Shown in pieces: positions 1 through 64,000 of a stretch of DNA of 64,000 nt. Origin of the DNA: Rhodospirillales bacterium (GTDB lineage: Bacteria > Pseudomonadota > Alphaproteobacteria > Reyranellales > Reyranellaceae); the NCBI GenBank assembly GCA_016185145.1, contig JACPOB010000061.1, positions 1-64,000 on the forward strand, read 5' to 3'. The position numbers and the translations under genes were made by a program. The notes beneath the pieces are model-generated. The model saw only the letters and a list, made by a program, of their open reading frames with translations, made no database searches and was not told the DNA's origin. The stretch's first letter is position 1, and each line of letters opens with the position of its first letter.

Positions 1-1029
1 TTCGGCACGACGAAGAATCCCTGGGACCCTCGCCGTACCGCCGGCGGCTCGACCGGCGGCGGCGGCGTTGCCGTCGCCGCACGCATGACGCCGCTCGAGC
101 TCGGCAGCGACATCGGCGGATCGGTGCGCAATCCTGCGCACTACAACGGCATCTTCTCGCTGAAGCCGACTGAGTCGCTGGTGCCGGGGCACGGTCACGT
201 CCCCGATCTGCCGGGCAAGCCGCGGACCACGCGCGCCATGGGCGTGTTCGGGCCGCTCGCCCGCTCGGTCGACGATCTCGAGCTGGCGCTGCGCATCATT
301 GCCGGTCCCGATGGCCGCGAGGCGGAGGCGCCGCCGATGTTACTGGGCAAAGCGAGCACGCGGCAGCCCAAGGACCTACGCGTCGCCGTGCTGGAGAGCA
401 ATCCGCTGGTGAAGGTGTCGGCCGACACTGCCGCCGTGCTTCAGGCCACCGTGAAGCTGCTCACGAAGGCCGGCGCCAAGGTGAAGCGCGCCGAACCCAA
501 GGGATTGGATTGGCAGCAGGCCTGGGACGATTGGTGCGACCTGTTCTTCTACCAGGCGCGGGCGCTGTCGCCGCTGTCGGAGCGCGAGGCGGATTTCGGC
601 AAGGAAGGATCCTCGAACCCGTCGGCACGCTCGGCGGCGCGCACGGCGCGGCTCGACCTTGCCGCGTACTTCACCGTCCTAGACCGCCGCGACCGCCTGC
701 TGCGCCAGTGCGAGACGTTCCTCGAGGATTTCGACGCCTGGCTGATGCCGGTGATGCCGGACGCCGCCTTCATCCGCCAGAGCCAGAACCAGCCGCTCGA
801 GATCGATGGCGTCGGCCATCCCTATTTCTTCGCCGGCACATCCTACAACTTCCTCGCCAATCTGACCGGCCAGCCCTCGGTTGTTCTCCCGTGCGGCTTC
901 TCGCACGAGGGCCTGCCGATCGGCCTGCAGCTCACCGGCCGCAAATGGCGCGACGTCGAGCTGCTGAGCGTGGCAAGGGCGGTCGAGAGGCTACTGCCGC
1001 CGTGCCCGCTGCCGCCCGCCTACGCCTAA
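1..1029 (+). CDS. Amidase signature family protein, C-terminal part (5' end outside window)
   Basis: The frame is open from base 1, so the N-terminus, including the expected catalytic lysine, lies outside the window. What remains starts with the amidase-signature glycine/serine stretch: GGSTGGGG supplies the cis-serine, and DIGGSVRNPA about 30 residues on supplies the serine nucleophile. Enzymes of this family hydrolyse C-N amide bonds through a Ser-cisSer-Lys triad; the substrate cannot be told from sequence. The C-terminal part (NLTGQPSVVLPCGF, LPIGLQL) is typical and ends normally at a TAA. It runs convergently towards the Bug receptor gene on the other strand, with a perfect 80-bp tandem repeat in between. 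The family call is secure and the substrate is unknown. Confidence 0.88.
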   Translation, partial: FGTTKNPWDPRRTAGGSTGGGGVAVAARMTPLELGSDIGGSVRNPAHYNGIFSLKPTESLVPGHGHVPDLPGKPRTTRAMGVFGPLARSVDDLELALRIIAGPDGREAEAPPMLLGKASTRQPKDLRVAVLESNPLVKVSADTAAVLQATVKLLTKAGAKVKRAEPKGLDWQQAWDDWCDLFFYQARALSPLSEREADFGKEGSSNPSARSAARTARLDLAAYFTVLDRRDRLLRQCETFLEDFDAWLMPVMPDAAFIRQSQNQPLEIDGVGHPYFFAGTSYNFLANLTGQPSVVLPCGFSHEGLPIGLQLTGRKWRDVELLSVARAVERLLPPCPLPPAYA

Positions 1030-1032
1030 CCC

Positions 1033-1192
1033 AGGCCGTCACTCGACCTTGACGTTGGCCTTCTCGATGATCGGCCGCCACTTGTCGAACTCGCCGCGCT
1101 GGTAGGCGTCGAAGGCCGTCACTCGACCTTGACGTTGGCCTTCTCGATGATCGGCCGCCACTTGTCGAACTCGCCGCGCTGGTAGGCGTCGA
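1033..1192. repeat. Perfect 80-bp tandem duplication at the 3' end of the Bug receptor gene
   Basis: Bases 1033-1112 are repeated without change at 1113-1192. The unit holds the last 25 or so codons and the stop of the minus-strand Bug receptor gene, so a second, non-functional copy of that C-terminus lies beyond the true stop. The period is not a multiple of three and the reading frame is unaffected because the extra copy lies after the stop codon. It is either a slippage duplication or an assembly join where two contig ends overlapped. Confidence 0.95.
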
Positions 1193-2090
1193 AGGCGGCG
1201 GGCTGCATCTGCTCCGGCGTCGGGATGTCCTGGCCGAGGTCCTCGAGCTTGCGCCGGATCTCGGGGTCCTTGAGCGCCGCCACGGCGGCGGCATTGAGCC
1301 TGGCGATGATCTCCGGCGGCGTTCCCTTGGGTGCCCACAGGCCATGCCAGATCGCGACCTCGATGCCGGGATAGCCCGCTTCGGCCGTGGTCGGCACGTC
1401 GGGCGCCGCGGCCGAACGTTCCTTGGCGGTCACCGCATAGACCTTGAGCTTGCCGGCGCGCACGTGCGGCAGCGAGTTCGACGACTGGTCGATCATGATC
1501 TGGATCTGGTTGGCGATCAGGTCCTGCACCGCCGGGCCGGTGCCGCGATAGGGCACCAGCTGGTAGTTGGTGCCGGTGGCCGCGTGGAAGGCCATGACGC
1601 CGATATGCGAGCCCGAGCCCATGCCGGCGGTGCCGCCCGAGATCTTGTCGGCGTTGGCCTTCAGGTAGGCGACCAGCTCCTTGAGGTCCTTGGCCGGCAC
1701 CTGGTTGGACGTCACCACCAGCAGCGGGTTCGAGGGCAGGCGGGCGATCGGCACCAGATCGTCGAGCAGATCGTAATTCAGCTTCTTGTAGATCAGCCCG
1801 TTCACCACGTTGGTGCCGAGATGGCCGATGCCGATCGTGTAGCCGTCGGGCGCCGAGCGCGCCAGCTTGCCCATGGCGATCGTGCCGGCGGCGCCGGTGA
1901 CGTTGTCGATGATGAACTGCTGGCCGAGCTCCTTGCCCATGCGCTCGCCGACGATGCGCGCCATCAGGTCGGTCGGCCCACCCGCCGCGAACGGCACGAT
2001 GATCGTGATCGGCTTGCTGGGATAGGCCTGCGCGAAGGCCGGGCTGGCAAGCGCCACCATGAGCAAAGACAAAGTTGATCTGCGCAGCAT
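1119..2090 (-). CDS. Bug/TctC-family periplasmic solute receptor
   Basis: This 323-residue protein begins with a signal peptide (MLRRSTLSLLMVALASPAFAQ) followed by AYPSKPITIIVPFAAGGPTD, the ligand-loop start of Bug receptors. Later blocks (NVTGAAGTIAMGKLARSAPDGYT, VPYRGTGPAVQDLI, DVPTTAEAGYP) fit the family throughout. Such receptors bind carboxylates or similar small molecules in the periplasm and normally feed a TctAB membrane pair, but no tctA or tctB is visible in the window. The start at 2090 is chosen because it follows a GGGAGG site and opens the signal peptide; an upstream start at 2147 would add 19 residues ahead of it. It is last in a long minus-strand array, 82 bp after the ABC permease. 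Confidence 0.9.
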   Translation of the reverse strand: MLRRSTLSLLMVALASPAFAQAYPSKPITIIVPFAAGGPTDLMARIVGERMGKELGQQFIIDNVTGAAGTIAMGKLARSAPDGYTIGIGHLGTNVVNGLIYKKLNYDLLDDLVPIARLPSNPLLVVTSNQVPAKDLKELVAYLKANADKISGGTAGMGSGSHIGVMAFHAATGTNYQLVPYRGTGPAVQDLIANQIQIMIDQSSNSLPHVRAGKLKVYAVTAKERSAAAPDVPTTAEAGYPGIEVAIWHGLWAPKGTPPEIIARLNAAAVAALKDPEIRRKLEDLGQDIPTPEQMQPAAFDAYQRGEFDKWRPIIEKANVKVE

Positions 2091-2172
2091 GACGCCTCCC
2101 AGTCGATTCCCCGGCCGTTCGATACGATGTGACGTCGCCTGTTTCAACCCGAGCCAGGCAGACGAAAGGGTC

Positions 2173-2982
2173 TCATCGCCAGCGCAGCACTGAGCGCTCG
2201 ACCATGCCGAGGCCCCACGAGATCAGCAGACCGAGGATCGACAGCATGGCGACGCCGGCCAGCAGCTGGTCGGTCTGCATCAGGTTGCCGGCTGTGAGCA
2301 CGAAGGCGCCGATGCCGTGCTGGGCGCCGATCATCTCGGCGGCAACGACCAGGAGCAGGGCGACCGAGGCGGAGATGCGGAAGCCGGCCAGGATGCCGGG
2401 CATGGCGCCGGGCAGCAGGATCTTGGCGACGATGTCGGTCGCCGGCAGGCCGAAGCTCTGGCCCATTCGGATCAGGTTGCGCGGCACCGAATCGCAAGCG
2501 CTGTAGGCGGAGATCACGGTCGGGAAGAACACGCCGAGCGCGATCGTGGCGACCTTCGACGGCTCGCCGATACCGAACCACAGGATGAGGAGCGGCAGCA
2601 GGGCGATCTTCGGGATGGGGAACAGGGCCGACACGATCGGCAATCCGCCGGCGCGCGCGGCGGAGAAGATCCCCATGGCGAGCCCGACGGCGAGGCCGGC
2701 GCCGGTGCCGATGATCCAGCCCGGCACGATGCGCTTCAGCGACGCGATCACGTGTTCCATCAAGGTGCCGTCGAGCCACAACGCGACGAGGGCGCGCACG
2801 ACCGTCAGCGGACTGGGCATGAACAGCGACGGCAGCAGACCGACGCTCGACGCCGCCTGCCACGCGGCGATGACGACCAGGAACACGATCCACGGCAGCA
2901 CGCGGCGCGGAGTCGGATTGAAGCCGCCGCCGCGGAACGGGACGGGGCGGCGCCCGGAGAGGGTCTGTCCGGACGGATCCAT
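2173..2982 (-). CDS. ABC transporter permease, NitT/TauT (SsuC/TauC) type
   Basis: The 269-residue integral membrane protein shows about six hydrophobic segments. The cytoplasmic EAA-type loop (GQSFGLPATDIVAKILLPGAMPGILAGFRIS), which contacts the ATPase, lies around residues 165-200. The family imports nitrate, sulfonates, taurine or thiamine precursors. Its start codon abuts the stop of the beta-propeller gene with no gap, so the two are translationally linked. The ATPase of the same system is probably 3909-4694. No NitT/TauT-type binding protein is encoded nearby, so the substrate, and how it reaches the permease, are open. Confidence 0.88.
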   Translation of the reverse strand: MDPSGQTLSGRRPVPFRGGGFNPTPRRVLPWIVFLVVIAAWQAASSVGLLPSLFMPSPLTVVRALVALWLDGTLMEHVIASLKRIVPGWIIGTGAGLAVGLAMGIFSAARAGGLPIVSALFPIPKIALLPLLILWFGIGEPSKVATIALGVFFPTVISAYSACDSVPRNLIRMGQSFGLPATDIVAKILLPGAMPGILAGFRISASVALLLVVAAEMIGAQHGIGAFVLTAGNLMQTDQLLAGVAMLSILGLLISWGLGMVERSVLRWR

Positions 2983-3879
2983 CTAGTGCGGCCGCTCGAA
3001 GTACTTGCGGCCGGTCGCGCGCGCCGCGACCAGGTCGACAAGGGCGAAGCCCTGGCCTGCGGTGCCGGTCTGGACGCGACGCACGAACGCGCCCTCTTTC
3101 GTGAACAGGTCGATCCAGCCGTCGCGCACGGCCAGAAAGATCGCTTCATTGTCGGCGCCGGCGGCAGCGCCATTGATCGTCCAGGTCTCGAAGCGGGCCG
3201 GCGCGATCAATTGCTTGGCGTCGCCGGACCCGTCGCGCGAGGCTGGCTCCAGGGTGCGGTTCAGGGTCTTGAGGTCGACCACGCGCCGGATCTCGCCGTC
3301 GCCTGTGCGATAGATCATCACCCAGTCGTCCGTCATCGTTACAAGACTGCCGTCCGGTCGAAGGGCGTAGGTGTAGGGCCGGTCGGCCGACACGCCGAAG
3401 GTTGCCCGCGGCACCAGACGCATCGACGACCCGGCCCTCTCGAGGGCGAACAGGCTGATCCAGCCGCACTCGCTGCTGGCGGCGATCCAATCGCCCTTGG
3501 GCGACACGGCCAGCGCTGCGACCGCGCCAACCGGGCTGGGCACAGGCTTGCCCTGCGGCCGGCCCAATTCATCGAGCAGGAACACATGCGGCGTGCGCTC
3601 GAAGTCCCCGGTCGGGATGGCGGCATAGACGACGAAGGCTCCCTTCGGCGCCACGGCAATAGTTTCGATGCCGGGAGGACCGAAGAGGGAGAACGCAACC
3701 TTTGCCGCGGCCCGGTCGAAGTGCAGCCGCAGCAGGCGCCGTTCGACATCGCCGCTGTAGACGGCAATGCAATCGTCGTCGGCCGCCACGGCGATCGACG
3801 TGGCGGGCTGCGCCCATGCGCTCGCCGCGATCGCCAGGATGCCCAATAGCGCCGGCAGCAGGCAGGTGAATGATCTCAT
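2983..3879 (-). CDS. Secreted beta-propeller-like protein of unknown function
   Basis: The 298-residue product starts with a signal peptide (MRSFTCLLPALLGILAIAASAWAQ). It then has about five to six repeated blade-like units, for example IAVAADDDCIAVYSGD, IAVAPKGAFVVYAAI, LAVSPKGDWIAASSECGWISLFALE and LRPDGSLVTMTDDWVMIY, as in WD40/YncE-type propellers. I recognise no catalytic motif. The start at 3879 is preferred to one 99 bp upstream because it opens the signal peptide. It sits between an ABC ATPase and its likely permease, where a binding-protein gene would be expected, and its stop touches the permease start. A role in substrate delivery or sensing is only a guess from position. Confidence 0.75.
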   Translation of the reverse strand: MRSFTCLLPALLGILAIAASAWAQPATSIAVAADDDCIAVYSGDVERRLLRLHFDRAAAKVAFSLFGPPGIETIAVAPKGAFVVYAAIPTGDFERTPHVFLLDELGRPQGKPVPSPVGAVAALAVSPKGDWIAASSECGWISLFALERAGSSMRLVPRATFGVSADRPYTYALRPDGSLVTMTDDWVMIYRTGDGEIRRVVDLKTLNRTLEPASRDGSGDAKQLIAPARFETWTINGAAAGADNEAIFLAVRDGWIDLFTKEGAFVRRVQTGTAGQGFALVDLVAARATGRKYFERPH

Positions 3880-3908
3880 GCGGGATGGTCCTGTTCCCAA
3901 GGCCCTTT

Positions 3909-4694
3909 CTACATCGAGCGGCCGATGCTCTGCACCTCGCGGTCGGCCGTCGCCGCCTCGTCGCGGATCAGCGACCACAGGCGCCGGTGCACGTCGACCA
4001 GCAGGCCGGCATGCTCGGGCCGCGCGCGTTCGGCGACCGGAACGTCGATGCTGATCACCTCGCGGATGCGGCCGGGCCGGCGCGACAGCACGACCACGCG
4101 GTCGGCGAGGCGGGCTGCCTCCTCGAGGTTGTGGGTCACATAGACCCGCGTGCTCTTCTCGCGCGCCCAGATCGCCAGCAGATCCTCCATCAGGAGCTCG
4201 CGGGTCTGGGCGTCGAGCGCCGACAGTGGCTCGTCGAGCAGCAGCACGGCCGGCCGCACGACCAGCGCACGGGCGATGCCGACGCGCTGGCGCATGCCGC
4301 CGGACAGCTGCTTTGGGTAGGCGCTCGCGAAGTCACCGAGGCCGGTGAGGGCGAGCGCCGCGGCCACCCGCTCGCGCCGTTCGGCGGCGCCGAGCGCGCG
4401 ATGCTCCAGCGCCAGCGAGACATTGTCGGCCACGCTGCGCCACGGCAGCAGGGCGAAATCCTGGAAGACGTAGGTGAAGGGATTGAGCGACTCCTGCGGC
4501 GGCGGGCCGGACAGGGTGACCCGCCCGGAGGTCGGCTGCAGCAGCCCGCCGATGATGCCGAGCAGGGTCGACTTGCCGCAGCCGGACGGGCCGATCAGGG
4601 CGGCGGTCTCGCCGTCGGCGATGTCGAGCTCGATGCCGTCGAGCGCCTCGACCGCGCCGTAGCGGTGCGAGACTTTTTCAATGTGCAGCGGCAT
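3909..4694 (-). CDS. ABC transporter ATPase, NitT/TauT (SsuB/TauB) type
   Basis: This 261-residue ATPase has Walker A GPSGCGKST (residues 35-43), Q-loop FQD, signature LSGGMRQR (130-137), Walker B LLLDEP (151-156, catalytic E155) and an H-loop VTHN. It energises import through the permease encoded two genes downstream. Its ATG lies inside the end of the biotin carboxylase gene (17-bp overlap), so transporter and terpene-type catabolic genes are probably one transcript. This suggests that the cargo is a substrate of that pathway or a related hydrophobic acid. That link is inference. Confidence 0.92.
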   Translation of the reverse strand: MPLHIEKVSHRYGAVEALDGIELDIADGETAALIGPSGCGKSTLLGIIGGLLQPTSGRVTLSGPPPQESLNPFTYVFQDFALLPWRSVADNVSLALEHRALGAAERRERVAAALALTGLGDFASAYPKQLSGGMRQRVGIARALVVRPAVLLLDEPLSALDAQTRELLMEDLLAIWAREKSTRVYVTHNLEEAARLADRVVVLSRRPGRIREVISIDVPVAERARPEHAGLLVDVHRRLWSLIRDEAATADREVQSIGRSM

Positions 4695-6579
4695 CGGCCG
4701 CCAGGGTGACCAGGACGGTGCGGTTGGCCACCTGCTGGCCTTCGCGCACGGCGACCGACTCGATCGTGGCGTCGAGCCCCGCCTTGAGCTGATGCTGGAT
4801 CTTCATCGCCTCCAGCACGATCAGGGTCTGGCCGCGGCTGACGCTGTCGCCGGCCACGACCTTGATGGCGACGATGCGGCCATCCATCGGCGCGCGCAGC
4901 TTGCCGTCGCTGCCGGCCGCCGCCGCTGCGGGCGGTGCGTAGGTCTTGTCGGTGAAGCGCACGGTGAGCGCCTCGTGATCGACGAAGATGTCGTCGCCCT
5001 CGATGTGGAACGGCGCGGTGTCGTCGGCGGCCTCCGCCTCGGCCGCCGTCATCAGCAGCGTCCGCTCCTCGCTGCCCGCGGCGAGGCGAATCGGTGTCGG
5101 CTCGGGATTGGAATTGCGCCAGCCGCGCAGCGCCGCCGGATAGCGTTCGGCCGATTGCTTCCACAGCAGTGCCGCCGCGCGCGTCCAATGGACGTCGCTC
5201 ACCTTGGGTGGCGCCAGCGCGTCACCGGAGAAATGCTTGCCGATGAAGGCGGTGGTGGCCCGGCCGGCGGCGAACTCGGGATGCTCGAGCAGGCGGATCA
5301 GGAAGTGCCGGTTGGTGGTCGAGCCCAGCACGACGGTCTGGCGCAACGCCCGCACCAGACGCGTGCGCGCCTCCTCGCGGGTCGCGCCGTGCGCGATCAC
5401 CTTGGCGATCATCGAATCGTAGTAGGGCGAAATCACCAGCCCGTTCTTCATGCCGTGATCGACGCGGATGCCGGGCCCGGTCGGCGGCCGCCACACGGCG
5501 ATGCGACCGGTTTGCGGCAGGAAGCCGGCATAGGCGTCCTCGGCGTAAAGACGCACCTCGATGGCATGGCCGGAAAACGCCACCTGCTCCTGGCTGAGCG
5601 GCAGCTTCTCGCCGGCTGCGACCTCGAGCTGCCAGGCCACCAGATCCTGTCCGATGATCGTCTCGGTCACCGGATGCTCGACCTGCAGGCGCGTGTTCAT
5701 CTCGAGGAAGTAGAAGGCGCCGTCGGCGCCGAGCAGGAACTCGACCGTGCCGGCGCCGCGATAGCCGATGGCCCGCGCCGCGGCGACGGCCGCCGCGCCC
5801 ATGCGATGGCGCAGGCCGGCATCGACCGCCGGCGAGGGCGCTTCCTCGATCACCTTCTGATGGCGGCGCTGCACCGAGCAGTCGCGCTCGCCGAGATGGA
5901 TGACGTTGCCGTGGCTGTCGGCGAAGACCTGGATCTCGACATGGCGGGCATCGATGACAGCCTTCTCGAGGATCAGCTCGCCCGAGCCGAAGGCGCTCTC
6001 GGCCTCGGTGCGCGCCGTGCGGATCGCCTCGAGCAGGTCCGCCTCGCCCTCGACCAGCCGCATGCCGCGTCCGCCGCCGCCGGCCGCCGCCTTGACCATC
6101 ACCGGCAGGCCGATCTTGCGCGCTTCCGTCTCGAGATTGGCATCGCTCTGGTCGGCGCCCTGGTAGCCCGGCACGCAGGGCACGCCGGCGTCGATCATGC
6201 GCCGCTTGGCCGCCGCCTTGTTGCCCATGGCGGCGATGGCGGCGGGCGGCGGGCCAATGAACACCAGCCTGGCCTTCTCGCAGGCCGCGGCAAAGGCCTC
6301 GTTCTCCGAGAGGAACCCGTAGCCCGGATGCACCGCGTCGGCGCCCGACCGGCGCGCGGCGTCGAGGATGCGATCGATATTGAGGTAGCTCTCGCCCACC
6401 GGCGAAGGACCGATGTGCCGGGCCTCGTCGGCATAGGCGACGTGCGGCCCCTGGCGGTCGGCGTCGGAATAGACCGCGACGGTGCGGTAGCCCATCGCCC
6501 TGGCGGTGCGCATGACGCGCCAGGCGATCTCGCCGCGGTTGGCGACCAGGATCTTGCCGAAAGTCATGTCAGGGGGCAT
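4678..6579 (-). CDS. atuF: Biotin-containing acyl-CoA carboxylase alpha subunit (geranyl-/methylcrotonyl-CoA type)
   Basis: The 633-residue protein has an N-terminal biotin carboxylase domain (KILVANRGEIAWRVMRTA; ATP-grasp glycine loop KAAAGGGGRGMR; QRRHQKVIEEAP; EMNTRLQVEHPVTE). Its C-terminal biotinyl domain carries the carrier lysine K593 in EAMKIQH. It carboxylates biotin with bicarbonate and ATP; the partner carboxyltransferase is encoded at 10513-12129. The gene set around it (AtuC-, AtuD-, AtuE- and AtuG-like) argues for geranyl-CoA carboxylase, but methylcrotonyl-CoA carboxylase (LiuD) cannot be excluded from sequence alone. An ATG at 6579 has AAGGA close upstream. An internal ATG at 6567 overlaps the cupin stop as ATGA and is an alternative start. 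It follows the cupin gene and overlaps the ABC ATPase gene. Confidence 0.88.
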   Translation of the reverse strand: MPPDMTFGKILVANRGEIAWRVMRTARAMGYRTVAVYSDADRQGPHVAYADEARHIGPSPVGESYLNIDRILDAARRSGADAVHPGYGFLSENEAFAAACEKARLVFIGPPPAAIAAMGNKAAAKRRMIDAGVPCVPGYQGADQSDANLETEARKIGLPVMVKAAAGGGGRGMRLVEGEADLLEAIRTARTEAESAFGSGELILEKAVIDARHVEIQVFADSHGNVIHLGERDCSVQRRHQKVIEEAPSPAVDAGLRHRMGAAAVAAARAIGYRGAGTVEFLLGADGAFYFLEMNTRLQVEHPVTETIIGQDLVAWQLEVAAGEKLPLSQEQVAFSGHAIEVRLYAEDAYAGFLPQTGRIAVWRPPTGPGIRVDHGMKNGLVISPYYDSMIAKVIAHGATREEARTRLVRALRQTVVLGSTTNRHFLIRLLEHPEFAAGRATTAFIGKHFSGDALAPPKVSDVHWTRAAALLWKQSAERYPAALRGWRNSNPEPTPIRLAAGSEERTLLMTAAEAEAADDTAPFHIEGDDIFVDHEALTVRFTDKTYAPPAAAAAGSDGKLRAPMDGRIVAIKVVAGDSVSRGQTLIVLEAMKIQHQLKAGLDATIESVAVREGQQVANRTVLVTLAADAAAH

Positions 6580-7037
6580 CCGTCCTTGGTGTAATAATCC
6601 CAGCCGCGGGCGTCGTCGCGCACCATCATGTCGATGTCGGAATAGTGGCCGACTTCCTCGACGGTGCGCGTGCCGACCTCGAGGACCCGGGCGGCCTTGT
6701 TGGAACGATTCACCAGATGATGACCGTTCGCCTTGCCGGCGGGGAAGCCGGCGGTCATCCCGGCCGTCAGGACGGTCTCGCCTTGGTCGGTCACCAGCAC
6801 CACCTCGCCCTCGAGCACGTAGATCAGCTCGTCCTGGCGCTCATGCCAGTGACGTTGCGAGGACCAGGTGCCCGGCAGCAGCTCGCGCAGATTGACGCCG
6901 AACTGCGACAGTCCGAACACGTCGCCCAGCGCCTGGCGACGCCGCTGGCGGCACGGTGCGTCGTGGGGAGTGGGATAGCCCGTTCCGACGCGCACCGGCA
7001 GGTCGGTCGCGTGTACGGCGATGGGTCGCGATGCCAT
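6564..7037 (-). CDS. Cupin-domain protein
   Basis: This 157-residue single-domain cupin has metal-ligand-like residues H63, H65 and E70 in HWHERQDELIYVLEGE and a later histidine pair in GKANGHHLVNRS. These form the two conserved cupin motifs of a metal-binding beta-barrel. The sequence resembles small stand-alone cupins that bind or convert organic acids, but I cannot assign a reaction. It lies inside the Atu-like array between the enoyl-CoA hydratase and the carboxylase alpha subunit, whose start it overlaps. It is not among the Pseudomonas atu genes I know, so it could be an accessory of this version of the pathway. Confidence 0.82.
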   Translation of the reverse strand: MASRPIAVHATDLPVRVGTGYPTPHDAPCRQRRRQALGDVFGLSQFGVNLRELLPGTWSSQRHWHERQDELIYVLEGEVVLVTDQGETVLTAGMTAGFPAGKANGHHLVNRSNKAARVLEVGTRTVEEVGHYSDIDMMVRDDARGWDYYTKDGCPLT

Positions 7038-7073
7038 GCTGCCTCCTCCTGTGAAAATGCCAACTCATGAATC

Positions 7074-7095
7074 CCTCCCCCGATGACGGGGGAGG
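7074..7095. repeat. Short hairpin in the cupin-hydratase gap
   Basis: The stem CCTCCCCCG pairs with CGGGGGAGG across an ATGA loop, giving nine perfect base pairs. It sits between two co-directional genes of the Atu-like array. It has no following T-tract, so it looks more like a dispersed intergenic palindrome than a terminator. Confidence 0.7.
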
Positions 7096-7135
7096 CAGAT
7101 CGAGGGGGGGCCGAGCGTTGGAGATCTCTCCACAG

Positions 7136-7954
7136 TCACTCGGTCGCCCATCGTGGCGGGCGCTTCTCGGCGAAGGCGCGCAGGCCTTCCGCCGCTTCGG
7201 GGCTGCGCCGCGCTTCGGCGAACTTGTCGGCGGCGAAGTCGAGCACGGAAGACAGCGGCTCGCCGCCGACCTTCATCACCACCGCCTTGGTCAGCGCGTT
7301 GGCCAGCGGCGCGCAGCGATCGATCTGCTTCAGGATCTCTTCGAGCTTGGCGTCCAAGGCTGGCGAATCCTCGACGAGATGGTGGACGATGCCGAGCCGC
7401 AGCGCCTCGGGCCCCTTGAAGCGCGACGCGGTCAGCGCGAGATGCCGGGTCTGCGGCACGCCGATGCGGGCGGCGACGAAGGGGGCGATCTGCGCCGGCA
7501 CGATGCCGATGGCCGTCTCGCTCATGGCGAAGCCCGCATCCTCGGTGCAGATCGCCACGTCGGAGACGCAGAGCAGGCCGAAGCCGCCGGCGATGGCATA
7601 GCCTTCGACCGCCGCGACCACGACCTGCGGCGTCGTGTTGACCATCTCGAGGAAGGTCCCGTACTCGCGATTATTGACGGCGATCGGGTCCTTCGCGCCC
7701 GGCTTGGGCGTGTCGCGAAAGCTCTGCTCCATGTTCTTGAGATCGGCGCCGGCGCAGAAGGTGCCGCCGGCGCCGCGCAGCACGACCACCTTGATGTCGC
7801 GCCGATCGCGCAGGATCTCGAACACCGCCTTGAGCTCGCCGATCAGCGTCGGGTTCAGCGCATTCTTGACCTCGGGCCGATTCAGCGTGACGTGCAGGCG
7901 CGAGCGCTCGCGATGCAGCAGCAGGGTTTGGTACTTGGGGGCGAAATCAGTCAT
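7136..7954 (-). CDS. atuE: Enoyl-CoA hydratase/isomerase family, probable isohexenylglutaconyl-CoA hydratase
   Basis: The 272-residue crotonase-fold protein has the oxyanion-hole segments FCAGADL (66-72) and GYAIAGGFGL (118-127). A glutamate in SETAIGIVP (about residue 146) is the likely catalytic acid/base. In the Atu pathway this hydratase acts on the product of geranyl-CoA carboxylase; in the leucine pathway the counterpart is LiuC. The pathway assignment comes from the neighbours. The start at 7954 (MTDFAPK) is preferred to one at 8029, because the longer version would be translated from a palindromic repeat and adds a low-complexity tail. AGAGG lies upstream of the chosen ATG. Confidence 0.87.
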   Translation of the reverse strand: MTDFAPKYQTLLLHRERSRLHVTLNRPEVKNALNPTLIGELKAVFEILRDRRDIKVVVLRGAGGTFCAGADLKNMEQSFRDTPKPGAKDPIAVNNREYGTFLEMVNTTPQVVVAAVEGYAIAGGFGLLCVSDVAICTEDAGFAMSETAIGIVPAQIAPFVAARIGVPQTRHLALTASRFKGPEALRLGIVHHLVEDSPALDAKLEEILKQIDRCAPLANALTKAVVMKVGGEPLSSVLDFAADKFAEARRSPEAAEGLRAFAEKRPPRWATE

Positions 7955-7970
7955 TGCGAACACCTCTTCT

Positions 7971-8007
7971 CTTCCGGACCGCGAGCGAGACCCTCGCGGT
8001 CCGGAAG
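7971..8007. repeat. REP-like palindrome, family A
   Basis: CTTCCGGACCGCGAG pairs perfectly with CTCGCGGTCCGGAAG (15 bp) across a 7-base loop. The same outer arms, more or less intact, close the larger palindromes at 40327-40456 and 50832-50919, and partly the one at 37941-38114. It is therefore a dispersed repeat rather than a gene-specific signal. Confidence 0.85.
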
Positions 8008-8025
8008 ACCCTGAGTTTGTGTCGG

Positions 8026-9256
<1,231 letters not shown>

Positions 9257-9296
9257 TGCGTTCCTCTTGGGCGGGAGCGCGCCACGTACGATCAAT

Positions 9297-9326
9297 CTCC
9301 TCCCCAGCGAAGACGCTGGGGAGGAG
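9297..9326. repeat. Perfect 13-bp hairpin between the two acyl-CoA dehydrogenase genes
   Basis: CTCCTCCCCAGCG and CGCTGGGGAGGAG enclose an AAGA loop. It lies in the 92-bp gap between the two dehydrogenase genes, has no T-tract, and belongs with the other intergenic palindromes of this window. Confidence 0.75.
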
Positions 9327-9348
9327 CATGATGTTGGATGGCGATGAC

Positions 9349-10509
<1,161 letters not shown>

Positions 10510-10512
10510 CGA

Positions 10513-12129
10513 TTACATCCTTGCGACGCCGAAAGTGATGGGATTGAGCGGCCGCACGATCGATTCGCGGGCGATCGACAGCGTGAAGGCCAGGATCCGC
10601 CGCGTGTCGCGCGGATCGATGATGCCGTCGTCCCATAGATGAGCGGTGCCGTAGAGCGCCGTCGATTCGCGGTCGAACTGGTCGACGATCGACTTGAACA
10701 TCTTGTCGATCTGTTCCCGGGGCGGCTCCTTGCCCTCGCGCAGGAACTTCTGCTCGGTCACGGTCTTCATCACGCCGGCGGCCTGCTCGCCGCCCATCAC
10801 GGCAGTGCGGCTGTTGGGCCAGGCGAAGATGAAGCGCGGATCGTAGGCGCGGCCGCACATGCCGTAGTTGCCGGCGCCGAAGCTGCCGCCGATCACAATG
10901 GTGATCTGCGGCACCGTCGCGTTGGCGACCGCCTGGATCATCTTGGAGCCGTGCTTGACGATGCCGCCGCGCTCGGCCTCGGTGCCCACCATGTAGCCCG
11001 TGGTGTTCTGCAGGTAGACGATGGGCGTGCCCTGCTGGCAACAGAGCTGGATGAACTGTGCCGCCTTCACCGAGCCCTTGGTGGTGATGGGCCCGTTGTT
11101 GCCGATGAAGGCCACGGGTTCGCCCTCGATCTCGGCCCAGCCGCAGATCGTCTGCTGGTCGTAAAGGCCCTTGAACTCGAGGAAGTCGGAGCCGTCGACC
11201 AGGCGGGCGATGACCTCGCGCACGTCGTAGGGATCCTTGTGCGACGGCGGCACGACCCCGCAGAGCTCGTCGATGTCGTACAGTGGCTCCTTGAACGACC
11301 GCGGCGCGCTGGGCGGCAGCCGGTCGTTCCAGTGCCACTTGGCGATGACCTCGCGCGCCATGCGCAGGGCGTCGGCGTCGTTCTCCGCCATCCACTCGGC
11401 GACGCCCGACACGGTGGCGTGCATCTCCGCGCCGCCCAGCTCCTCGTCGGTGGCGATCTCGCCGGTCGCAGCCTTCAAGAGCGGCGGGCCGGCCAGGAAG
11501 ACCTTGGCCTGGTTGCGCACCATGATGACGTAGTCGCTGAGGCCCGGCAGATAGGCGCCGCCCGCGGTCGACGAGCCGTGCACCACGGTGAGCTGCGGGA
11601 TGCCGCGCGCTGACATGCGCGCCTGGTTGGCGAAGCCGCGGCCGCCCGGCACGAAGATCTCGGCCTGGTACAAAAGGTTGGCGCCGCCCGATTCGACCAG
11701 GTTCACGACCGGCAGCTTGTTTTCCAGCACGATCTGCTGCACGCGCTGGCCCTTGCGCTGGCCGGACGGGGCGACGGTGCCGCCCTTGATGGCGCTGTTG
11801 GAGGCCGTCACGATGCAGCGTACGCCCTCGACGTAGCCGATGCCGGCAACCGAGCCGCCGCCGGCGCTCGACCCGTCCTTGTCGTCGTGCATGCGATAGC
11901 CCGCGAGCGGCATGAGCTCGAGGAACGGCGCGCCGCGGTCGAGCAGCAAAGCGATGCGCTCGCGCGGCATCAGCTGCTTTCTCTTGGCGAAGCGGGCGCG
12001 CGCCTTCTCGGAGGCCGCCTGCACGCTCTTCTCGGCATCGCGGAACTCGGCGATGGCTGAAAGCATCTTCTCGCGGTTCTTCCTGTAGTCGTCGCCGTTG
12101 CGGTCGACCTGGCTTTCGATGATCGGCAT
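10513..12129 (-). CDS. atuC: Acyl-CoA carboxylase beta (carboxyltransferase) subunit, geranyl-/methylcrotonyl-CoA type
   Basis: The 538-residue carboxyltransferase contains the crotonase-like N- and C-halves of the MccB/AtuC family: SAIKGGTVAPSGQRKGQR, LVESGGANLLYQAEIF, VHGSSTAGGAYLPGLSDY, FIGNNGPITTKGSVKAAQFI, IGGSFGAGNYGMCGRAYDP and FAWPNSRTAVMGGEQAAGVM. It transfers the carboxyl group from the biotin of the alpha subunit (4678-6579) to the gamma carbon of a branched enoyl-CoA. The start at 12129 (MPIIESQ) lies 5 bp after the SDR stop; a longer frame upstream is a shadow of the SDR gene. Geranyl-CoA is favoured by gene content; the residues that separate geranyl from methylcrotonyl specificity need an alignment. 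Confidence 0.9.
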   Translation of the reverse strand: MPIIESQVDRNGDDYRKNREKMLSAIAEFRDAEKSVQAASEKARARFAKRKQLMPRERIALLLDRGAPFLELMPLAGYRMHDDKDGSSAGGGSVAGIGYVEGVRCIVTASNSAIKGGTVAPSGQRKGQRVQQIVLENKLPVVNLVESGGANLLYQAEIFVPGGRGFANQARMSARGIPQLTVVHGSSTAGGAYLPGLSDYVIMVRNQAKVFLAGPPLLKAATGEIATDEELGGAEMHATVSGVAEWMAENDADALRMAREVIAKWHWNDRLPPSAPRSFKEPLYDIDELCGVVPPSHKDPYDVREVIARLVDGSDFLEFKGLYDQQTICGWAEIEGEPVAFIGNNGPITTKGSVKAAQFIQLCCQQGTPIVYLQNTTGYMVGTEAERGGIVKHGSKMIQAVANATVPQITIVIGGSFGAGNYGMCGRAYDPRFIFAWPNSRTAVMGGEQAAGVMKTVTEQKFLREGKEPPREQIDKMFKSIVDQFDRESTALYGTAHLWDDGIIDPRDTRRILAFTLSIARESIVRPLNPITFGVARM

Positions 12130-12134
12130 TTCGC

Positions 12135-12998
12135 TCAGCCGCCCAGCACCTTGGGCTTCACCGCGAGGTGAAAACCGTTGAACTCGTTCAGACGCTCGGC
12201 GGGTCGTAGCTCCATGGAGCGGTTGCCGAGCGGCGTGCCGCCGTCGATTCGCAGCTCCGTGCCGGTGATGTAGCCCGCGGCATCGCTCAGCAGGAAGCAG
12301 ACGGCGGCCGAGACCTCGCTCTCGGTGCCCAGCCGGCCCAGCGGGCAGTAGCCCTTGAGCTTGGGGATCTGCTCCTTGAACTCGCCCTGGTAGGTGTCCA
12401 TGCCCGACGAGGCGATCCAGCCCGGCGACACGGCATTCACGCGCACGCCGGCATAGGCCCATTCATGCGCCAAGGTCATGGTGAGGTTCACCATGCCGGC
12501 GCGCGCCGCGCCAGTATGCGCCATGTTGGGGAAGCCGTTCCGGAAATCGGCGGCCATGTTCACGATCGAGCCGCCATGCTTTTCCATCGACTGGGTGAAG
12601 GTCTCGCGGCTGACGATGAAGCCGCCGGTGAGGTTGTTGCGCACCACGACGTCGAAGCCCTTGGCGCTCATGGCGACGGCGGGGGCGGGGAACTGGCCGC
12701 CGGCATTGTTGAACAGGCCGTGGATGCGGCCGTTCTTCGCCACGATGGCGGCGATCGCCTCCTTGACCTGCGCTTCCTCGCGGATGTCGAAGGTGTGGGT
12801 CTCGCAGCTGCCGCCCGAGGCCTCGATCTCCTGCTTCACGGTGACGAGCTTGTCGGCCTTGCGGCCGGTGATCACGACATGCGCGCCGAGTGCCGCGATC
12901 TCGTGCGCGGTGCAGCGGCCGATGCCGCTGCCGCCGCCGGTGACGACGATGGTCTGGCCTTCAAACAGCCCCGGCTTGAAGACCGAGCGATACGCCAT
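12135..12998 (-). CDS. atuG: SDR-family protein, PECR-like (AtuG-like)
   Basis: This 287-residue short-chain dehydrogenase/reductase fold has TGGGSGIGR at residues 20-28 and the NNAGG motif. The usual YxxxK catalytic pair is replaced by HTGAARAG, the pattern also seen in peroxisomal trans-2-enoyl-CoA reductase-type SDRs (HSGAARAG). It is therefore more likely an enoyl-CoA reductase or dienoyl-type enzyme than a simple alcohol dehydrogenase. It is first in the Atu-like array, with two operator-like palindromes just upstream (13016-13062). The AtuG name rests on family resemblance and context. Confidence 0.82.
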   Translation of the reverse strand: MAYRSVFKPGLFEGQTIVVTGGGSGIGRCTAHEIAALGAHVVITGRKADKLVTVKQEIEASGGSCETHTFDIREEAQVKEAIAAIVAKNGRIHGLFNNAGGQFPAPAVAMSAKGFDVVVRNNLTGGFIVSRETFTQSMEKHGGSIVNMAADFRNGFPNMAHTGAARAGMVNLTMTLAHEWAYAGVRVNAVSPGWIASSGMDTYQGEFKEQIPKLKGYCPLGRLGTESEVSAAVCFLLSDAAGYITGTELRIDGGTPLGNRSMELRPAERLNEFNGFHLAVKPKVLGG

Positions 12999-13015
12999 GT
13001 TTCCTCCCGACCATC

Positions 13016-13029
13016 TGAACGGCCGTTCA
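13016..13029. promoter_or_regulatory. Perfect 14-bp palindrome, possible TetR-type operator
   Basis: TGAACGGCCGTTCA is a perfect palindrome 17 bp upstream of the SDR start, at the head of the Atu-like array. Palindromes of this size and shape are common operators of TetR-family regulators of fatty-acid and branched-chain acid catabolism. No TetR gene is visible in this window. Confidence 0.55.
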
Positions 13030-13040
13030 TCGGCCTCTAT

Positions 13041-13062
13041 TTGACGTTTACGTAAAGGTCAA
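13041..13062. promoter_or_regulatory. LiuR-like MerR operator upstream of the Atu-like array
   Basis: The arms TTGACGTTTAC and GTAAAGGTCAA form a 22-bp inverted repeat with one mismatch. It differs by a single base from the perfect palindrome at 62750-62771, in front of the MerR-family gene at 62788. It lies 43 bp upstream of the SDR start and 49 bp upstream of the divergent SCP2-like gene, so it could control both. Confidence 0.75.
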
Positions 13063-13111
13063 GTAAGCCCACCAGCGAGCAGAACGGGACTGCCGACTGG
13101 AGGAACACGTC

Positions 13112-13408
13112 ATGACCTTGGCCGAACTCACCGCGAAAATGAAGGAAGGCGCCTCGAAGAAGTCCTCCTTCGGCAACACCGTCAAGTTCGCCACCGATCA
13201 GGGCGTCGTCTACATCGACGGCAACGCCAATCCGCCGGCCGTCAGCAACGACGACAAGGCCGCCGACTGCACCCTCAAGATGGACTTCAGCGACTTCGCC
13301 GACCTGATCGGCGGCAAGCTCGACGGCATGACGGCCTTCATGACCGGCAAGCTGAAGATCGAAGGCGACATGGGTGTCGCCATGAAGCTGCAGAGCATCC
13401 TTCGGTAA
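13112..13408 (+). CDS. SCP2 sterol-carrier-domain protein
   Basis: This 98-residue single-domain protein of the SCP2 fold has the typical run KFATDQGVVYIDG, DCTLKMDFSDFADLIGGKLDGMTAFMTGKLKIEGDMGVAMKLQSIL. Such proteins bind fatty acids, sterols or acyl-CoAs in a hydrophobic pocket. A strong GGAGG site precedes the ATG. It is divergent from the Atu-like array and shares the operator region with it, so it may hold or deliver the hydrophobic intermediates of that pathway. The domain is clear; the pathway role is inferred. Confidence 0.9.
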   Translation: MTLAELTAKMKEGASKKSSFGNTVKFATDQGVVYIDGNANPPAVSNDDKAADCTLKMDFSDFADLIGGKLDGMTAFMTGKLKIEGDMGVAMKLQSILR

Positions 13409-13422
13409 TTCCGACTACACGA

Positions 13423-13446
13423 TGAGGGCGTCCGACGGCGTCCTCA
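13423..13446 (+). terminator. Possible terminator hairpin after the SCP2-like gene
   Basis: TGAGGGCGTC and GGCGTCCTCA can pair (two G-U pairs in RNA) around a CGAC loop, 15 bases after the stop codon. There is no clear U-tract, so intrinsic termination is only possible. The rest of 13409-13640 holds nothing else that I recognise; it is locally AT-richer around 13455-13480. Confidence 0.4.
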
Positions 13447-13640
13447 CTGTTCACTTAGAATAACTCAAGTTATCTACAAGAGCAATACCTCAGCCCGAAG
13501 AGGTTCTGCTGGGGCGGCGTTCGATCTGCGAGACGCCGCTGGCAAATTATTGCGTACCGTAGGGCGCAGAAAAGCGCGCGCGAACACAACAAGTAGTACT
13601 GCGCGCCCCACGGTGCCAGCAAAATGCTGTCACTTCCTAC

Positions 13641-14189
13641 CTACTGGTCGCGGCTCTTGTGATAGTGCCGCCGCGCCTTGGCGCGGTTGCCGCAGGCCGA
13701 CATCGAGCACCAGCGTCGCTTGCCGGCGCGGCTGTCGTCGAGGAACAGCCAGCCGCATTCCGGATTGGCGCAGCGCCTGACCTTGTCGAGCTTGTTGCCG
13801 GTCAGAAGATCGCCCGCTGACCAAAGCACGGGCGCGAGCTGGCCGAGTGCGGTCGAGCCGCGCATGTCGACGTTCCAGGAGAAGCCGTTGCGCTCGCGCC
13901 GCAGCGTCGTGCGCGCCGGCGAGGCGGCCAGGAGCCCGTTCAGCGCCTCGAGGTCGGCGGCGGCCGGGGACTTGCCGCGCGCCGTGGCGTCGAACACGCG
14001 CCAGATCGTCTCGCGCGCCTCGATCGCCCGCTCGAACTCGCGCCGGCCGAGCGGCTGCGCCTCCTTCGAGACGTTCGCTGCCGTCCAGGCGCCGAGATCC
14101 TCGGCCGAGCTCAGGGTCTCGGTCGGCGTCTCCTGGCCGCGCCAGTAGCGGGTGTTGACGAACTCCAGGCAGAGGTCGGGGCGGTTCAT
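13641..14189 (-). CDS. CGNR zinc-finger/ABATE-domain putative transcriptional regulator
   Basis: The 182-residue protein has an N-terminal stress-induced (ABATE) domain starting LCLEFVNTRYWRG. Its C-terminal CGNR zinc finger has the cysteine pairs CANPEC and CSMSAC, the latter followed by GNRAKARRHYHK. CGNR proteins are thought to be DNA-binding regulators. It is transcribed divergently from the VOC gene at 14285, and repeated half-sites fill the shared promoter region (14206-14257), so it probably controls that gene and itself. ATG 14189 is preferred to a TTG at 14225, because the longer start would be inside those repeats. Confidence 0.85.
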   Translation of the reverse strand: MNRPDLCLEFVNTRYWRGQETPTETLSSAEDLGAWTAANVSKEAQPLGRREFERAIEARETIWRVFDATARGKSPAAADLEALNGLLAASPARTTLRRERNGFSWNVDMRGSTALGQLAPVLWSAGDLLTGNKLDKVRRCANPECGWLFLDDSRAGKRRWCSMSACGNRAKARRHYHKSRDQ

Positions 14190-14205
14190 CGCTTCGGACT
14201 TAATA

Positions 14206-14257
14206 ACCGGTTGACCGGTTGACAAGCGGGGTGCTCCTCATTAACCATATAACCAGT
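14206..14257. promoter_or_regulatory. Paired half-site boxes between the CGNR and VOC genes
   Basis: On the plus strand ACCGGTTG occurs twice in a row (14206-14221). On the minus strand ACTGGTTA and TATGGTTA occur in a row (14242-14257). Each box is two 8-bp repeats, and the two boxes face each other across 20 bp. This is a plausible cooperative binding site for the divergent CGNR regulator, overlapping both promoters. Confidence 0.55.
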
Positions 14258-14284
14258 TAAATAGTTATACAGGAGGACGACACG

Positions 14285-14656
14285 ATGTTCGACCATGTTT
14301 CCATCGGCGTTACCGACATCGCGCGCTCGAAGAAGTTCTATGACGCGGCGCTCCGGCCGCTCGGCTTCACCCTGCTGAGCGACGGCACGAGCTCGCTAGG
14401 CTACGGCGAAAAGGCCGTGCAACTCTGGCTCGGCGCCACCGAGAAGCCGGTGAAGGCCGACATGGACTCAGGCCTCCACTTCTGTTTCCTCGCCAAGGAT
14501 CGCGCCGCGGTCGACGCCTTTCATGCCGCAGCACTCGAGGCGGGCGGCAAGGACAACGGCGAGCCCGGCGTGCGCGCCGACTACGGGCCGAAATATTACG
14601 CAGCGTTTGCAATCGACCCCGACGGCTATCGCATCGAGGCCTATTGCGGGAAGTAG
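14285..14656 (+). CDS. VOC-family (glyoxalase-like) protein
   Basis: The 123-residue small vicinal-oxygen-chelate protein begins MFDHVSIGVTDIARSKKFYDAALRPLGF and ends DPDGYRIEAYCGK. Candidate metal ligands are the histidine at position 4 and the glutamate near the end. A strong GGAGG precedes the ATG. Members are lyases, dioxygenases or resistance proteins, so the reaction cannot be set. It is divergent from the CGNR regulator and starts a short plus-strand run of three genes. Confidence 0.85.
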   Translation: MFDHVSIGVTDIARSKKFYDAALRPLGFTLLSDGTSSLGYGEKAVQLWLGATEKPVKADMDSGLHFCFLAKDRAAVDAFHAAALEAGGKDNGEPGVRADYGPKYYAAFAIDPDGYRIEAYCGK

Positions 14657-14678
14657 CCGGTCGCCCAATCTTGAGGCG

Positions 14679-15269
14679 ATGACGACACTCGATGTGAAGG
14701 TGGCGATGGCGGACGAGAAGGCTGCCGTCTTCGCAATCCTGACCCTGGCCTTCAGCACCGATCCGGCGACCCGCTGGACGTGGCCCGATCCCAAGGCCTA
14801 TCTGGAGGCCTTCCCGCATTTCGCCTCGGCGTTCGGCGGTGCGGCCTTCGAGAAGGGAAGCGCCCTTCGCGTCGGTTCGGCCGGCGCAGCGCTCTGGTTG
14901 CCGCCGGGAACGGGACCCGACGAGACCGCGCTGAACGATCTGATGATGCGAACGGCGGATGCCGCCACCGCGATCGACGGACCACAGCTCATGCAGCAGA
15001 TGGCGGGCCATCATCCGAAGGAGCCGCACTGGTACCTGCCGCTGCTCGGCGTCGATCCGGCACATCAGAACAGCGGCGTAGGCAGTGCGCTGCTGAGATA
15101 CGTGACGGACCGCTGCGATCGCGAGGGCGTGCTCGCCTACCTGGAATCGTCCAATCCCCGGAACATCCCGTTGTACGAGCGGCATGGATTCGAGATCGTG
15201 GGCCGCGCCCAGTCCGGCAGTTCGCCCGTGATCACGCCCATGCTGCGCAGGCCCCAAAGGAGGCGATGA
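14679..15269 (+). CDS. GNAT-family N-acetyltransferase
   Basis: The 196-residue GNAT protein has its acetyl-CoA site in the segment LPLLGVDPAHQNSGVGSALL (motif A, Q/R-x-x-G-x-G/A) and motif B YLESSNPRNIPLYERHGFEIVG. It starts 22 bp after the VOC gene. The long N-terminal acidic/aromatic part (DPATRWTWPDPKAYLEAFP) resembles acetyltransferases annotated for small-molecule resistance. The acceptor is unknown. Its stop overlaps the start of the GFA-family gene. Confidence 0.87.
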   Translation: MTTLDVKVAMADEKAAVFAILTLAFSTDPATRWTWPDPKAYLEAFPHFASAFGGAAFEKGSALRVGSAGAALWLPPGTGPDETALNDLMMRTADAATAIDGPQLMQQMAGHHPKEPHWYLPLLGVDPAHQNSGVGSALLRYVTDRCDREGVLAYLESSNPRNIPLYERHGFEIVGRAQSGSSPVITPMLRRPQRRR

Positions 15270-15670
15270 TGCTGCGAGGAGGCTGCTTCTGCCGTGCGGT
15301 GCGCTACGAGATCGACGCCGAGCCCACCAACCAGACGATCTGCCACTGCACGATGTGCCGGCATGCCGCCGGGGCCCAGGCGGTGGCCTGGTTCAGCGTG
15401 CCGCCGGACGCCGTCCGGTTCGTGGCCGGCGAGCCGCGGCGCTACAAATCGTCGGAGCATGCGACGCGCTCGTTCTGCCCGGAGTGCGGCACGACCTTGA
15501 CCTATCAATCGACGCATACACCCGGCGATCTCGACATCACGACCTGTTCGCTCGACGAGCCGGACAAGGCGACACCCGTGGACCACACATTCGTGCGGTC
15601 GAAACTCTCATGGGTGACGATCGCGGACGGGTTGCCGGCCTACCCAGGCACCCGTCGCGACGGCATCTGA
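15266..15670 (+). CDS. GFA/CENP-V-family zinc protein
   Basis: The 134-residue protein of the GFA (glutathione-dependent formaldehyde-activating/CENP-V) family has zinc ligands in GGCFC (C7, C9), CHCTMC (C26, C28, C31) and CPECG (C71, C74). Family members bind zinc in a beta-sandwich; most have no proven reaction, and some are dehalogenase-like or act on S-hydroxymethyl-glutathione. It is translationally coupled to the GNAT gene through an ATGA overlap, with AAAGGAGG upstream. Confidence 0.88.
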   Translation: MMLRGGCFCRAVRYEIDAEPTNQTICHCTMCRHAAGAQAVAWFSVPPDAVRFVAGEPRRYKSSEHATRSFCPECGTTLTYQSTHTPGDLDITTCSLDEPDKATPVDHTFVRSKLSWVTIADGLPAYPGTRRDGI

Positions 15671-15767
15671 CGATCGCAACGCATTGAGTGTTACCGATCG
15701 ATCCCTGGCGCGGATGCCTCGGAGACGAGCCGCGCCGTGCTTGAAGCTGCACGGACTGCACGGTATT

Positions 15768-15786
15768 TATTTGCGAAATGCAATGG
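15768..15786. promoter_or_regulatory. Degenerate MarR-type site upstream of the MarR gene
   Basis: TATTTGC-GAAAT-GCAATGG matches one arm of the inverted motif TATTTGT-N5-ACAAATA found before both Rieske operons, with a weak second arm. It lies about 120 bp before the MarR start and could be the autoregulatory site. The rest of 15671-15905 shows nothing else clear. Confidence 0.4.
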
Positions 15787-15905
15787 TCAGGTCGGTCGGC
15801 GGCCTGTGACGTGAGGGTTCCCGCAGGCCCGGAGCCGGGGTGCCGCCCGCCAAGCTTGCCCGCGCCCATCGACCTGTCGTATCCCAATGCACCCAAGGAG
15901 GGGCG

Positions 15906-16454
15906 GTGAAGCAGACAATGGCCGTCAAAGGCGAAGCCGCGACCCAGGAAGACGAGAGCGCGCGGGACGACGCCGGCATCCGTCTCGACCTCAAGCATCG
16001 CTCGTTCTACCGGCTGTCGCTCCTCGCCACCCAGATCAACCGCGCCATCGCCAATGCCTATGTGAAGAACTTCGGGCGCCCCGCGCATGCCTGGCGGGTC
16101 GTCACTGTTTTAGGCGCTTTCGGGCCGCTCTCGGCCTCGCAGATCAACTCGCATACCACCCTGGAAATGGACAAGGTGACGCGCATCGTCGATCGCCTGG
16201 TCGAGCAGGGCCTGGCCACCCGGGACGAGGATCCGAACGATCGCCGCCGGGTCGTGATCGCTCTCTCGGCGCGTGGAAAGAGGGTCAACGCACAGATCGA
16301 GCAGATGATCGCCGACATGGAGCGCGAGTTCCTCATCGTGCTCAGCCGGAACGAGCGTGAATCCCTCTATTCGCTGCTCGACCGCCTGCAGGCGCGCGCC
16401 GACCAGCTGTTCGGGGAAAAGCGGCTCTGGAGTCCCACTTCCGGCCGCGCCTGA
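15906..16454 (+). CDS. MarR-family transcriptional regulator
   Basis: The 182-residue protein has a winged helix (FGPLSASQINSHTTLEMDKVTRIVDRLVEQGLATRDEDPNDRRRVVIALSARGKRV) with the D-x-R-x5-L wing typical of MarR proteins and helical dimerisation ends. MarR regulators usually repress nearby catabolic or efflux genes until a phenolic or acid ligand binds. GTG 15906 is chosen because AAGGAG lies five bases upstream; ATG 15918 is the alternative. It heads the oxygenase island, and the inverted motif upstream of both oxygenase operons is its likely operator. Confidence 0.88.
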   Translation: MKQTMAVKGEAATQEDESARDDAGIRLDLKHRSFYRLSLLATQINRAIANAYVKNFGRPAHAWRVVTVLGAFGPLSASQINSHTTLEMDKVTRIVDRLVEQGLATRDEDPNDRRRVVIALSARGKRVNAQIEQMIADMEREFLIVLSRNERESLYSLLDRLQARADQLFGEKRLWSPTSGRA

Positions 16455-16470
16455 CGTCGCGCTATTTACT

Positions 16471-16489
16471 TATTTGTCTTTCACAAATA
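16471..16489. promoter_or_regulatory. MarR-type operator upstream of the first Rieske operon
   Basis: TATTTGT and ACAAATA form a perfect 7-bp inverted repeat across CTTTC, 74 bp before the oxygenase start. The half-sites are identical to those at 19472-19490. The surrounding AT-rich bases could also hold the promoter. Confidence 0.75.
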
Positions 16490-16562
16490 TATTGCGCCGG
16501 TTGGTCGCGACTATCGCCTGTGGCTGTTGCCGGGCTGAAGCGCGCCGAACGGGAGACACGGC

Positions 16563-17846
16563 ATGCTGACCCATGAGCAGAACGAGAACCTGACCCGGGT
16601 GGGGCCCGGCACTCCTCTGGGACGTTTCCTCCGCCACTATTGGATTCCGGCCGCCAATCTCGAGGAGATCGCGATGCCGGGCGGCGCCCCCGTGCGCGTC
16701 GGCCTGCTCGGCGAGAAGCTGGTGGCGTTTCGCGACCCGTCCGGCAAGGTCGGGCTCATCGGAGAGTTCTGCCCGCATCGACGCGCCTCGCTCGCCTATG
16801 CCCGCAACGAGGTCGGCGGCCTGCGCTGCCTGTACCACGGCTGGAAGCTTTCGCCGGAGGGCCGCGTCGAGGAAACCCCGCCCGAGCCGCCGGGCAGCAA
16901 GCTCAAGGCCAATCTGAAGTGTCATGCCTATCCGGTGCGCGAGGCCGGCGGCATCCTGTGGACGTACATGGGCGATCCGGCGAAGCAGCCGCCGTTCCCG
17001 AAGTTCCCGTGGCTCGACCTGCCGCCGGCGCAGCTGCTGCCGGTCAAGATGTATCAGGATTGCAACTTCCTGCAGGGCCTCGAAGGCGACCTCGATCCCG
17101 CCCATCCCAACTACCTGCACCGAGACTTCGATGTCGATGCCGGCAAGAGCTGGGGGGGCGCCGGCTGGGAGTCGATTGCCCGCCTGATGTCCGACGGTGC
17201 ACCCGAGATCCTCTGTGAAGAGACGCCGTACCTCATGCGCGTCGGCGCCGTGCGCAAGACGAACGATCCGAAGAAGAATTACGTACGCACGACCGAGTGG
17301 ATCGCTCCGTTCTATTGCTACATCGCCACCGGGCCGCACGAGTCGCAGCTGTTCAAGGCGTGGCTGCCGATCGACGACGTCAGCTGCTACACCTACTACA
17401 TCCACTTCAATCCGAGCCGGCCACTCGACGTGCCGGCGACATACGCGAATTGGGGGCACAGGACCGAGAACGGCACCTATCGCACGGCCCATAGCGTCGA
17501 GAACATGCACCTGCAGGATCGTCAGCGCATGATCTCGGGCAACTTCTCCGGCATCGAAGGCGCCGCCATCCAGGACCGGGCGGTGCAGGAAAGCATGGGA
17601 GCGATCTGCGATCGCACGCAGGAGCATCTGGGCACCAGCGACAAGGCGGTGATCTTCTACCGGCGACTCATCCTGCGGAAGCTCGCGGAAATGGACGCCG
17701 GCAAGTCGCCGCCCGGGCTGGATCCGGCGCTCGACTTCAAGCATCGCACGGCGTCCTGGTATTCGCCGTCGGACGAGCCGTGGCAGGACGTGCTGCGCCA
17801 TCAGGAGCGATACGAGCGCGAGAACCCCCTGCCGGCGTCCGCGTGA
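16563..17846 (+). CDS. Rieske non-heme iron oxygenase, phthalate-dioxygenase-like alpha subunit
   Basis: The 427-residue protein has a Rieske [2Fe-2S] site C70-P-H72-R and C89-L-Y-H92-GW, and a mononuclear iron site D178xxH181xxxxH186 (EGDLDPAHPNYLHRD). It matches phthalate 4,5-dioxygenase/VanA-type single-subunit oxygenases, which hydroxylate or O-demethylate carboxylated aromatics with electrons from a reductase. Here ferredoxin and reductase follow at once (1-bp overlap, then 1-bp gap), which is unlike the fused FMN-reductase of classical phthalate oxygenases. The substrate is unknown. Confidence 0.9.
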   Translation: MLTHEQNENLTRVGPGTPLGRFLRHYWIPAANLEEIAMPGGAPVRVGLLGEKLVAFRDPSGKVGLIGEFCPHRRASLAYARNEVGGLRCLYHGWKLSPEGRVEETPPEPPGSKLKANLKCHAYPVREAGGILWTYMGDPAKQPPFPKFPWLDLPPAQLLPVKMYQDCNFLQGLEGDLDPAHPNYLHRDFDVDAGKSWGGAGWESIARLMSDGAPEILCEETPYLMRVGAVRKTNDPKKNYVRTTEWIAPFYCYIATGPHESQLFKAWLPIDDVSCYTYYIHFNPSRPLDVPATYANWGHRTENGTYRTAHSVENMHLQDRQRMISGNFSGIEGAAIQDRAVQESMGAICDRTQEHLGTSDKAVIFYRRLILRKLAEMDAGKSPPGLDPALDFKHRTASWYSPSDEPWQDVLRHQERYERENPLPASA

Positions 17847-18163
17847 TGGCGACGATCGTCTACGTGTCGCCCGATGATGTGCGCCACGAGGTCGAGGTGC
17901 CGGTCGGCATGACGGTGATGTCCGGCGCGCTGCAGAACAACGTGCCGGGAATCGATGCGGAATGCGGCGGCTGCCTGTCCTGCGCCACCTGTCACGTCTA
18001 TGTGGACGGCGGCGCCGACCTTCCACCGCCCAGCAAGGACGAGGCCGAGATGCTCGACGCCGTGGCGGCCAGTCGACGGCCCGAAAGCCGCCTGTCCTGT
18101 CAGATCGTCGTCACGCAGTCGATCGACCGGCTGATCGTGCGGATCCCGGAGACGCAGTCCTGA
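17846..18163 (+). CDS. [2Fe-2S] ferredoxin, adrenodoxin type
   Basis: This 105-residue ferredoxin carries cluster cysteines C40, C46, C49 and C85 (CGGCLSCATC and LSCQI), as in terpredoxin/putidaredoxin-type proteins. It shuttles electrons from the FAD reductase encoded next to one or both Rieske oxygenases. Its ATG overlaps the stop of the oxygenase gene (TGATG), so the three components are translationally coupled. Confidence 0.93.
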   Translation: MATIVYVSPDDVRHEVEVPVGMTVMSGALQNNVPGIDAECGGCLSCATCHVYVDGGADLPPPSKDEAEMLDAVAASRRPESRLSCQIVVTQSIDRLIVRIPETQS

Positions 18164-18164
18164 G

Positions 18165-19421
18165 ATGTCGGACGGATTGGTGATCGTCGGCGGCTCGTGT
18201 GCCGCGGTCCAGATCGCCGCGGCGGCGCGTCGGGCGGGGTACGCCGAGCCGATCAGGATGATCAGCGAGGAAGATGCGTTGCCGTACCAGCGGCCGCCGC
18301 TTTCCAAGGCCTTTCTCCTCGGCACCGCCGGCGAAAGGGACCTCCCTCTGCGCGGCGAGCCGTTCTACCGCGACCAGAGGATCGATCTGGAGCTGGGGGC
18401 GCGGGCCGAGGCCGTCGACCTGCGTTCGAGGGAGGTCGTGACTGCGCAAGGCCGCCGCCTTCGATTCGAGCGGCTCGCGCTCGCCGTCGGCGCACGGGCG
18501 CGAAAGCTCGACGTCCCCGGCGCGGACCATGCGGGCGTGTTCACGCTGCGTGACCTGTCCGATGCGGTCCGCTTGAAAGCCGCGCTCGCCGACGCCGAAA
18601 GCGTCGCGGTCGTCGGCGGCGGCTTCATCGGCCTCGAGGTGGCCGCTTCGGCCGCAAAGCTCGGCAAGCGGGTGACCGTGCTGGAAGCGCAGGACCGGCT
18701 GCTCGGCCGCACCTGCTCGCCGCTTCTTGCCGATTGGTTCCGGGACCTCCACGTCGGCCACGGCACGAGCGTCATGACCGGCGTCAACGTCGCCGCGTTG
18801 CGCGGGTCGGGCGGGTGCGTCCGATGGGTGGAGCTCGCGGACGGCCGGAAGGTCGCGGCCGACCTCGTCGTCGTCGGCGTGGGGGTCGCCCCGAACGACG
18901 AACTGGCGGCCCTTGCCGGCATCGACTGCGGCGACGGCATCGTCGTCGACCGCTTCGCCAAGACCTCGAACCCCATCGTCGTGGCGGCCGGCGACTGCAC
19001 GCGGTTTCCCTGTGCGTTCTCCGACGGGCTGCGGCGCATCGAATCGATACAAAACGCGACCGATCAAGCGCGGGCGGCGGCGGCGGCGGTGCTCGGGCGC
19101 GACGAGCCGCACCGGTCGCTCCCATGGTTCTGGTCCGATCAATACGATGCCAAGCTCCAGATGGCCGGCCTGTCGCAGGAACATGACGCCCATGTCGTCC
19201 GCGGCAGCCCCGCGTCGGGCAGGTTCTCCGTCTTCTACTACCGACGCCGCATGCTCATCGCGGTCGATTCGGTGAGCTGCCCGGCGGAGCACATGATCGT
19301 GCGCAAGCTGATCGCCGGACGGCTGTCGCCGACGCCGGCGCAGGCGAGCGACGTCGGCTTCGATCTGACGTCGCTGCTGCCCGCCGGCCCGTCTGCCACG
19401 GGGCACGTTCCGTCCGGCTGA
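18165..19421 (+). CDS. FAD-dependent ferredoxin reductase
   Basis: The 418-residue NAD(P)H:ferredoxin reductase belongs to the putidaredoxin reductase/BphA4 class. An N-terminal FAD site (VIVGGSCAAVQIA), the PYQRPPLSK segment, an NAD site (VAVVGGGFIGLEVA) and the AAGDCT second FAD motif are all present. It reduces the ferredoxin encoded one base upstream. As the only reductase in the island it probably serves the second oxygenase (19632-21406) as well, which has no electron-transfer genes of its own. Confidence 0.92.
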   Translation: MSDGLVIVGGSCAAVQIAAAARRAGYAEPIRMISEEDALPYQRPPLSKAFLLGTAGERDLPLRGEPFYRDQRIDLELGARAEAVDLRSREVVTAQGRRLRFERLALAVGARARKLDVPGADHAGVFTLRDLSDAVRLKAALADAESVAVVGGGFIGLEVAASAAKLGKRVTVLEAQDRLLGRTCSPLLADWFRDLHVGHGTSVMTGVNVAALRGSGGCVRWVELADGRKVAADLVVVGVGVAPNDELAALAGIDCGDGIVVDRFAKTSNPIVVAAGDCTRFPCAFSDGLRRIESIQNATDQARAAAAAVLGRDEPHRSLPWFWSDQYDAKLQMAGLSQEHDAHVVRGSPASGRFSVFYYRRRMLIAVDSVSCPAEHMIVRKLIAGRLSPTPAQASDVGFDLTSLLPAGPSATGHVPSG

Positions 19422-19471
19422 GACGGGTCGGCGGCGTGTCGATGGCTCGCCCGGCACCCTCGCCACGCCAT

Positions 19472-19490
19472 TATTTGTAATTTACAAATA
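19472..19490. promoter_or_regulatory. MarR-type operator upstream of the second Rieske operon
   Basis: TATTTGT and ACAAATA around AATTT form a perfect inverted repeat, identical in both arms to the site at 16471-16489. It lies 142-160 bp before the second oxygenase start. Confidence 0.75.
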
Positions 19491-19572
19491 TATAGTGCTA
19501 TGCGGGATCGCCGCTGTGGCATGCTTCGTGCCGCTTTGCACTCAGTAAAATAGCCATTTCTGCGAGGAGGCG

Positions 19573-19602
19573 TTGACTTATTGTGAACGTCGACTATTGT
19601 GA
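19573..19602 (+). promoter_or_regulatory. Probable sigma-70 promoter of the second Rieske operon
   Basis: TTGACT and TATTGT, 16 bp apart, fit -35 and -10 hexamers. The -10 lies about 30 bp before ATG 19632. TATTGTGA is repeated at 19579 and 19595 with a 16-bp period, so a regulator site may overlap the promoter. Confidence 0.5.
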
Positions 19603-19631
19603 TATACAAGAAATTGAGCAAGGGATGGGAG

Positions 19632-20912
19632 ATGGTTCGCGAGACCGCCCGCAAGGCTGAGGCGTCGATACGGATCGACGAGGCGCAAGGTCGCTTTCAG
19701 GTGGCCCGGGCAGCCTACCTCGACCCGGCCCTCTTCAAGGAAGAGATCGAAACGATCTTCTCGCGGTGCTGGCTGTTCGTCGGCCACGATTCGGAAATCC
19801 CCCAGGCGGGTGACTTCATCACGCGCAATATCGCGGGACGGCCGGTCATTTTCCTGCGCGACAAGGCCGGGAAGGTGCGCTGCTTTCTGAATGTCTGCCC
19901 CCATCGCGGTGCCCAGGTCACCCGGCAGCGACGCGGCAACGCGTCGAATTTCGTCTGCATGTATCATGGCTGGACATTTCAGAACACCGGAAGAGTCGTT
20001 GGAATCGCCGAGGCGGCGAACTACCAGAGCGGCTTCAACGCCGCCGGATGCAACGACCTGGTGGCGGTGCCGCGCTTCGACGAGTACCGCGGCCTGTGGT
20101 TCCTGAACTACGACGGCGGCGCCATCGGTCTCGTCGACTATCTCGCGGGGGCGCGAGAGCACATCGACATCGTGATGGACCAGGCCGAAGGCGGGATGAG
20201 GGTCATCGGCGAGGCGCTCGACTACAGCGCACGTGCCAACTGGAAACTCCTTGCCGAGAACAGCATGGATATCCTGCACGTGAACACGCTGCATCCGACC
20301 TATCTCGATCTCATCCGTACGAACTCCGCCGGCACCATGGTGCGCGGCAAGGTCGTCGGCGCGAGCGTCGACCTCGGCAACGGCCATTCCGTCGTCGAGC
20401 GCGAGGCTTCCTACGGCAGGCCGATCGCGCGCTGGATCCCGATCTGGGGCGAGGAGGCCAGGATCGAGATCGAGCGAATCCATGCCGGCCTGGTGGAGCG
20501 GTTCGGCGCCGAGCGGGCCCATCGAATGGCTCACAACACGCGTAACCTGCTCATCTTCCCGAGCCTGGTGATCAACGACATCATGTCGGTGACGCTGCGC
20601 ACGTTCCAGCCCGTGGCGACGGATTTCATGGAGATCAGCGCCTGGGCGATCGCTCCCGCCGAGGAGGCCGGCAAGCCGGCGATGAAGCGTCGCTTGACCA
20701 ACTTCCTCGAGTTTCTCGGGCCGGGCGGGTTCGCGACGCCCGACGACATCGAGGCTTTCGAATCCTGCCAGCGGGCCTACGGCGCGGCGCGGGAGGCGCC
20801 CTGGAACGATCTTTCCAAGGGATTTGGCCAGGAGCCGAGCGCCACTGACGAGTTGCCGCAGCGTGTGTTCTGGCTCGCCTGGCGCGACTGGCTATCGGGG
20901 CGCACGCCATGA
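19632..20912 (+). CDS. Rieske aromatic-ring-hydroxylating dioxygenase, alpha subunit
   Basis: This 426-residue large subunit has its Rieske site at C89-P-H91-RG and C109-M-Y-H112-GW and its mononuclear iron site at D213xxH216xxxxH221 (SMDILHVNTLHP). It is of the alpha-beta class (biphenyl/benzoate/salicylate-type oxygenases) and is paired with a beta subunit gene overlapping its stop. It introduces molecular oxygen into an aromatic ring, often giving a cis-diol; an SDR downstream could re-aromatise this. ATG 19632 is used rather than an upstream GTG at 19599, because the GTG overlaps the predicted promoter. Confidence 0.9.
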   Translation: MVRETARKAEASIRIDEAQGRFQVARAAYLDPALFKEEIETIFSRCWLFVGHDSEIPQAGDFITRNIAGRPVIFLRDKAGKVRCFLNVCPHRGAQVTRQRRGNASNFVCMYHGWTFQNTGRVVGIAEAANYQSGFNAAGCNDLVAVPRFDEYRGLWFLNYDGGAIGLVDYLAGAREHIDIVMDQAEGGMRVIGEALDYSARANWKLLAENSMDILHVNTLHPTYLDLIRTNSAGTMVRGKVVGASVDLGNGHSVVEREASYGRPIARWIPIWGEEARIEIERIHAGLVERFGAERAHRMAHNTRNLLIFPSLVINDIMSVTLRTFQPVATDFMEISAWAIAPAEEAGKPAMKRRLTNFLEFLGPGGFATPDDIEAFESCQRAYGAAREAPWNDLSKGFGQEPSATDELPQRVFWLAWRDWLSGRTP

Positions 20913-21406
20913 GCGGCCGGCTCGACGCCATCGCGCGCACGGAGGTGGAGGACTTCCTGATCCACGAAGCCGCGCTGCTCAACGAGTGGCGGCTCGAGGA
21001 GTGGGTGGCGCTTTTTGCCGAGGAGGGGACCTATCTGGTGCCCAACGTTGCCGGCGATCCGTACGCTTCGCCGGACTCCACGCTCTACCTCATAGCCGAC
21101 GATCACTATCACCTGGTCGAGCGAGTCAAGAGACTGGGGAAGAAGACGGCGCATGCCGAGCAGCCGCGGTCGGCCACCAGGCGACTGGTGAGCAATGTCA
21201 GGATCCTGGCGCGCAGCGTCGAGGAGGTCCGGGTCGAAGCCAGCTTCGTGACCTATCGCGTCAATCAAGGCGTCACCGACATCTATTTCGGGCGCCACGA
21301 ATACGTGCTGGTCGAGCGTGGCGATGCACTGCGCATCCTGGAGAAACGGACGATTCTCGATACCGACGCATTGCGGCCCCAGGGCCGGCTCTCGATCATC
21401 GTGTGA
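20909..21406 (+). CDS. Aromatic-ring-hydroxylating dioxygenase, beta subunit
   Basis: The 165-residue small subunit of the SnoaL-like/NTF2 fold has the usual opening (EVEDFLIHEAALLNEWRLEEWVALFAEEGTYLVP) and the SATRRLVSNVRI and VTDIYFGRHEYVLVE strands. It has a structural role in the alpha3beta3 dioxygenase and no active-site residues. It is coupled to the alpha gene by an ATGA overlap. Confidence 0.92.
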   Translation: MSGRLDAIARTEVEDFLIHEAALLNEWRLEEWVALFAEEGTYLVPNVAGDPYASPDSTLYLIADDHYHLVERVKRLGKKTAHAEQPRSATRRLVSNVRILARSVEEVRVEASFVTYRVNQGVTDIYFGRHEYVLVERGDALRILEKRTILDTDALRPQGRLSIIV

Positions 21407-21413
21407 GGCGCGC

Positions 21414-23135
21414 ATGATGCAAGGCCCCTTCCAGAACCGCACGGTCGGCGAGGCGCTCCTGAGACTTCTTGCGTCGCGCGGCATCGAGCACGTCTTCGCG
21501 AACGCGGGCACGGACTTCGCTCCGCTCATCGAGGCATGGGTCCGCGGCGCCATGACCGGCGTGCCCATGCCGAAGCCGATCACGGCACCCCACGAGAACG
21601 TCGCCATCGCCATGGCGCTCGGCCATTGGATGGTCAGCGGCCGCGCCCAGGCCGTGATGGTGCATGTGAACGTCGGAACGGCCAATACGATCTGCGGCCT
21701 GCTGAATGCCGCACGGATGAATGCGCCGATCCTGATGATGGCCGGGCGCACGCCGATCACCGAAACCGGGCTGGAGGGCAGCCGGAACATCCACATCCAC
21801 TGGACACAGGAGATGTTCGACCAGGCCGGGCTCGTGCGTGAGGCGGTCAAGTGGGACTATGAGCTGCGCACCGGCGTGCAAGTGGAAACCGTCGTCGACC
21901 GCGCGCTTGCGGTGTCCGGCACCGCACCGGCCGGACCGGTCTACCTGATGTTGCCGCGCGAAGTGCTCGCCGCGCCGCTGGGGGCGCTCGCCTACCAGGA
22001 GCCGACGCGCCTCGCCATAGCATCCCTCCCGCGCCCCGATCCGGCGGCGATAGAGGAGCTTGCGAGGCTCTTCCACGCCGCAGAGCGGCCCGTGATCGTC
22101 ACGAGTCGCATGGGCTTCGAAGAGGGCGGCGTGGCGGCCCTCGGCTGCTTTGCGGATCGCTTCGCCGTCCCCGTGGTGCAGTACGTCCCGCAATGCCTAT
22201 GCCTGCCGGACAGCCACCCGATGCATGTCGGCTACGACCCCGCGCCATGGCTGCGCGAGGCCGATCTGGTTGTCGTGCTGGAATGCGCCGTTCCCTGGAT
22301 CCCCGTCCAGGTGCAGCCGCCGGCGTCCGCGAAGGTCGTGCATGCCGGCGTCGATCCCTTGTACCAGCGCTTGCCGATTCGCGGGTTCGCCTGCGATCTC
22401 GCGATCACCGCGACCGCCGGGTCGACGGTGCGAGCGGTCGATGCTGCGCTCTCCGGGGTCGAGGGCGGAATGAAAGGACGCATCGCCGCCCGACGGGCAC
22501 GGGTCGCCGCCTTCAGGGCCGAACGGCGACGCAGGCGCGAGGCGCTGCTGGCCGACGTGGGCGACCGCGCGACGAATCACCCGGCCTGGATCACGCACTG
22601 CATCGAAGAGGCCTGTGGCGAGGATGCCATCCTGTTGCGGGAGGCGCCGCAGTTCTCGCTCGATTACCTGCGCCGGGAGCACGAGGGAACATTCTTCTCG
22701 GCGGGTGCCGCCGGAGGATTGGGCTGGGGCCTGGGCGCCGCGATCGGGGCGAAACTCGCGGCTCCCGAGCGGTTGGTGGCGACCGTCGTGGGTGACGGCT
22801 CGTACATGTTCGGTACGCCGGTTGCGGCCCACTACGCCGCGCTCGAGCAGAAAGCCCCGTTCCTGACCGTGATCATGGACAATCAAAGATGGAACGAGGT
22901 CGGCGCAGCGACGCGCCATCTATATCCGGAGGGCGAGGCGGCGCGAAATCCGGCGCTCGAGCCCCTGACCTACTTCGACAAGTCGCTGAAGCTGGAAAAG
23001 ACGGTGGAGACCGTGGGCGGGTGGTCCGAGCGGGTCACCGCCGCCGCCGCGCTTCCGAAGGCGATGGAGCGGGCGGTGCGGGCCGTCAAGGAAGAAGGCC
23101 GCCAAGCCGTGCTCGATGTCGTCTGCGCGGGGTAA
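21414..23135 (+). CDS. Thiamine-diphosphate-dependent enzyme of the acetolactate synthase/benzoylformate decarboxylase superfamily
   Basis: The 573-residue protein has the activating glutamate E61 in APHENVA. The C-terminal ThDP-binding motif is GDGSYMFG with DNQRWNE in place of the common NN. The central domain resembles the acetolactate synthase fold but lacks an obvious FAD segment. Such enzymes decarboxylate 2-keto acids or cleave or form carbon-carbon bonds. It follows the dioxygenase beta gene by 7 bp, so it probably works on a ring-cleavage or side-chain keto acid of the same pathway. The reaction is not assignable from sequence. Confidence 0.82.
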   Translation: MMQGPFQNRTVGEALLRLLASRGIEHVFANAGTDFAPLIEAWVRGAMTGVPMPKPITAPHENVAIAMALGHWMVSGRAQAVMVHVNVGTANTICGLLNAARMNAPILMMAGRTPITETGLEGSRNIHIHWTQEMFDQAGLVREAVKWDYELRTGVQVETVVDRALAVSGTAPAGPVYLMLPREVLAAPLGALAYQEPTRLAIASLPRPDPAAIEELARLFHAAERPVIVTSRMGFEEGGVAALGCFADRFAVPVVQYVPQCLCLPDSHPMHVGYDPAPWLREADLVVVLECAVPWIPVQVQPPASAKVVHAGVDPLYQRLPIRGFACDLAITATAGSTVRAVDAALSGVEGGMKGRIAARRARVAAFRAERRRRREALLADVGDRATNHPAWITHCIEEACGEDAILLREAPQFSLDYLRREHEGTFFSAGAAGGLGWGLGAAIGAKLAAPERLVATVVGDGSYMFGTPVAAHYAALEQKAPFLTVIMDNQRWNEVGAATRHLYPEGEAARNPALEPLTYFDKSLKLEKTVETVGGWSERVTAAAALPKAMERAVRAVKEEGRQAVLDVVCAG

Positions 23136-23138
23136 GCG

Positions 23139-24125
23139 ATGTCACCTTCTACAACCATCCTCGGCGGTGTAGCCGTTCTCGCCGTCGCGACCATCCTGTC
23201 GCTCGGGCAGGTCGCTCTCGCGCAGCCGTATCCGTCGCAGCCGATCAAGCTGGTCAACGGATTCCCGCCCGGAGGCGGCCCCGACACACTGGCCCGACAG
23301 CTTGCCGATGCGCTGACCAAGCGGCTGGGGGTGAGCGTCATCGTCGACAATCGAGCCGGCGCGACGGGCACGATCGGCGCCGCGGCGGTCGCGCGAGCGG
23401 CACCGGACGGCTACACGCTTCTGTTCGGCGTGGCCGCGAACCTGGTGGTCGGCCCGGCGACCTTGAAGAACGTCCCGTACGATCCCGTCGGGTCTTTCAC
23501 GCCCGTCATTGAAATCGCTCGCGGCCCGTATGTCCTGCTCGCATCGACGAAGCTTGCCGTGCGTTCGGTGCCGGATCTGATCGAAGAGGCGCGGCGCCAA
23601 CCCGGCAAGCTCAACTATGGTTCGGTCGGCCCCGGGAGTCCGCATCAGTACGCCGCCGAGCTGCTCAAGAAGCTCGCCGACATCGATATCGTGCATGTGC
23701 CCTACAGGGGCGGGGGACCGGCCTATATCGGCTTTCACGCCGGCGACATCCAATTGATGTTCGACAGCATGCCCGGCCCGGAGGCCGCCCTGCAGGCGGG
23801 CACGGTGCGTCCGCTGGCGGTGACCGGCAACCGGCGGATCGGCACTTTGCCCGACGTTCCGACATTCAGCGAAGTCGGACTGGCGGGCATGGACATCAGC
23901 TTCATGTTCGGCGTGATGGCGCCGGCGAACACGCCGCAGCCGATCATCGCCAAGCTGAACGCCGCCATCACCGATGCGCTGCGAGATCCCGACATTCGGG
24001 CAACGCTCGCCCGCCAGGCCGTCGAGCCCTCGCCCGGTTCGCCCGAAGAATTCGGGGCTCTGGTCGCCAGGGAGTTCAAGCGCTGGACGGAGATCGTCGA
24101 GCAGACCGGCTTCCGCCCCGAGTAG
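23139..24125 (+). CDS. Bug/TctC-family periplasmic solute receptor
   Basis: The 328-residue receptor has a signal peptide ending ALAQ and the Bug opening PYPSQPIKLVNGFPPGGGPDT, followed by NRAGATGTIGAAAVARAAPDGYTLLFG and VPYRGGGPAYIGF. It lies 3 bp after the ThDP gene, within the catabolic operon. It probably captures the pathway substrate in the periplasm or acts as a sensor. No membrane partner (TctA/TctB) is present nearby. Confidence 0.9.
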   Translation: MSPSTTILGGVAVLAVATILSLGQVALAQPYPSQPIKLVNGFPPGGGPDTLARQLADALTKRLGVSVIVDNRAGATGTIGAAAVARAAPDGYTLLFGVAANLVVGPATLKNVPYDPVGSFTPVIEIARGPYVLLASTKLAVRSVPDLIEEARRQPGKLNYGSVGPGSPHQYAAELLKKLADIDIVHVPYRGGGPAYIGFHAGDIQLMFDSMPGPEAALQAGTVRPLAVTGNRRIGTLPDVPTFSEVGLAGMDISFMFGVMAPANTPQPIIAKLNAAITDALRDPDIRATLARQAVEPSPGSPEEFGALVAREFKRWTEIVEQTGFRPE

Positions 24126-24154
24126 GAGCAGCCCACACCAAGGAAGGAGCGGCA

Positions 24155-24982
24155 ATGAAAGGCATCAAGGGTAGAACCGTAATCGTCACCGGCGGGGCAA
24201 ACGGGCTGGGCGCCGGGCTCGTGAGCGCGTTTGCCGCGGCGGGCGCCAACGTGGTTTCGGCCGACATCGACGAGGCCCGAGGCGCCGCGGTCGTCGCCGG
24301 TCTCGGCGACAATACCGCCTTTCATCGCACGGACCTGCAAAGCGACGTCGACATCGAGCGACTCGTCGGCTTCACGGCCGAGAGATTCGGCGGCATCGAC
24401 TTCCTGGTGTGCGCCGCCTGCACCTACGCCGACGCGGGAGGAGAAGCAGACCGCGCCGCCTGGCGGACGGCATTCGACATCAACCTGTTCGGTCATATCG
24501 TGCTCATGCGCATGGCCTTGCCGCACCTGCGCAAGTCCGAGTGGCCTTCGATCGTGAACTTCTCCAGCGAAGCGGCCCATGTCGGCCTGTCGGCGCGCTG
24601 GGTCTATCCGGCGACCAAGGCCGCGATAGAACAGGTCACCCGCAGCCAGGCGATGGATCTGGCCAAGGACGGGATCAGGGTCAACTCGGTCATGCCCGGC
24701 TGGACAGCGAAGCCGTGGCAGGAGACCGCCCCGCAGGAAGTCAAGGATCAGTACGCCTACTGGGCCAATCGTCTGCACATGCTGGGTCGGCTGGGCCGGA
24801 TCGACGAGGTCGCCGATGCGGTGCTCTTCCTGTGCTCGGAGCACGCCGGTTTCATGACGGGCAGCTGTCTGCATGTCGACGGAGGCCACAGCGCGATGGG
24901 GCCGCAGGGCCGCGACGTCGTGCTGCCGACGACCTTGCGCAAGGGGACGAAGGCGGCCCAGCCTTCGAAGGTGACTTCATGA
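24155..24982 (+). CDS. SDR-family oxidoreductase
   Basis: The 275-residue classical SDR has the cofactor motif TGGANGLGAG, the active-site serine in VNFSSEAA, and the catalytic pair YPATK. It is thus a competent NAD(P)-dependent dehydrogenase. Position after a ring-hydroxylating dioxygenase suggests a cis-dihydrodiol dehydrogenase, but sequence alone supports only the family. GGAAGGAG lies upstream. The stop overlaps the start of the next receptor gene (ATGA). Confidence 0.88.
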   Translation: MKGIKGRTVIVTGGANGLGAGLVSAFAAAGANVVSADIDEARGAAVVAGLGDNTAFHRTDLQSDVDIERLVGFTAERFGGIDFLVCAACTYADAGGEADRAAWRTAFDINLFGHIVLMRMALPHLRKSEWPSIVNFSSEAAHVGLSARWVYPATKAAIEQVTRSQAMDLAKDGIRVNSVMPGWTAKPWQETAPQEVKDQYAYWANRLHMLGRLGRIDEVADAVLFLCSEHAGFMTGSCLHVDGGHSAMGPQGRDVVLPTTLRKGTKAAQPSKVTS

Positions 24983-25950
24983 TGAAGCGTCGACTCGTCG
25001 TTCCCGCGCTCCTGGCTCTCGCCTCGGCATGTGCGGTCCCGTCCGCCAAGGCTCAGAGCTATCCGTCGCGCCCGATCACGCTGGTCGTGCCGTTCCCGGC
25101 CGGAGGGTCCGTCGACGTGATGGCGAGGGAGATCGCGGCCGGGCTCGGTCGGCAGCTCAAGCAGGTCGTCATCGTCGACAACAAGGCCGGCGCCGGGGGA
25201 ACGATCGGAAGCGCCGCCGTCGCCAACGCCGCGCCGGACGGCTACACGCTCCTGTTCGGGACGACGAGCGCGCTCGCGGTCGCTCCCGCCCTGTACAGCA
25301 AGGTGGCCTACGATCCACTGAAGTCGTTCGTGCCGATCATCGAGGCCACGCGCGGCCCGTTCGTGATCTCGGTCCGGCCTACGCTGCCGGTGCGCGACCT
25401 GAAGGAATTGATCGAGTACGCGAAGAAGAACCCCGGCAAGCTCAACGGCGGCTCGGCGGGACTGGGAAGCGTGCATCACCTCTCGCTCGAGATGTTCAAG
25501 CAAGCCGCCGGCGTGGATATCGTGCATGTCCCCTTCAAGGGCGGCGCGCCGGCGTGGGCCGCGCTCCTGAGCGAGGACATCGACATCGTCTTCGACAGCA
25601 TGCCGGGTCCGCTGCTGTTTCCGGGGCGGGTCAAGCCGCTGGCCGTGGCAGGTCCCAGCCGACTGGCCAAGTTGCCCGACGTGCCGACATTTGCCGAGGG
25701 CGGACTGCCGGACGTCTCGGCCGTCTTCTTCTGGGCAATACTCGCGCCTGCGGGAACGCCGCCGGCGATCGTGAAGACGCTCAATGCCGCCCTGAACGAC
25801 GTGCTCCGCGATCCCAAGGTCAAGGAGGCATTCGTCAATCAAAGCATGGAGACCACGCCCGGCACAGCCGAGGAGATCGCCCGCTTCATGGCCGACGACA
25901 TCCCGCGGTGGCGGGCTGCCGTCGAAAGAGCCGGTCTCAAGCAGGAGTAA
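24979..25950 (+). CDS. Bug/TctC-family periplasmic solute receptor
   Basis: The 323-residue receptor has a signal peptide (MMKRRLVVPALLALASACAVPSAKA by eye) and the core SYPSRPITLVVPFPAGGSVDVM, then NKAGAGGTIGSAAVANAAPDGYTLLFG and VPFKGGAPAWAALL. It is clearly paralogous to the receptor at 23139-24125. Having two receptors in one operon suggests uptake or sensing of two related ligands. The ATGA overlap with the SDR gene shows co-translation. Confidence 0.9.
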   Translation: MMKRRLVVPALLALASACAVPSAKAQSYPSRPITLVVPFPAGGSVDVMAREIAAGLGRQLKQVVIVDNKAGAGGTIGSAAVANAAPDGYTLLFGTTSALAVAPALYSKVAYDPLKSFVPIIEATRGPFVISVRPTLPVRDLKELIEYAKKNPGKLNGGSAGLGSVHHLSLEMFKQAAGVDIVHVPFKGGAPAWAALLSEDIDIVFDSMPGPLLFPGRVKPLAVAGPSRLAKLPDVPTFAEGGLPDVSAVFFWAILAPAGTPPAIVKTLNAALNDVLRDPKVKEAFVNQSMETTPGTAEEIARFMADDIPRWRAAVERAGLKQE

Positions 25951-26005
25951 TGCGCCCGGCGGCGAGGCCGGGCGGGAATGGTGATGACGAGGCGGAGAAG
26001 CGAGG

Positions 26006-26980
26006 ATGCTTCAATACAGTTACCGGCCGAACTTCCCGCCGACGCGACGGTCGCGCACCGCCGCTGATCAGGCCTGGGTCGACTACGATCCGATCGTCGA
26101 TCGTCCGCCCTTGAGATGGCCGAACGACGCCAATCTCGCGGTGCTGGTCTGTCCGGCGATCCTCGACTACGAGTTCGTTCCGCCGGAGGATCCCTGGCTC
26201 AATCCGTGGGCGCGCACGCCCGCGCCGGACGTGCTCGGCTTCAGTCGCCAGGAGTTCGGCAACCGGGTGGGTTTCTGGCGCGTTCTCAAGCTGCTCGACA
26301 GGTTCGCGATCCGTCCCAGCGCGGTCGTGAACGCCGATGCGCTCGTGCGCTACCCCGACATCGTCGCAGCGATCAAGGAACGCATGTGGGATGTCCTCGG
26401 GCACGGGATGTCGAACACGCGATTCATCTACGATTACGACGAAGCCGCCGAACGCGCATACTACCGCATCATGCTCGACCGGGTGGAAACGCTCACCGGC
26501 GTGCGCATGAAGGGGATGGGCGGCTCCGGCCCCCAGGCCGGCACCGAGAACACCTGCGATCTGCTGGCGGAAGCCGGCTTTCTCTATCAGGGCGACTGGT
26601 ACATGGACGATCAACCGTTCCCGTTGCGCGTGCGCAGCGGACGATTGATCGCCATGCCGTATCCGGCCGACATGATGAACGACGTCACCGCGCTGGCTTG
26701 GGCCGAGGCCGACGCATATTGCGACGCCGTCAAGGCGCAGTTCGATCGCCTGTATCGCGAGGGGGAGACCAGCGGCCGCGTCCTGACCCTCGCCCTGCAT
26801 CCCGCCCTCATCGGCCAACCGCAGCGCATCGGGCAGCTCGAGCGCATCCTCGACTACATCACATCGTTCCCGAAGATCTGGCAGGCGACCGGTGCCGAGA
26901 TCGCGGAGCACTACATGGCCAACTACCATGACGACGCGCTGAGGCGTCTCGACCGACGCCGGGGGGCGGGATTGCCATGA
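26006..26980 (+). CDS. NodB-fold hydrolase, PuuE (allantoinase)-like
   Basis: This 324-residue protein would usually be labelled polysaccharide deacetylase. The metal-site pattern is not the chitin-deacetylase HxxxH: it has GHGMSNTRF after DVL and a late LHPALIGQPQRI, both as in PuuE-type allantoinases and cyclic-imide or ureide hydrolases. It has no signal peptide, so it is cytoplasmic, which also speaks against a polysaccharide substrate. It follows a Bug receptor by 55 bp and overlaps the start of a second NodB gene. A C-N hydrolase acting on a cyclic amide is my best inference. Confidence 0.8.
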   Translation: MLQYSYRPNFPPTRRSRTAADQAWVDYDPIVDRPPLRWPNDANLAVLVCPAILDYEFVPPEDPWLNPWARTPAPDVLGFSRQEFGNRVGFWRVLKLLDRFAIRPSAVVNADALVRYPDIVAAIKERMWDVLGHGMSNTRFIYDYDEAAERAYYRIMLDRVETLTGVRMKGMGGSGPQAGTENTCDLLAEAGFLYQGDWYMDDQPFPLRVRSGRLIAMPYPADMMNDVTALAWAEADAYCDAVKAQFDRLYREGETSGRVLTLALHPALIGQPQRIGQLERILDYITSFPKIWQATGAEIAEHYMANYHDDALRRLDRRRGAGLP

Positions 26981-27903
26981 CGGCGGCCGAGACCGATCAC
27001 GACCATTACGCGCGCGATACGTTCGCCAGGCGCTCCCGATCGACATGGCCCAACGGCGCCCAGGCGGCGTGCGCCATCGTGGTCAATGCCGAATACTACG
27101 AGATGCAGCCTCCCGCCGGTGCCTTCATCCCGCCGAACGTGCCGGGCGGGTTCGGGCGCGGTCCGTACCCGGACTTTCGCAACTACTCCGCGCGCGCCTA
27201 TGGCAATCGTGTCGGCATCTTCCGCATCTTCGCGGCACTGGCCGAATACGAGCTGAAGGCGAGCGTCGCGCTCGATTCGTTGACGGCGGAACTGTGTCCG
27301 CAGCTTGTCGCCCACATCGCGCGACACGGCTTCGACGTCGTTGCCCACGGGCAGAGCGCGACCAGGGTGATCTCGGCGCATATGACGGAGGAGCAGGAAC
27401 GGGACTATATCCGCCAAACGCTCGAGACCATCCGGGCGCGGACGGGAACGATGCCGCAGGGATGGCACGGTCCCGAGTACGGCGAGTCGCGGCGCACGCC
27501 GGGCCTGCTGGCGATGCTGGGCGTCAAGTACGTCCTCGATTGGCCCAACGACGAGCAGCCGATCGACATGACGACGCCGCACGGGCCGCTGGTGTCGATC
27601 CCGATGCTGATCGACCTCGATGACGTCCATGCGCAGTTCCATCGCAAGATCTCCTCGGCTCGCTGGCGGATGTGCGTGGAGGATGCCGTCGAGCAGATCG
27701 TCGCGGACGGGCAGGACGGCGTCGCCCGCCTGCTGGTCGTCAACCTGCACCCGTGGCTGAGCGGCCACCCCTGCAGGATCGGCGACGTTGAAGCGCTGTT
27801 CAGAATGCTCGCCAAGCGGAGGGACATCTGGCTGGCGAGCACGGACGAGATCGCCGCGCATTGGACCTCACGATCGGCGGAAGGCACGACAGCCCGTGGT
27901 TGA
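26977..27903 (+). CDS. NodB-fold hydrolase, PuuE (allantoinase)-like, second copy
   Basis: The 308-residue cytoplasmic NodB-fold protein has AHGQSATRVISAHMTEEQERDYI and VNLHPWLSGHPCRIGDVE, the same PuuE-type motifs as its neighbour. The two are only moderately alike, so they are probably not a recent duplication. They may form a hetero-oligomer or catalyse successive hydrolyses. Their ATGA overlap shows coupled translation. The next gene is an amidase, which strengthens the view that this part of the island splits C-N bonds. Confidence 0.8.
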   Translation: MTAAETDHDHYARDTFARRSRSTWPNGAQAACAIVVNAEYYEMQPPAGAFIPPNVPGGFGRGPYPDFRNYSARAYGNRVGIFRIFAALAEYELKASVALDSLTAELCPQLVAHIARHGFDVVAHGQSATRVISAHMTEEQERDYIRQTLETIRARTGTMPQGWHGPEYGESRRTPGLLAMLGVKYVLDWPNDEQPIDMTTPHGPLVSIPMLIDLDDVHAQFHRKISSARWRMCVEDAVEQIVADGQDGVARLLVVNLHPWLSGHPCRIGDVEALFRMLAKRRDIWLASTDEIAAHWTSRSAEGTTARG

Positions 27904-29359
27904 CACAGAAAGCGTCCTGCTGAGCGGCTCCATCAGGGAAATAGGAGCGCTCTATCGCTCTCGACGCCTGTCGGTGGTCGAAGCGGTCGAATGGTATCTC
28001 GCCCGGATCGAGCGTTTCCGGCGGCTCAATGCCGTACGCGAAATCTCGCCGCGCGCCCTGCAGCAGGCCAAGCTTGCCGACGACGCCTTGGCCGCCGGCA
28101 GGGAACTCGACCCCCTGCATGGAATTCCCGTTCTCCTGAAAGACAACATACTCGCAAGCGAGATGAAGGCCTGTGCCGGCGCGCGTGCCCTCGGCCAGTT
28201 CGCGCCCCGACGCGATGCGGGCATCGTCGCGAGACTGCGCGCCGCCGGCTGCATCGTGCTCGGCAAGACGAACATGACGGAATTCGCGGATTACGTGTCG
28301 GACGTGATGCCGTCGGAGTTCAGCAGCGCCGGTGGCGTGGTCGAGAATCCGCACGGCATTCGCTACGACCGCGGGCAGGGCTCGAGCGTCGGCTCGGCGG
28401 CGGCCGTGGCGGCGTCTCTCGCCCCACTGGCGATCGGCAGCGAAACCCAGAACTCGATTCAGGCGCCAGCATGCTGGTCTTCGGTCGTGGGCTACAAGCC
28501 GAGCGTGGGGCGTGTCAGCCGTGCCGGCGTCGTGCCGCTGGTTCCCAGCCAGGATTCGCCGGGTCCCCTTGCACGGTGCGTGGCCGACGCGGCGCTGGTC
28601 GGCGCGCGGCTGGCGGGCGCCGATCCGCGCGACAGCTGGACATTGACCTATGCCCAATGTGCCGCGCCGGATGCGGACAAGGCGGTCGATCTGGCCGGCC
28701 TGCGCATCGGCGTTCCGCGGCGGCAGGTCGCCGCGCGCGCGGAATTCGACGGCGTCATGCCGCTGTTCGATGCGGTTCTTTCGAGGCTCGCGTCAGGTGG
28801 TGCCACGATCGTCGATCCCTGCGATCTGCCGTCGGCCGAGCAACTGCAGGAAGTGCGCTCCTCGGTCTTCCGTACGGAGTTCAAGGCTGCGCTCAATGCG
28901 TTCCTCGAGGATTGCAACGGGCCCGGCGGCATGCACTGCCTGGCAGACATCATCGCCTGGAACGACCGACACCCCGATGCAATACCCTACGGGCAGCCCC
29001 TGCTGATTGCCGCGCAGGAGACGAACGGGCTGGCCGATGCGCTCTATCGTGCGGACCGTGCGCGCGACGTCGCACTGAGCCTCGACGCGGGAATTGCCGC
29101 GACCCTGAGCATGCACGACGTGGACGTGCTGGTCGCCCCGATGGGGGCGGGCGCAAAATGCACCGGGAAGGCAGGCGCGCCGGTTCTCGCGGTCCCGGCG
29201 GGCAAGCACGCCTCTGGAGCGCCGTTCGGCATCACGTTGTTCTGCAAGCCCGGCGGTGACGCTACGCTGCTGGCAATCGGCGCCGCGATCGAGCGCACGC
29301 TGGGCGGCCGGGACCTGCCGGCGATGCAAAGCGCACCACGTTCGGACCGTGGGTCCTGA
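27896..29359 (+). CDS. Amidase signature family hydrolase
   Basis: The 487-residue amidase has its catalytic lysine in VLLKDNI, cis-serine in GSSVGSAAA, and nucleophile serine in GSETQNSIQAPA, where the usual GGS is QNS. It starts at a GTG overlapping the previous gene by 8 bp. It ends the plus-strand catabolic run and could release ammonia from an open-chain amide made by the NodB-type hydrolases. Substrate unknown. The unusual QNS may reflect a narrower or different specificity. Confidence 0.87.
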   Translation: MVDTESVLLSGSIREIGALYRSRRLSVVEAVEWYLARIERFRRLNAVREISPRALQQAKLADDALAAGRELDPLHGIPVLLKDNILASEMKACAGARALGQFAPRRDAGIVARLRAAGCIVLGKTNMTEFADYVSDVMPSEFSSAGGVVENPHGIRYDRGQGSSVGSAAAVAASLAPLAIGSETQNSIQAPACWSSVVGYKPSVGRVSRAGVVPLVPSQDSPGPLARCVADAALVGARLAGADPRDSWTLTYAQCAAPDADKAVDLAGLRIGVPRRQVAARAEFDGVMPLFDAVLSRLASGGATIVDPCDLPSAEQLQEVRSSVFRTEFKAALNAFLEDCNGPGGMHCLADIIAWNDRHPDAIPYGQPLLIAAQETNGLADALYRADRARDVALSLDAGIAATLSMHDVDVLVAPMGAGAKCTGKAGAPVLAVPAGKHASGAPFGITLFCKPGGDATLLAIGAAIERTLGGRDLPAMQSAPRSDRGS

Positions 29360-29463
29360 TCGCCGGCGATCTGGCTGGAATTCATCCTCGAAGCGCTTGC
29401 CGCCGCGCCCTCCCTGACGAGGTGCGCCCGATCTGCTGGTCGAAAGCGGCCCGCTGAGGGGCT

Positions 29464-29504
29464 TTGACTTGCCGATTTTCATTGTCCTAATGTCATAACA
29501 ATAG
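29464..29504 (+). promoter_or_regulatory. Promoter/operator region before the ABC transporter
   Basis: TTGACT at 29464 and a weak TAATGT at 29488 could be a promoter. ATTGT and ACAAT (29481-29502) flank it as an inverted repeat and TGTCATAACA lies inside. The GntR/UTRA regulator encoded at the end of the operon is a candidate binder. The rest of 29360-29551 shows nothing more. Confidence 0.4.
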
Positions 29505-29551
29505 AAGAGCCGGCGCGCCCTGCGGCGGTCCCATAGCCCGGGAGGGAACCC

Positions 29552-30538
29552 ATGAAGGCTTTCAAGGCCTTTGCTCGTACGTGTGCGCTCGCCTGCGCCG
29601 GCCTGACGTGGATGGCGACGGCGTCGCGCGCCGAGGACATCGTCGTCACGCACTACGGTTCGCTGCTCTACGGCGTGCCTTATGCCATCGCCCTGGAGAA
29701 GGGCTGGTTCAAGGAAGCCGGAGTCGACGTCAGCGGCATCCTGACCTCCAAGGGCGGCGGCACGTCGGTGCGCAACATGATGGCGGGCGACACGCTCTAT
29801 GCCGAAGTGGCGTTGCCGGCGGCGCTCAGCGCCATCAAGGAAGGCTTCAACATCAAGATCCTGAGCGGCGGCACCGACGGCCGCAGCAGCTTCTGGGTGA
29901 CCCGCGTCGGCGAGGCGATCGACAAGCCGGCCGACCTCAAGGGCAAGCGCTTCGTCTATTCGCGGCCGAAGTCGGTGAGCGAGAGCGTGACGCTGGCGGC
30001 GCTCAATTCCTGGAACGTGCCCGTCGCCGACGTGAAGATGATCGCGATCGGCGATTTCGGCGCCGGCCTGACCGCGCTCGAGCACAACAAGGTCGACGTC
30101 GCGATCATCCCCGAGCCGATCTACTCCCAGAAGGAGAAGGCCGGCGTGAAGTACAAGATCATTCCGTGGCTCGACGAGAAGCTGCCGGCCTATAGCCAGA
30201 CCGTCGCCATCGCCACCGACGAGACCATCGCCAAGCGTCCCGAGAAGTTGCGGGCGGTGATCGAGGCGCGCCGCAAGGGCGTCGAGTTCCTCTATGCCAA
30301 CCCGAAGGAAGCGGCCGCCATCCTGGCCAAGGCCTACAACCTGCCGCCCGACGTCGCCGCCAACGCGCTGAACAACATCATCAAGATGAATCCGACTTGG
30401 TGGAGCCGCGGCGAGCTCAGGCAACCGCTGATGGAGGCAATGGCCGAGGCCCTGGGTTCGGTCGGCGCCCTGCAGCTTCCGATCAACTGGAAGGCGGCCA
30501 TCCAGCCGGGCTTCGAGCCGGCGGCGAAGACGCAGTGA
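29552..30538 (+). CDS. ABC transporter substrate-binding protein, NitT/TauT type
   Basis: The 328-residue periplasmic protein has a signal peptide ending SRAE and the NMT1/SsuA-like fold: HYGSLLYGVPYAIALEKGWFKEAGVDV, GGGTSVRNMMAGD, and a hinge region VAIIPEPIYSQKEKAG. These proteins bind small acids, sulfonates or pyrimidine-like compounds. It is first of a four-gene transporter set followed by a GntR regulator. GGGAGG precedes the ATG. The ligand is unknown. Confidence 0.9.
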   Translation: MKAFKAFARTCALACAGLTWMATASRAEDIVVTHYGSLLYGVPYAIALEKGWFKEAGVDVSGILTSKGGGTSVRNMMAGDTLYAEVALPAALSAIKEGFNIKILSGGTDGRSSFWVTRVGEAIDKPADLKGKRFVYSRPKSVSESVTLAALNSWNVPVADVKMIAIGDFGAGLTALEHNKVDVAIIPEPIYSQKEKAGVKYKIIPWLDEKLPAYSQTVAIATDETIAKRPEKLRAVIEARRKGVEFLYANPKEAAAILAKAYNLPPDVAANALNNIIKMNPTWWSRGELRQPLMEAMAEALGSVGALQLPINWKAAIQPGFEPAAKTQ

Positions 30539-31398
30539 TGGCGACCCGGCTCGCCTCCGTTCCCGTCGCCGAAACGTACAAGGTCCACGCGCGTCTCGAC
30601 GGCGTGACGCGCATCTACCCGCCGCGCGCCGGCCATGGCGAGGTCCATGCGCTGGGTCCGCTGTCGCTGGAGCTGCGCGCCGGCGAGTTCCTGAGCGTGG
30701 TGGGTCCATCGGGCTGCGGCAAGTCCACCCTGCTCGATGTGCTGGCCGGGCTCGCCGTGCCGTCGGCCGGTACGGTCGAATTCGAGGGCAAGCGTGTGCT
30801 GGGCGAAGTGCCGGACGGCGTCGGCGTGGTGTTCCAGGAGGATGCGAGCTTCCCGTGGCTGTCGGTCGAGGACAATGTCGCCTTCGGCCTGCGCCGCGCC
30901 GGCATGGAGGCGGCCGAGACGCGCCGCCGTGTCGACTTCGCCATCGGCTTCATGGGGCTGAAGGATTTCCGCCGGGCCTATCCCAGCCAGCTCTCGGGCG
31001 GCATGCGCCAGCGCGTCTGCATCGCGCGGACACTGGTGCTGCAGCCGCGGCTGATCCTGCTCGATGAGCCGTTCGGCGCGCTCGACCAGCAGACGCGCCT
31101 GCTGATGGGCGACGAGCTGCTGCGCCTGTGGCGCGAGACCGGGGCCACGGTGCTGCTGATCACCCACGCGCTCGACGAGGCCAATCTGCTGTCCGACCGC
31201 ATCGGCGTGATGTCGGCCCGGCCCGGCCGCTTCATCGACATCGTCGAGACCGGCTGGCCGCGCGACCGCGATTCGCGCCTGGCCGAGCGGCCCGACTTCG
31301 GCGCCGTCACCGCGAAGCTGTGGTCCTACCTGCGGACTGAGTCGCTGAGAGCTTTGAACTCAGGTTCCTCTCCCCCGTTAGGGGGAGAGGTTAGGTGA
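30538..31398 (+). CDS. ABC transporter ATPase, NitT/TauT type
   Basis: The 286-residue ATPase has Walker A GPSGCGKST (56-64), signature LSGGMRQR (152-159) and Walker B LILLDEP (172-178). The stop codon lies inside a palindromic repeat: the last ten or so residues (SSPPLGGEVR) are encoded by it, so the natural C-terminus has probably been replaced by repeat insertion. Its ATG overlaps the SBP stop (TGATG). Confidence 0.92.
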   Translation: MATRLASVPVAETYKVHARLDGVTRIYPPRAGHGEVHALGPLSLELRAGEFLSVVGPSGCGKSTLLDVLAGLAVPSAGTVEFEGKRVLGEVPDGVGVVFQEDASFPWLSVEDNVAFGLRRAGMEAAETRRRVDFAIGFMGLKDFRRAYPSQLSGGMRQRVCIARTLVLQPRLILLDEPFGALDQQTRLLMGDELLRLWRETGATVLLITHALDEANLLSDRIGVMSARPGRFIDIVETGWPRDRDSRLAERPDFGAVTAKLWSYLRTESLRALNSGSSPPLGGEVR

Positions 31399-31455
31399 GG
31401 GGGAATCGACGTGCGTAACCCCCTCACCCAGCCTCTTCCCCTAGCGGGGGAGAGG
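31367..31455. repeat. Double-hairpin palindromic repeat, CCTCTCCCCC type
   Basis: CCTCTCCCCC/GGGGGAGAGG (31367-31390), GGTGAGGGGG (31394-31403) with CCCCCTCACC (31419-31428), and CCTCTTCCCC/GGGGGAGAGG (31432-31455) make a nested inverted repeat between the ATPase and permease genes. The left end supplies the ATPase stop. Similar elements are widespread in alphaproteobacterial genomes. Confidence 0.85.
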
Positions 31456-31478
31456 AGCACGATGGGAGGAATGGCGGC

Positions 31479-32234
31479 GTGATCTCCAAAGCGACCGTGA
31501 TCCGCACCGTAGTGCTGGTGGGCGCCGTCGCCGCGCTCGAGGTCGCCTGCCGCACCGGCGCCATCCCGGCCACCCTGGTGATCGCGCCCTCGGCGATGGT
31601 GAAGGCGCTGGTCGAGACGCTGCAGTCCGATGACTTCGGCGCGCACGTGAAGCAGACCCTGTCGGCTGTCGCCATCGCCATGACCTTGGCGATCGTGGGC
31701 GGCTTCGCCGTCGGCTTCGTGCTGCACTGGATCCCCGTCCTGCGCCGGGCCTTCAATCCCTTCCTCGCGGCCTATTACGCCATCCCGCATTTCGCCTTCT
31801 ATCCGCTGCTGATCGTGATCTTCGGCCTGGGGCCGGCGCCGCTGATCGTGCTGGCGACGCTGTTCGCCATGGTCGCCATGATCGTGGCCACCATGGCGGG
31901 GCTCGACCGCGTGCCGCGCGTGCTGCTCAAGACCGCGCGCATCCATCGCCTGTCGCTGGTGCAGGAGATCTGGCGCATCCGCCTGCCGGCCGCGGCGCCG
32001 CATATCCTGTCCGGCCTGAAGCTCGCCGTGGCCTATTCCTTCATCGGCGTGATCGCCGGCGAGTTCATCCTGTCGACCAGCGGCATCGGGCATGAGATCG
32101 CCTACGCCTACGACAATTTCGACAATCCGCGCATGTACGCCCTGATCCTGTTCGTGCTGGGCATCGTCACGACCTTCAACATGCTGGTCTGGACCTGGGA
32201 GCGCCGGTTGACGCGGCGGCGGGGCCTCACATGA
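31479..32234 (+). CDS. ABC transporter permease, NitT/TauT type (first)
   Basis: The 251-residue membrane protein has about six hydrophobic segments and the EAA loop ARIHRLSLVQEIWRIRLPAAAPHILSGLKLAV. The GTG start has GGGAGGA eight bases upstream; no in-frame ATG offers a better start. It and the next permease probably form a heterodimeric channel with the ATPase at 30538-31398. Confidence 0.9.
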   Translation: MISKATVIRTVVLVGAVAALEVACRTGAIPATLVIAPSAMVKALVETLQSDDFGAHVKQTLSAVAIAMTLAIVGGFAVGFVLHWIPVLRRAFNPFLAAYYAIPHFAFYPLLIVIFGLGPAPLIVLATLFAMVAMIVATMAGLDRVPRVLLKTARIHRLSLVQEIWRIRLPAAAPHILSGLKLAVAYSFIGVIAGEFILSTSGIGHEIAYAYDNFDNPRMYALILFVLGIVTTFNMLVWTWERRLTRRRGLT

Positions 32235-32247
32235 GTGGGATGCCGTC

Positions 32248-33015
32248 GTGACGCTGTCGCTGCGCTCGCTGCGCGACCCGATCCTGGTGGTGATCGGTCT
32301 GGTCTCCCTATGGCAGGTGCTGCACCAGATCGCGGGCGATTCCGCCGTCACCGCGCCGGCGCCGACGTTGGCGCATCTCTGGGAGATGATCGGCCAGGCG
32401 CGTTTCCTGCCGCATCTGCGCGAGACCGGGCTCGCCTTCCTGCAGGCGCTGGCAATCTCCTGCATCGGCGGCGTGCTGGTCGGCGTGCTGCTGGGCGGCC
32501 ATCGCCTCACCGGCGAGGTCGCCGAGCCGATCCTGGTCGGTCTCTACTCGGTACCCAAGATCACGCTCTATCCGGTGATCCTGCTGCTGTTCGGGCTCGG
32601 CATGCCGGCCAAGGTCGCGTTCGGCGCCTTGCACGGCATCATCCCGGTGGTGCTGTTCACCATGAACGCCGTGCGCAACGTCAATCGCACGTATCTGCGT
32701 GCCGGCCGCGCCATGCGGCTCTCGCCGGCGCAGACCGCCTGGCACATCCTGGTGCCGGCGACCCTGCCCGAGATCTTCTCAGGGCTGCGCATCGGCTTCT
32801 CGCTGACCCTGCTCGGCACGATGCTGGGCGAGCTCTTCGCCTCGCAGCGCGGGCTCGGCTTCCTGCTGATGACGGCGATCGACCTGCACGACGTGAAGAC
32901 CATCCTCGCCATCGCCGTGCTGATCTCGGCCTTCGCCATCCTTGCCAATGCGGCTCTTCTCGCCATCGACCGCCGGCTGCATCGCGGCGCCGCGCCGGAT
33001 TCGGAGAAGGCATGA
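32248..33015 (+). CDS. ABC transporter permease, NitT/TauT type (second)
   Basis: The 255-residue membrane protein is related to the preceding one, with EAA loop GRAMRLSPAQTAWHILVPATLPEIFSGLRIG. It starts at GTG 32248, 13 bp after the first permease, and its stop overlaps the GntR start (ATGA). Two different permease genes are less usual in NitT/TauT systems, which often use a homodimer. Confidence 0.9.
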   Translation: MTLSLRSLRDPILVVIGLVSLWQVLHQIAGDSAVTAPAPTLAHLWEMIGQARFLPHLRETGLAFLQALAISCIGGVLVGVLLGGHRLTGEVAEPILVGLYSVPKITLYPVILLLFGLGMPAKVAFGALHGIIPVVLFTMNAVRNVNRTYLRAGRAMRLSPAQTAWHILVPATLPEIFSGLRIGFSLTLLGTMLGELFASQRGLGFLLMTAIDLHDVKTILAIAVLISAFAILANAALLAIDRRLHRGAAPDSEKA

Positions 33016-33791
33016 ACCGCATCGCCGTCGCGCGCGAGATGGGCTCACCGCTGCACCATCAGATCTATCTCGTGCTGGCCGACGGCATCTCGACCGGCCG
33101 CTACGCCGCGGGTGAGGCGCTGCCGACCGAGGAGCAGCTCACGCGCATGTTCAGCGTCTCGCGCATCACCGTGCGCCGCGCCATGGCGAGCCTGCAGGAT
33201 GCCGGCCTGATCGAGCGCGGCGCGGGGCGGCGCACCGTGGTCAAGCCGCATATCGGCCAAGCCGTGCGCGTGCCGATGTCGTCGGTGATGGAGAACATCG
33301 TCGCCTATGGCGAGGAGACCGTCGCCAAGGTCCTGGAGTTCGGCTATGTCGAGGCGCGCGGCGTCGCCCGCGAGAAACTGTGGCAGGCCGACAGGCCGGT
33401 CCAGCGCGCGGTGCGCGTGCGTACCCAGAACGGCGTGCCGGTGATGCACCTGGTGAGCTACGTGCCCGAGGCGCTGGGCCGCACCTTCACTGCCGAGGAA
33501 CTGAACCGCATCCCGCTCTACAAGCTCCTCGCGCGCGCGGGCGTCCAGATGGCGAGCGCCCAGCAGATCGTCTCGGCGTCGCTGGCCGAGCCGCTGGTGG
33601 CGTCGCGGCTCGGCGTCAAGGTCGGCGCGGCGCTCATCGACGTGCACTGCCTGATGCTCGACCGCGATGGCCGCGCCGTCGAGTATATCGAGATGCTGGC
33701 CGTGCCCGAGCACCTGAAGCTGCGCTACGACATGCAGCCGGAGCAGTTCGAGTCCGCCAGCCAGCCTAAACGTAAGAGGCGAAATGCCTGA
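33012..33791 (+). CDS. GntR-family regulator with UTRA ligand domain (HutC type)
   Basis: The 259-residue protein has an N-terminal winged helix (LPTEEQLTRMFSVSRITVRRAMASLQDAGLIERGAGRRTVV, about residues 35-80) and a C-terminal UTRA domain for a small effector. As it ends the transporter operon with an ATGA overlap, it probably represses this operon until the imported compound or a catabolite binds. It may also act on the lyase/LeuCD-like genes downstream. Confidence 0.9.
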   Translation: MNRIAVAREMGSPLHHQIYLVLADGISTGRYAAGEALPTEEQLTRMFSVSRITVRRAMASLQDAGLIERGAGRRTVVKPHIGQAVRVPMSSVMENIVAYGEETVAKVLEFGYVEARGVAREKLWQADRPVQRAVRVRTQNGVPVMHLVSYVPEALGRTFTAEELNRIPLYKLLARAGVQMASAQQIVSASLAEPLVASRLGVKVGAALIDVHCLMLDRDGRAVEYIEMLAVPEHLKLRYDMQPEQFESASQPKRKRRNA

Positions 33792-33801
33792 TGCAAAGAA
33801 C

Positions 33802-33908
33802 CCTCACCCTGAGGAGCACCGCAAAGCGGTGCGTCTCGAAGGGTGGGACCCAGTCGTGTTGTTGCCCACCCTTCGAGACGCGCCCTGTGGGCGCTCCTCA
33901 GGGTGAGG
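33802..33908. repeat. Large palindromic repeat, CCTCACCCTGAGGAGC type
   Basis: Outer arms CCTCACCCTGAGGAGC (33802-33817) and GCTCCTCAGGGTGAGG (33893-33908) pair perfectly, as do inner arms GCGTCTCGAAGGGTGGG (33831-33847) and 33865-33881. It fills the gap between the GntR gene and the lyase gene. This repeat type recurs in Bradyrhizobium-like genomes. Confidence 0.88.
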
Positions 33909-33931
33909 TGGGGTCGTAGAAGGAGGAGAAC

Positions 33932-34801
33932 ATGTCCAACGCCGCTAAGCTCCGCAGCCTGCTCGCCAGCCGCAAGATGATCGTGGCGCCGGGTGCCATC
34001 GACTGCATCACCGGTCGCGCCATCGCCAGGGCGGGTTTTCCCGCCGTCTACATGACCGGCGCCGGCACCTCGGCGACGCTGGGCTATCCCGACTACGGCC
34101 TGATCACCATGACCGAGATGGTGGGCAATGCCGCGAGGATCGTGAACTCGATCGACATCCCGCTGATCAGCGACAGCGACACGGGCTTCGGCAACGAGCT
34201 CAACGTCTTCCGTACGGTTCAGGAATTCGAGCGCGCCGGCGTCGCCGCGATCCATATCGAGGACCAGGTGTTTCCCAAGAAGTGCGGCCATCTCGAGAAC
34301 AAGGAGCTGGTGAGCCGCGAGGACTTCATCGCCAAGATCCGCGCCGCCGCGGCCGCCCGGCGCTCGAAAGACTTCTGCATCATCGCCCGCACCGATTCGC
34401 GCGCGGTGGCCGGCCTCGACGAGGCGGTCGAGCGCGCCAATGCGGCGCTCGCCAACGGCGCCGACGTGGCCTTCGTCGAGGCGCCGCAGACCATGGCCGA
34501 GATCGAGGCGGTGCCGAAGCGCGTCAAGGGGCCGTGCCTGCTGAACGTCGTGCGCGGCGGCAAGACGCCCGAGATCGAGCTCGAGACGGCCGAACGCATG
34601 GGCTACGCCATCGCCATCGTGCCGGGCCTGCTGCTGGGCGGCATCATCCAGACCTGCGACCGCCTGTTGGGCGACCTCAAGGAGGGCAAGTTCCCGCCGG
34701 TCACCGGGTCGCCGGCAAAGACCTTCGCCCGCTTCGGAGCGGCCGAGTGGGACGAGCGCCGCACCGCCTTCCGCGACCCGATCAAGGCCGCCGCCGAGTA
34801 G
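33932..34801 (+). CDS. Isocitrate lyase/PEP mutase-family C-C lyase
   Basis: The 289-residue protein has the loop K116-K-C118-G-H120 that carries the general-acid cysteine of true lyases. It also has the metal site segment [16 protein letters not shown] and HIEDQ. Family reactions include 2-methylisocitrate, 2,3-dimethylmalate and oxaloacetate cleavage. A strong AGGAGG precedes it. Directly downstream come LeuC- and LeuD-like genes; the same trio (hydratase large and small subunits plus lyase) is known from dimethylmaleate degradation. That makes a substituted malate a plausible substrate. Confidence 0.87.
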
Positions 34802-34812
34802 GGAGACCGACC

Positions 34813-36222
34813 ATGGCATCGCCGCCGCAAACCATGTTCGAGAAGATCTGGCGTCGCCACGTCGTCGTCGATCGCGACGACAGCTACACGCTGCTCTACA
34901 TCGACCGCCATCTGATGCATGACGGCTCGGCCGGCGGCTACGCCCAGCTGCGCCGGCGCAAGCTGAAGCTCCGGCGGCCCGACCGCGGCTTCGCCTCGCC
35001 CGACCACTACGTGCTGAGCAACAGCAGCCGCAAGGCCGACATCCCCGATCCGCAGCATCGCCGCCTGGTCGAGGAGATCACCGAGAACACCGCGCAAAGT
35101 GGCGTCACGCTGTTCGATGTCGGCGACGAGCGCCAGGGCATCGCCCATGTCGTCGGGCCGGAGCAGGGCATCACCCAGCCCGGGCTCACTTTGGTGTGCG
35201 GCGATTCCCACACCTCGACCCACGGCGCGCTGGGTGCGCTCGCCTTCGGCATCGGTACGTCGGAGGTGGCGCATGTCATGGCCACGCAATGCCTGTGGCA
35301 GCGCAAGCCCAAGGCGATGCGCGTCAGCGTCGACGGCGCGCTGGCCGAGGGCGTCACGGCCAAGGACGTGATCCTGGCGATCATCGCGCGTATCGGCGCG
35401 GCTGGCGCGGTCGGCCATGTCATCGAATATGCCGGCAGCGCGATCCGCGGCCTGTCGATCGAGGGCCGGCTCACCGTCTGCAACATGTCGATCGAGGCCG
35501 GCGGCAAGGCCGGCATGGTGGCGCCCGACGACGCCACCATCGCCTATCTCGAAGGGCGACCGTTCGCGCCGCAGGGCGCCGACTGGGACAAGGCCGTCGG
35601 CTTCTGGCGGAGCGTGCCGAGCGACGAGGGCGCGGTGTTCGACCGCGACGTCAGCCTCGACGCTGCGTCGATCGTGCCGATGGTGACCTGGGGCACCAGC
35701 CCCGAGGATGCGCTGCCCATCACCGCGTGCATTCCCGAGCCGTCGACTGCGCCGGATGCGGCCAAGAAGGACAGCATGGCGCGCGCGCTCGACTACATGG
35801 GGCTGCAGCCCGGCACGCCGCTCGAACAGGTGGCGGTCGACCGGGTTTTCATCGGCTCCTGCACCAACAGCCGCATAGAAGATCTGCGCTCCGCCGCCAA
35901 GGTCGCGCGCGGCCGCAAGGCTGTGATCCCGGCCTGGGTCGTGGCGGGCTCCGGCCTGGTGAAGAAGCAGGCCGAGGCCGAGGGCCTCGACAAGGTGTTC
36001 CGCGACGCCGGCTTCGAATGGCGCGAGCAGCCCGGCTGCTCGATGTGTGTCGGCATGAACGGCGACACCGGCAAGCCGGGCCAGCGCATCGCCTCGACCT
36101 CCAATCGCAACTTCGTCGGCCGCCAGGGCCCCGGCGTGCGCACCCATCTCGTCAGCCCGGCGATGGCTGCGGCCGCCGCGGTCTCCGGCCGCTTCACCGA
36201 CGTCCGCCGCCTGCTCGGCTAG
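34813..36222 (+). CDS. LeuC-like aconitase-family hydro-lyase, large subunit
   Basis: The 469-residue protein has [4Fe-4S] ligands C350 (SCTNSR), C409 and C412 (CSMC), and the [24 protein letters not shown] block. It is closest to 3-isopropylmalate dehydratase large subunits. The [17 protein letters not shown] segment departs from the typical DHNVPT loop, hinting at a different substrate. No leuA or leuB is near. Paired with the small subunit at 36234 and following a PEP mutase-type lyase by 11 bp, it may hydrate a citraconate- or dimethylmaleate-like acid rather than make leucine. Confidence 0.85.
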
Positions 36223-36233
36223 GAGAGTCCACG

Positions 36234-55259: not shown

Positions 55260-56918
55260 ATGAGCGAAGTAGACGGCGCTACCCTGATCGCGCGGAGCCT
55301 AAAGCAGCAGGGCATCGATCACTTGTTCGGGGTCGTCGGATTTCCGATCACCGCGATCGCCGCGGCGGCGCAGAAGGAAGGCGTCGCCTACCTCGGCATG
55401 CGCAACGAGCAGAGTGCCGCTTACGCCGCGGCGGCGTACGGCTATCTTACCGGCCGGCCCGGCGCCTGCGTCACCGTCACCGGCCCTGGCGTGGTGCATG
55501 GTCTCTCGGGTCTCGCCAACGCGCAGCAGAATTGCTGGCCCATGATCCTGATCGGCGGTGCCTCGGAGACCCATCGCGGCGGCATGGGTGCGTTCCAGGA
55601 AGAGCGGCAGGTGCTGATCGCCTCGCCGTTCTGCAAGTTCGCGCACGGCATCGAGAGCGTCGCCCGCATCCCGTACTATGTCGAGATGGCGACCCGGAAC
55701 GCAATCTACGGTCGTCCCGGCGCTACCTATCTCGACATGCCCGACGACATCATCAGGGGCACCGCCGATCTCGACAAGGTCACCCAGGCCGAGCGTGTGC
55801 CCGAACCGCCGCGCATGGTGGCGCCGTCGGAGAACGTCGAGGCGGCATTGGACCTGCTCGAGAAGGCGCAGCGCCCGTTGGTGCTCGTCGGCAAGGGCAT
55901 GGCGTGGTCGCGCGCCGAAGACGAGGTGCGGGCCTTCATCGAGCGCACCCAGGTGCCGTTCGTCCGCTCGCCGATGGGCAAGGGCGTGCTGCCGGACGAT
56001 CATCCGCTGTCGGCCGGCGCCGCGCGGACGCTGGCGCTGCAGGAGGCCGACGTCATCTTCCTGATGGGCGCGCGGTTCAACTGGATATTCCACTTCGGCT
56101 TGCCGCCGCGTTTCAACAAGAACGTCAAGGTCATCCAGCTCGACATCGCGCCCGAGGAGATCGGCCACAACAAGTCGACGCAGGTGGCGCTGGTCGGCGA
56201 CGGCAAGGCCATCATGGCGCAGGTCAACAAGGCATTGGTCAACCGCCAATGGTTCCACCCCAAGGATACGCCGTGGCGGCAGGCGCTGACCAAGAAGGCA
56301 ACCGAGAATGCGGCGACCATCAAGCCGCAGGTCGACGACGACCAGGGCCCGGCCAACTACTATCGAGCCTTGCGTGACGTCGCAGCCTGGATGCCCAAGA
56401 ACGCGATTTTGAGCGCCGAGGGCGCCGGCACCATGGATATCGGCCTCACGCAGTTGCCGAGCTTCAATGCCCGTTCCGTCCTCAACGCCGGCACCTACGG
56501 CACGATGGGCGTCGGGCTGGGCCAGGCCATCGCCGCCTGCGTGGCGGATTCCAGCCGGCCTGTCGTTCATCTGTCCGGCGATTCGGCGATCGGCTTCTCC
56601 GGCATGGAGATGGAGACGCTGGTCCGCTACAACCTGCCGGTGAAGATCGTCGTCCTGAACAACGGCGGCATCGGCCCCGGCATGCCGGAGATCCCGGAAA
56701 ATCCGATGTTCAACCTGAAGCCCAACGCGCTGATCTACGGCGCACGCTATGACAAGGTAATGGAGGCCTTTGGCGGCAAGGGACTGTTCGTCAAGGATCC
56801 GAAGGACATACGCGGCGCGCTCGACGAGGCGATGAAGTTCCCGGGCCCCGCCCTGGTCAACGTCGTGCTCTCGCAGGGCTCGACCCGCAAGGCGCAGCAG
56901 TTCGCCTGGCACAGCTGA
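55260..56918 (+). CDS. ThDP enzyme, oxalyl-CoA decarboxylase/2-hydroxyacyl-CoA lyase family
   Basis: The 552-residue ThDP enzyme has activating glutamate E50 in GMRNEQSAAYAAAAYG, the TGRPGACVTVTGPGVVHG block, and the ThDP site GDSAIGFSGMEMETLVRYNLPVKIVVLNNGG. It best fits oxalyl-CoA decarboxylase or 2-hydroxyacyl-CoA lyase. A class III CoA-transferase follows by 40 bp, as in oxc-frc operons of oxalate degradation. GGAGGGG lies before the ATG at 55260. Confidence 0.85.
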   Translation: MSEVDGATLIARSLKQQGIDHLFGVVGFPITAIAAAAQKEGVAYLGMRNEQSAAYAAAAYGYLTGRPGACVTVTGPGVVHGLSGLANAQQNCWPMILIGGASETHRGGMGAFQEERQVLIASPFCKFAHGIESVARIPYYVEMATRNAIYGRPGATYLDMPDDIIRGTADLDKVTQAERVPEPPRMVAPSENVEAALDLLEKAQRPLVLVGKGMAWSRAEDEVRAFIERTQVPFVRSPMGKGVLPDDHPLSAGAARTLALQEADVIFLMGARFNWIFHFGLPPRFNKNVKVIQLDIAPEEIGHNKSTQVALVGDGKAIMAQVNKALVNRQWFHPKDTPWRQALTKKATENAATIKPQVDDDQGPANYYRALRDVAAWMPKNAILSAEGAGTMDIGLTQLPSFNARSVLNAGTYGTMGVGLGQAIAACVADSSRPVVHLSGDSAIGFSGMEMETLVRYNLPVKIVVLNNGGIGPGMPEIPENPMFNLKPNALIYGARYDKVMEAFGGKGLFVKDPKDIRGALDEAMKFPGPALVNVVLSQGSTRKAQQFAWHS

Positions 56919-56958
56919 TGGAGTGATATAACAAAGAGCCCTTATGGGAGGGATCGCC

Positions 56959-58206
56959 ATGCAGGATCAGGTAAGGCAGCAGGAGATCGCAACCGAAACG
57001 CAACAGCCGGCGCTGAAGGGCATCAAGGTGCTCGACCTCACGCAGTTCGAGGCGGGACCGTCCTGCACCGAGGCGTTGGCCTGGCTCGGGGCCGACGTCG
57101 TCAAGGTCGAGGAGCCCAATCGCGGCGAGCCGGGCCGCTGGGGATCGAGCGATCGCCCAGACGCCGATTCGCACTACTTCATCTACTACAACCTCAACAA
57201 GCGCAGCGTGACCTGCAACCTCAAGAGCGACGAGGGCAAGGCGCTGCTCCGGCGCATGATCGAGAAGGCCGACGTCGTGATCGAGAACATGGCGCCCGGC
57301 ACCTTCGCGCGGCTCGGCTTCGACTGGCCGCGCTTGAGCGCGCTCAATCCGCGACTGATCTTCGCCCAGGTGAAGGGCTTCGCGCCGGAGAGCCCGCACG
57401 CCAACTATCTCAGCTTCGACATGATCGCCCAGGCGATGGGCGGCACGATGGGCGTGAACGGGCATCCCGGCCAGCCGCCGGTCCGGCCGGGTCCGACCAT
57501 CGGCGATACCGGAACCGGCATGCTGTGCGCCATCGGCATCCTTGGCGCGCTCTACCAGCGCATGACGACCGGCCGTGGCCAGCACATCCAGATCGCGATG
57601 CGCGATGCCATGCTGAACTACTGCCGCACGCCGATGAGCCGCCAGGCCGGCATGACCGACCAGCTGCCGCGCGGCGGCAACACGGTGCCCGGCACGGCGC
57701 CCGGCGGACTCTACAAATGCGCGCCGGGCGGACTCGACGACCTCTGCTACATCTTCGCCTCGCGCGGCAACGAGGAGCATTGGCGTCGGCTCGTGAAGGC
57801 GATCGGCCGCGAGGACCTTCTGGGCGATCCGCGCATGGCCGACCCCACCACCCGCGGCCAGAACCGTGAGCTCGTGGATGCGGCCATCAACGAGTGGACG
57901 TCCAAGCGCACCAAGCAGGAGGTGACGAAGGTCATCGCCGGCGCCGGCGTTCCCTGCGGCGCCGTCATGACGACGCTCGAGCTGCTGCACGACCCCGATC
58001 TGCATGCACGCGGCATGATGCAGAAGATCGAGCATCCGATCCGCGGCACGGTCACCGTGCCGGGCTGGCCGCTCAGGATGTCGGACAGCAAGGTGCCGCT
58101 GAAATGCGCGCCAATTCTCGGCGCGGATTGCGAGGCGATCTACGGCGAGTGGCTCGGCTGCTCGGCCGACGAGGTGAAGGACATGCGACAAGCCAAGGTG
58201 ATCTGA
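56959..58206 (+). CDS. Class III CoA-transferase (CaiB/BaiF family), formyl-CoA:oxalate-transferase-like
   Basis: The 415-residue protein has the class III catalytic aspartate D183 in TIGDTGTGM. Other blocks are LDLTQFEAGPSCTEALAWLGADVVKVE and LNKRSVTCNLKSDEGK. In formyl-CoA transferases the matching aspartate forms the anhydride intermediate. With the upstream oxalyl-CoA decarboxylase-like gene it could run the oxalate to formate plus CO2 cycle; another dicarboxylate is possible. Start 56959 is preferred to 56944, because GGGAGGG lies between them at proper spacing. Confidence 0.87.
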   Translation: MQDQVRQQEIATETQQPALKGIKVLDLTQFEAGPSCTEALAWLGADVVKVEEPNRGEPGRWGSSDRPDADSHYFIYYNLNKRSVTCNLKSDEGKALLRRMIEKADVVIENMAPGTFARLGFDWPRLSALNPRLIFAQVKGFAPESPHANYLSFDMIAQAMGGTMGVNGHPGQPPVRPGPTIGDTGTGMLCAIGILGALYQRMTTGRGQHIQIAMRDAMLNYCRTPMSRQAGMTDQLPRGGNTVPGTAPGGLYKCAPGGLDDLCYIFASRGNEEHWRRLVKAIGREDLLGDPRMADPTTRGQNRELVDAAINEWTSKRTKQEVTKVIAGAGVPCGAVMTTLELLHDPDLHARGMMQKIEHPIRGTVTVPGWPLRMSDSKVPLKCAPILGADCEAIYGEWLGCSADEVKDMRQAKVI

Positions 58207-58395
58207 GCGCCGCGATCCTGGCGGGTAACATGCGCAGGCGGGCGCCAGTTCGTGCGCCCGCCAAGGACGGTTTCCACGCTGGCGTCTCGAATGAGATGCC
58301 CTTGGCTGATGAATTCGCATAGCTGAGATGCTAGGATCATCGGCACTTCGCCAAGGGACGGTCCTCGATCGAAGTCAGACGTTGGCTGGGGTGCC

Positions 58396-61300
58396 GTGAC
58401 CTCGAACAACACGCCACTTTCTTCAAGCAATGGAACGTCGACGTCGCTCGCGGCGCCGGTTGCGTCCGCTTTGTCTGACAGGGCCGAGCGGCGGCAGTTG
58501 ACGATCATGTTCTGCGACCTCGTGGATTCGGTCGGTTTGTCGATCCGGCTCGATCCCGAGGACCTGCGTGATCTGATCGCCGCTTATCAGCGGACCTGCG
58601 CCCAGTCGGTCGGCCTCTATGACGGCTACGTCGCCCGCTATGTAGGGGACGGCATTCTCGTCTATTTCGGATTTCCCGTAGCCTACGAGGACAATGCCGA
58701 GAGGGCCGTACGGGCCGGACTCGAGCTGGTCGCTGCTGTGGCCAAGCTGAATCAGAATTTGGAGTTTGCCGATTCAAACATCAGGGTGCGGGTCGGCATC
58801 GCAACCGGCCTGGTCGTCGTGGGGGACGCCGTTGGCGGCAGTGGCTCGGACCGCGATGCCGTTGTCGGCGAGGCCGTCAACCTCGCCGCTCGTCTGCAGG
58901 GCATGGCCGAACCCAATACGGTTGTCGTGTCCGAAGTCACGCGGCAGCTTGCTGCGGAAAGCTTCGAATATCGCGATCTGGGCCGCCACGAGCTCAAGGG
59001 CTTCGCGACACCCTTGTCCGTCTATCAGGTCATCGGCCAGCGCGAGGTCACCCGCCTGGAGGCGCGCGGTCCCGCCCGCACGCCATTCGTCGACCGGGAG
59101 GGCGAAATCGCCATTGTGCTCGACCGATGGCGGCGTGCGGCGTCGCGAAGCGGACAGGTTATCGCCCTGGTCGGTCAAGCGGGCGTGGGCAAATCGCGCA
59201 TCGTGGTCGAAGCCATCGAGAGAATCAGGGAGGAGTGCGCGCCGGCTCCGACCCCGGTGGTCCTGCAGTTTTCGCCATATCATTCCAACGCACCGCTTTA
59301 CCCGGTGGTCCGGTACCTGCTGCGGCTCGCCAATATCGCGACGGAAGATGGGCCGCGCGCAAAGTTCGACAAGCTGACGAAGCTGCTCGGTGACAGTCCG
59401 ACACGCCGTGAAAGCATGTCACTGATCGCCGATCTCCTCGGTATCGAGCTCGATGACGGTCGCCCGACCGTGGCCCTCGGGTCGACGGTCAAGCGACACC
59501 AGACGATTGAGGCTTTGGTCGACTTGTTCGCCGATCGCAGCAAGGATCACGCGGCAACGATCGTGTTCGAGGACGTGCAATGGGTCGATCCGACCTCGAA
59601 TCTGCTGCTTGATCGGCTGGCGGATTGGGCGAAGAACGCGAAGGCTCTCGTCGTGATCACGCTGCGCACCGACAACAGCAACGCCGCCACGGAAATCCTG
59701 CGCGACAGCGGACTCGTCGATTCGGATGGCCGCCATCTCGACCATGTCACGGTCTGCGAGATACGCGAGCTGGACAGCGCCAATGGAAGAAAGCTGGCCG
59801 CCGCCGCGGCGGCGATCGAGAGCCGCGCTGTCGACGCCGCACAATTGGAGGCAGTCATCGCCAAATCGGGGGGCATTCCCCTCTATCTCGAGGAACTGGT
59901 CAAGGCCGCGGCGCACGGCGTGGCGTTTTCCGGCAGCCGGGAAGAGACCGCTCGCAGCGGCGGCGTGCCGAACACGATAAGCGATGCCTTGATGGCACAG
60001 CTCGATCGACTCGGATTCGCGAAAGAGGTGGCCCAACACGCTTCCGTCATCGGTCCTGAGTTTTCGATGAGCTTGTTGGCCAGGATCATGGGGCGGTCGC
60101 TCGACGAACTGATGCCCATGCTGACCAGCTTGGCCGAGTCGCGTATCGTTGTTCGCGGGAGTTCCTCGCCCGACGGTTATTGGTTCAAGCACGCCCTGAT
60201 CCGCGACATCTCCTATCGGTCGCTGCTGAGAAAGAACCGGCGGCAGATCCACCTCGCGGTGGCCCACGAATTGTCCCGCCATCCGGCGGAAATAGTCGAC
60301 GTGAGCGACGATTTGATCGCGCAGCATTACTCGCTGGGTGCCGCACCTCTGGAAGCGATCAAGTTCTGGCGACGCGGCGCCGGTGCAGCGATCGCACGAT
60401 CGGCCAACGAAGAGGCCATCGCGATGTTGCGATCCGCGCTGGCGGAGTTGGAGAAACTGGGCGGGACTGCAGATCCCGAGCTGGAGCTCGACCTGGTCCT
60501 CACCCAAGCTACGGCGTTGCGCTCGGTACGGGGGTATTCGGCGCCCGAGGTGGAGCAGCACCTTGCCCGGGCGCGCGTGCTTTGCACCGTTTGTGGCGAC
60601 TTCAACGACAGATTCAGCGTCGAGTGGGGATTGTTTCTGTGCACCTTCATCAAGGGCGACATCGATGGCGCACGCGCCCTCGCGGCCGACTTGCTGGAGC
60701 ATGCGGCGGACGAAGCCGGCGAGGCGCTGGTCGACGCCTATCTCGCCAAAGGCATGGTCGCGTTCACGATCGGCGACTTCGAAGAGGCGATGAAGTTCTT
60801 CGAAGCCGGCGCCGCATTATGCCGGCCGGAGACCGAACAACCGCGTTTCCTTACTCACGGGCAGAACGCGGGTCTGTTCTGTCTTTCGTATCTGGCGCGC
60901 TCGCAGTGCCATCTGGGATATCTCGATCGCGGCCGTGCCACGATCCAACGGGCCCGGGCGATCGCCGCCGTACGATCGCAGGATCCGGGGCATATCCATA
61001 GCTGGCTCGCCGTCGCGATCCAGGCGGTTCGCGTCCATCATCTATGCGACGATCTCGAGGCCGAGAGGCAGGTGGCCAACGAAGCCGTCGAGATGGCGCG
61101 TCAGCACCACTATGCCTACTACGAGGCCCTGGGAAAATGTCAGCTCGGCTGGGTGGCCGGCGCCGAGGGCAAGCTCGATGCTGGAATCGCAATGCTGACC
61201 GAGGGGCTGGCGGCACTCAGGGAGACTGGCACATCTCTTTCGATTCCGGGCTTCTACGTGCTGTTGTCGCAGCTCTACGTTCGCGCAGGGCGGCTCGACG

Positions 61301-61632
61301 AGGCCGGGCGCGTCCTGGAGATGGCCGCCCGATCGACAAGTCATGCGGTGTGGGATGCCGATATCGAACGGGTGCGCGGTGACATCGCCGCGGATTCGGC
61401 GGCGGCCGAGGCGGCGTACCGGTCCAGCCTGGCCATCGCGCGCCGCCAGCGCGCCGGACTGTTCATGTGCAAAGCGGCCCTGAGCCTGGCGGGCCTGTTG
61501 CATTCGCGCGGTCGGGGGAAAGAGGCCTACGATCTGCTCGAGGAATGCCTGGCGCAACTGCACGAAGGCGAGGATGTCGCTACGATACGCCAAGCCCGAT
61601 CGATGATTAACGAGTTGTCCGCGTTGAGGTGA
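58396..61632 (+). CDS. Class III nucleotide cyclase fused to AAA ATPase and TPR domains
   Basis: The 1078-residue protein has an N-terminal adenylate/guanylate cyclase domain with metal aspartates in MFCDLVDS (D41) and GDGILVYFG (D85) and the transition-state pair N162/R166 in GEAVNLAARLQ, so it looks active. An AAA/STAND-type NTPase follows with Walker A GQAGVGKS (260-267) and Walker B IVFEDVQWVD (E392, D393). The C-terminal half (about 650-1078) is TPR-like. GTG 58396 is the start. It probably makes cAMP or serves as a signal-dependent regulator. A small unknown gene follows by 40 bp. Confidence 0.88.
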   Translation: MTSNNTPLSSSNGTSTSLAAPVASALSDRAERRQLTIMFCDLVDSVGLSIRLDPEDLRDLIAAYQRTCAQSVGLYDGYVARYVGDGILVYFGFPVAYEDNAERAVRAGLELVAAVAKLNQNLEFADSNIRVRVGIATGLVVVGDAVGGSGSDRDAVVGEAVNLAARLQGMAEPNTVVVSEVTRQLAAESFEYRDLGRHELKGFATPLSVYQVIGQREVTRLEARGPARTPFVDREGEIAIVLDRWRRAASRSGQVIALVGQAGVGKSRIVVEAIERIREECAPAPTPVVLQFSPYHSNAPLYPVVRYLLRLANIATEDGPRAKFDKLTKLLGDSPTRRESMSLIADLLGIELDDGRPTVALGSTVKRHQTIEALVDLFADRSKDHAATIVFEDVQWVDPTSNLLLDRLADWAKNAKALVVITLRTDNSNAATEILRDSGLVDSDGRHLDHVTVCEIRELDSANGRKLAAAAAAIESRAVDAAQLEAVIAKSGGIPLYLEELVKAAAHGVAFSGSREETARSGGVPNTISDALMAQLDRLGFAKEVAQHASVIGPEFSMSLLARIMGRSLDELMPMLTSLAESRIVVRGSSSPDGYWFKHALIRDISYRSLLRKNRRQIHLAVAHELSRHPAEIVDVSDDLIAQHYSLGAAPLEAIKFWRRGAGAAIARSANEEAIAMLRSALAELEKLGGTADPELELDLVLTQATALRSVRGYSAPEVEQHLARARVLCTVCGDFNDRFSVEWGLFLCTFIKGDIDGARALAADLLEHAADEAGEALVDAYLAKGMVAFTIGDFEEAMKFFEAGAALCRPETEQPRFLTHGQNAGLFCLSYLARSQCHLGYLDRGRATIQRARAIAAVRSQDPGHIHSWLAVAIQAVRVHHLCDDLEAERQVANEAVEMARQHHYAYYEALGKCQLGWVAGAEGKLDAGIAMLTEGLAALRETGTSLSIPGFYVLLSQLYVRAGRLDEAGRVLEMAARSTSHAVWDADIERVRGDIAADSAAAEAAYRSSLAIARRQRAGLFMCKAALSLAGLLHSRGRGKEAYDLLEECLAQLHEGEDVATIRQARSMINELSALR

Positions 61633-61672
61633 GTCTGACGGAAGTTCCGAACATTTCGAACAGGGGGATGAG

Positions 61673-62257
61673 ATGGGCCCAGCACCGATCAAGAACGTGC
61701 CATGCGCCAAGGGCGCGCTGTGCTACTGCCTCGATGAATTCTCGAAGGGGCCCGGGGCGCGGTCGCGGATCGAAAGGCTCCGCGACGCCATCGCTGCCCT
61801 GGCGCCGACCTTTGCGGGACTCACCGAGGTTTTCGATAGATATCTGATGGCGCATGTAATCGCCGACGCCGAAGAGCGACAAAGGCTTGCCGCGAACCTG
61901 GATGCGTTTTGGCTCGATTCCCGCTCGCCGCGGCCGTTCTTTCCGAAGCAGCCGGTGAGGGAGATCCTTGCGAAGGGCATACTCGAGACACTCGACCTGT
62001 CGCTGAAGGGCGAAAAGCGGGCCGTCCCGATCAACGCATGGTGGGTGCTCGACTCGGCCGAGCTCAGGGTCCTGAACCTGGCTGATATCAAAGAGGGCGT
62101 AACGGTGGGAGGCAACGTCACCCTGCTCATCATGACGTCGCGTCCGAAGGGTCGCGGCGGCGCTGCACCTCCCATCCTCGGTGATTTGGCGGAAGCCTAT
62201 GTCACCGAGCGGCAGGGACGCGCGGTCACGACGAGGCGTGTCAGGGACCTGGCGTAG
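61673..62257 (+). CDS. Conserved-looking protein of unknown function
   Basis: I do not recognise this 194-residue protein. It has cysteines near the start (VPCAKGALCYCLDEF), a helical middle (RIERLRDAIAALAPTFAGLTEVFDRYLMAHVIADAEERQRLAANLDAFW) and a beta-rich C-terminal half (VREILAKGILETLDLSLKG, LRVLNLADIKEGVTVGGNVTLLIMTS). There is no signal peptide or membrane segment. It follows the cyclase gene by 40 bp on the same strand with GGGGGATGAG upstream, so it may be its target or partner. Confidence 0.6.
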   Translation: MGPAPIKNVPCAKGALCYCLDEFSKGPGARSRIERLRDAIAALAPTFAGLTEVFDRYLMAHVIADAEERQRLAANLDAFWLDSRSPRPFFPKQPVREILAKGILETLDLSLKGEKRAVPINAWWVLDSAELRVLNLADIKEGVTVGGNVTLLIMTSRPKGRGGAAPPILGDLAEAYVTERQGRAVTTRRVRDLA

Positions 62258-62294
62258 TCACGAAACGCCGCGTCCTTTCTGCGCCAAGCGTCGA

Positions 62295-62663
62295 TCACGC
62301 CTTGGGTTGAATGGCGATGATGGCGCGCCGATGGGTGCCTTCGCCGACCTTCTTGTCCTCGTCGTGCGCCTCGACCTTGAAGCGGAGCTTGCGGCCATCG
62401 ACCTCGAGCAGCTCCGCCCGCACCGTCACCTTCTTGCCCTTTGGCGTGGCGCCGAAATGCTTGACGTGCACCTCGAAGCCGACGGTGGTGTGCCCCGGAG
62501 GCAGATGCGGCTGCACGGCCTCGATGCCGGCGCGCTCCATCAGGCCGATCATGTTGGGCGTGGACAGGACGCCGTCACCGCCCATGTGCTTGACCACCAG
62601 CTTGTCGTCGACGGTCGTGACGATCTCCGCTTTGAGTCCCGGTGTCAGGCTATTCGTCGACAT
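62295..62663 (-). CDS. FlK-like hotdog thioesterase
   Basis: The 122-residue hotdog-fold protein resembles fluoroacetyl-CoA thioesterase: candidate catalytic residues T35 (LSTPNMIG), E43 (LMERAG) and H69 (VKHFG) are spaced as the Thr-Glu-His of FlK. The ending KVGEGTHRRAIIAI is typical. It probably cleaves a short acyl-CoA. It is divergent from the MerR gene, with two LiuR-like operators between them, so it is likely under that regulator. Confidence 0.85.
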   Translation of the reverse strand: MSTNSLTPGLKAEIVTTVDDKLVVKHMGGDGVLSTPNMIGLMERAGIEAVQPHLPPGHTTVGFEVHVKHFGATPKGKKVTVRAELLEVDGRKLRFKVEAHDEDKKVGEGTHRRAIIAIQPKA

Positions 62664-62732
62664 GTGTCTCTCCCGTGGTGAGCATGCTGTGCTTGGGTGG
62701 ACGTTAGACCATTCCCGAGCACGTTAGCTTCC

Positions 62733-62744
62733 GTTTACGTAAAC
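62733..62744. promoter_or_regulatory. Short LiuR-like site upstream of the thioesterase and MerR genes
   Basis: GTTTACGTAAAC is a perfect 12-bp palindrome and the core of the larger site that follows at 62750-62771. It is nearer the divergent thioesterase start. Confidence 0.65.
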
Positions 62745-62749
62745 CATCA

Positions 62750-62771
62750 TTGACGTTTACGTAAACGTCAA
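62750..62771. promoter_or_regulatory. Perfect 22-bp LiuR-like MerR operator
   Basis: Arms TTGACGTTTAC and GTAAACGTCAA are perfect inverted copies, ending 16 bp before the MerR ATG. This is the same sequence, but for one base, as the site before the Atu-like array at 13041-13062. It is the most likely autoregulatory operator of the MerR protein. Confidence 0.78.
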
Positions 62772-62787
62772 CTATGACAATTCCATC

Positions 62788-63216
62788 ATGTCCGTCGCTG
62801 CTCCGTCATCAACGCGCGACAGCCAGCGCATATACAGCATCGCCGAGCTCAGCCGCGAGTTCGCGATCACGCCGCGCACCATCCGCTTCTACGAGGATGA
62901 GGGGCTGATCAAGCCGCGCCGCCAGGGGATGACCCGCCTGTACAGCGCCGGCGATCGCACGCGGCTGGGCTGGATCCTGCGCGGCAAGCGGCTGGGCTTC
63001 GCGCTCGCCGAGATCCGTGAATTGCTCGACCTCTATCAGGTCGATCGTACCGGCGTGCAACAGCTGCGCGAGCTCCTGCGCCGCAGCCAACTGCACATCG
63101 CCGACCTCGAGAAGAAGCGTCGTGATCTCGACGCACATATCAGCGAGTTCAGGGAAGTGGAGAGCCAGGTCAGCACCGAGCTGCGTCAGCGTGGCGTCGA
63201 CCCGGAGAACGACTAA
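62788..63216 (+). CDS. MerR-family regulator, LiuR-like
   Basis: The 142-residue MerR protein has the HTH segment YSIAELSREFAITPRTIRFYEDEGLIKPRRQGMTRLYS at residues 16-53. A helical coiled dimerisation tail (VQQLRELLRRSQLHIADLEKKRRDLDAHISEFREVESQV) follows, with no cysteines. This lacks metal-sensor residues and resembles LiuR, which controls leucine/isovalerate and related acyl-CoA catabolism. It is flanked by its operators and followed by an acyl-CoA dehydrogenase gene 23 bp on. It may also control the Atu-like array through the matching site. Confidence 0.88.
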   Translation: MSVAAPSSTRDSQRIYSIAELSREFAITPRTIRFYEDEGLIKPRRQGMTRLYSAGDRTRLGWILRGKRLGFALAEIRELLDLYQVDRTGVQQLRELLRRSQLHIADLEKKRRDLDAHISEFREVESQVSTELRQRGVDPEND

Positions 63217-63239
63217 GCTGGAGTACAAGGGAGATACTG

Positions 63240-64000
63240 ATGGCCGTCTACAAGGCGCCGCTCAAGGACATCAACTTCGTCCTCAACGAGGTTCTGGACG
63301 TCTCCGGCCTCGCCAAGCTGCCGGGCTATCAGGATGCCACGCCGGACGTCATCCAGGCGATCCTCGAGGAGGCGGCTAAGCTCTGCGAGAACGTGCTGTT
63401 CCCCCTGAATCGCACCGGTGACGAGGAAGGCTGCACCTACGAGAACGGCGTCGTGCGTACCCCCAAGGGCTTCAAGCACGCCTACGACATGTTCCGTGAA
63501 GGCGGCTGGACGGCGGTGACCTGCGATCCCGAGTACGGCGGACAGGGCCTGCCGGCGACGGTGGGCTTCGCGCTGCAGGAGATGTTCACGGCGTCGAACC
63601 AAGCCTTCGCCATGTATCCGGGCCTGAGCCACGGCGCCTACGAGGCGCTGTCACGCCATGGTTCCGACGAGCTCAAGAAGAAGTACCTGCCCAAGCTCAC
63701 CGACGGCACCTGGACGGGCACGATGTGCCTGACCGAGCCCCATTGCGGCACCGACCTCGGCATGCTGCGCACCAAGGCCGAGCTCCAGGCCGATGGCAGC
63801 TACTCGATCACCGGCACCAAGATCTTCATCTCAGCCGGCGAGCACGATCTTGCGGAGAACATTCTCCACCTGGTGCTGGCGCGCCTGCCGGATGCGCCGG
63901 GCGGCACCAAGGGCATCTCGCTGTTCCTCGTCCCGAAGTTCCTGCCCAAGGCCGATGGCAGCGTGGGCGAGCGCAACGGTATCCGCTGCGGCGCCATCGA
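63240..64000 (+). CDS. Acyl-CoA dehydrogenase, DmdC/FadE-like (3' end outside window)
   Basis: The 253 codons visible show the N-terminal half of an acyl-CoA dehydrogenase of the longer DmdC-like kind: MAVYKAPLKDINFVLNEVLDVSG start, CDPEYGGQGLPATVGFALQEM, MCLTEPHCGTDLGMLRTKA (FAD contact region), and SITGTKIFISAGEHDL. The C-terminus is cut by the window edge. GGGAGA precedes the ATG. It follows the LiuR-like gene, so it is probably in the same regulon and acts on a short or methyl-branched acyl-CoA. Confidence 0.9.
   Translation, partial: MAVYKAPLKDINFVLNEVLDVSGLAKLPGYQDATPDVIQAILEEAAKLCENVLFPLNRTGDEEGCTYENGVVRTPKGFKHAYDMFREGGWTAVTCDPEYGGQGLPATVGFALQEMFTASNQAFAMYPGLSHGAYEALSRHGSDELKKKYLPKLTDGTWTGTMCLTEPHCGTDLGMLRTKAELQADGSYSITGTKIFISAGEHDLAENILHLVLARLPDAPGGTKGISLFLVPKFLPKADGSVGERNGIRCGAI

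Follow-up and report, generated by a model that had tools for sequence, protein, structure and literature searches.

The window analysed here, a stretch of 64,000 nucleotides taken at its whole length, contains an island of 13 genes that points to one undescribed breakdown route for a nitrogen-containing ring compound. We consider it somewhat probable that this island is one acquired, MarR-controlled catabolic unit for a ring compound of cyclic imide, ureide or amide character. That its genes act as one unit, as the first-pass annotation had proposed, was borne out by an insertion boundary, by co-occurrence and by a common palindrome. No operon with this set of genes was found in the open-licence literature, again in line with that annotation, and no homologous island with a simple aromatic as its known substrate turned up there either.

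Results and discussion

Comparison with two congeners by dc-megablast and gene order identified the island as a discrete insertion of 13.8 kb at window positions 15646-29431 (no strand assigned). The alignment to both contigs (G010:C92 and G038:C106) stopped at 15645 and picked up again at 29432, ends that are accurate to some tens of bases. In both congeners the site is empty: the left and right flanking genes lie about 0.58 kb apart, and the segment between them carries a GNAT-like ORF, read by eye. Four congeners were compared, of which these two informed the left boundary, whereas G005 and G046 share the downstream operon only. From the comparison with the empty site, we take the unit to span about 15646-29431, and the MarR gene is therefore part of it; the earlier extent, 16563-29359, left this gene out. 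The block from MarR to amidase was apparently acquired horizontally as one piece. The longest word common to both junctions had 10 bases and is not evidence of repeats, and there was no Rfam match between 14000 and 34000.

All enzyme classes named in the first-pass annotation are encoded, each in an open frame of the + strand, on which all coding features below lie. They were assigned by Pfam or NCBIfam matches and, for the ferredoxin and the second Bug protein, from the translation; the model matches of the two PuuE-like proteins were weak. Two listed ORFs (25029-26114 and 26116-26931) were rejected as wrong frames without Pfam match, the true genes being located at 24979-25950 and 26006-26980.

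The genes for the Rieske oxygenase RO1, the PuuE-like proteins PuuE1 and PuuE2 and the amidase were present together in four other alphaproteobacterial genomes at 52-81% identity (RO1 68-81%, amidase 57-73%, PuuE1 56-80% and PuuE2 52-68%, in all four close relatives). The set is thus not a chance neighbourhood. A MarR orthologue (65-70%) was found in three of them (L048, L049 and L050), and the contig of the fourth starts 267 bp before RO1. The alpha and beta subunits of the second oxygenase, RO2, with the SDR (57-61%) stood on the contig of the core in one relative. Orthologues of the ThDP enzyme and of both Bug proteins were absent from all four loci, and ThDP homologues (45-48%) in three of the relatives' genomes were rejected as orthologues, being in other contexts. 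Judged by gene content, RO1, PuuE1, PuuE2 and amidase are the conserved core, with RO2 and SDR as an optional second module in two of five loci. The relatives carry RutA/SfnG-like flavin monooxygenase, TauD-type or formamidase-like genes, which the island lacks; their neighbour genes were mostly named by eye from translation, some being profile-scanned. For the flavin monooxygenase of L049, a search of this genome at 1e-40, run without positive control, gave no match. The survey figure of 1/385 was obtained with at most four candidates scored per genome and may miss some. One more match (L124, 53%) spans 172 residues only.

The MarR-family regulator (15918-16454, Pfam MarR) adjoins a candidate operator, TATTTGT-N5-ACAAATA, that occurs in exactly two copies in the 7.77-Mb genome: TATTTGTCTTTCACAAATA at 16471-16489, with its first base 92 bp ahead of the start codon of RO1, and TATTTGTAATTTACAAATA at 19472-19490, 5' of RO2 (no strand assigned to either). 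Allowing up to two mismatches returned the same two sites, no third, and none in the reversed control; at three mismatches there were 18 genome sites versus 9 in the control, so looser sites are mostly noise. A weak candidate operator lies 5' of the MarR gene (15768-15786, no strand assigned, PWM score 11.7). The palindrome was picked after inspecting the window, of which 1 in 100 shuffles also gave two sites at up to three mismatches, and the PWM was trained on the same sites that it lists; independent evidence comes only from the four relatives, through their mismatch counts. At up to three mismatches, L047, L048, L049 and the L050/L144 contig had 3, 3, 4 and 10 sites against shuffle means of 0.08, 0.10, 0.05 and 0.43, and none of 100 shuffles reached the respective count. 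Under the same threshold 76 control loci held 4 sites in 1.31 Mb; they are mostly higher in GC than L050, for which the shuffles allow.

A palindrome site precedes RO1 in all five loci and PuuE1 in three (L048 had none before PuuE1 at the PWM score used). RO2 is preceded by a site in both loci that bear it, weakly so in L144 (score 12.2), and in some relatives variants also stand before genes for transporters or other oxygenases. At the level of sequence, this is the arrangement of a MarR regulon, with the regulator gene beside its targets and a palindrome common to their promoters. The common palindrome supports one regulated pathway and a testable regulon, in which MarR would act as a repressor at the palindromes, with repression lifted once it binds the substrate or an intermediate.

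The distribution of RO2 raises the question whether two pathways are combined here: RO1, the PuuE pair and the amidase would then serve the nitrogen compound, and RO2 with SDR (plus ThDP enzyme and Bug proteins) an unrelated benzoate-like acid, with only electron carriers and regulator site in common. Three of the four relatives lack RO2 near the core, and since these three have no close RO2 anywhere in the genome (best match 34-45%), RO2 might serve a second substrate. Furthermore, RO2 and SDR also occur on contig C10 of the same genome, where no PuuE or amidase homologues were detected in the 40 of 79 kb read. However, the only two exact palindromes of the genome are distributed one per operon, and an independent Hyphomicrobiales MAG carries both the RO1-core and the RO2 module on one contig, rearranged and with palindromes throughout, though the site before RO2 is weak. 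We regard such a division as rather unlikely and retain the single MarR-controlled unit as our working model.

RO1 (16563-17846, Pfam PF19301 and PF00355) is a phthalate-family Rieske oxygenase of the LigXa_C type. It is followed by a [2Fe-2S] ferredoxin with a putidaredoxin-like cysteine pattern (17846-18163, read from the translation without a family-library scan) and by an NAD(P)H:ferredoxin reductase (18165-19421, Pyr_redox_2 and Reductase_C), and supplied by these two it would hydroxylate or dealkylate the substrate. Its nearest solved relatives are 9ina, 7fjl and 7fhr, of which 7fjl is the structure of PDO, the phthalate dioxygenase from Comamonas testosteroni KF1. This PDO and isophthalate dioxygenase (PMC12445078) belong to the same Rieske family as RO1. 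R242 and I254 of RO1, at the places of PDO R244 and I256, were invariant in 7/7 aligned RO1-type proteins. The place of PDO R207, by contrast, held R, N, V, V and H across the five core loci, so that the window's copy (R) has both carboxylate-binding arginines of PDO and the clade does not. The designation of RO1 as phthalate-type stands as regards family membership. A phthalate-like role is weakened, since the clade conserves only one of the two arginines that bind phthalate.

These residues also bear on a scheme in which a phthalimide-like aromatic imide or amide is first hydrolysed to a dicarboxylate, then attacked by RO1 as a phthalate dioxygenase. The family, the two invariant places and the arginine of the window's RO1 would fit. 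The variable R207 place does not, nor do the gene lists of the relatives, read mostly by eye, in which the phthalate-operon partner set was not seen beside RO1; we therefore judge this scheme unlikely. Neighbourhoods of RO1-type genes at up to 45% identity (five loci and three plasmid regions) gave no clue to the substrate.

RO2 alpha (19599-20912, the start may be 19632; Pfam Ring_hydroxyl_A) is a BenA-like ring-hydroxylating oxygenase, which with 274.3 bits stayed under the 780.95-bit cut-off of the BenA model TIGR03229 and is thus not identified as benzoate 1,2-dioxygenase. The beta subunit follows at 20909-21406 (Ring_hydroxyl_B). The SDR dehydrogenase (24155-24982, Pfam), whose orthologue lies directly 3' of RO2 beta in L144 and L045 (59-60%), is a candidate dihydrodiol dehydrogenase partner of RO2. 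Within a single unit, RO2 and SDR would dihydroxylate and then rearomatise the remaining ring using the same electron carriers, the order of steps being a proposal. As stated in the first-pass annotation, there is no ring-cleavage dioxygenase among the 13 island genes. A catechol-type product would be handed to host enzymes; intradiol dioxygenase domains were found at four places on three contigs of the host genome.

The ThDP-dependent enzyme of the decarboxylase/lyase family (21414-23135, scanned from 21318) scored 663 bits with NCBIfam PRK08327 (cut-off 456). It is a single chain of 573 residues, has benzoylformate decarboxylases as nearest solved relatives and, in this island copy, may take off a 2-oxo-acid-like carboxylate. 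The Bug/TctC solute-binding proteins are encoded at 23139-24125 (Bug1, PF03401) and 24979-25950 (Bug2, recognised from its translation and DNA repeats shared with Bug1, without family scan). As ThDP and Bug genes occur in this island copy only, the decarboxylation step proposed earlier rests on a non-conserved gene.

The nearest described chemistry is that of the lum cluster for lumichrome catabolism in Nocardioides simplex, with the hydrolases LumH/I/M, the ThDP decarboxylase LumK/L and the Rieske system LumA-D (PMC12746152). The likeness, by enzyme class only, consists in C-N hydrolases, a ThDP enzyme and a Rieske alpha/beta oxygenase accompanied by its ferredoxin and reductase. The lum cluster, however, has the P450 LumU, the xanthine oxidase LumJ, the extradiol enzyme LumE and a split ThDP enzyme, none of them among the island genes. 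The island, for its part, combines tandem PuuE genes, an SDR and Bug proteins with a second Rieske oxygenase and lacks an enzyme for ring cleavage. By these enzyme classes, the island is not the lum pathway. A route for a flavin- or lumichrome-like compound (pteridine/quinoxaline), with PuuE instead of LumH for ring hydrolysis followed by ThDP decarboxylation and Rieske attack, would use the same reaction types, and xanthine-dehydrogenase-like genes, read by eye, adjoin another PuuE pair of this genome (L214, contig C22). With no xanthine-oxidase-type enzyme, P450 or extradiol enzyme in the island, a single ThDP chain against the 20 + 23 kDa of LumK/L and a ThDP gene that is not conserved in the relatives, such a route appears quite improbable.

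Indole-acetate degradation, suggested by the combination of MarR, Rieske and SDR genes, was rejected as well. The iad locus is under MarR-type control. In Variovorax, the iad auxin-degradation locus has a Rieske alpha/beta oxygenase, as has the island, but the gene content does not fit: the acyl-CoA synthetase, thiolase, alcohol dehydrogenase and formamidase given for it in the accessible parts of PMC12633357 and PMC10374108 are not among the 13 island genes.

The hydrolase genes of the core overlap by 4 bp (PuuE1/PuuE2) and 8 bp (PuuE2/amidase). PuuE1, a PuuE-like amidohydrolase in position A of the tandem pair (26006-26980), had no Pfam match, and PuuE2 occupies position B (26977-27903). With TIGR03212 they scored 141.9 and 90.4 bits, where an allantoinase PuuE would exceed 424.6; with scores so far under this cut-off, any reaction ascribed to them is a guess based on family membership. 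Fold searches with the predicted models hit 3cl6, 3rxz and 3qbu, and the PuuE allantoinase 3cl6 was the closest solved relative of PuuE1 in sequence and fold searches and among the closest of PuuE2; the models are modest (mean pLDDT 65.5 and 68.3), and only the fold family was drawn from them. The amidase (27896-29359, GTG start) has a peptide amidase as nearest solved relative and is of the amidase-signature type (PF01425), as is the FAAH-like amide hydrolase HxnN.

HxnM and HxnN provide a precedent by analogy for PuuE and amidase as an imide-opening pair: in nicotinate breakdown of Aspergillus nidulans, a PuuE/HP0310-related cyclic imide hydrolase is followed by an amide hydrolase (PMC9304392, accessible part). 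The island likewise encodes a PuuE-fold hydrolase with an amide hydrolase at 26006-29359. As far as the accessible part of that source goes, Hxn has a single fungal imidase gene and no Rieske enzyme, whereas the island has two tandem PuuE-like genes. As with HxnM/HxnN, ring opening at a cyclic C(O)-N bond would fall to the PuuE pair, and the release of ammonia from the half-amide to the amidase. The linkage of oxygenases with C-N hydrolases agrees with the nitrogen-containing substrate proposed before, while its assumed sequence, an imide hydrolysed first and then oxidised, is unsupported, as the order is not fixed.

A tentative extension is that the pair constitutes an obligate two-subunit cyclic imide/ureide hydrolase that, with the Rieske oxygenase, defines the core of an undescribed MarR regulon for N-heterocycles. 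It draws on the split between positions A and B in the tree (support 89/83, 86% of bootstrap trees, with several long branches), on the co-occurrence of both genes in 28/29 other host-family loci inspected and on the company of amidases from several families on plasmids. Nine rows of the tree carried a single-gene label that does not hold: eight come from host-family loci, seven with the complete pair and one truncated at a contig end, and the Alicycliphilus row alone has a lone PuuE gene in its annotation. From the tree only the split between positions A and B is therefore used. On plasmids, an annotated amidase, isochorismatase-family/cysteine hydrolase or asparaginase lay within two genes of the pair in 10/10 regions, picked from list tops and not at random, JE1 and TomTYG65 being near-copies; L184 (single PuuE gene) and L155 (without annotation) were left out. 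The separation of the two genes by about 8 kb on the L050 contig argues against two subunits.

The same plasmid regions led us to consider whether the unit reaches downstream, imide hydrolysis yielding an alkylmaleate for a LeuCD-like hydratase and a PEP-mutase-family lyase (33932-36848). LeuC/LeuD genes stood close to the pair, a few genes away at most, in 4/10 regions, three of these four with a PEP-mutase-family gene. In the genus, however, 33/65 genomes, the window's own counted, have PEP-mutase matches, and the order NMT1-ABC-GntR-PEPM-LeuCD occurs without the island in G010, G038 and G005 (in G046 the LeuCD beside it was unmatched). We consider this extension very improbable, and maleimide breakdown by these genes was rejected for the window, as they are resident in the genus.

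Conclusions

What began as a list of enzyme classes can now be put as a defined regulon open to testing, with five genomes, one candidate operator and one conserved core. If our interpretation as one catabolic unit is right, it would provide a handle on the alphaproteobacterial breakdown of a nitrogen-containing ring compound. The widespread tandem PuuE pair, often labelled polysaccharide deacetylase, would then probably be a two-gene imide/ureide hydrolase that annotation has misnamed.

Results

Thirteen genes, all open and all on the + strand, occupy positions 15918 to 29359. The first, a MarR-family gene (15918-16454, +), was missing from the first-pass annotation, which had set the left end too short; the gene set listed there was otherwise correct, and the enzyme classes it named were borne out by family scans or, for the ferredoxin and Bug2, by reading of the translations. 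RO1 (16563-17846, +), a phthalate-family Rieske oxygenase with a LigXa_C domain in the family scan, is followed on the + strand by a [2Fe-2S] ferredoxin, identified from its translation only, and a family-scanned reductase. RO2 (19599-21406, +), an alpha/beta oxygenase (RO2a/RO2b) by family scan, was nearest to BenA-type models, at scores far under their cut-offs. C-X-H...C-X2-H and D-X2-H-X4-H, active-site motifs of Rieske enzymes, were readable in both translations. Then come, in order, a ThDP enzyme, Bug1, an SDR, Bug2, PuuE1, PuuE2 and an amidase; the frames of PuuE1 and PuuE2 share 4 bases, those of PuuE2 and the amidase 8.

Both flanks of this island were found in two congeners lacking it (G010 contig C92, G038 contig C106), about 90-93% identical over much of the DNA and about 80% in the left flank's last kilobase. 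In place of window 15646-29431, a GFA-like gene is there joined to an NMT1-type binding protein over about 0.58 kb containing a GNAT-like open frame. Since two congeners join the flanks over so short a stretch, the unit is a 13.8-kb insertion ending just past the amidase, its ends being alignment ends. The best RO2a outside the window's genome was 52% identical (65 genus genomes) and the best PuuE1 45% (75 family genomes), distances that fit acquisition by this genome and not losses in the others. GC did not differ between island and flanks (0.668 vs 0.666), third-position GC slightly (0.843 vs 0.884). No tRNA gene was found in the 64-kb window, and no transposase or integrase among the 13 island genes.

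The downstream transporter, GntR, PEP-mutase-like and LeuCD-like genes are, judged by sequence comparison, resident in the genus and outside the island. Part of the host genus shares this operon (29552-36848: NMT1-type ABC transporter, GntR regulator, PEP-mutase-like lyase, LeuC/LeuD-like hydratase), PEP-mutase matches occurring in 33 of the 65 genus genomes; the operon adjoins the island by position only. At the end of its ABC gene, ahead of the first permease gene, lie two 38-nt arms, 89% complementary, with a 15 nt spacer (31366-31456). On the other side, DNA at 8026-9255 resembles a second acyl-CoA dehydrogenase, full-length in G010 and G038 and called here as a 202-residue fragment only, possibly a decayed gene.

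RO1 was scanned against genome_contigs (84,980 species), which gave 83 stretches encoding a relative, 80 loci being kept. Four relatives (L047 to L050) stood at 68-81% identity; the next full-length match was at 45% and one 172-residue piece at 53%. The gene set that the first-pass annotation had treated as a whole recurs in part: RO1, PuuE1, PuuE2 and the amidase in all four genomes, RO2 and the SDR in one. ThDP and Bug orthologues were absent from the four loci; in L048 two Bug proteins reach 33-34%, and ThDP homologues (45-48%) occur at other places in three of these genomes. The MarR gene accompanies three relatives; the fourth contig starts 267 bp upstream of RO1. The L050 contig, from a Hyphomicrobiales MAG, also carries RO2a (61%), RO2b (57%) and the SDR (59%) in different order, a second MarR gene (39%), and PuuE1 and PuuE2 about 8 kb apart; RO2a matches in the other three genomes reached 34-45% only. 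Because the SDR directly follows RO2b in L144, a neighbouring stretch of the L050 contig, and in a paralogous cluster that the window's genome carries on contig C10, ThDP and Bug1 look inserted between RO2b and the SDR in the window.

Around that paralogous RO2a-RO2b-SDR module (L045:1143-3735; 60, 64 and 60% identity), reading by eye gave a gene resembling dienelactone hydrolase, genes for transporters and a reductase at 40%. A second RO2a/RO2b pair (50-51%, L044:9521-11260) lies about 12 kb away, and C10 holds two operator-like sites at 3 mismatches.

The relatives bring further enzymes. A flavin monooxygenase of RutA/SfnG-like type occurs in L048 and L049 by family scan and in L050 by eye. 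L048 and L049 each also have a hydrolase resembling arylformamidase; TauD-type oxygenases occur in L048, where one of the two was family-scanned, and other SDRs in L047 and L049. In L050 the monooxygenase stands with a flavin-reductase-like gene (by eye) inside that relative's regulon (6259-7380 and 9068-9598). The L049 monooxygenase had no match in the window's genome at 1e-40, in a search run without positive control.

Palindromes, sought in chosen promoter regions, were found upstream of RO1 (TATTTGTCTTTCACAAATA) and RO2 (TATTTGTAATTTACAAATA). With up to 3 mismatches to TATTTGT-N5-ACAAATA these were the only matches in the window, where shuffles predict 0.08 and one of 100 shuffles held two sites. 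Genome-wide they were the only two with up to 2 mismatches (reversed control 0); at 3 mismatches there were 18 sites vs 9 in the control, so looser matches are near noise. In the four relatives the counts at up to 3 mismatches were 3, 3, 4 and 10, where shuffling gave means of 0.08, 0.10, 0.05 and 0.43 and none of 100 shuffles attained any of these counts; the 76 other RO1-type loci had 4 in 1.31 Mb. Sites were also placed with a weight matrix whose training set was these same sites. It put them upstream of RO1 in all five loci and of PuuE1 in three (L047, L049, L050 contig); RO2 is preceded by one in the window and by a weak one in L144. Others stand upstream of the flavin monooxygenase (L049, L050 contig), TauD (L048) and transporter genes (L047, L048, L049, L144), and one of the 28 listed falls within a gene. 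From gene neighbourhood and site form we infer that the MarR protein would bind this palindrome.

PuuE1 and PuuE2 were nearest, by sequence and fold, to PuuE allantoinase and related structures, at scores far under the allantoinase cut-off. Such tandem pairs are common: window aside, 28 of the 29 loci examined in the host family (L015-L043) contained both genes, and a contig end truncates the remaining one. In all ten annotated plasmid regions, picked from list tops, an amidase, isochorismatase-family or cysteine hydrolase, or asparaginase lay within two genes of the pair. All 13 position-A proteins of such pairs kept H133 and H265; at the matching places, 9 of 13 position-B proteins kept the first histidine, 8 the second and 6 both, these 6 including the window and all four relatives. 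The pattern suggests that the two genes make one enzyme and that, in some lines, the second partner may lose its active site, to which these histidines are presumed to belong.

The host has a further pair of its own (L214:4948-10550). There, as in L215, the other host-genus locus read, its neighbours are divergent genes resembling xanthine dehydrogenase (by eye) and an ABC transporter of branched-chain type, possibly a route for a purine or other N-heterocycle. At L216, a locus from a different genus in the same family, the neighbours are hydantoinase-like genes (by eye). On two near-identical sphingomonad plasmid stretches (L153:8039-12705, L190:7001-11667) the pair has an isochorismatase-type hydrolase on one side and LeuC-LeuD-PEP-mutase genes on the other, an arrangement that would suit a route from imide via alkylmaleate to malate cleavage.

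Discussion

A precedent for an imidase-plus-amidase step is HxnM with HxnN (PMC9304392). The reaction types of the lum pathway for lumichrome (PMC12746152) resemble those of the island; the island, however, is without the xanthine oxidase, P450 and extradiol enzyme which that pathway has. RO1 keeps the places of R244 and I256 of phthalate dioxygenase, among the residues described in PMC12445078. The R207 place reads R, N, V, V and H in the five core loci, and because it varies, the RO1 clade is, by those residues, not a set of phthalate dioxygenases.

Full-text searches for the set and for its parts, among papers mostly under open licence, listed no paper describing the gene combination. The first-pass proposal of an undescribed single pathway joining oxygenases and C-N hydrolases was right in kind, its chemistry a hypothesis. 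Our best reading assigns the island to a single pathway, with steps in a proposed order, whose substrate would be a ring compound bearing imide, ureide or amide bonds. RO1 would oxidise the substrate, the PuuE pair would open a cyclic C(O)-N bond and the amidase would free ammonia; RO2 and the SDR would form a diol and rearomatise it, and in the window's copy of the island the ThDP enzyme would decarboxylate. Ring cleavage would be left to enzymes of the host, in whose genome intradiol dioxygenase domains are encoded at four places.
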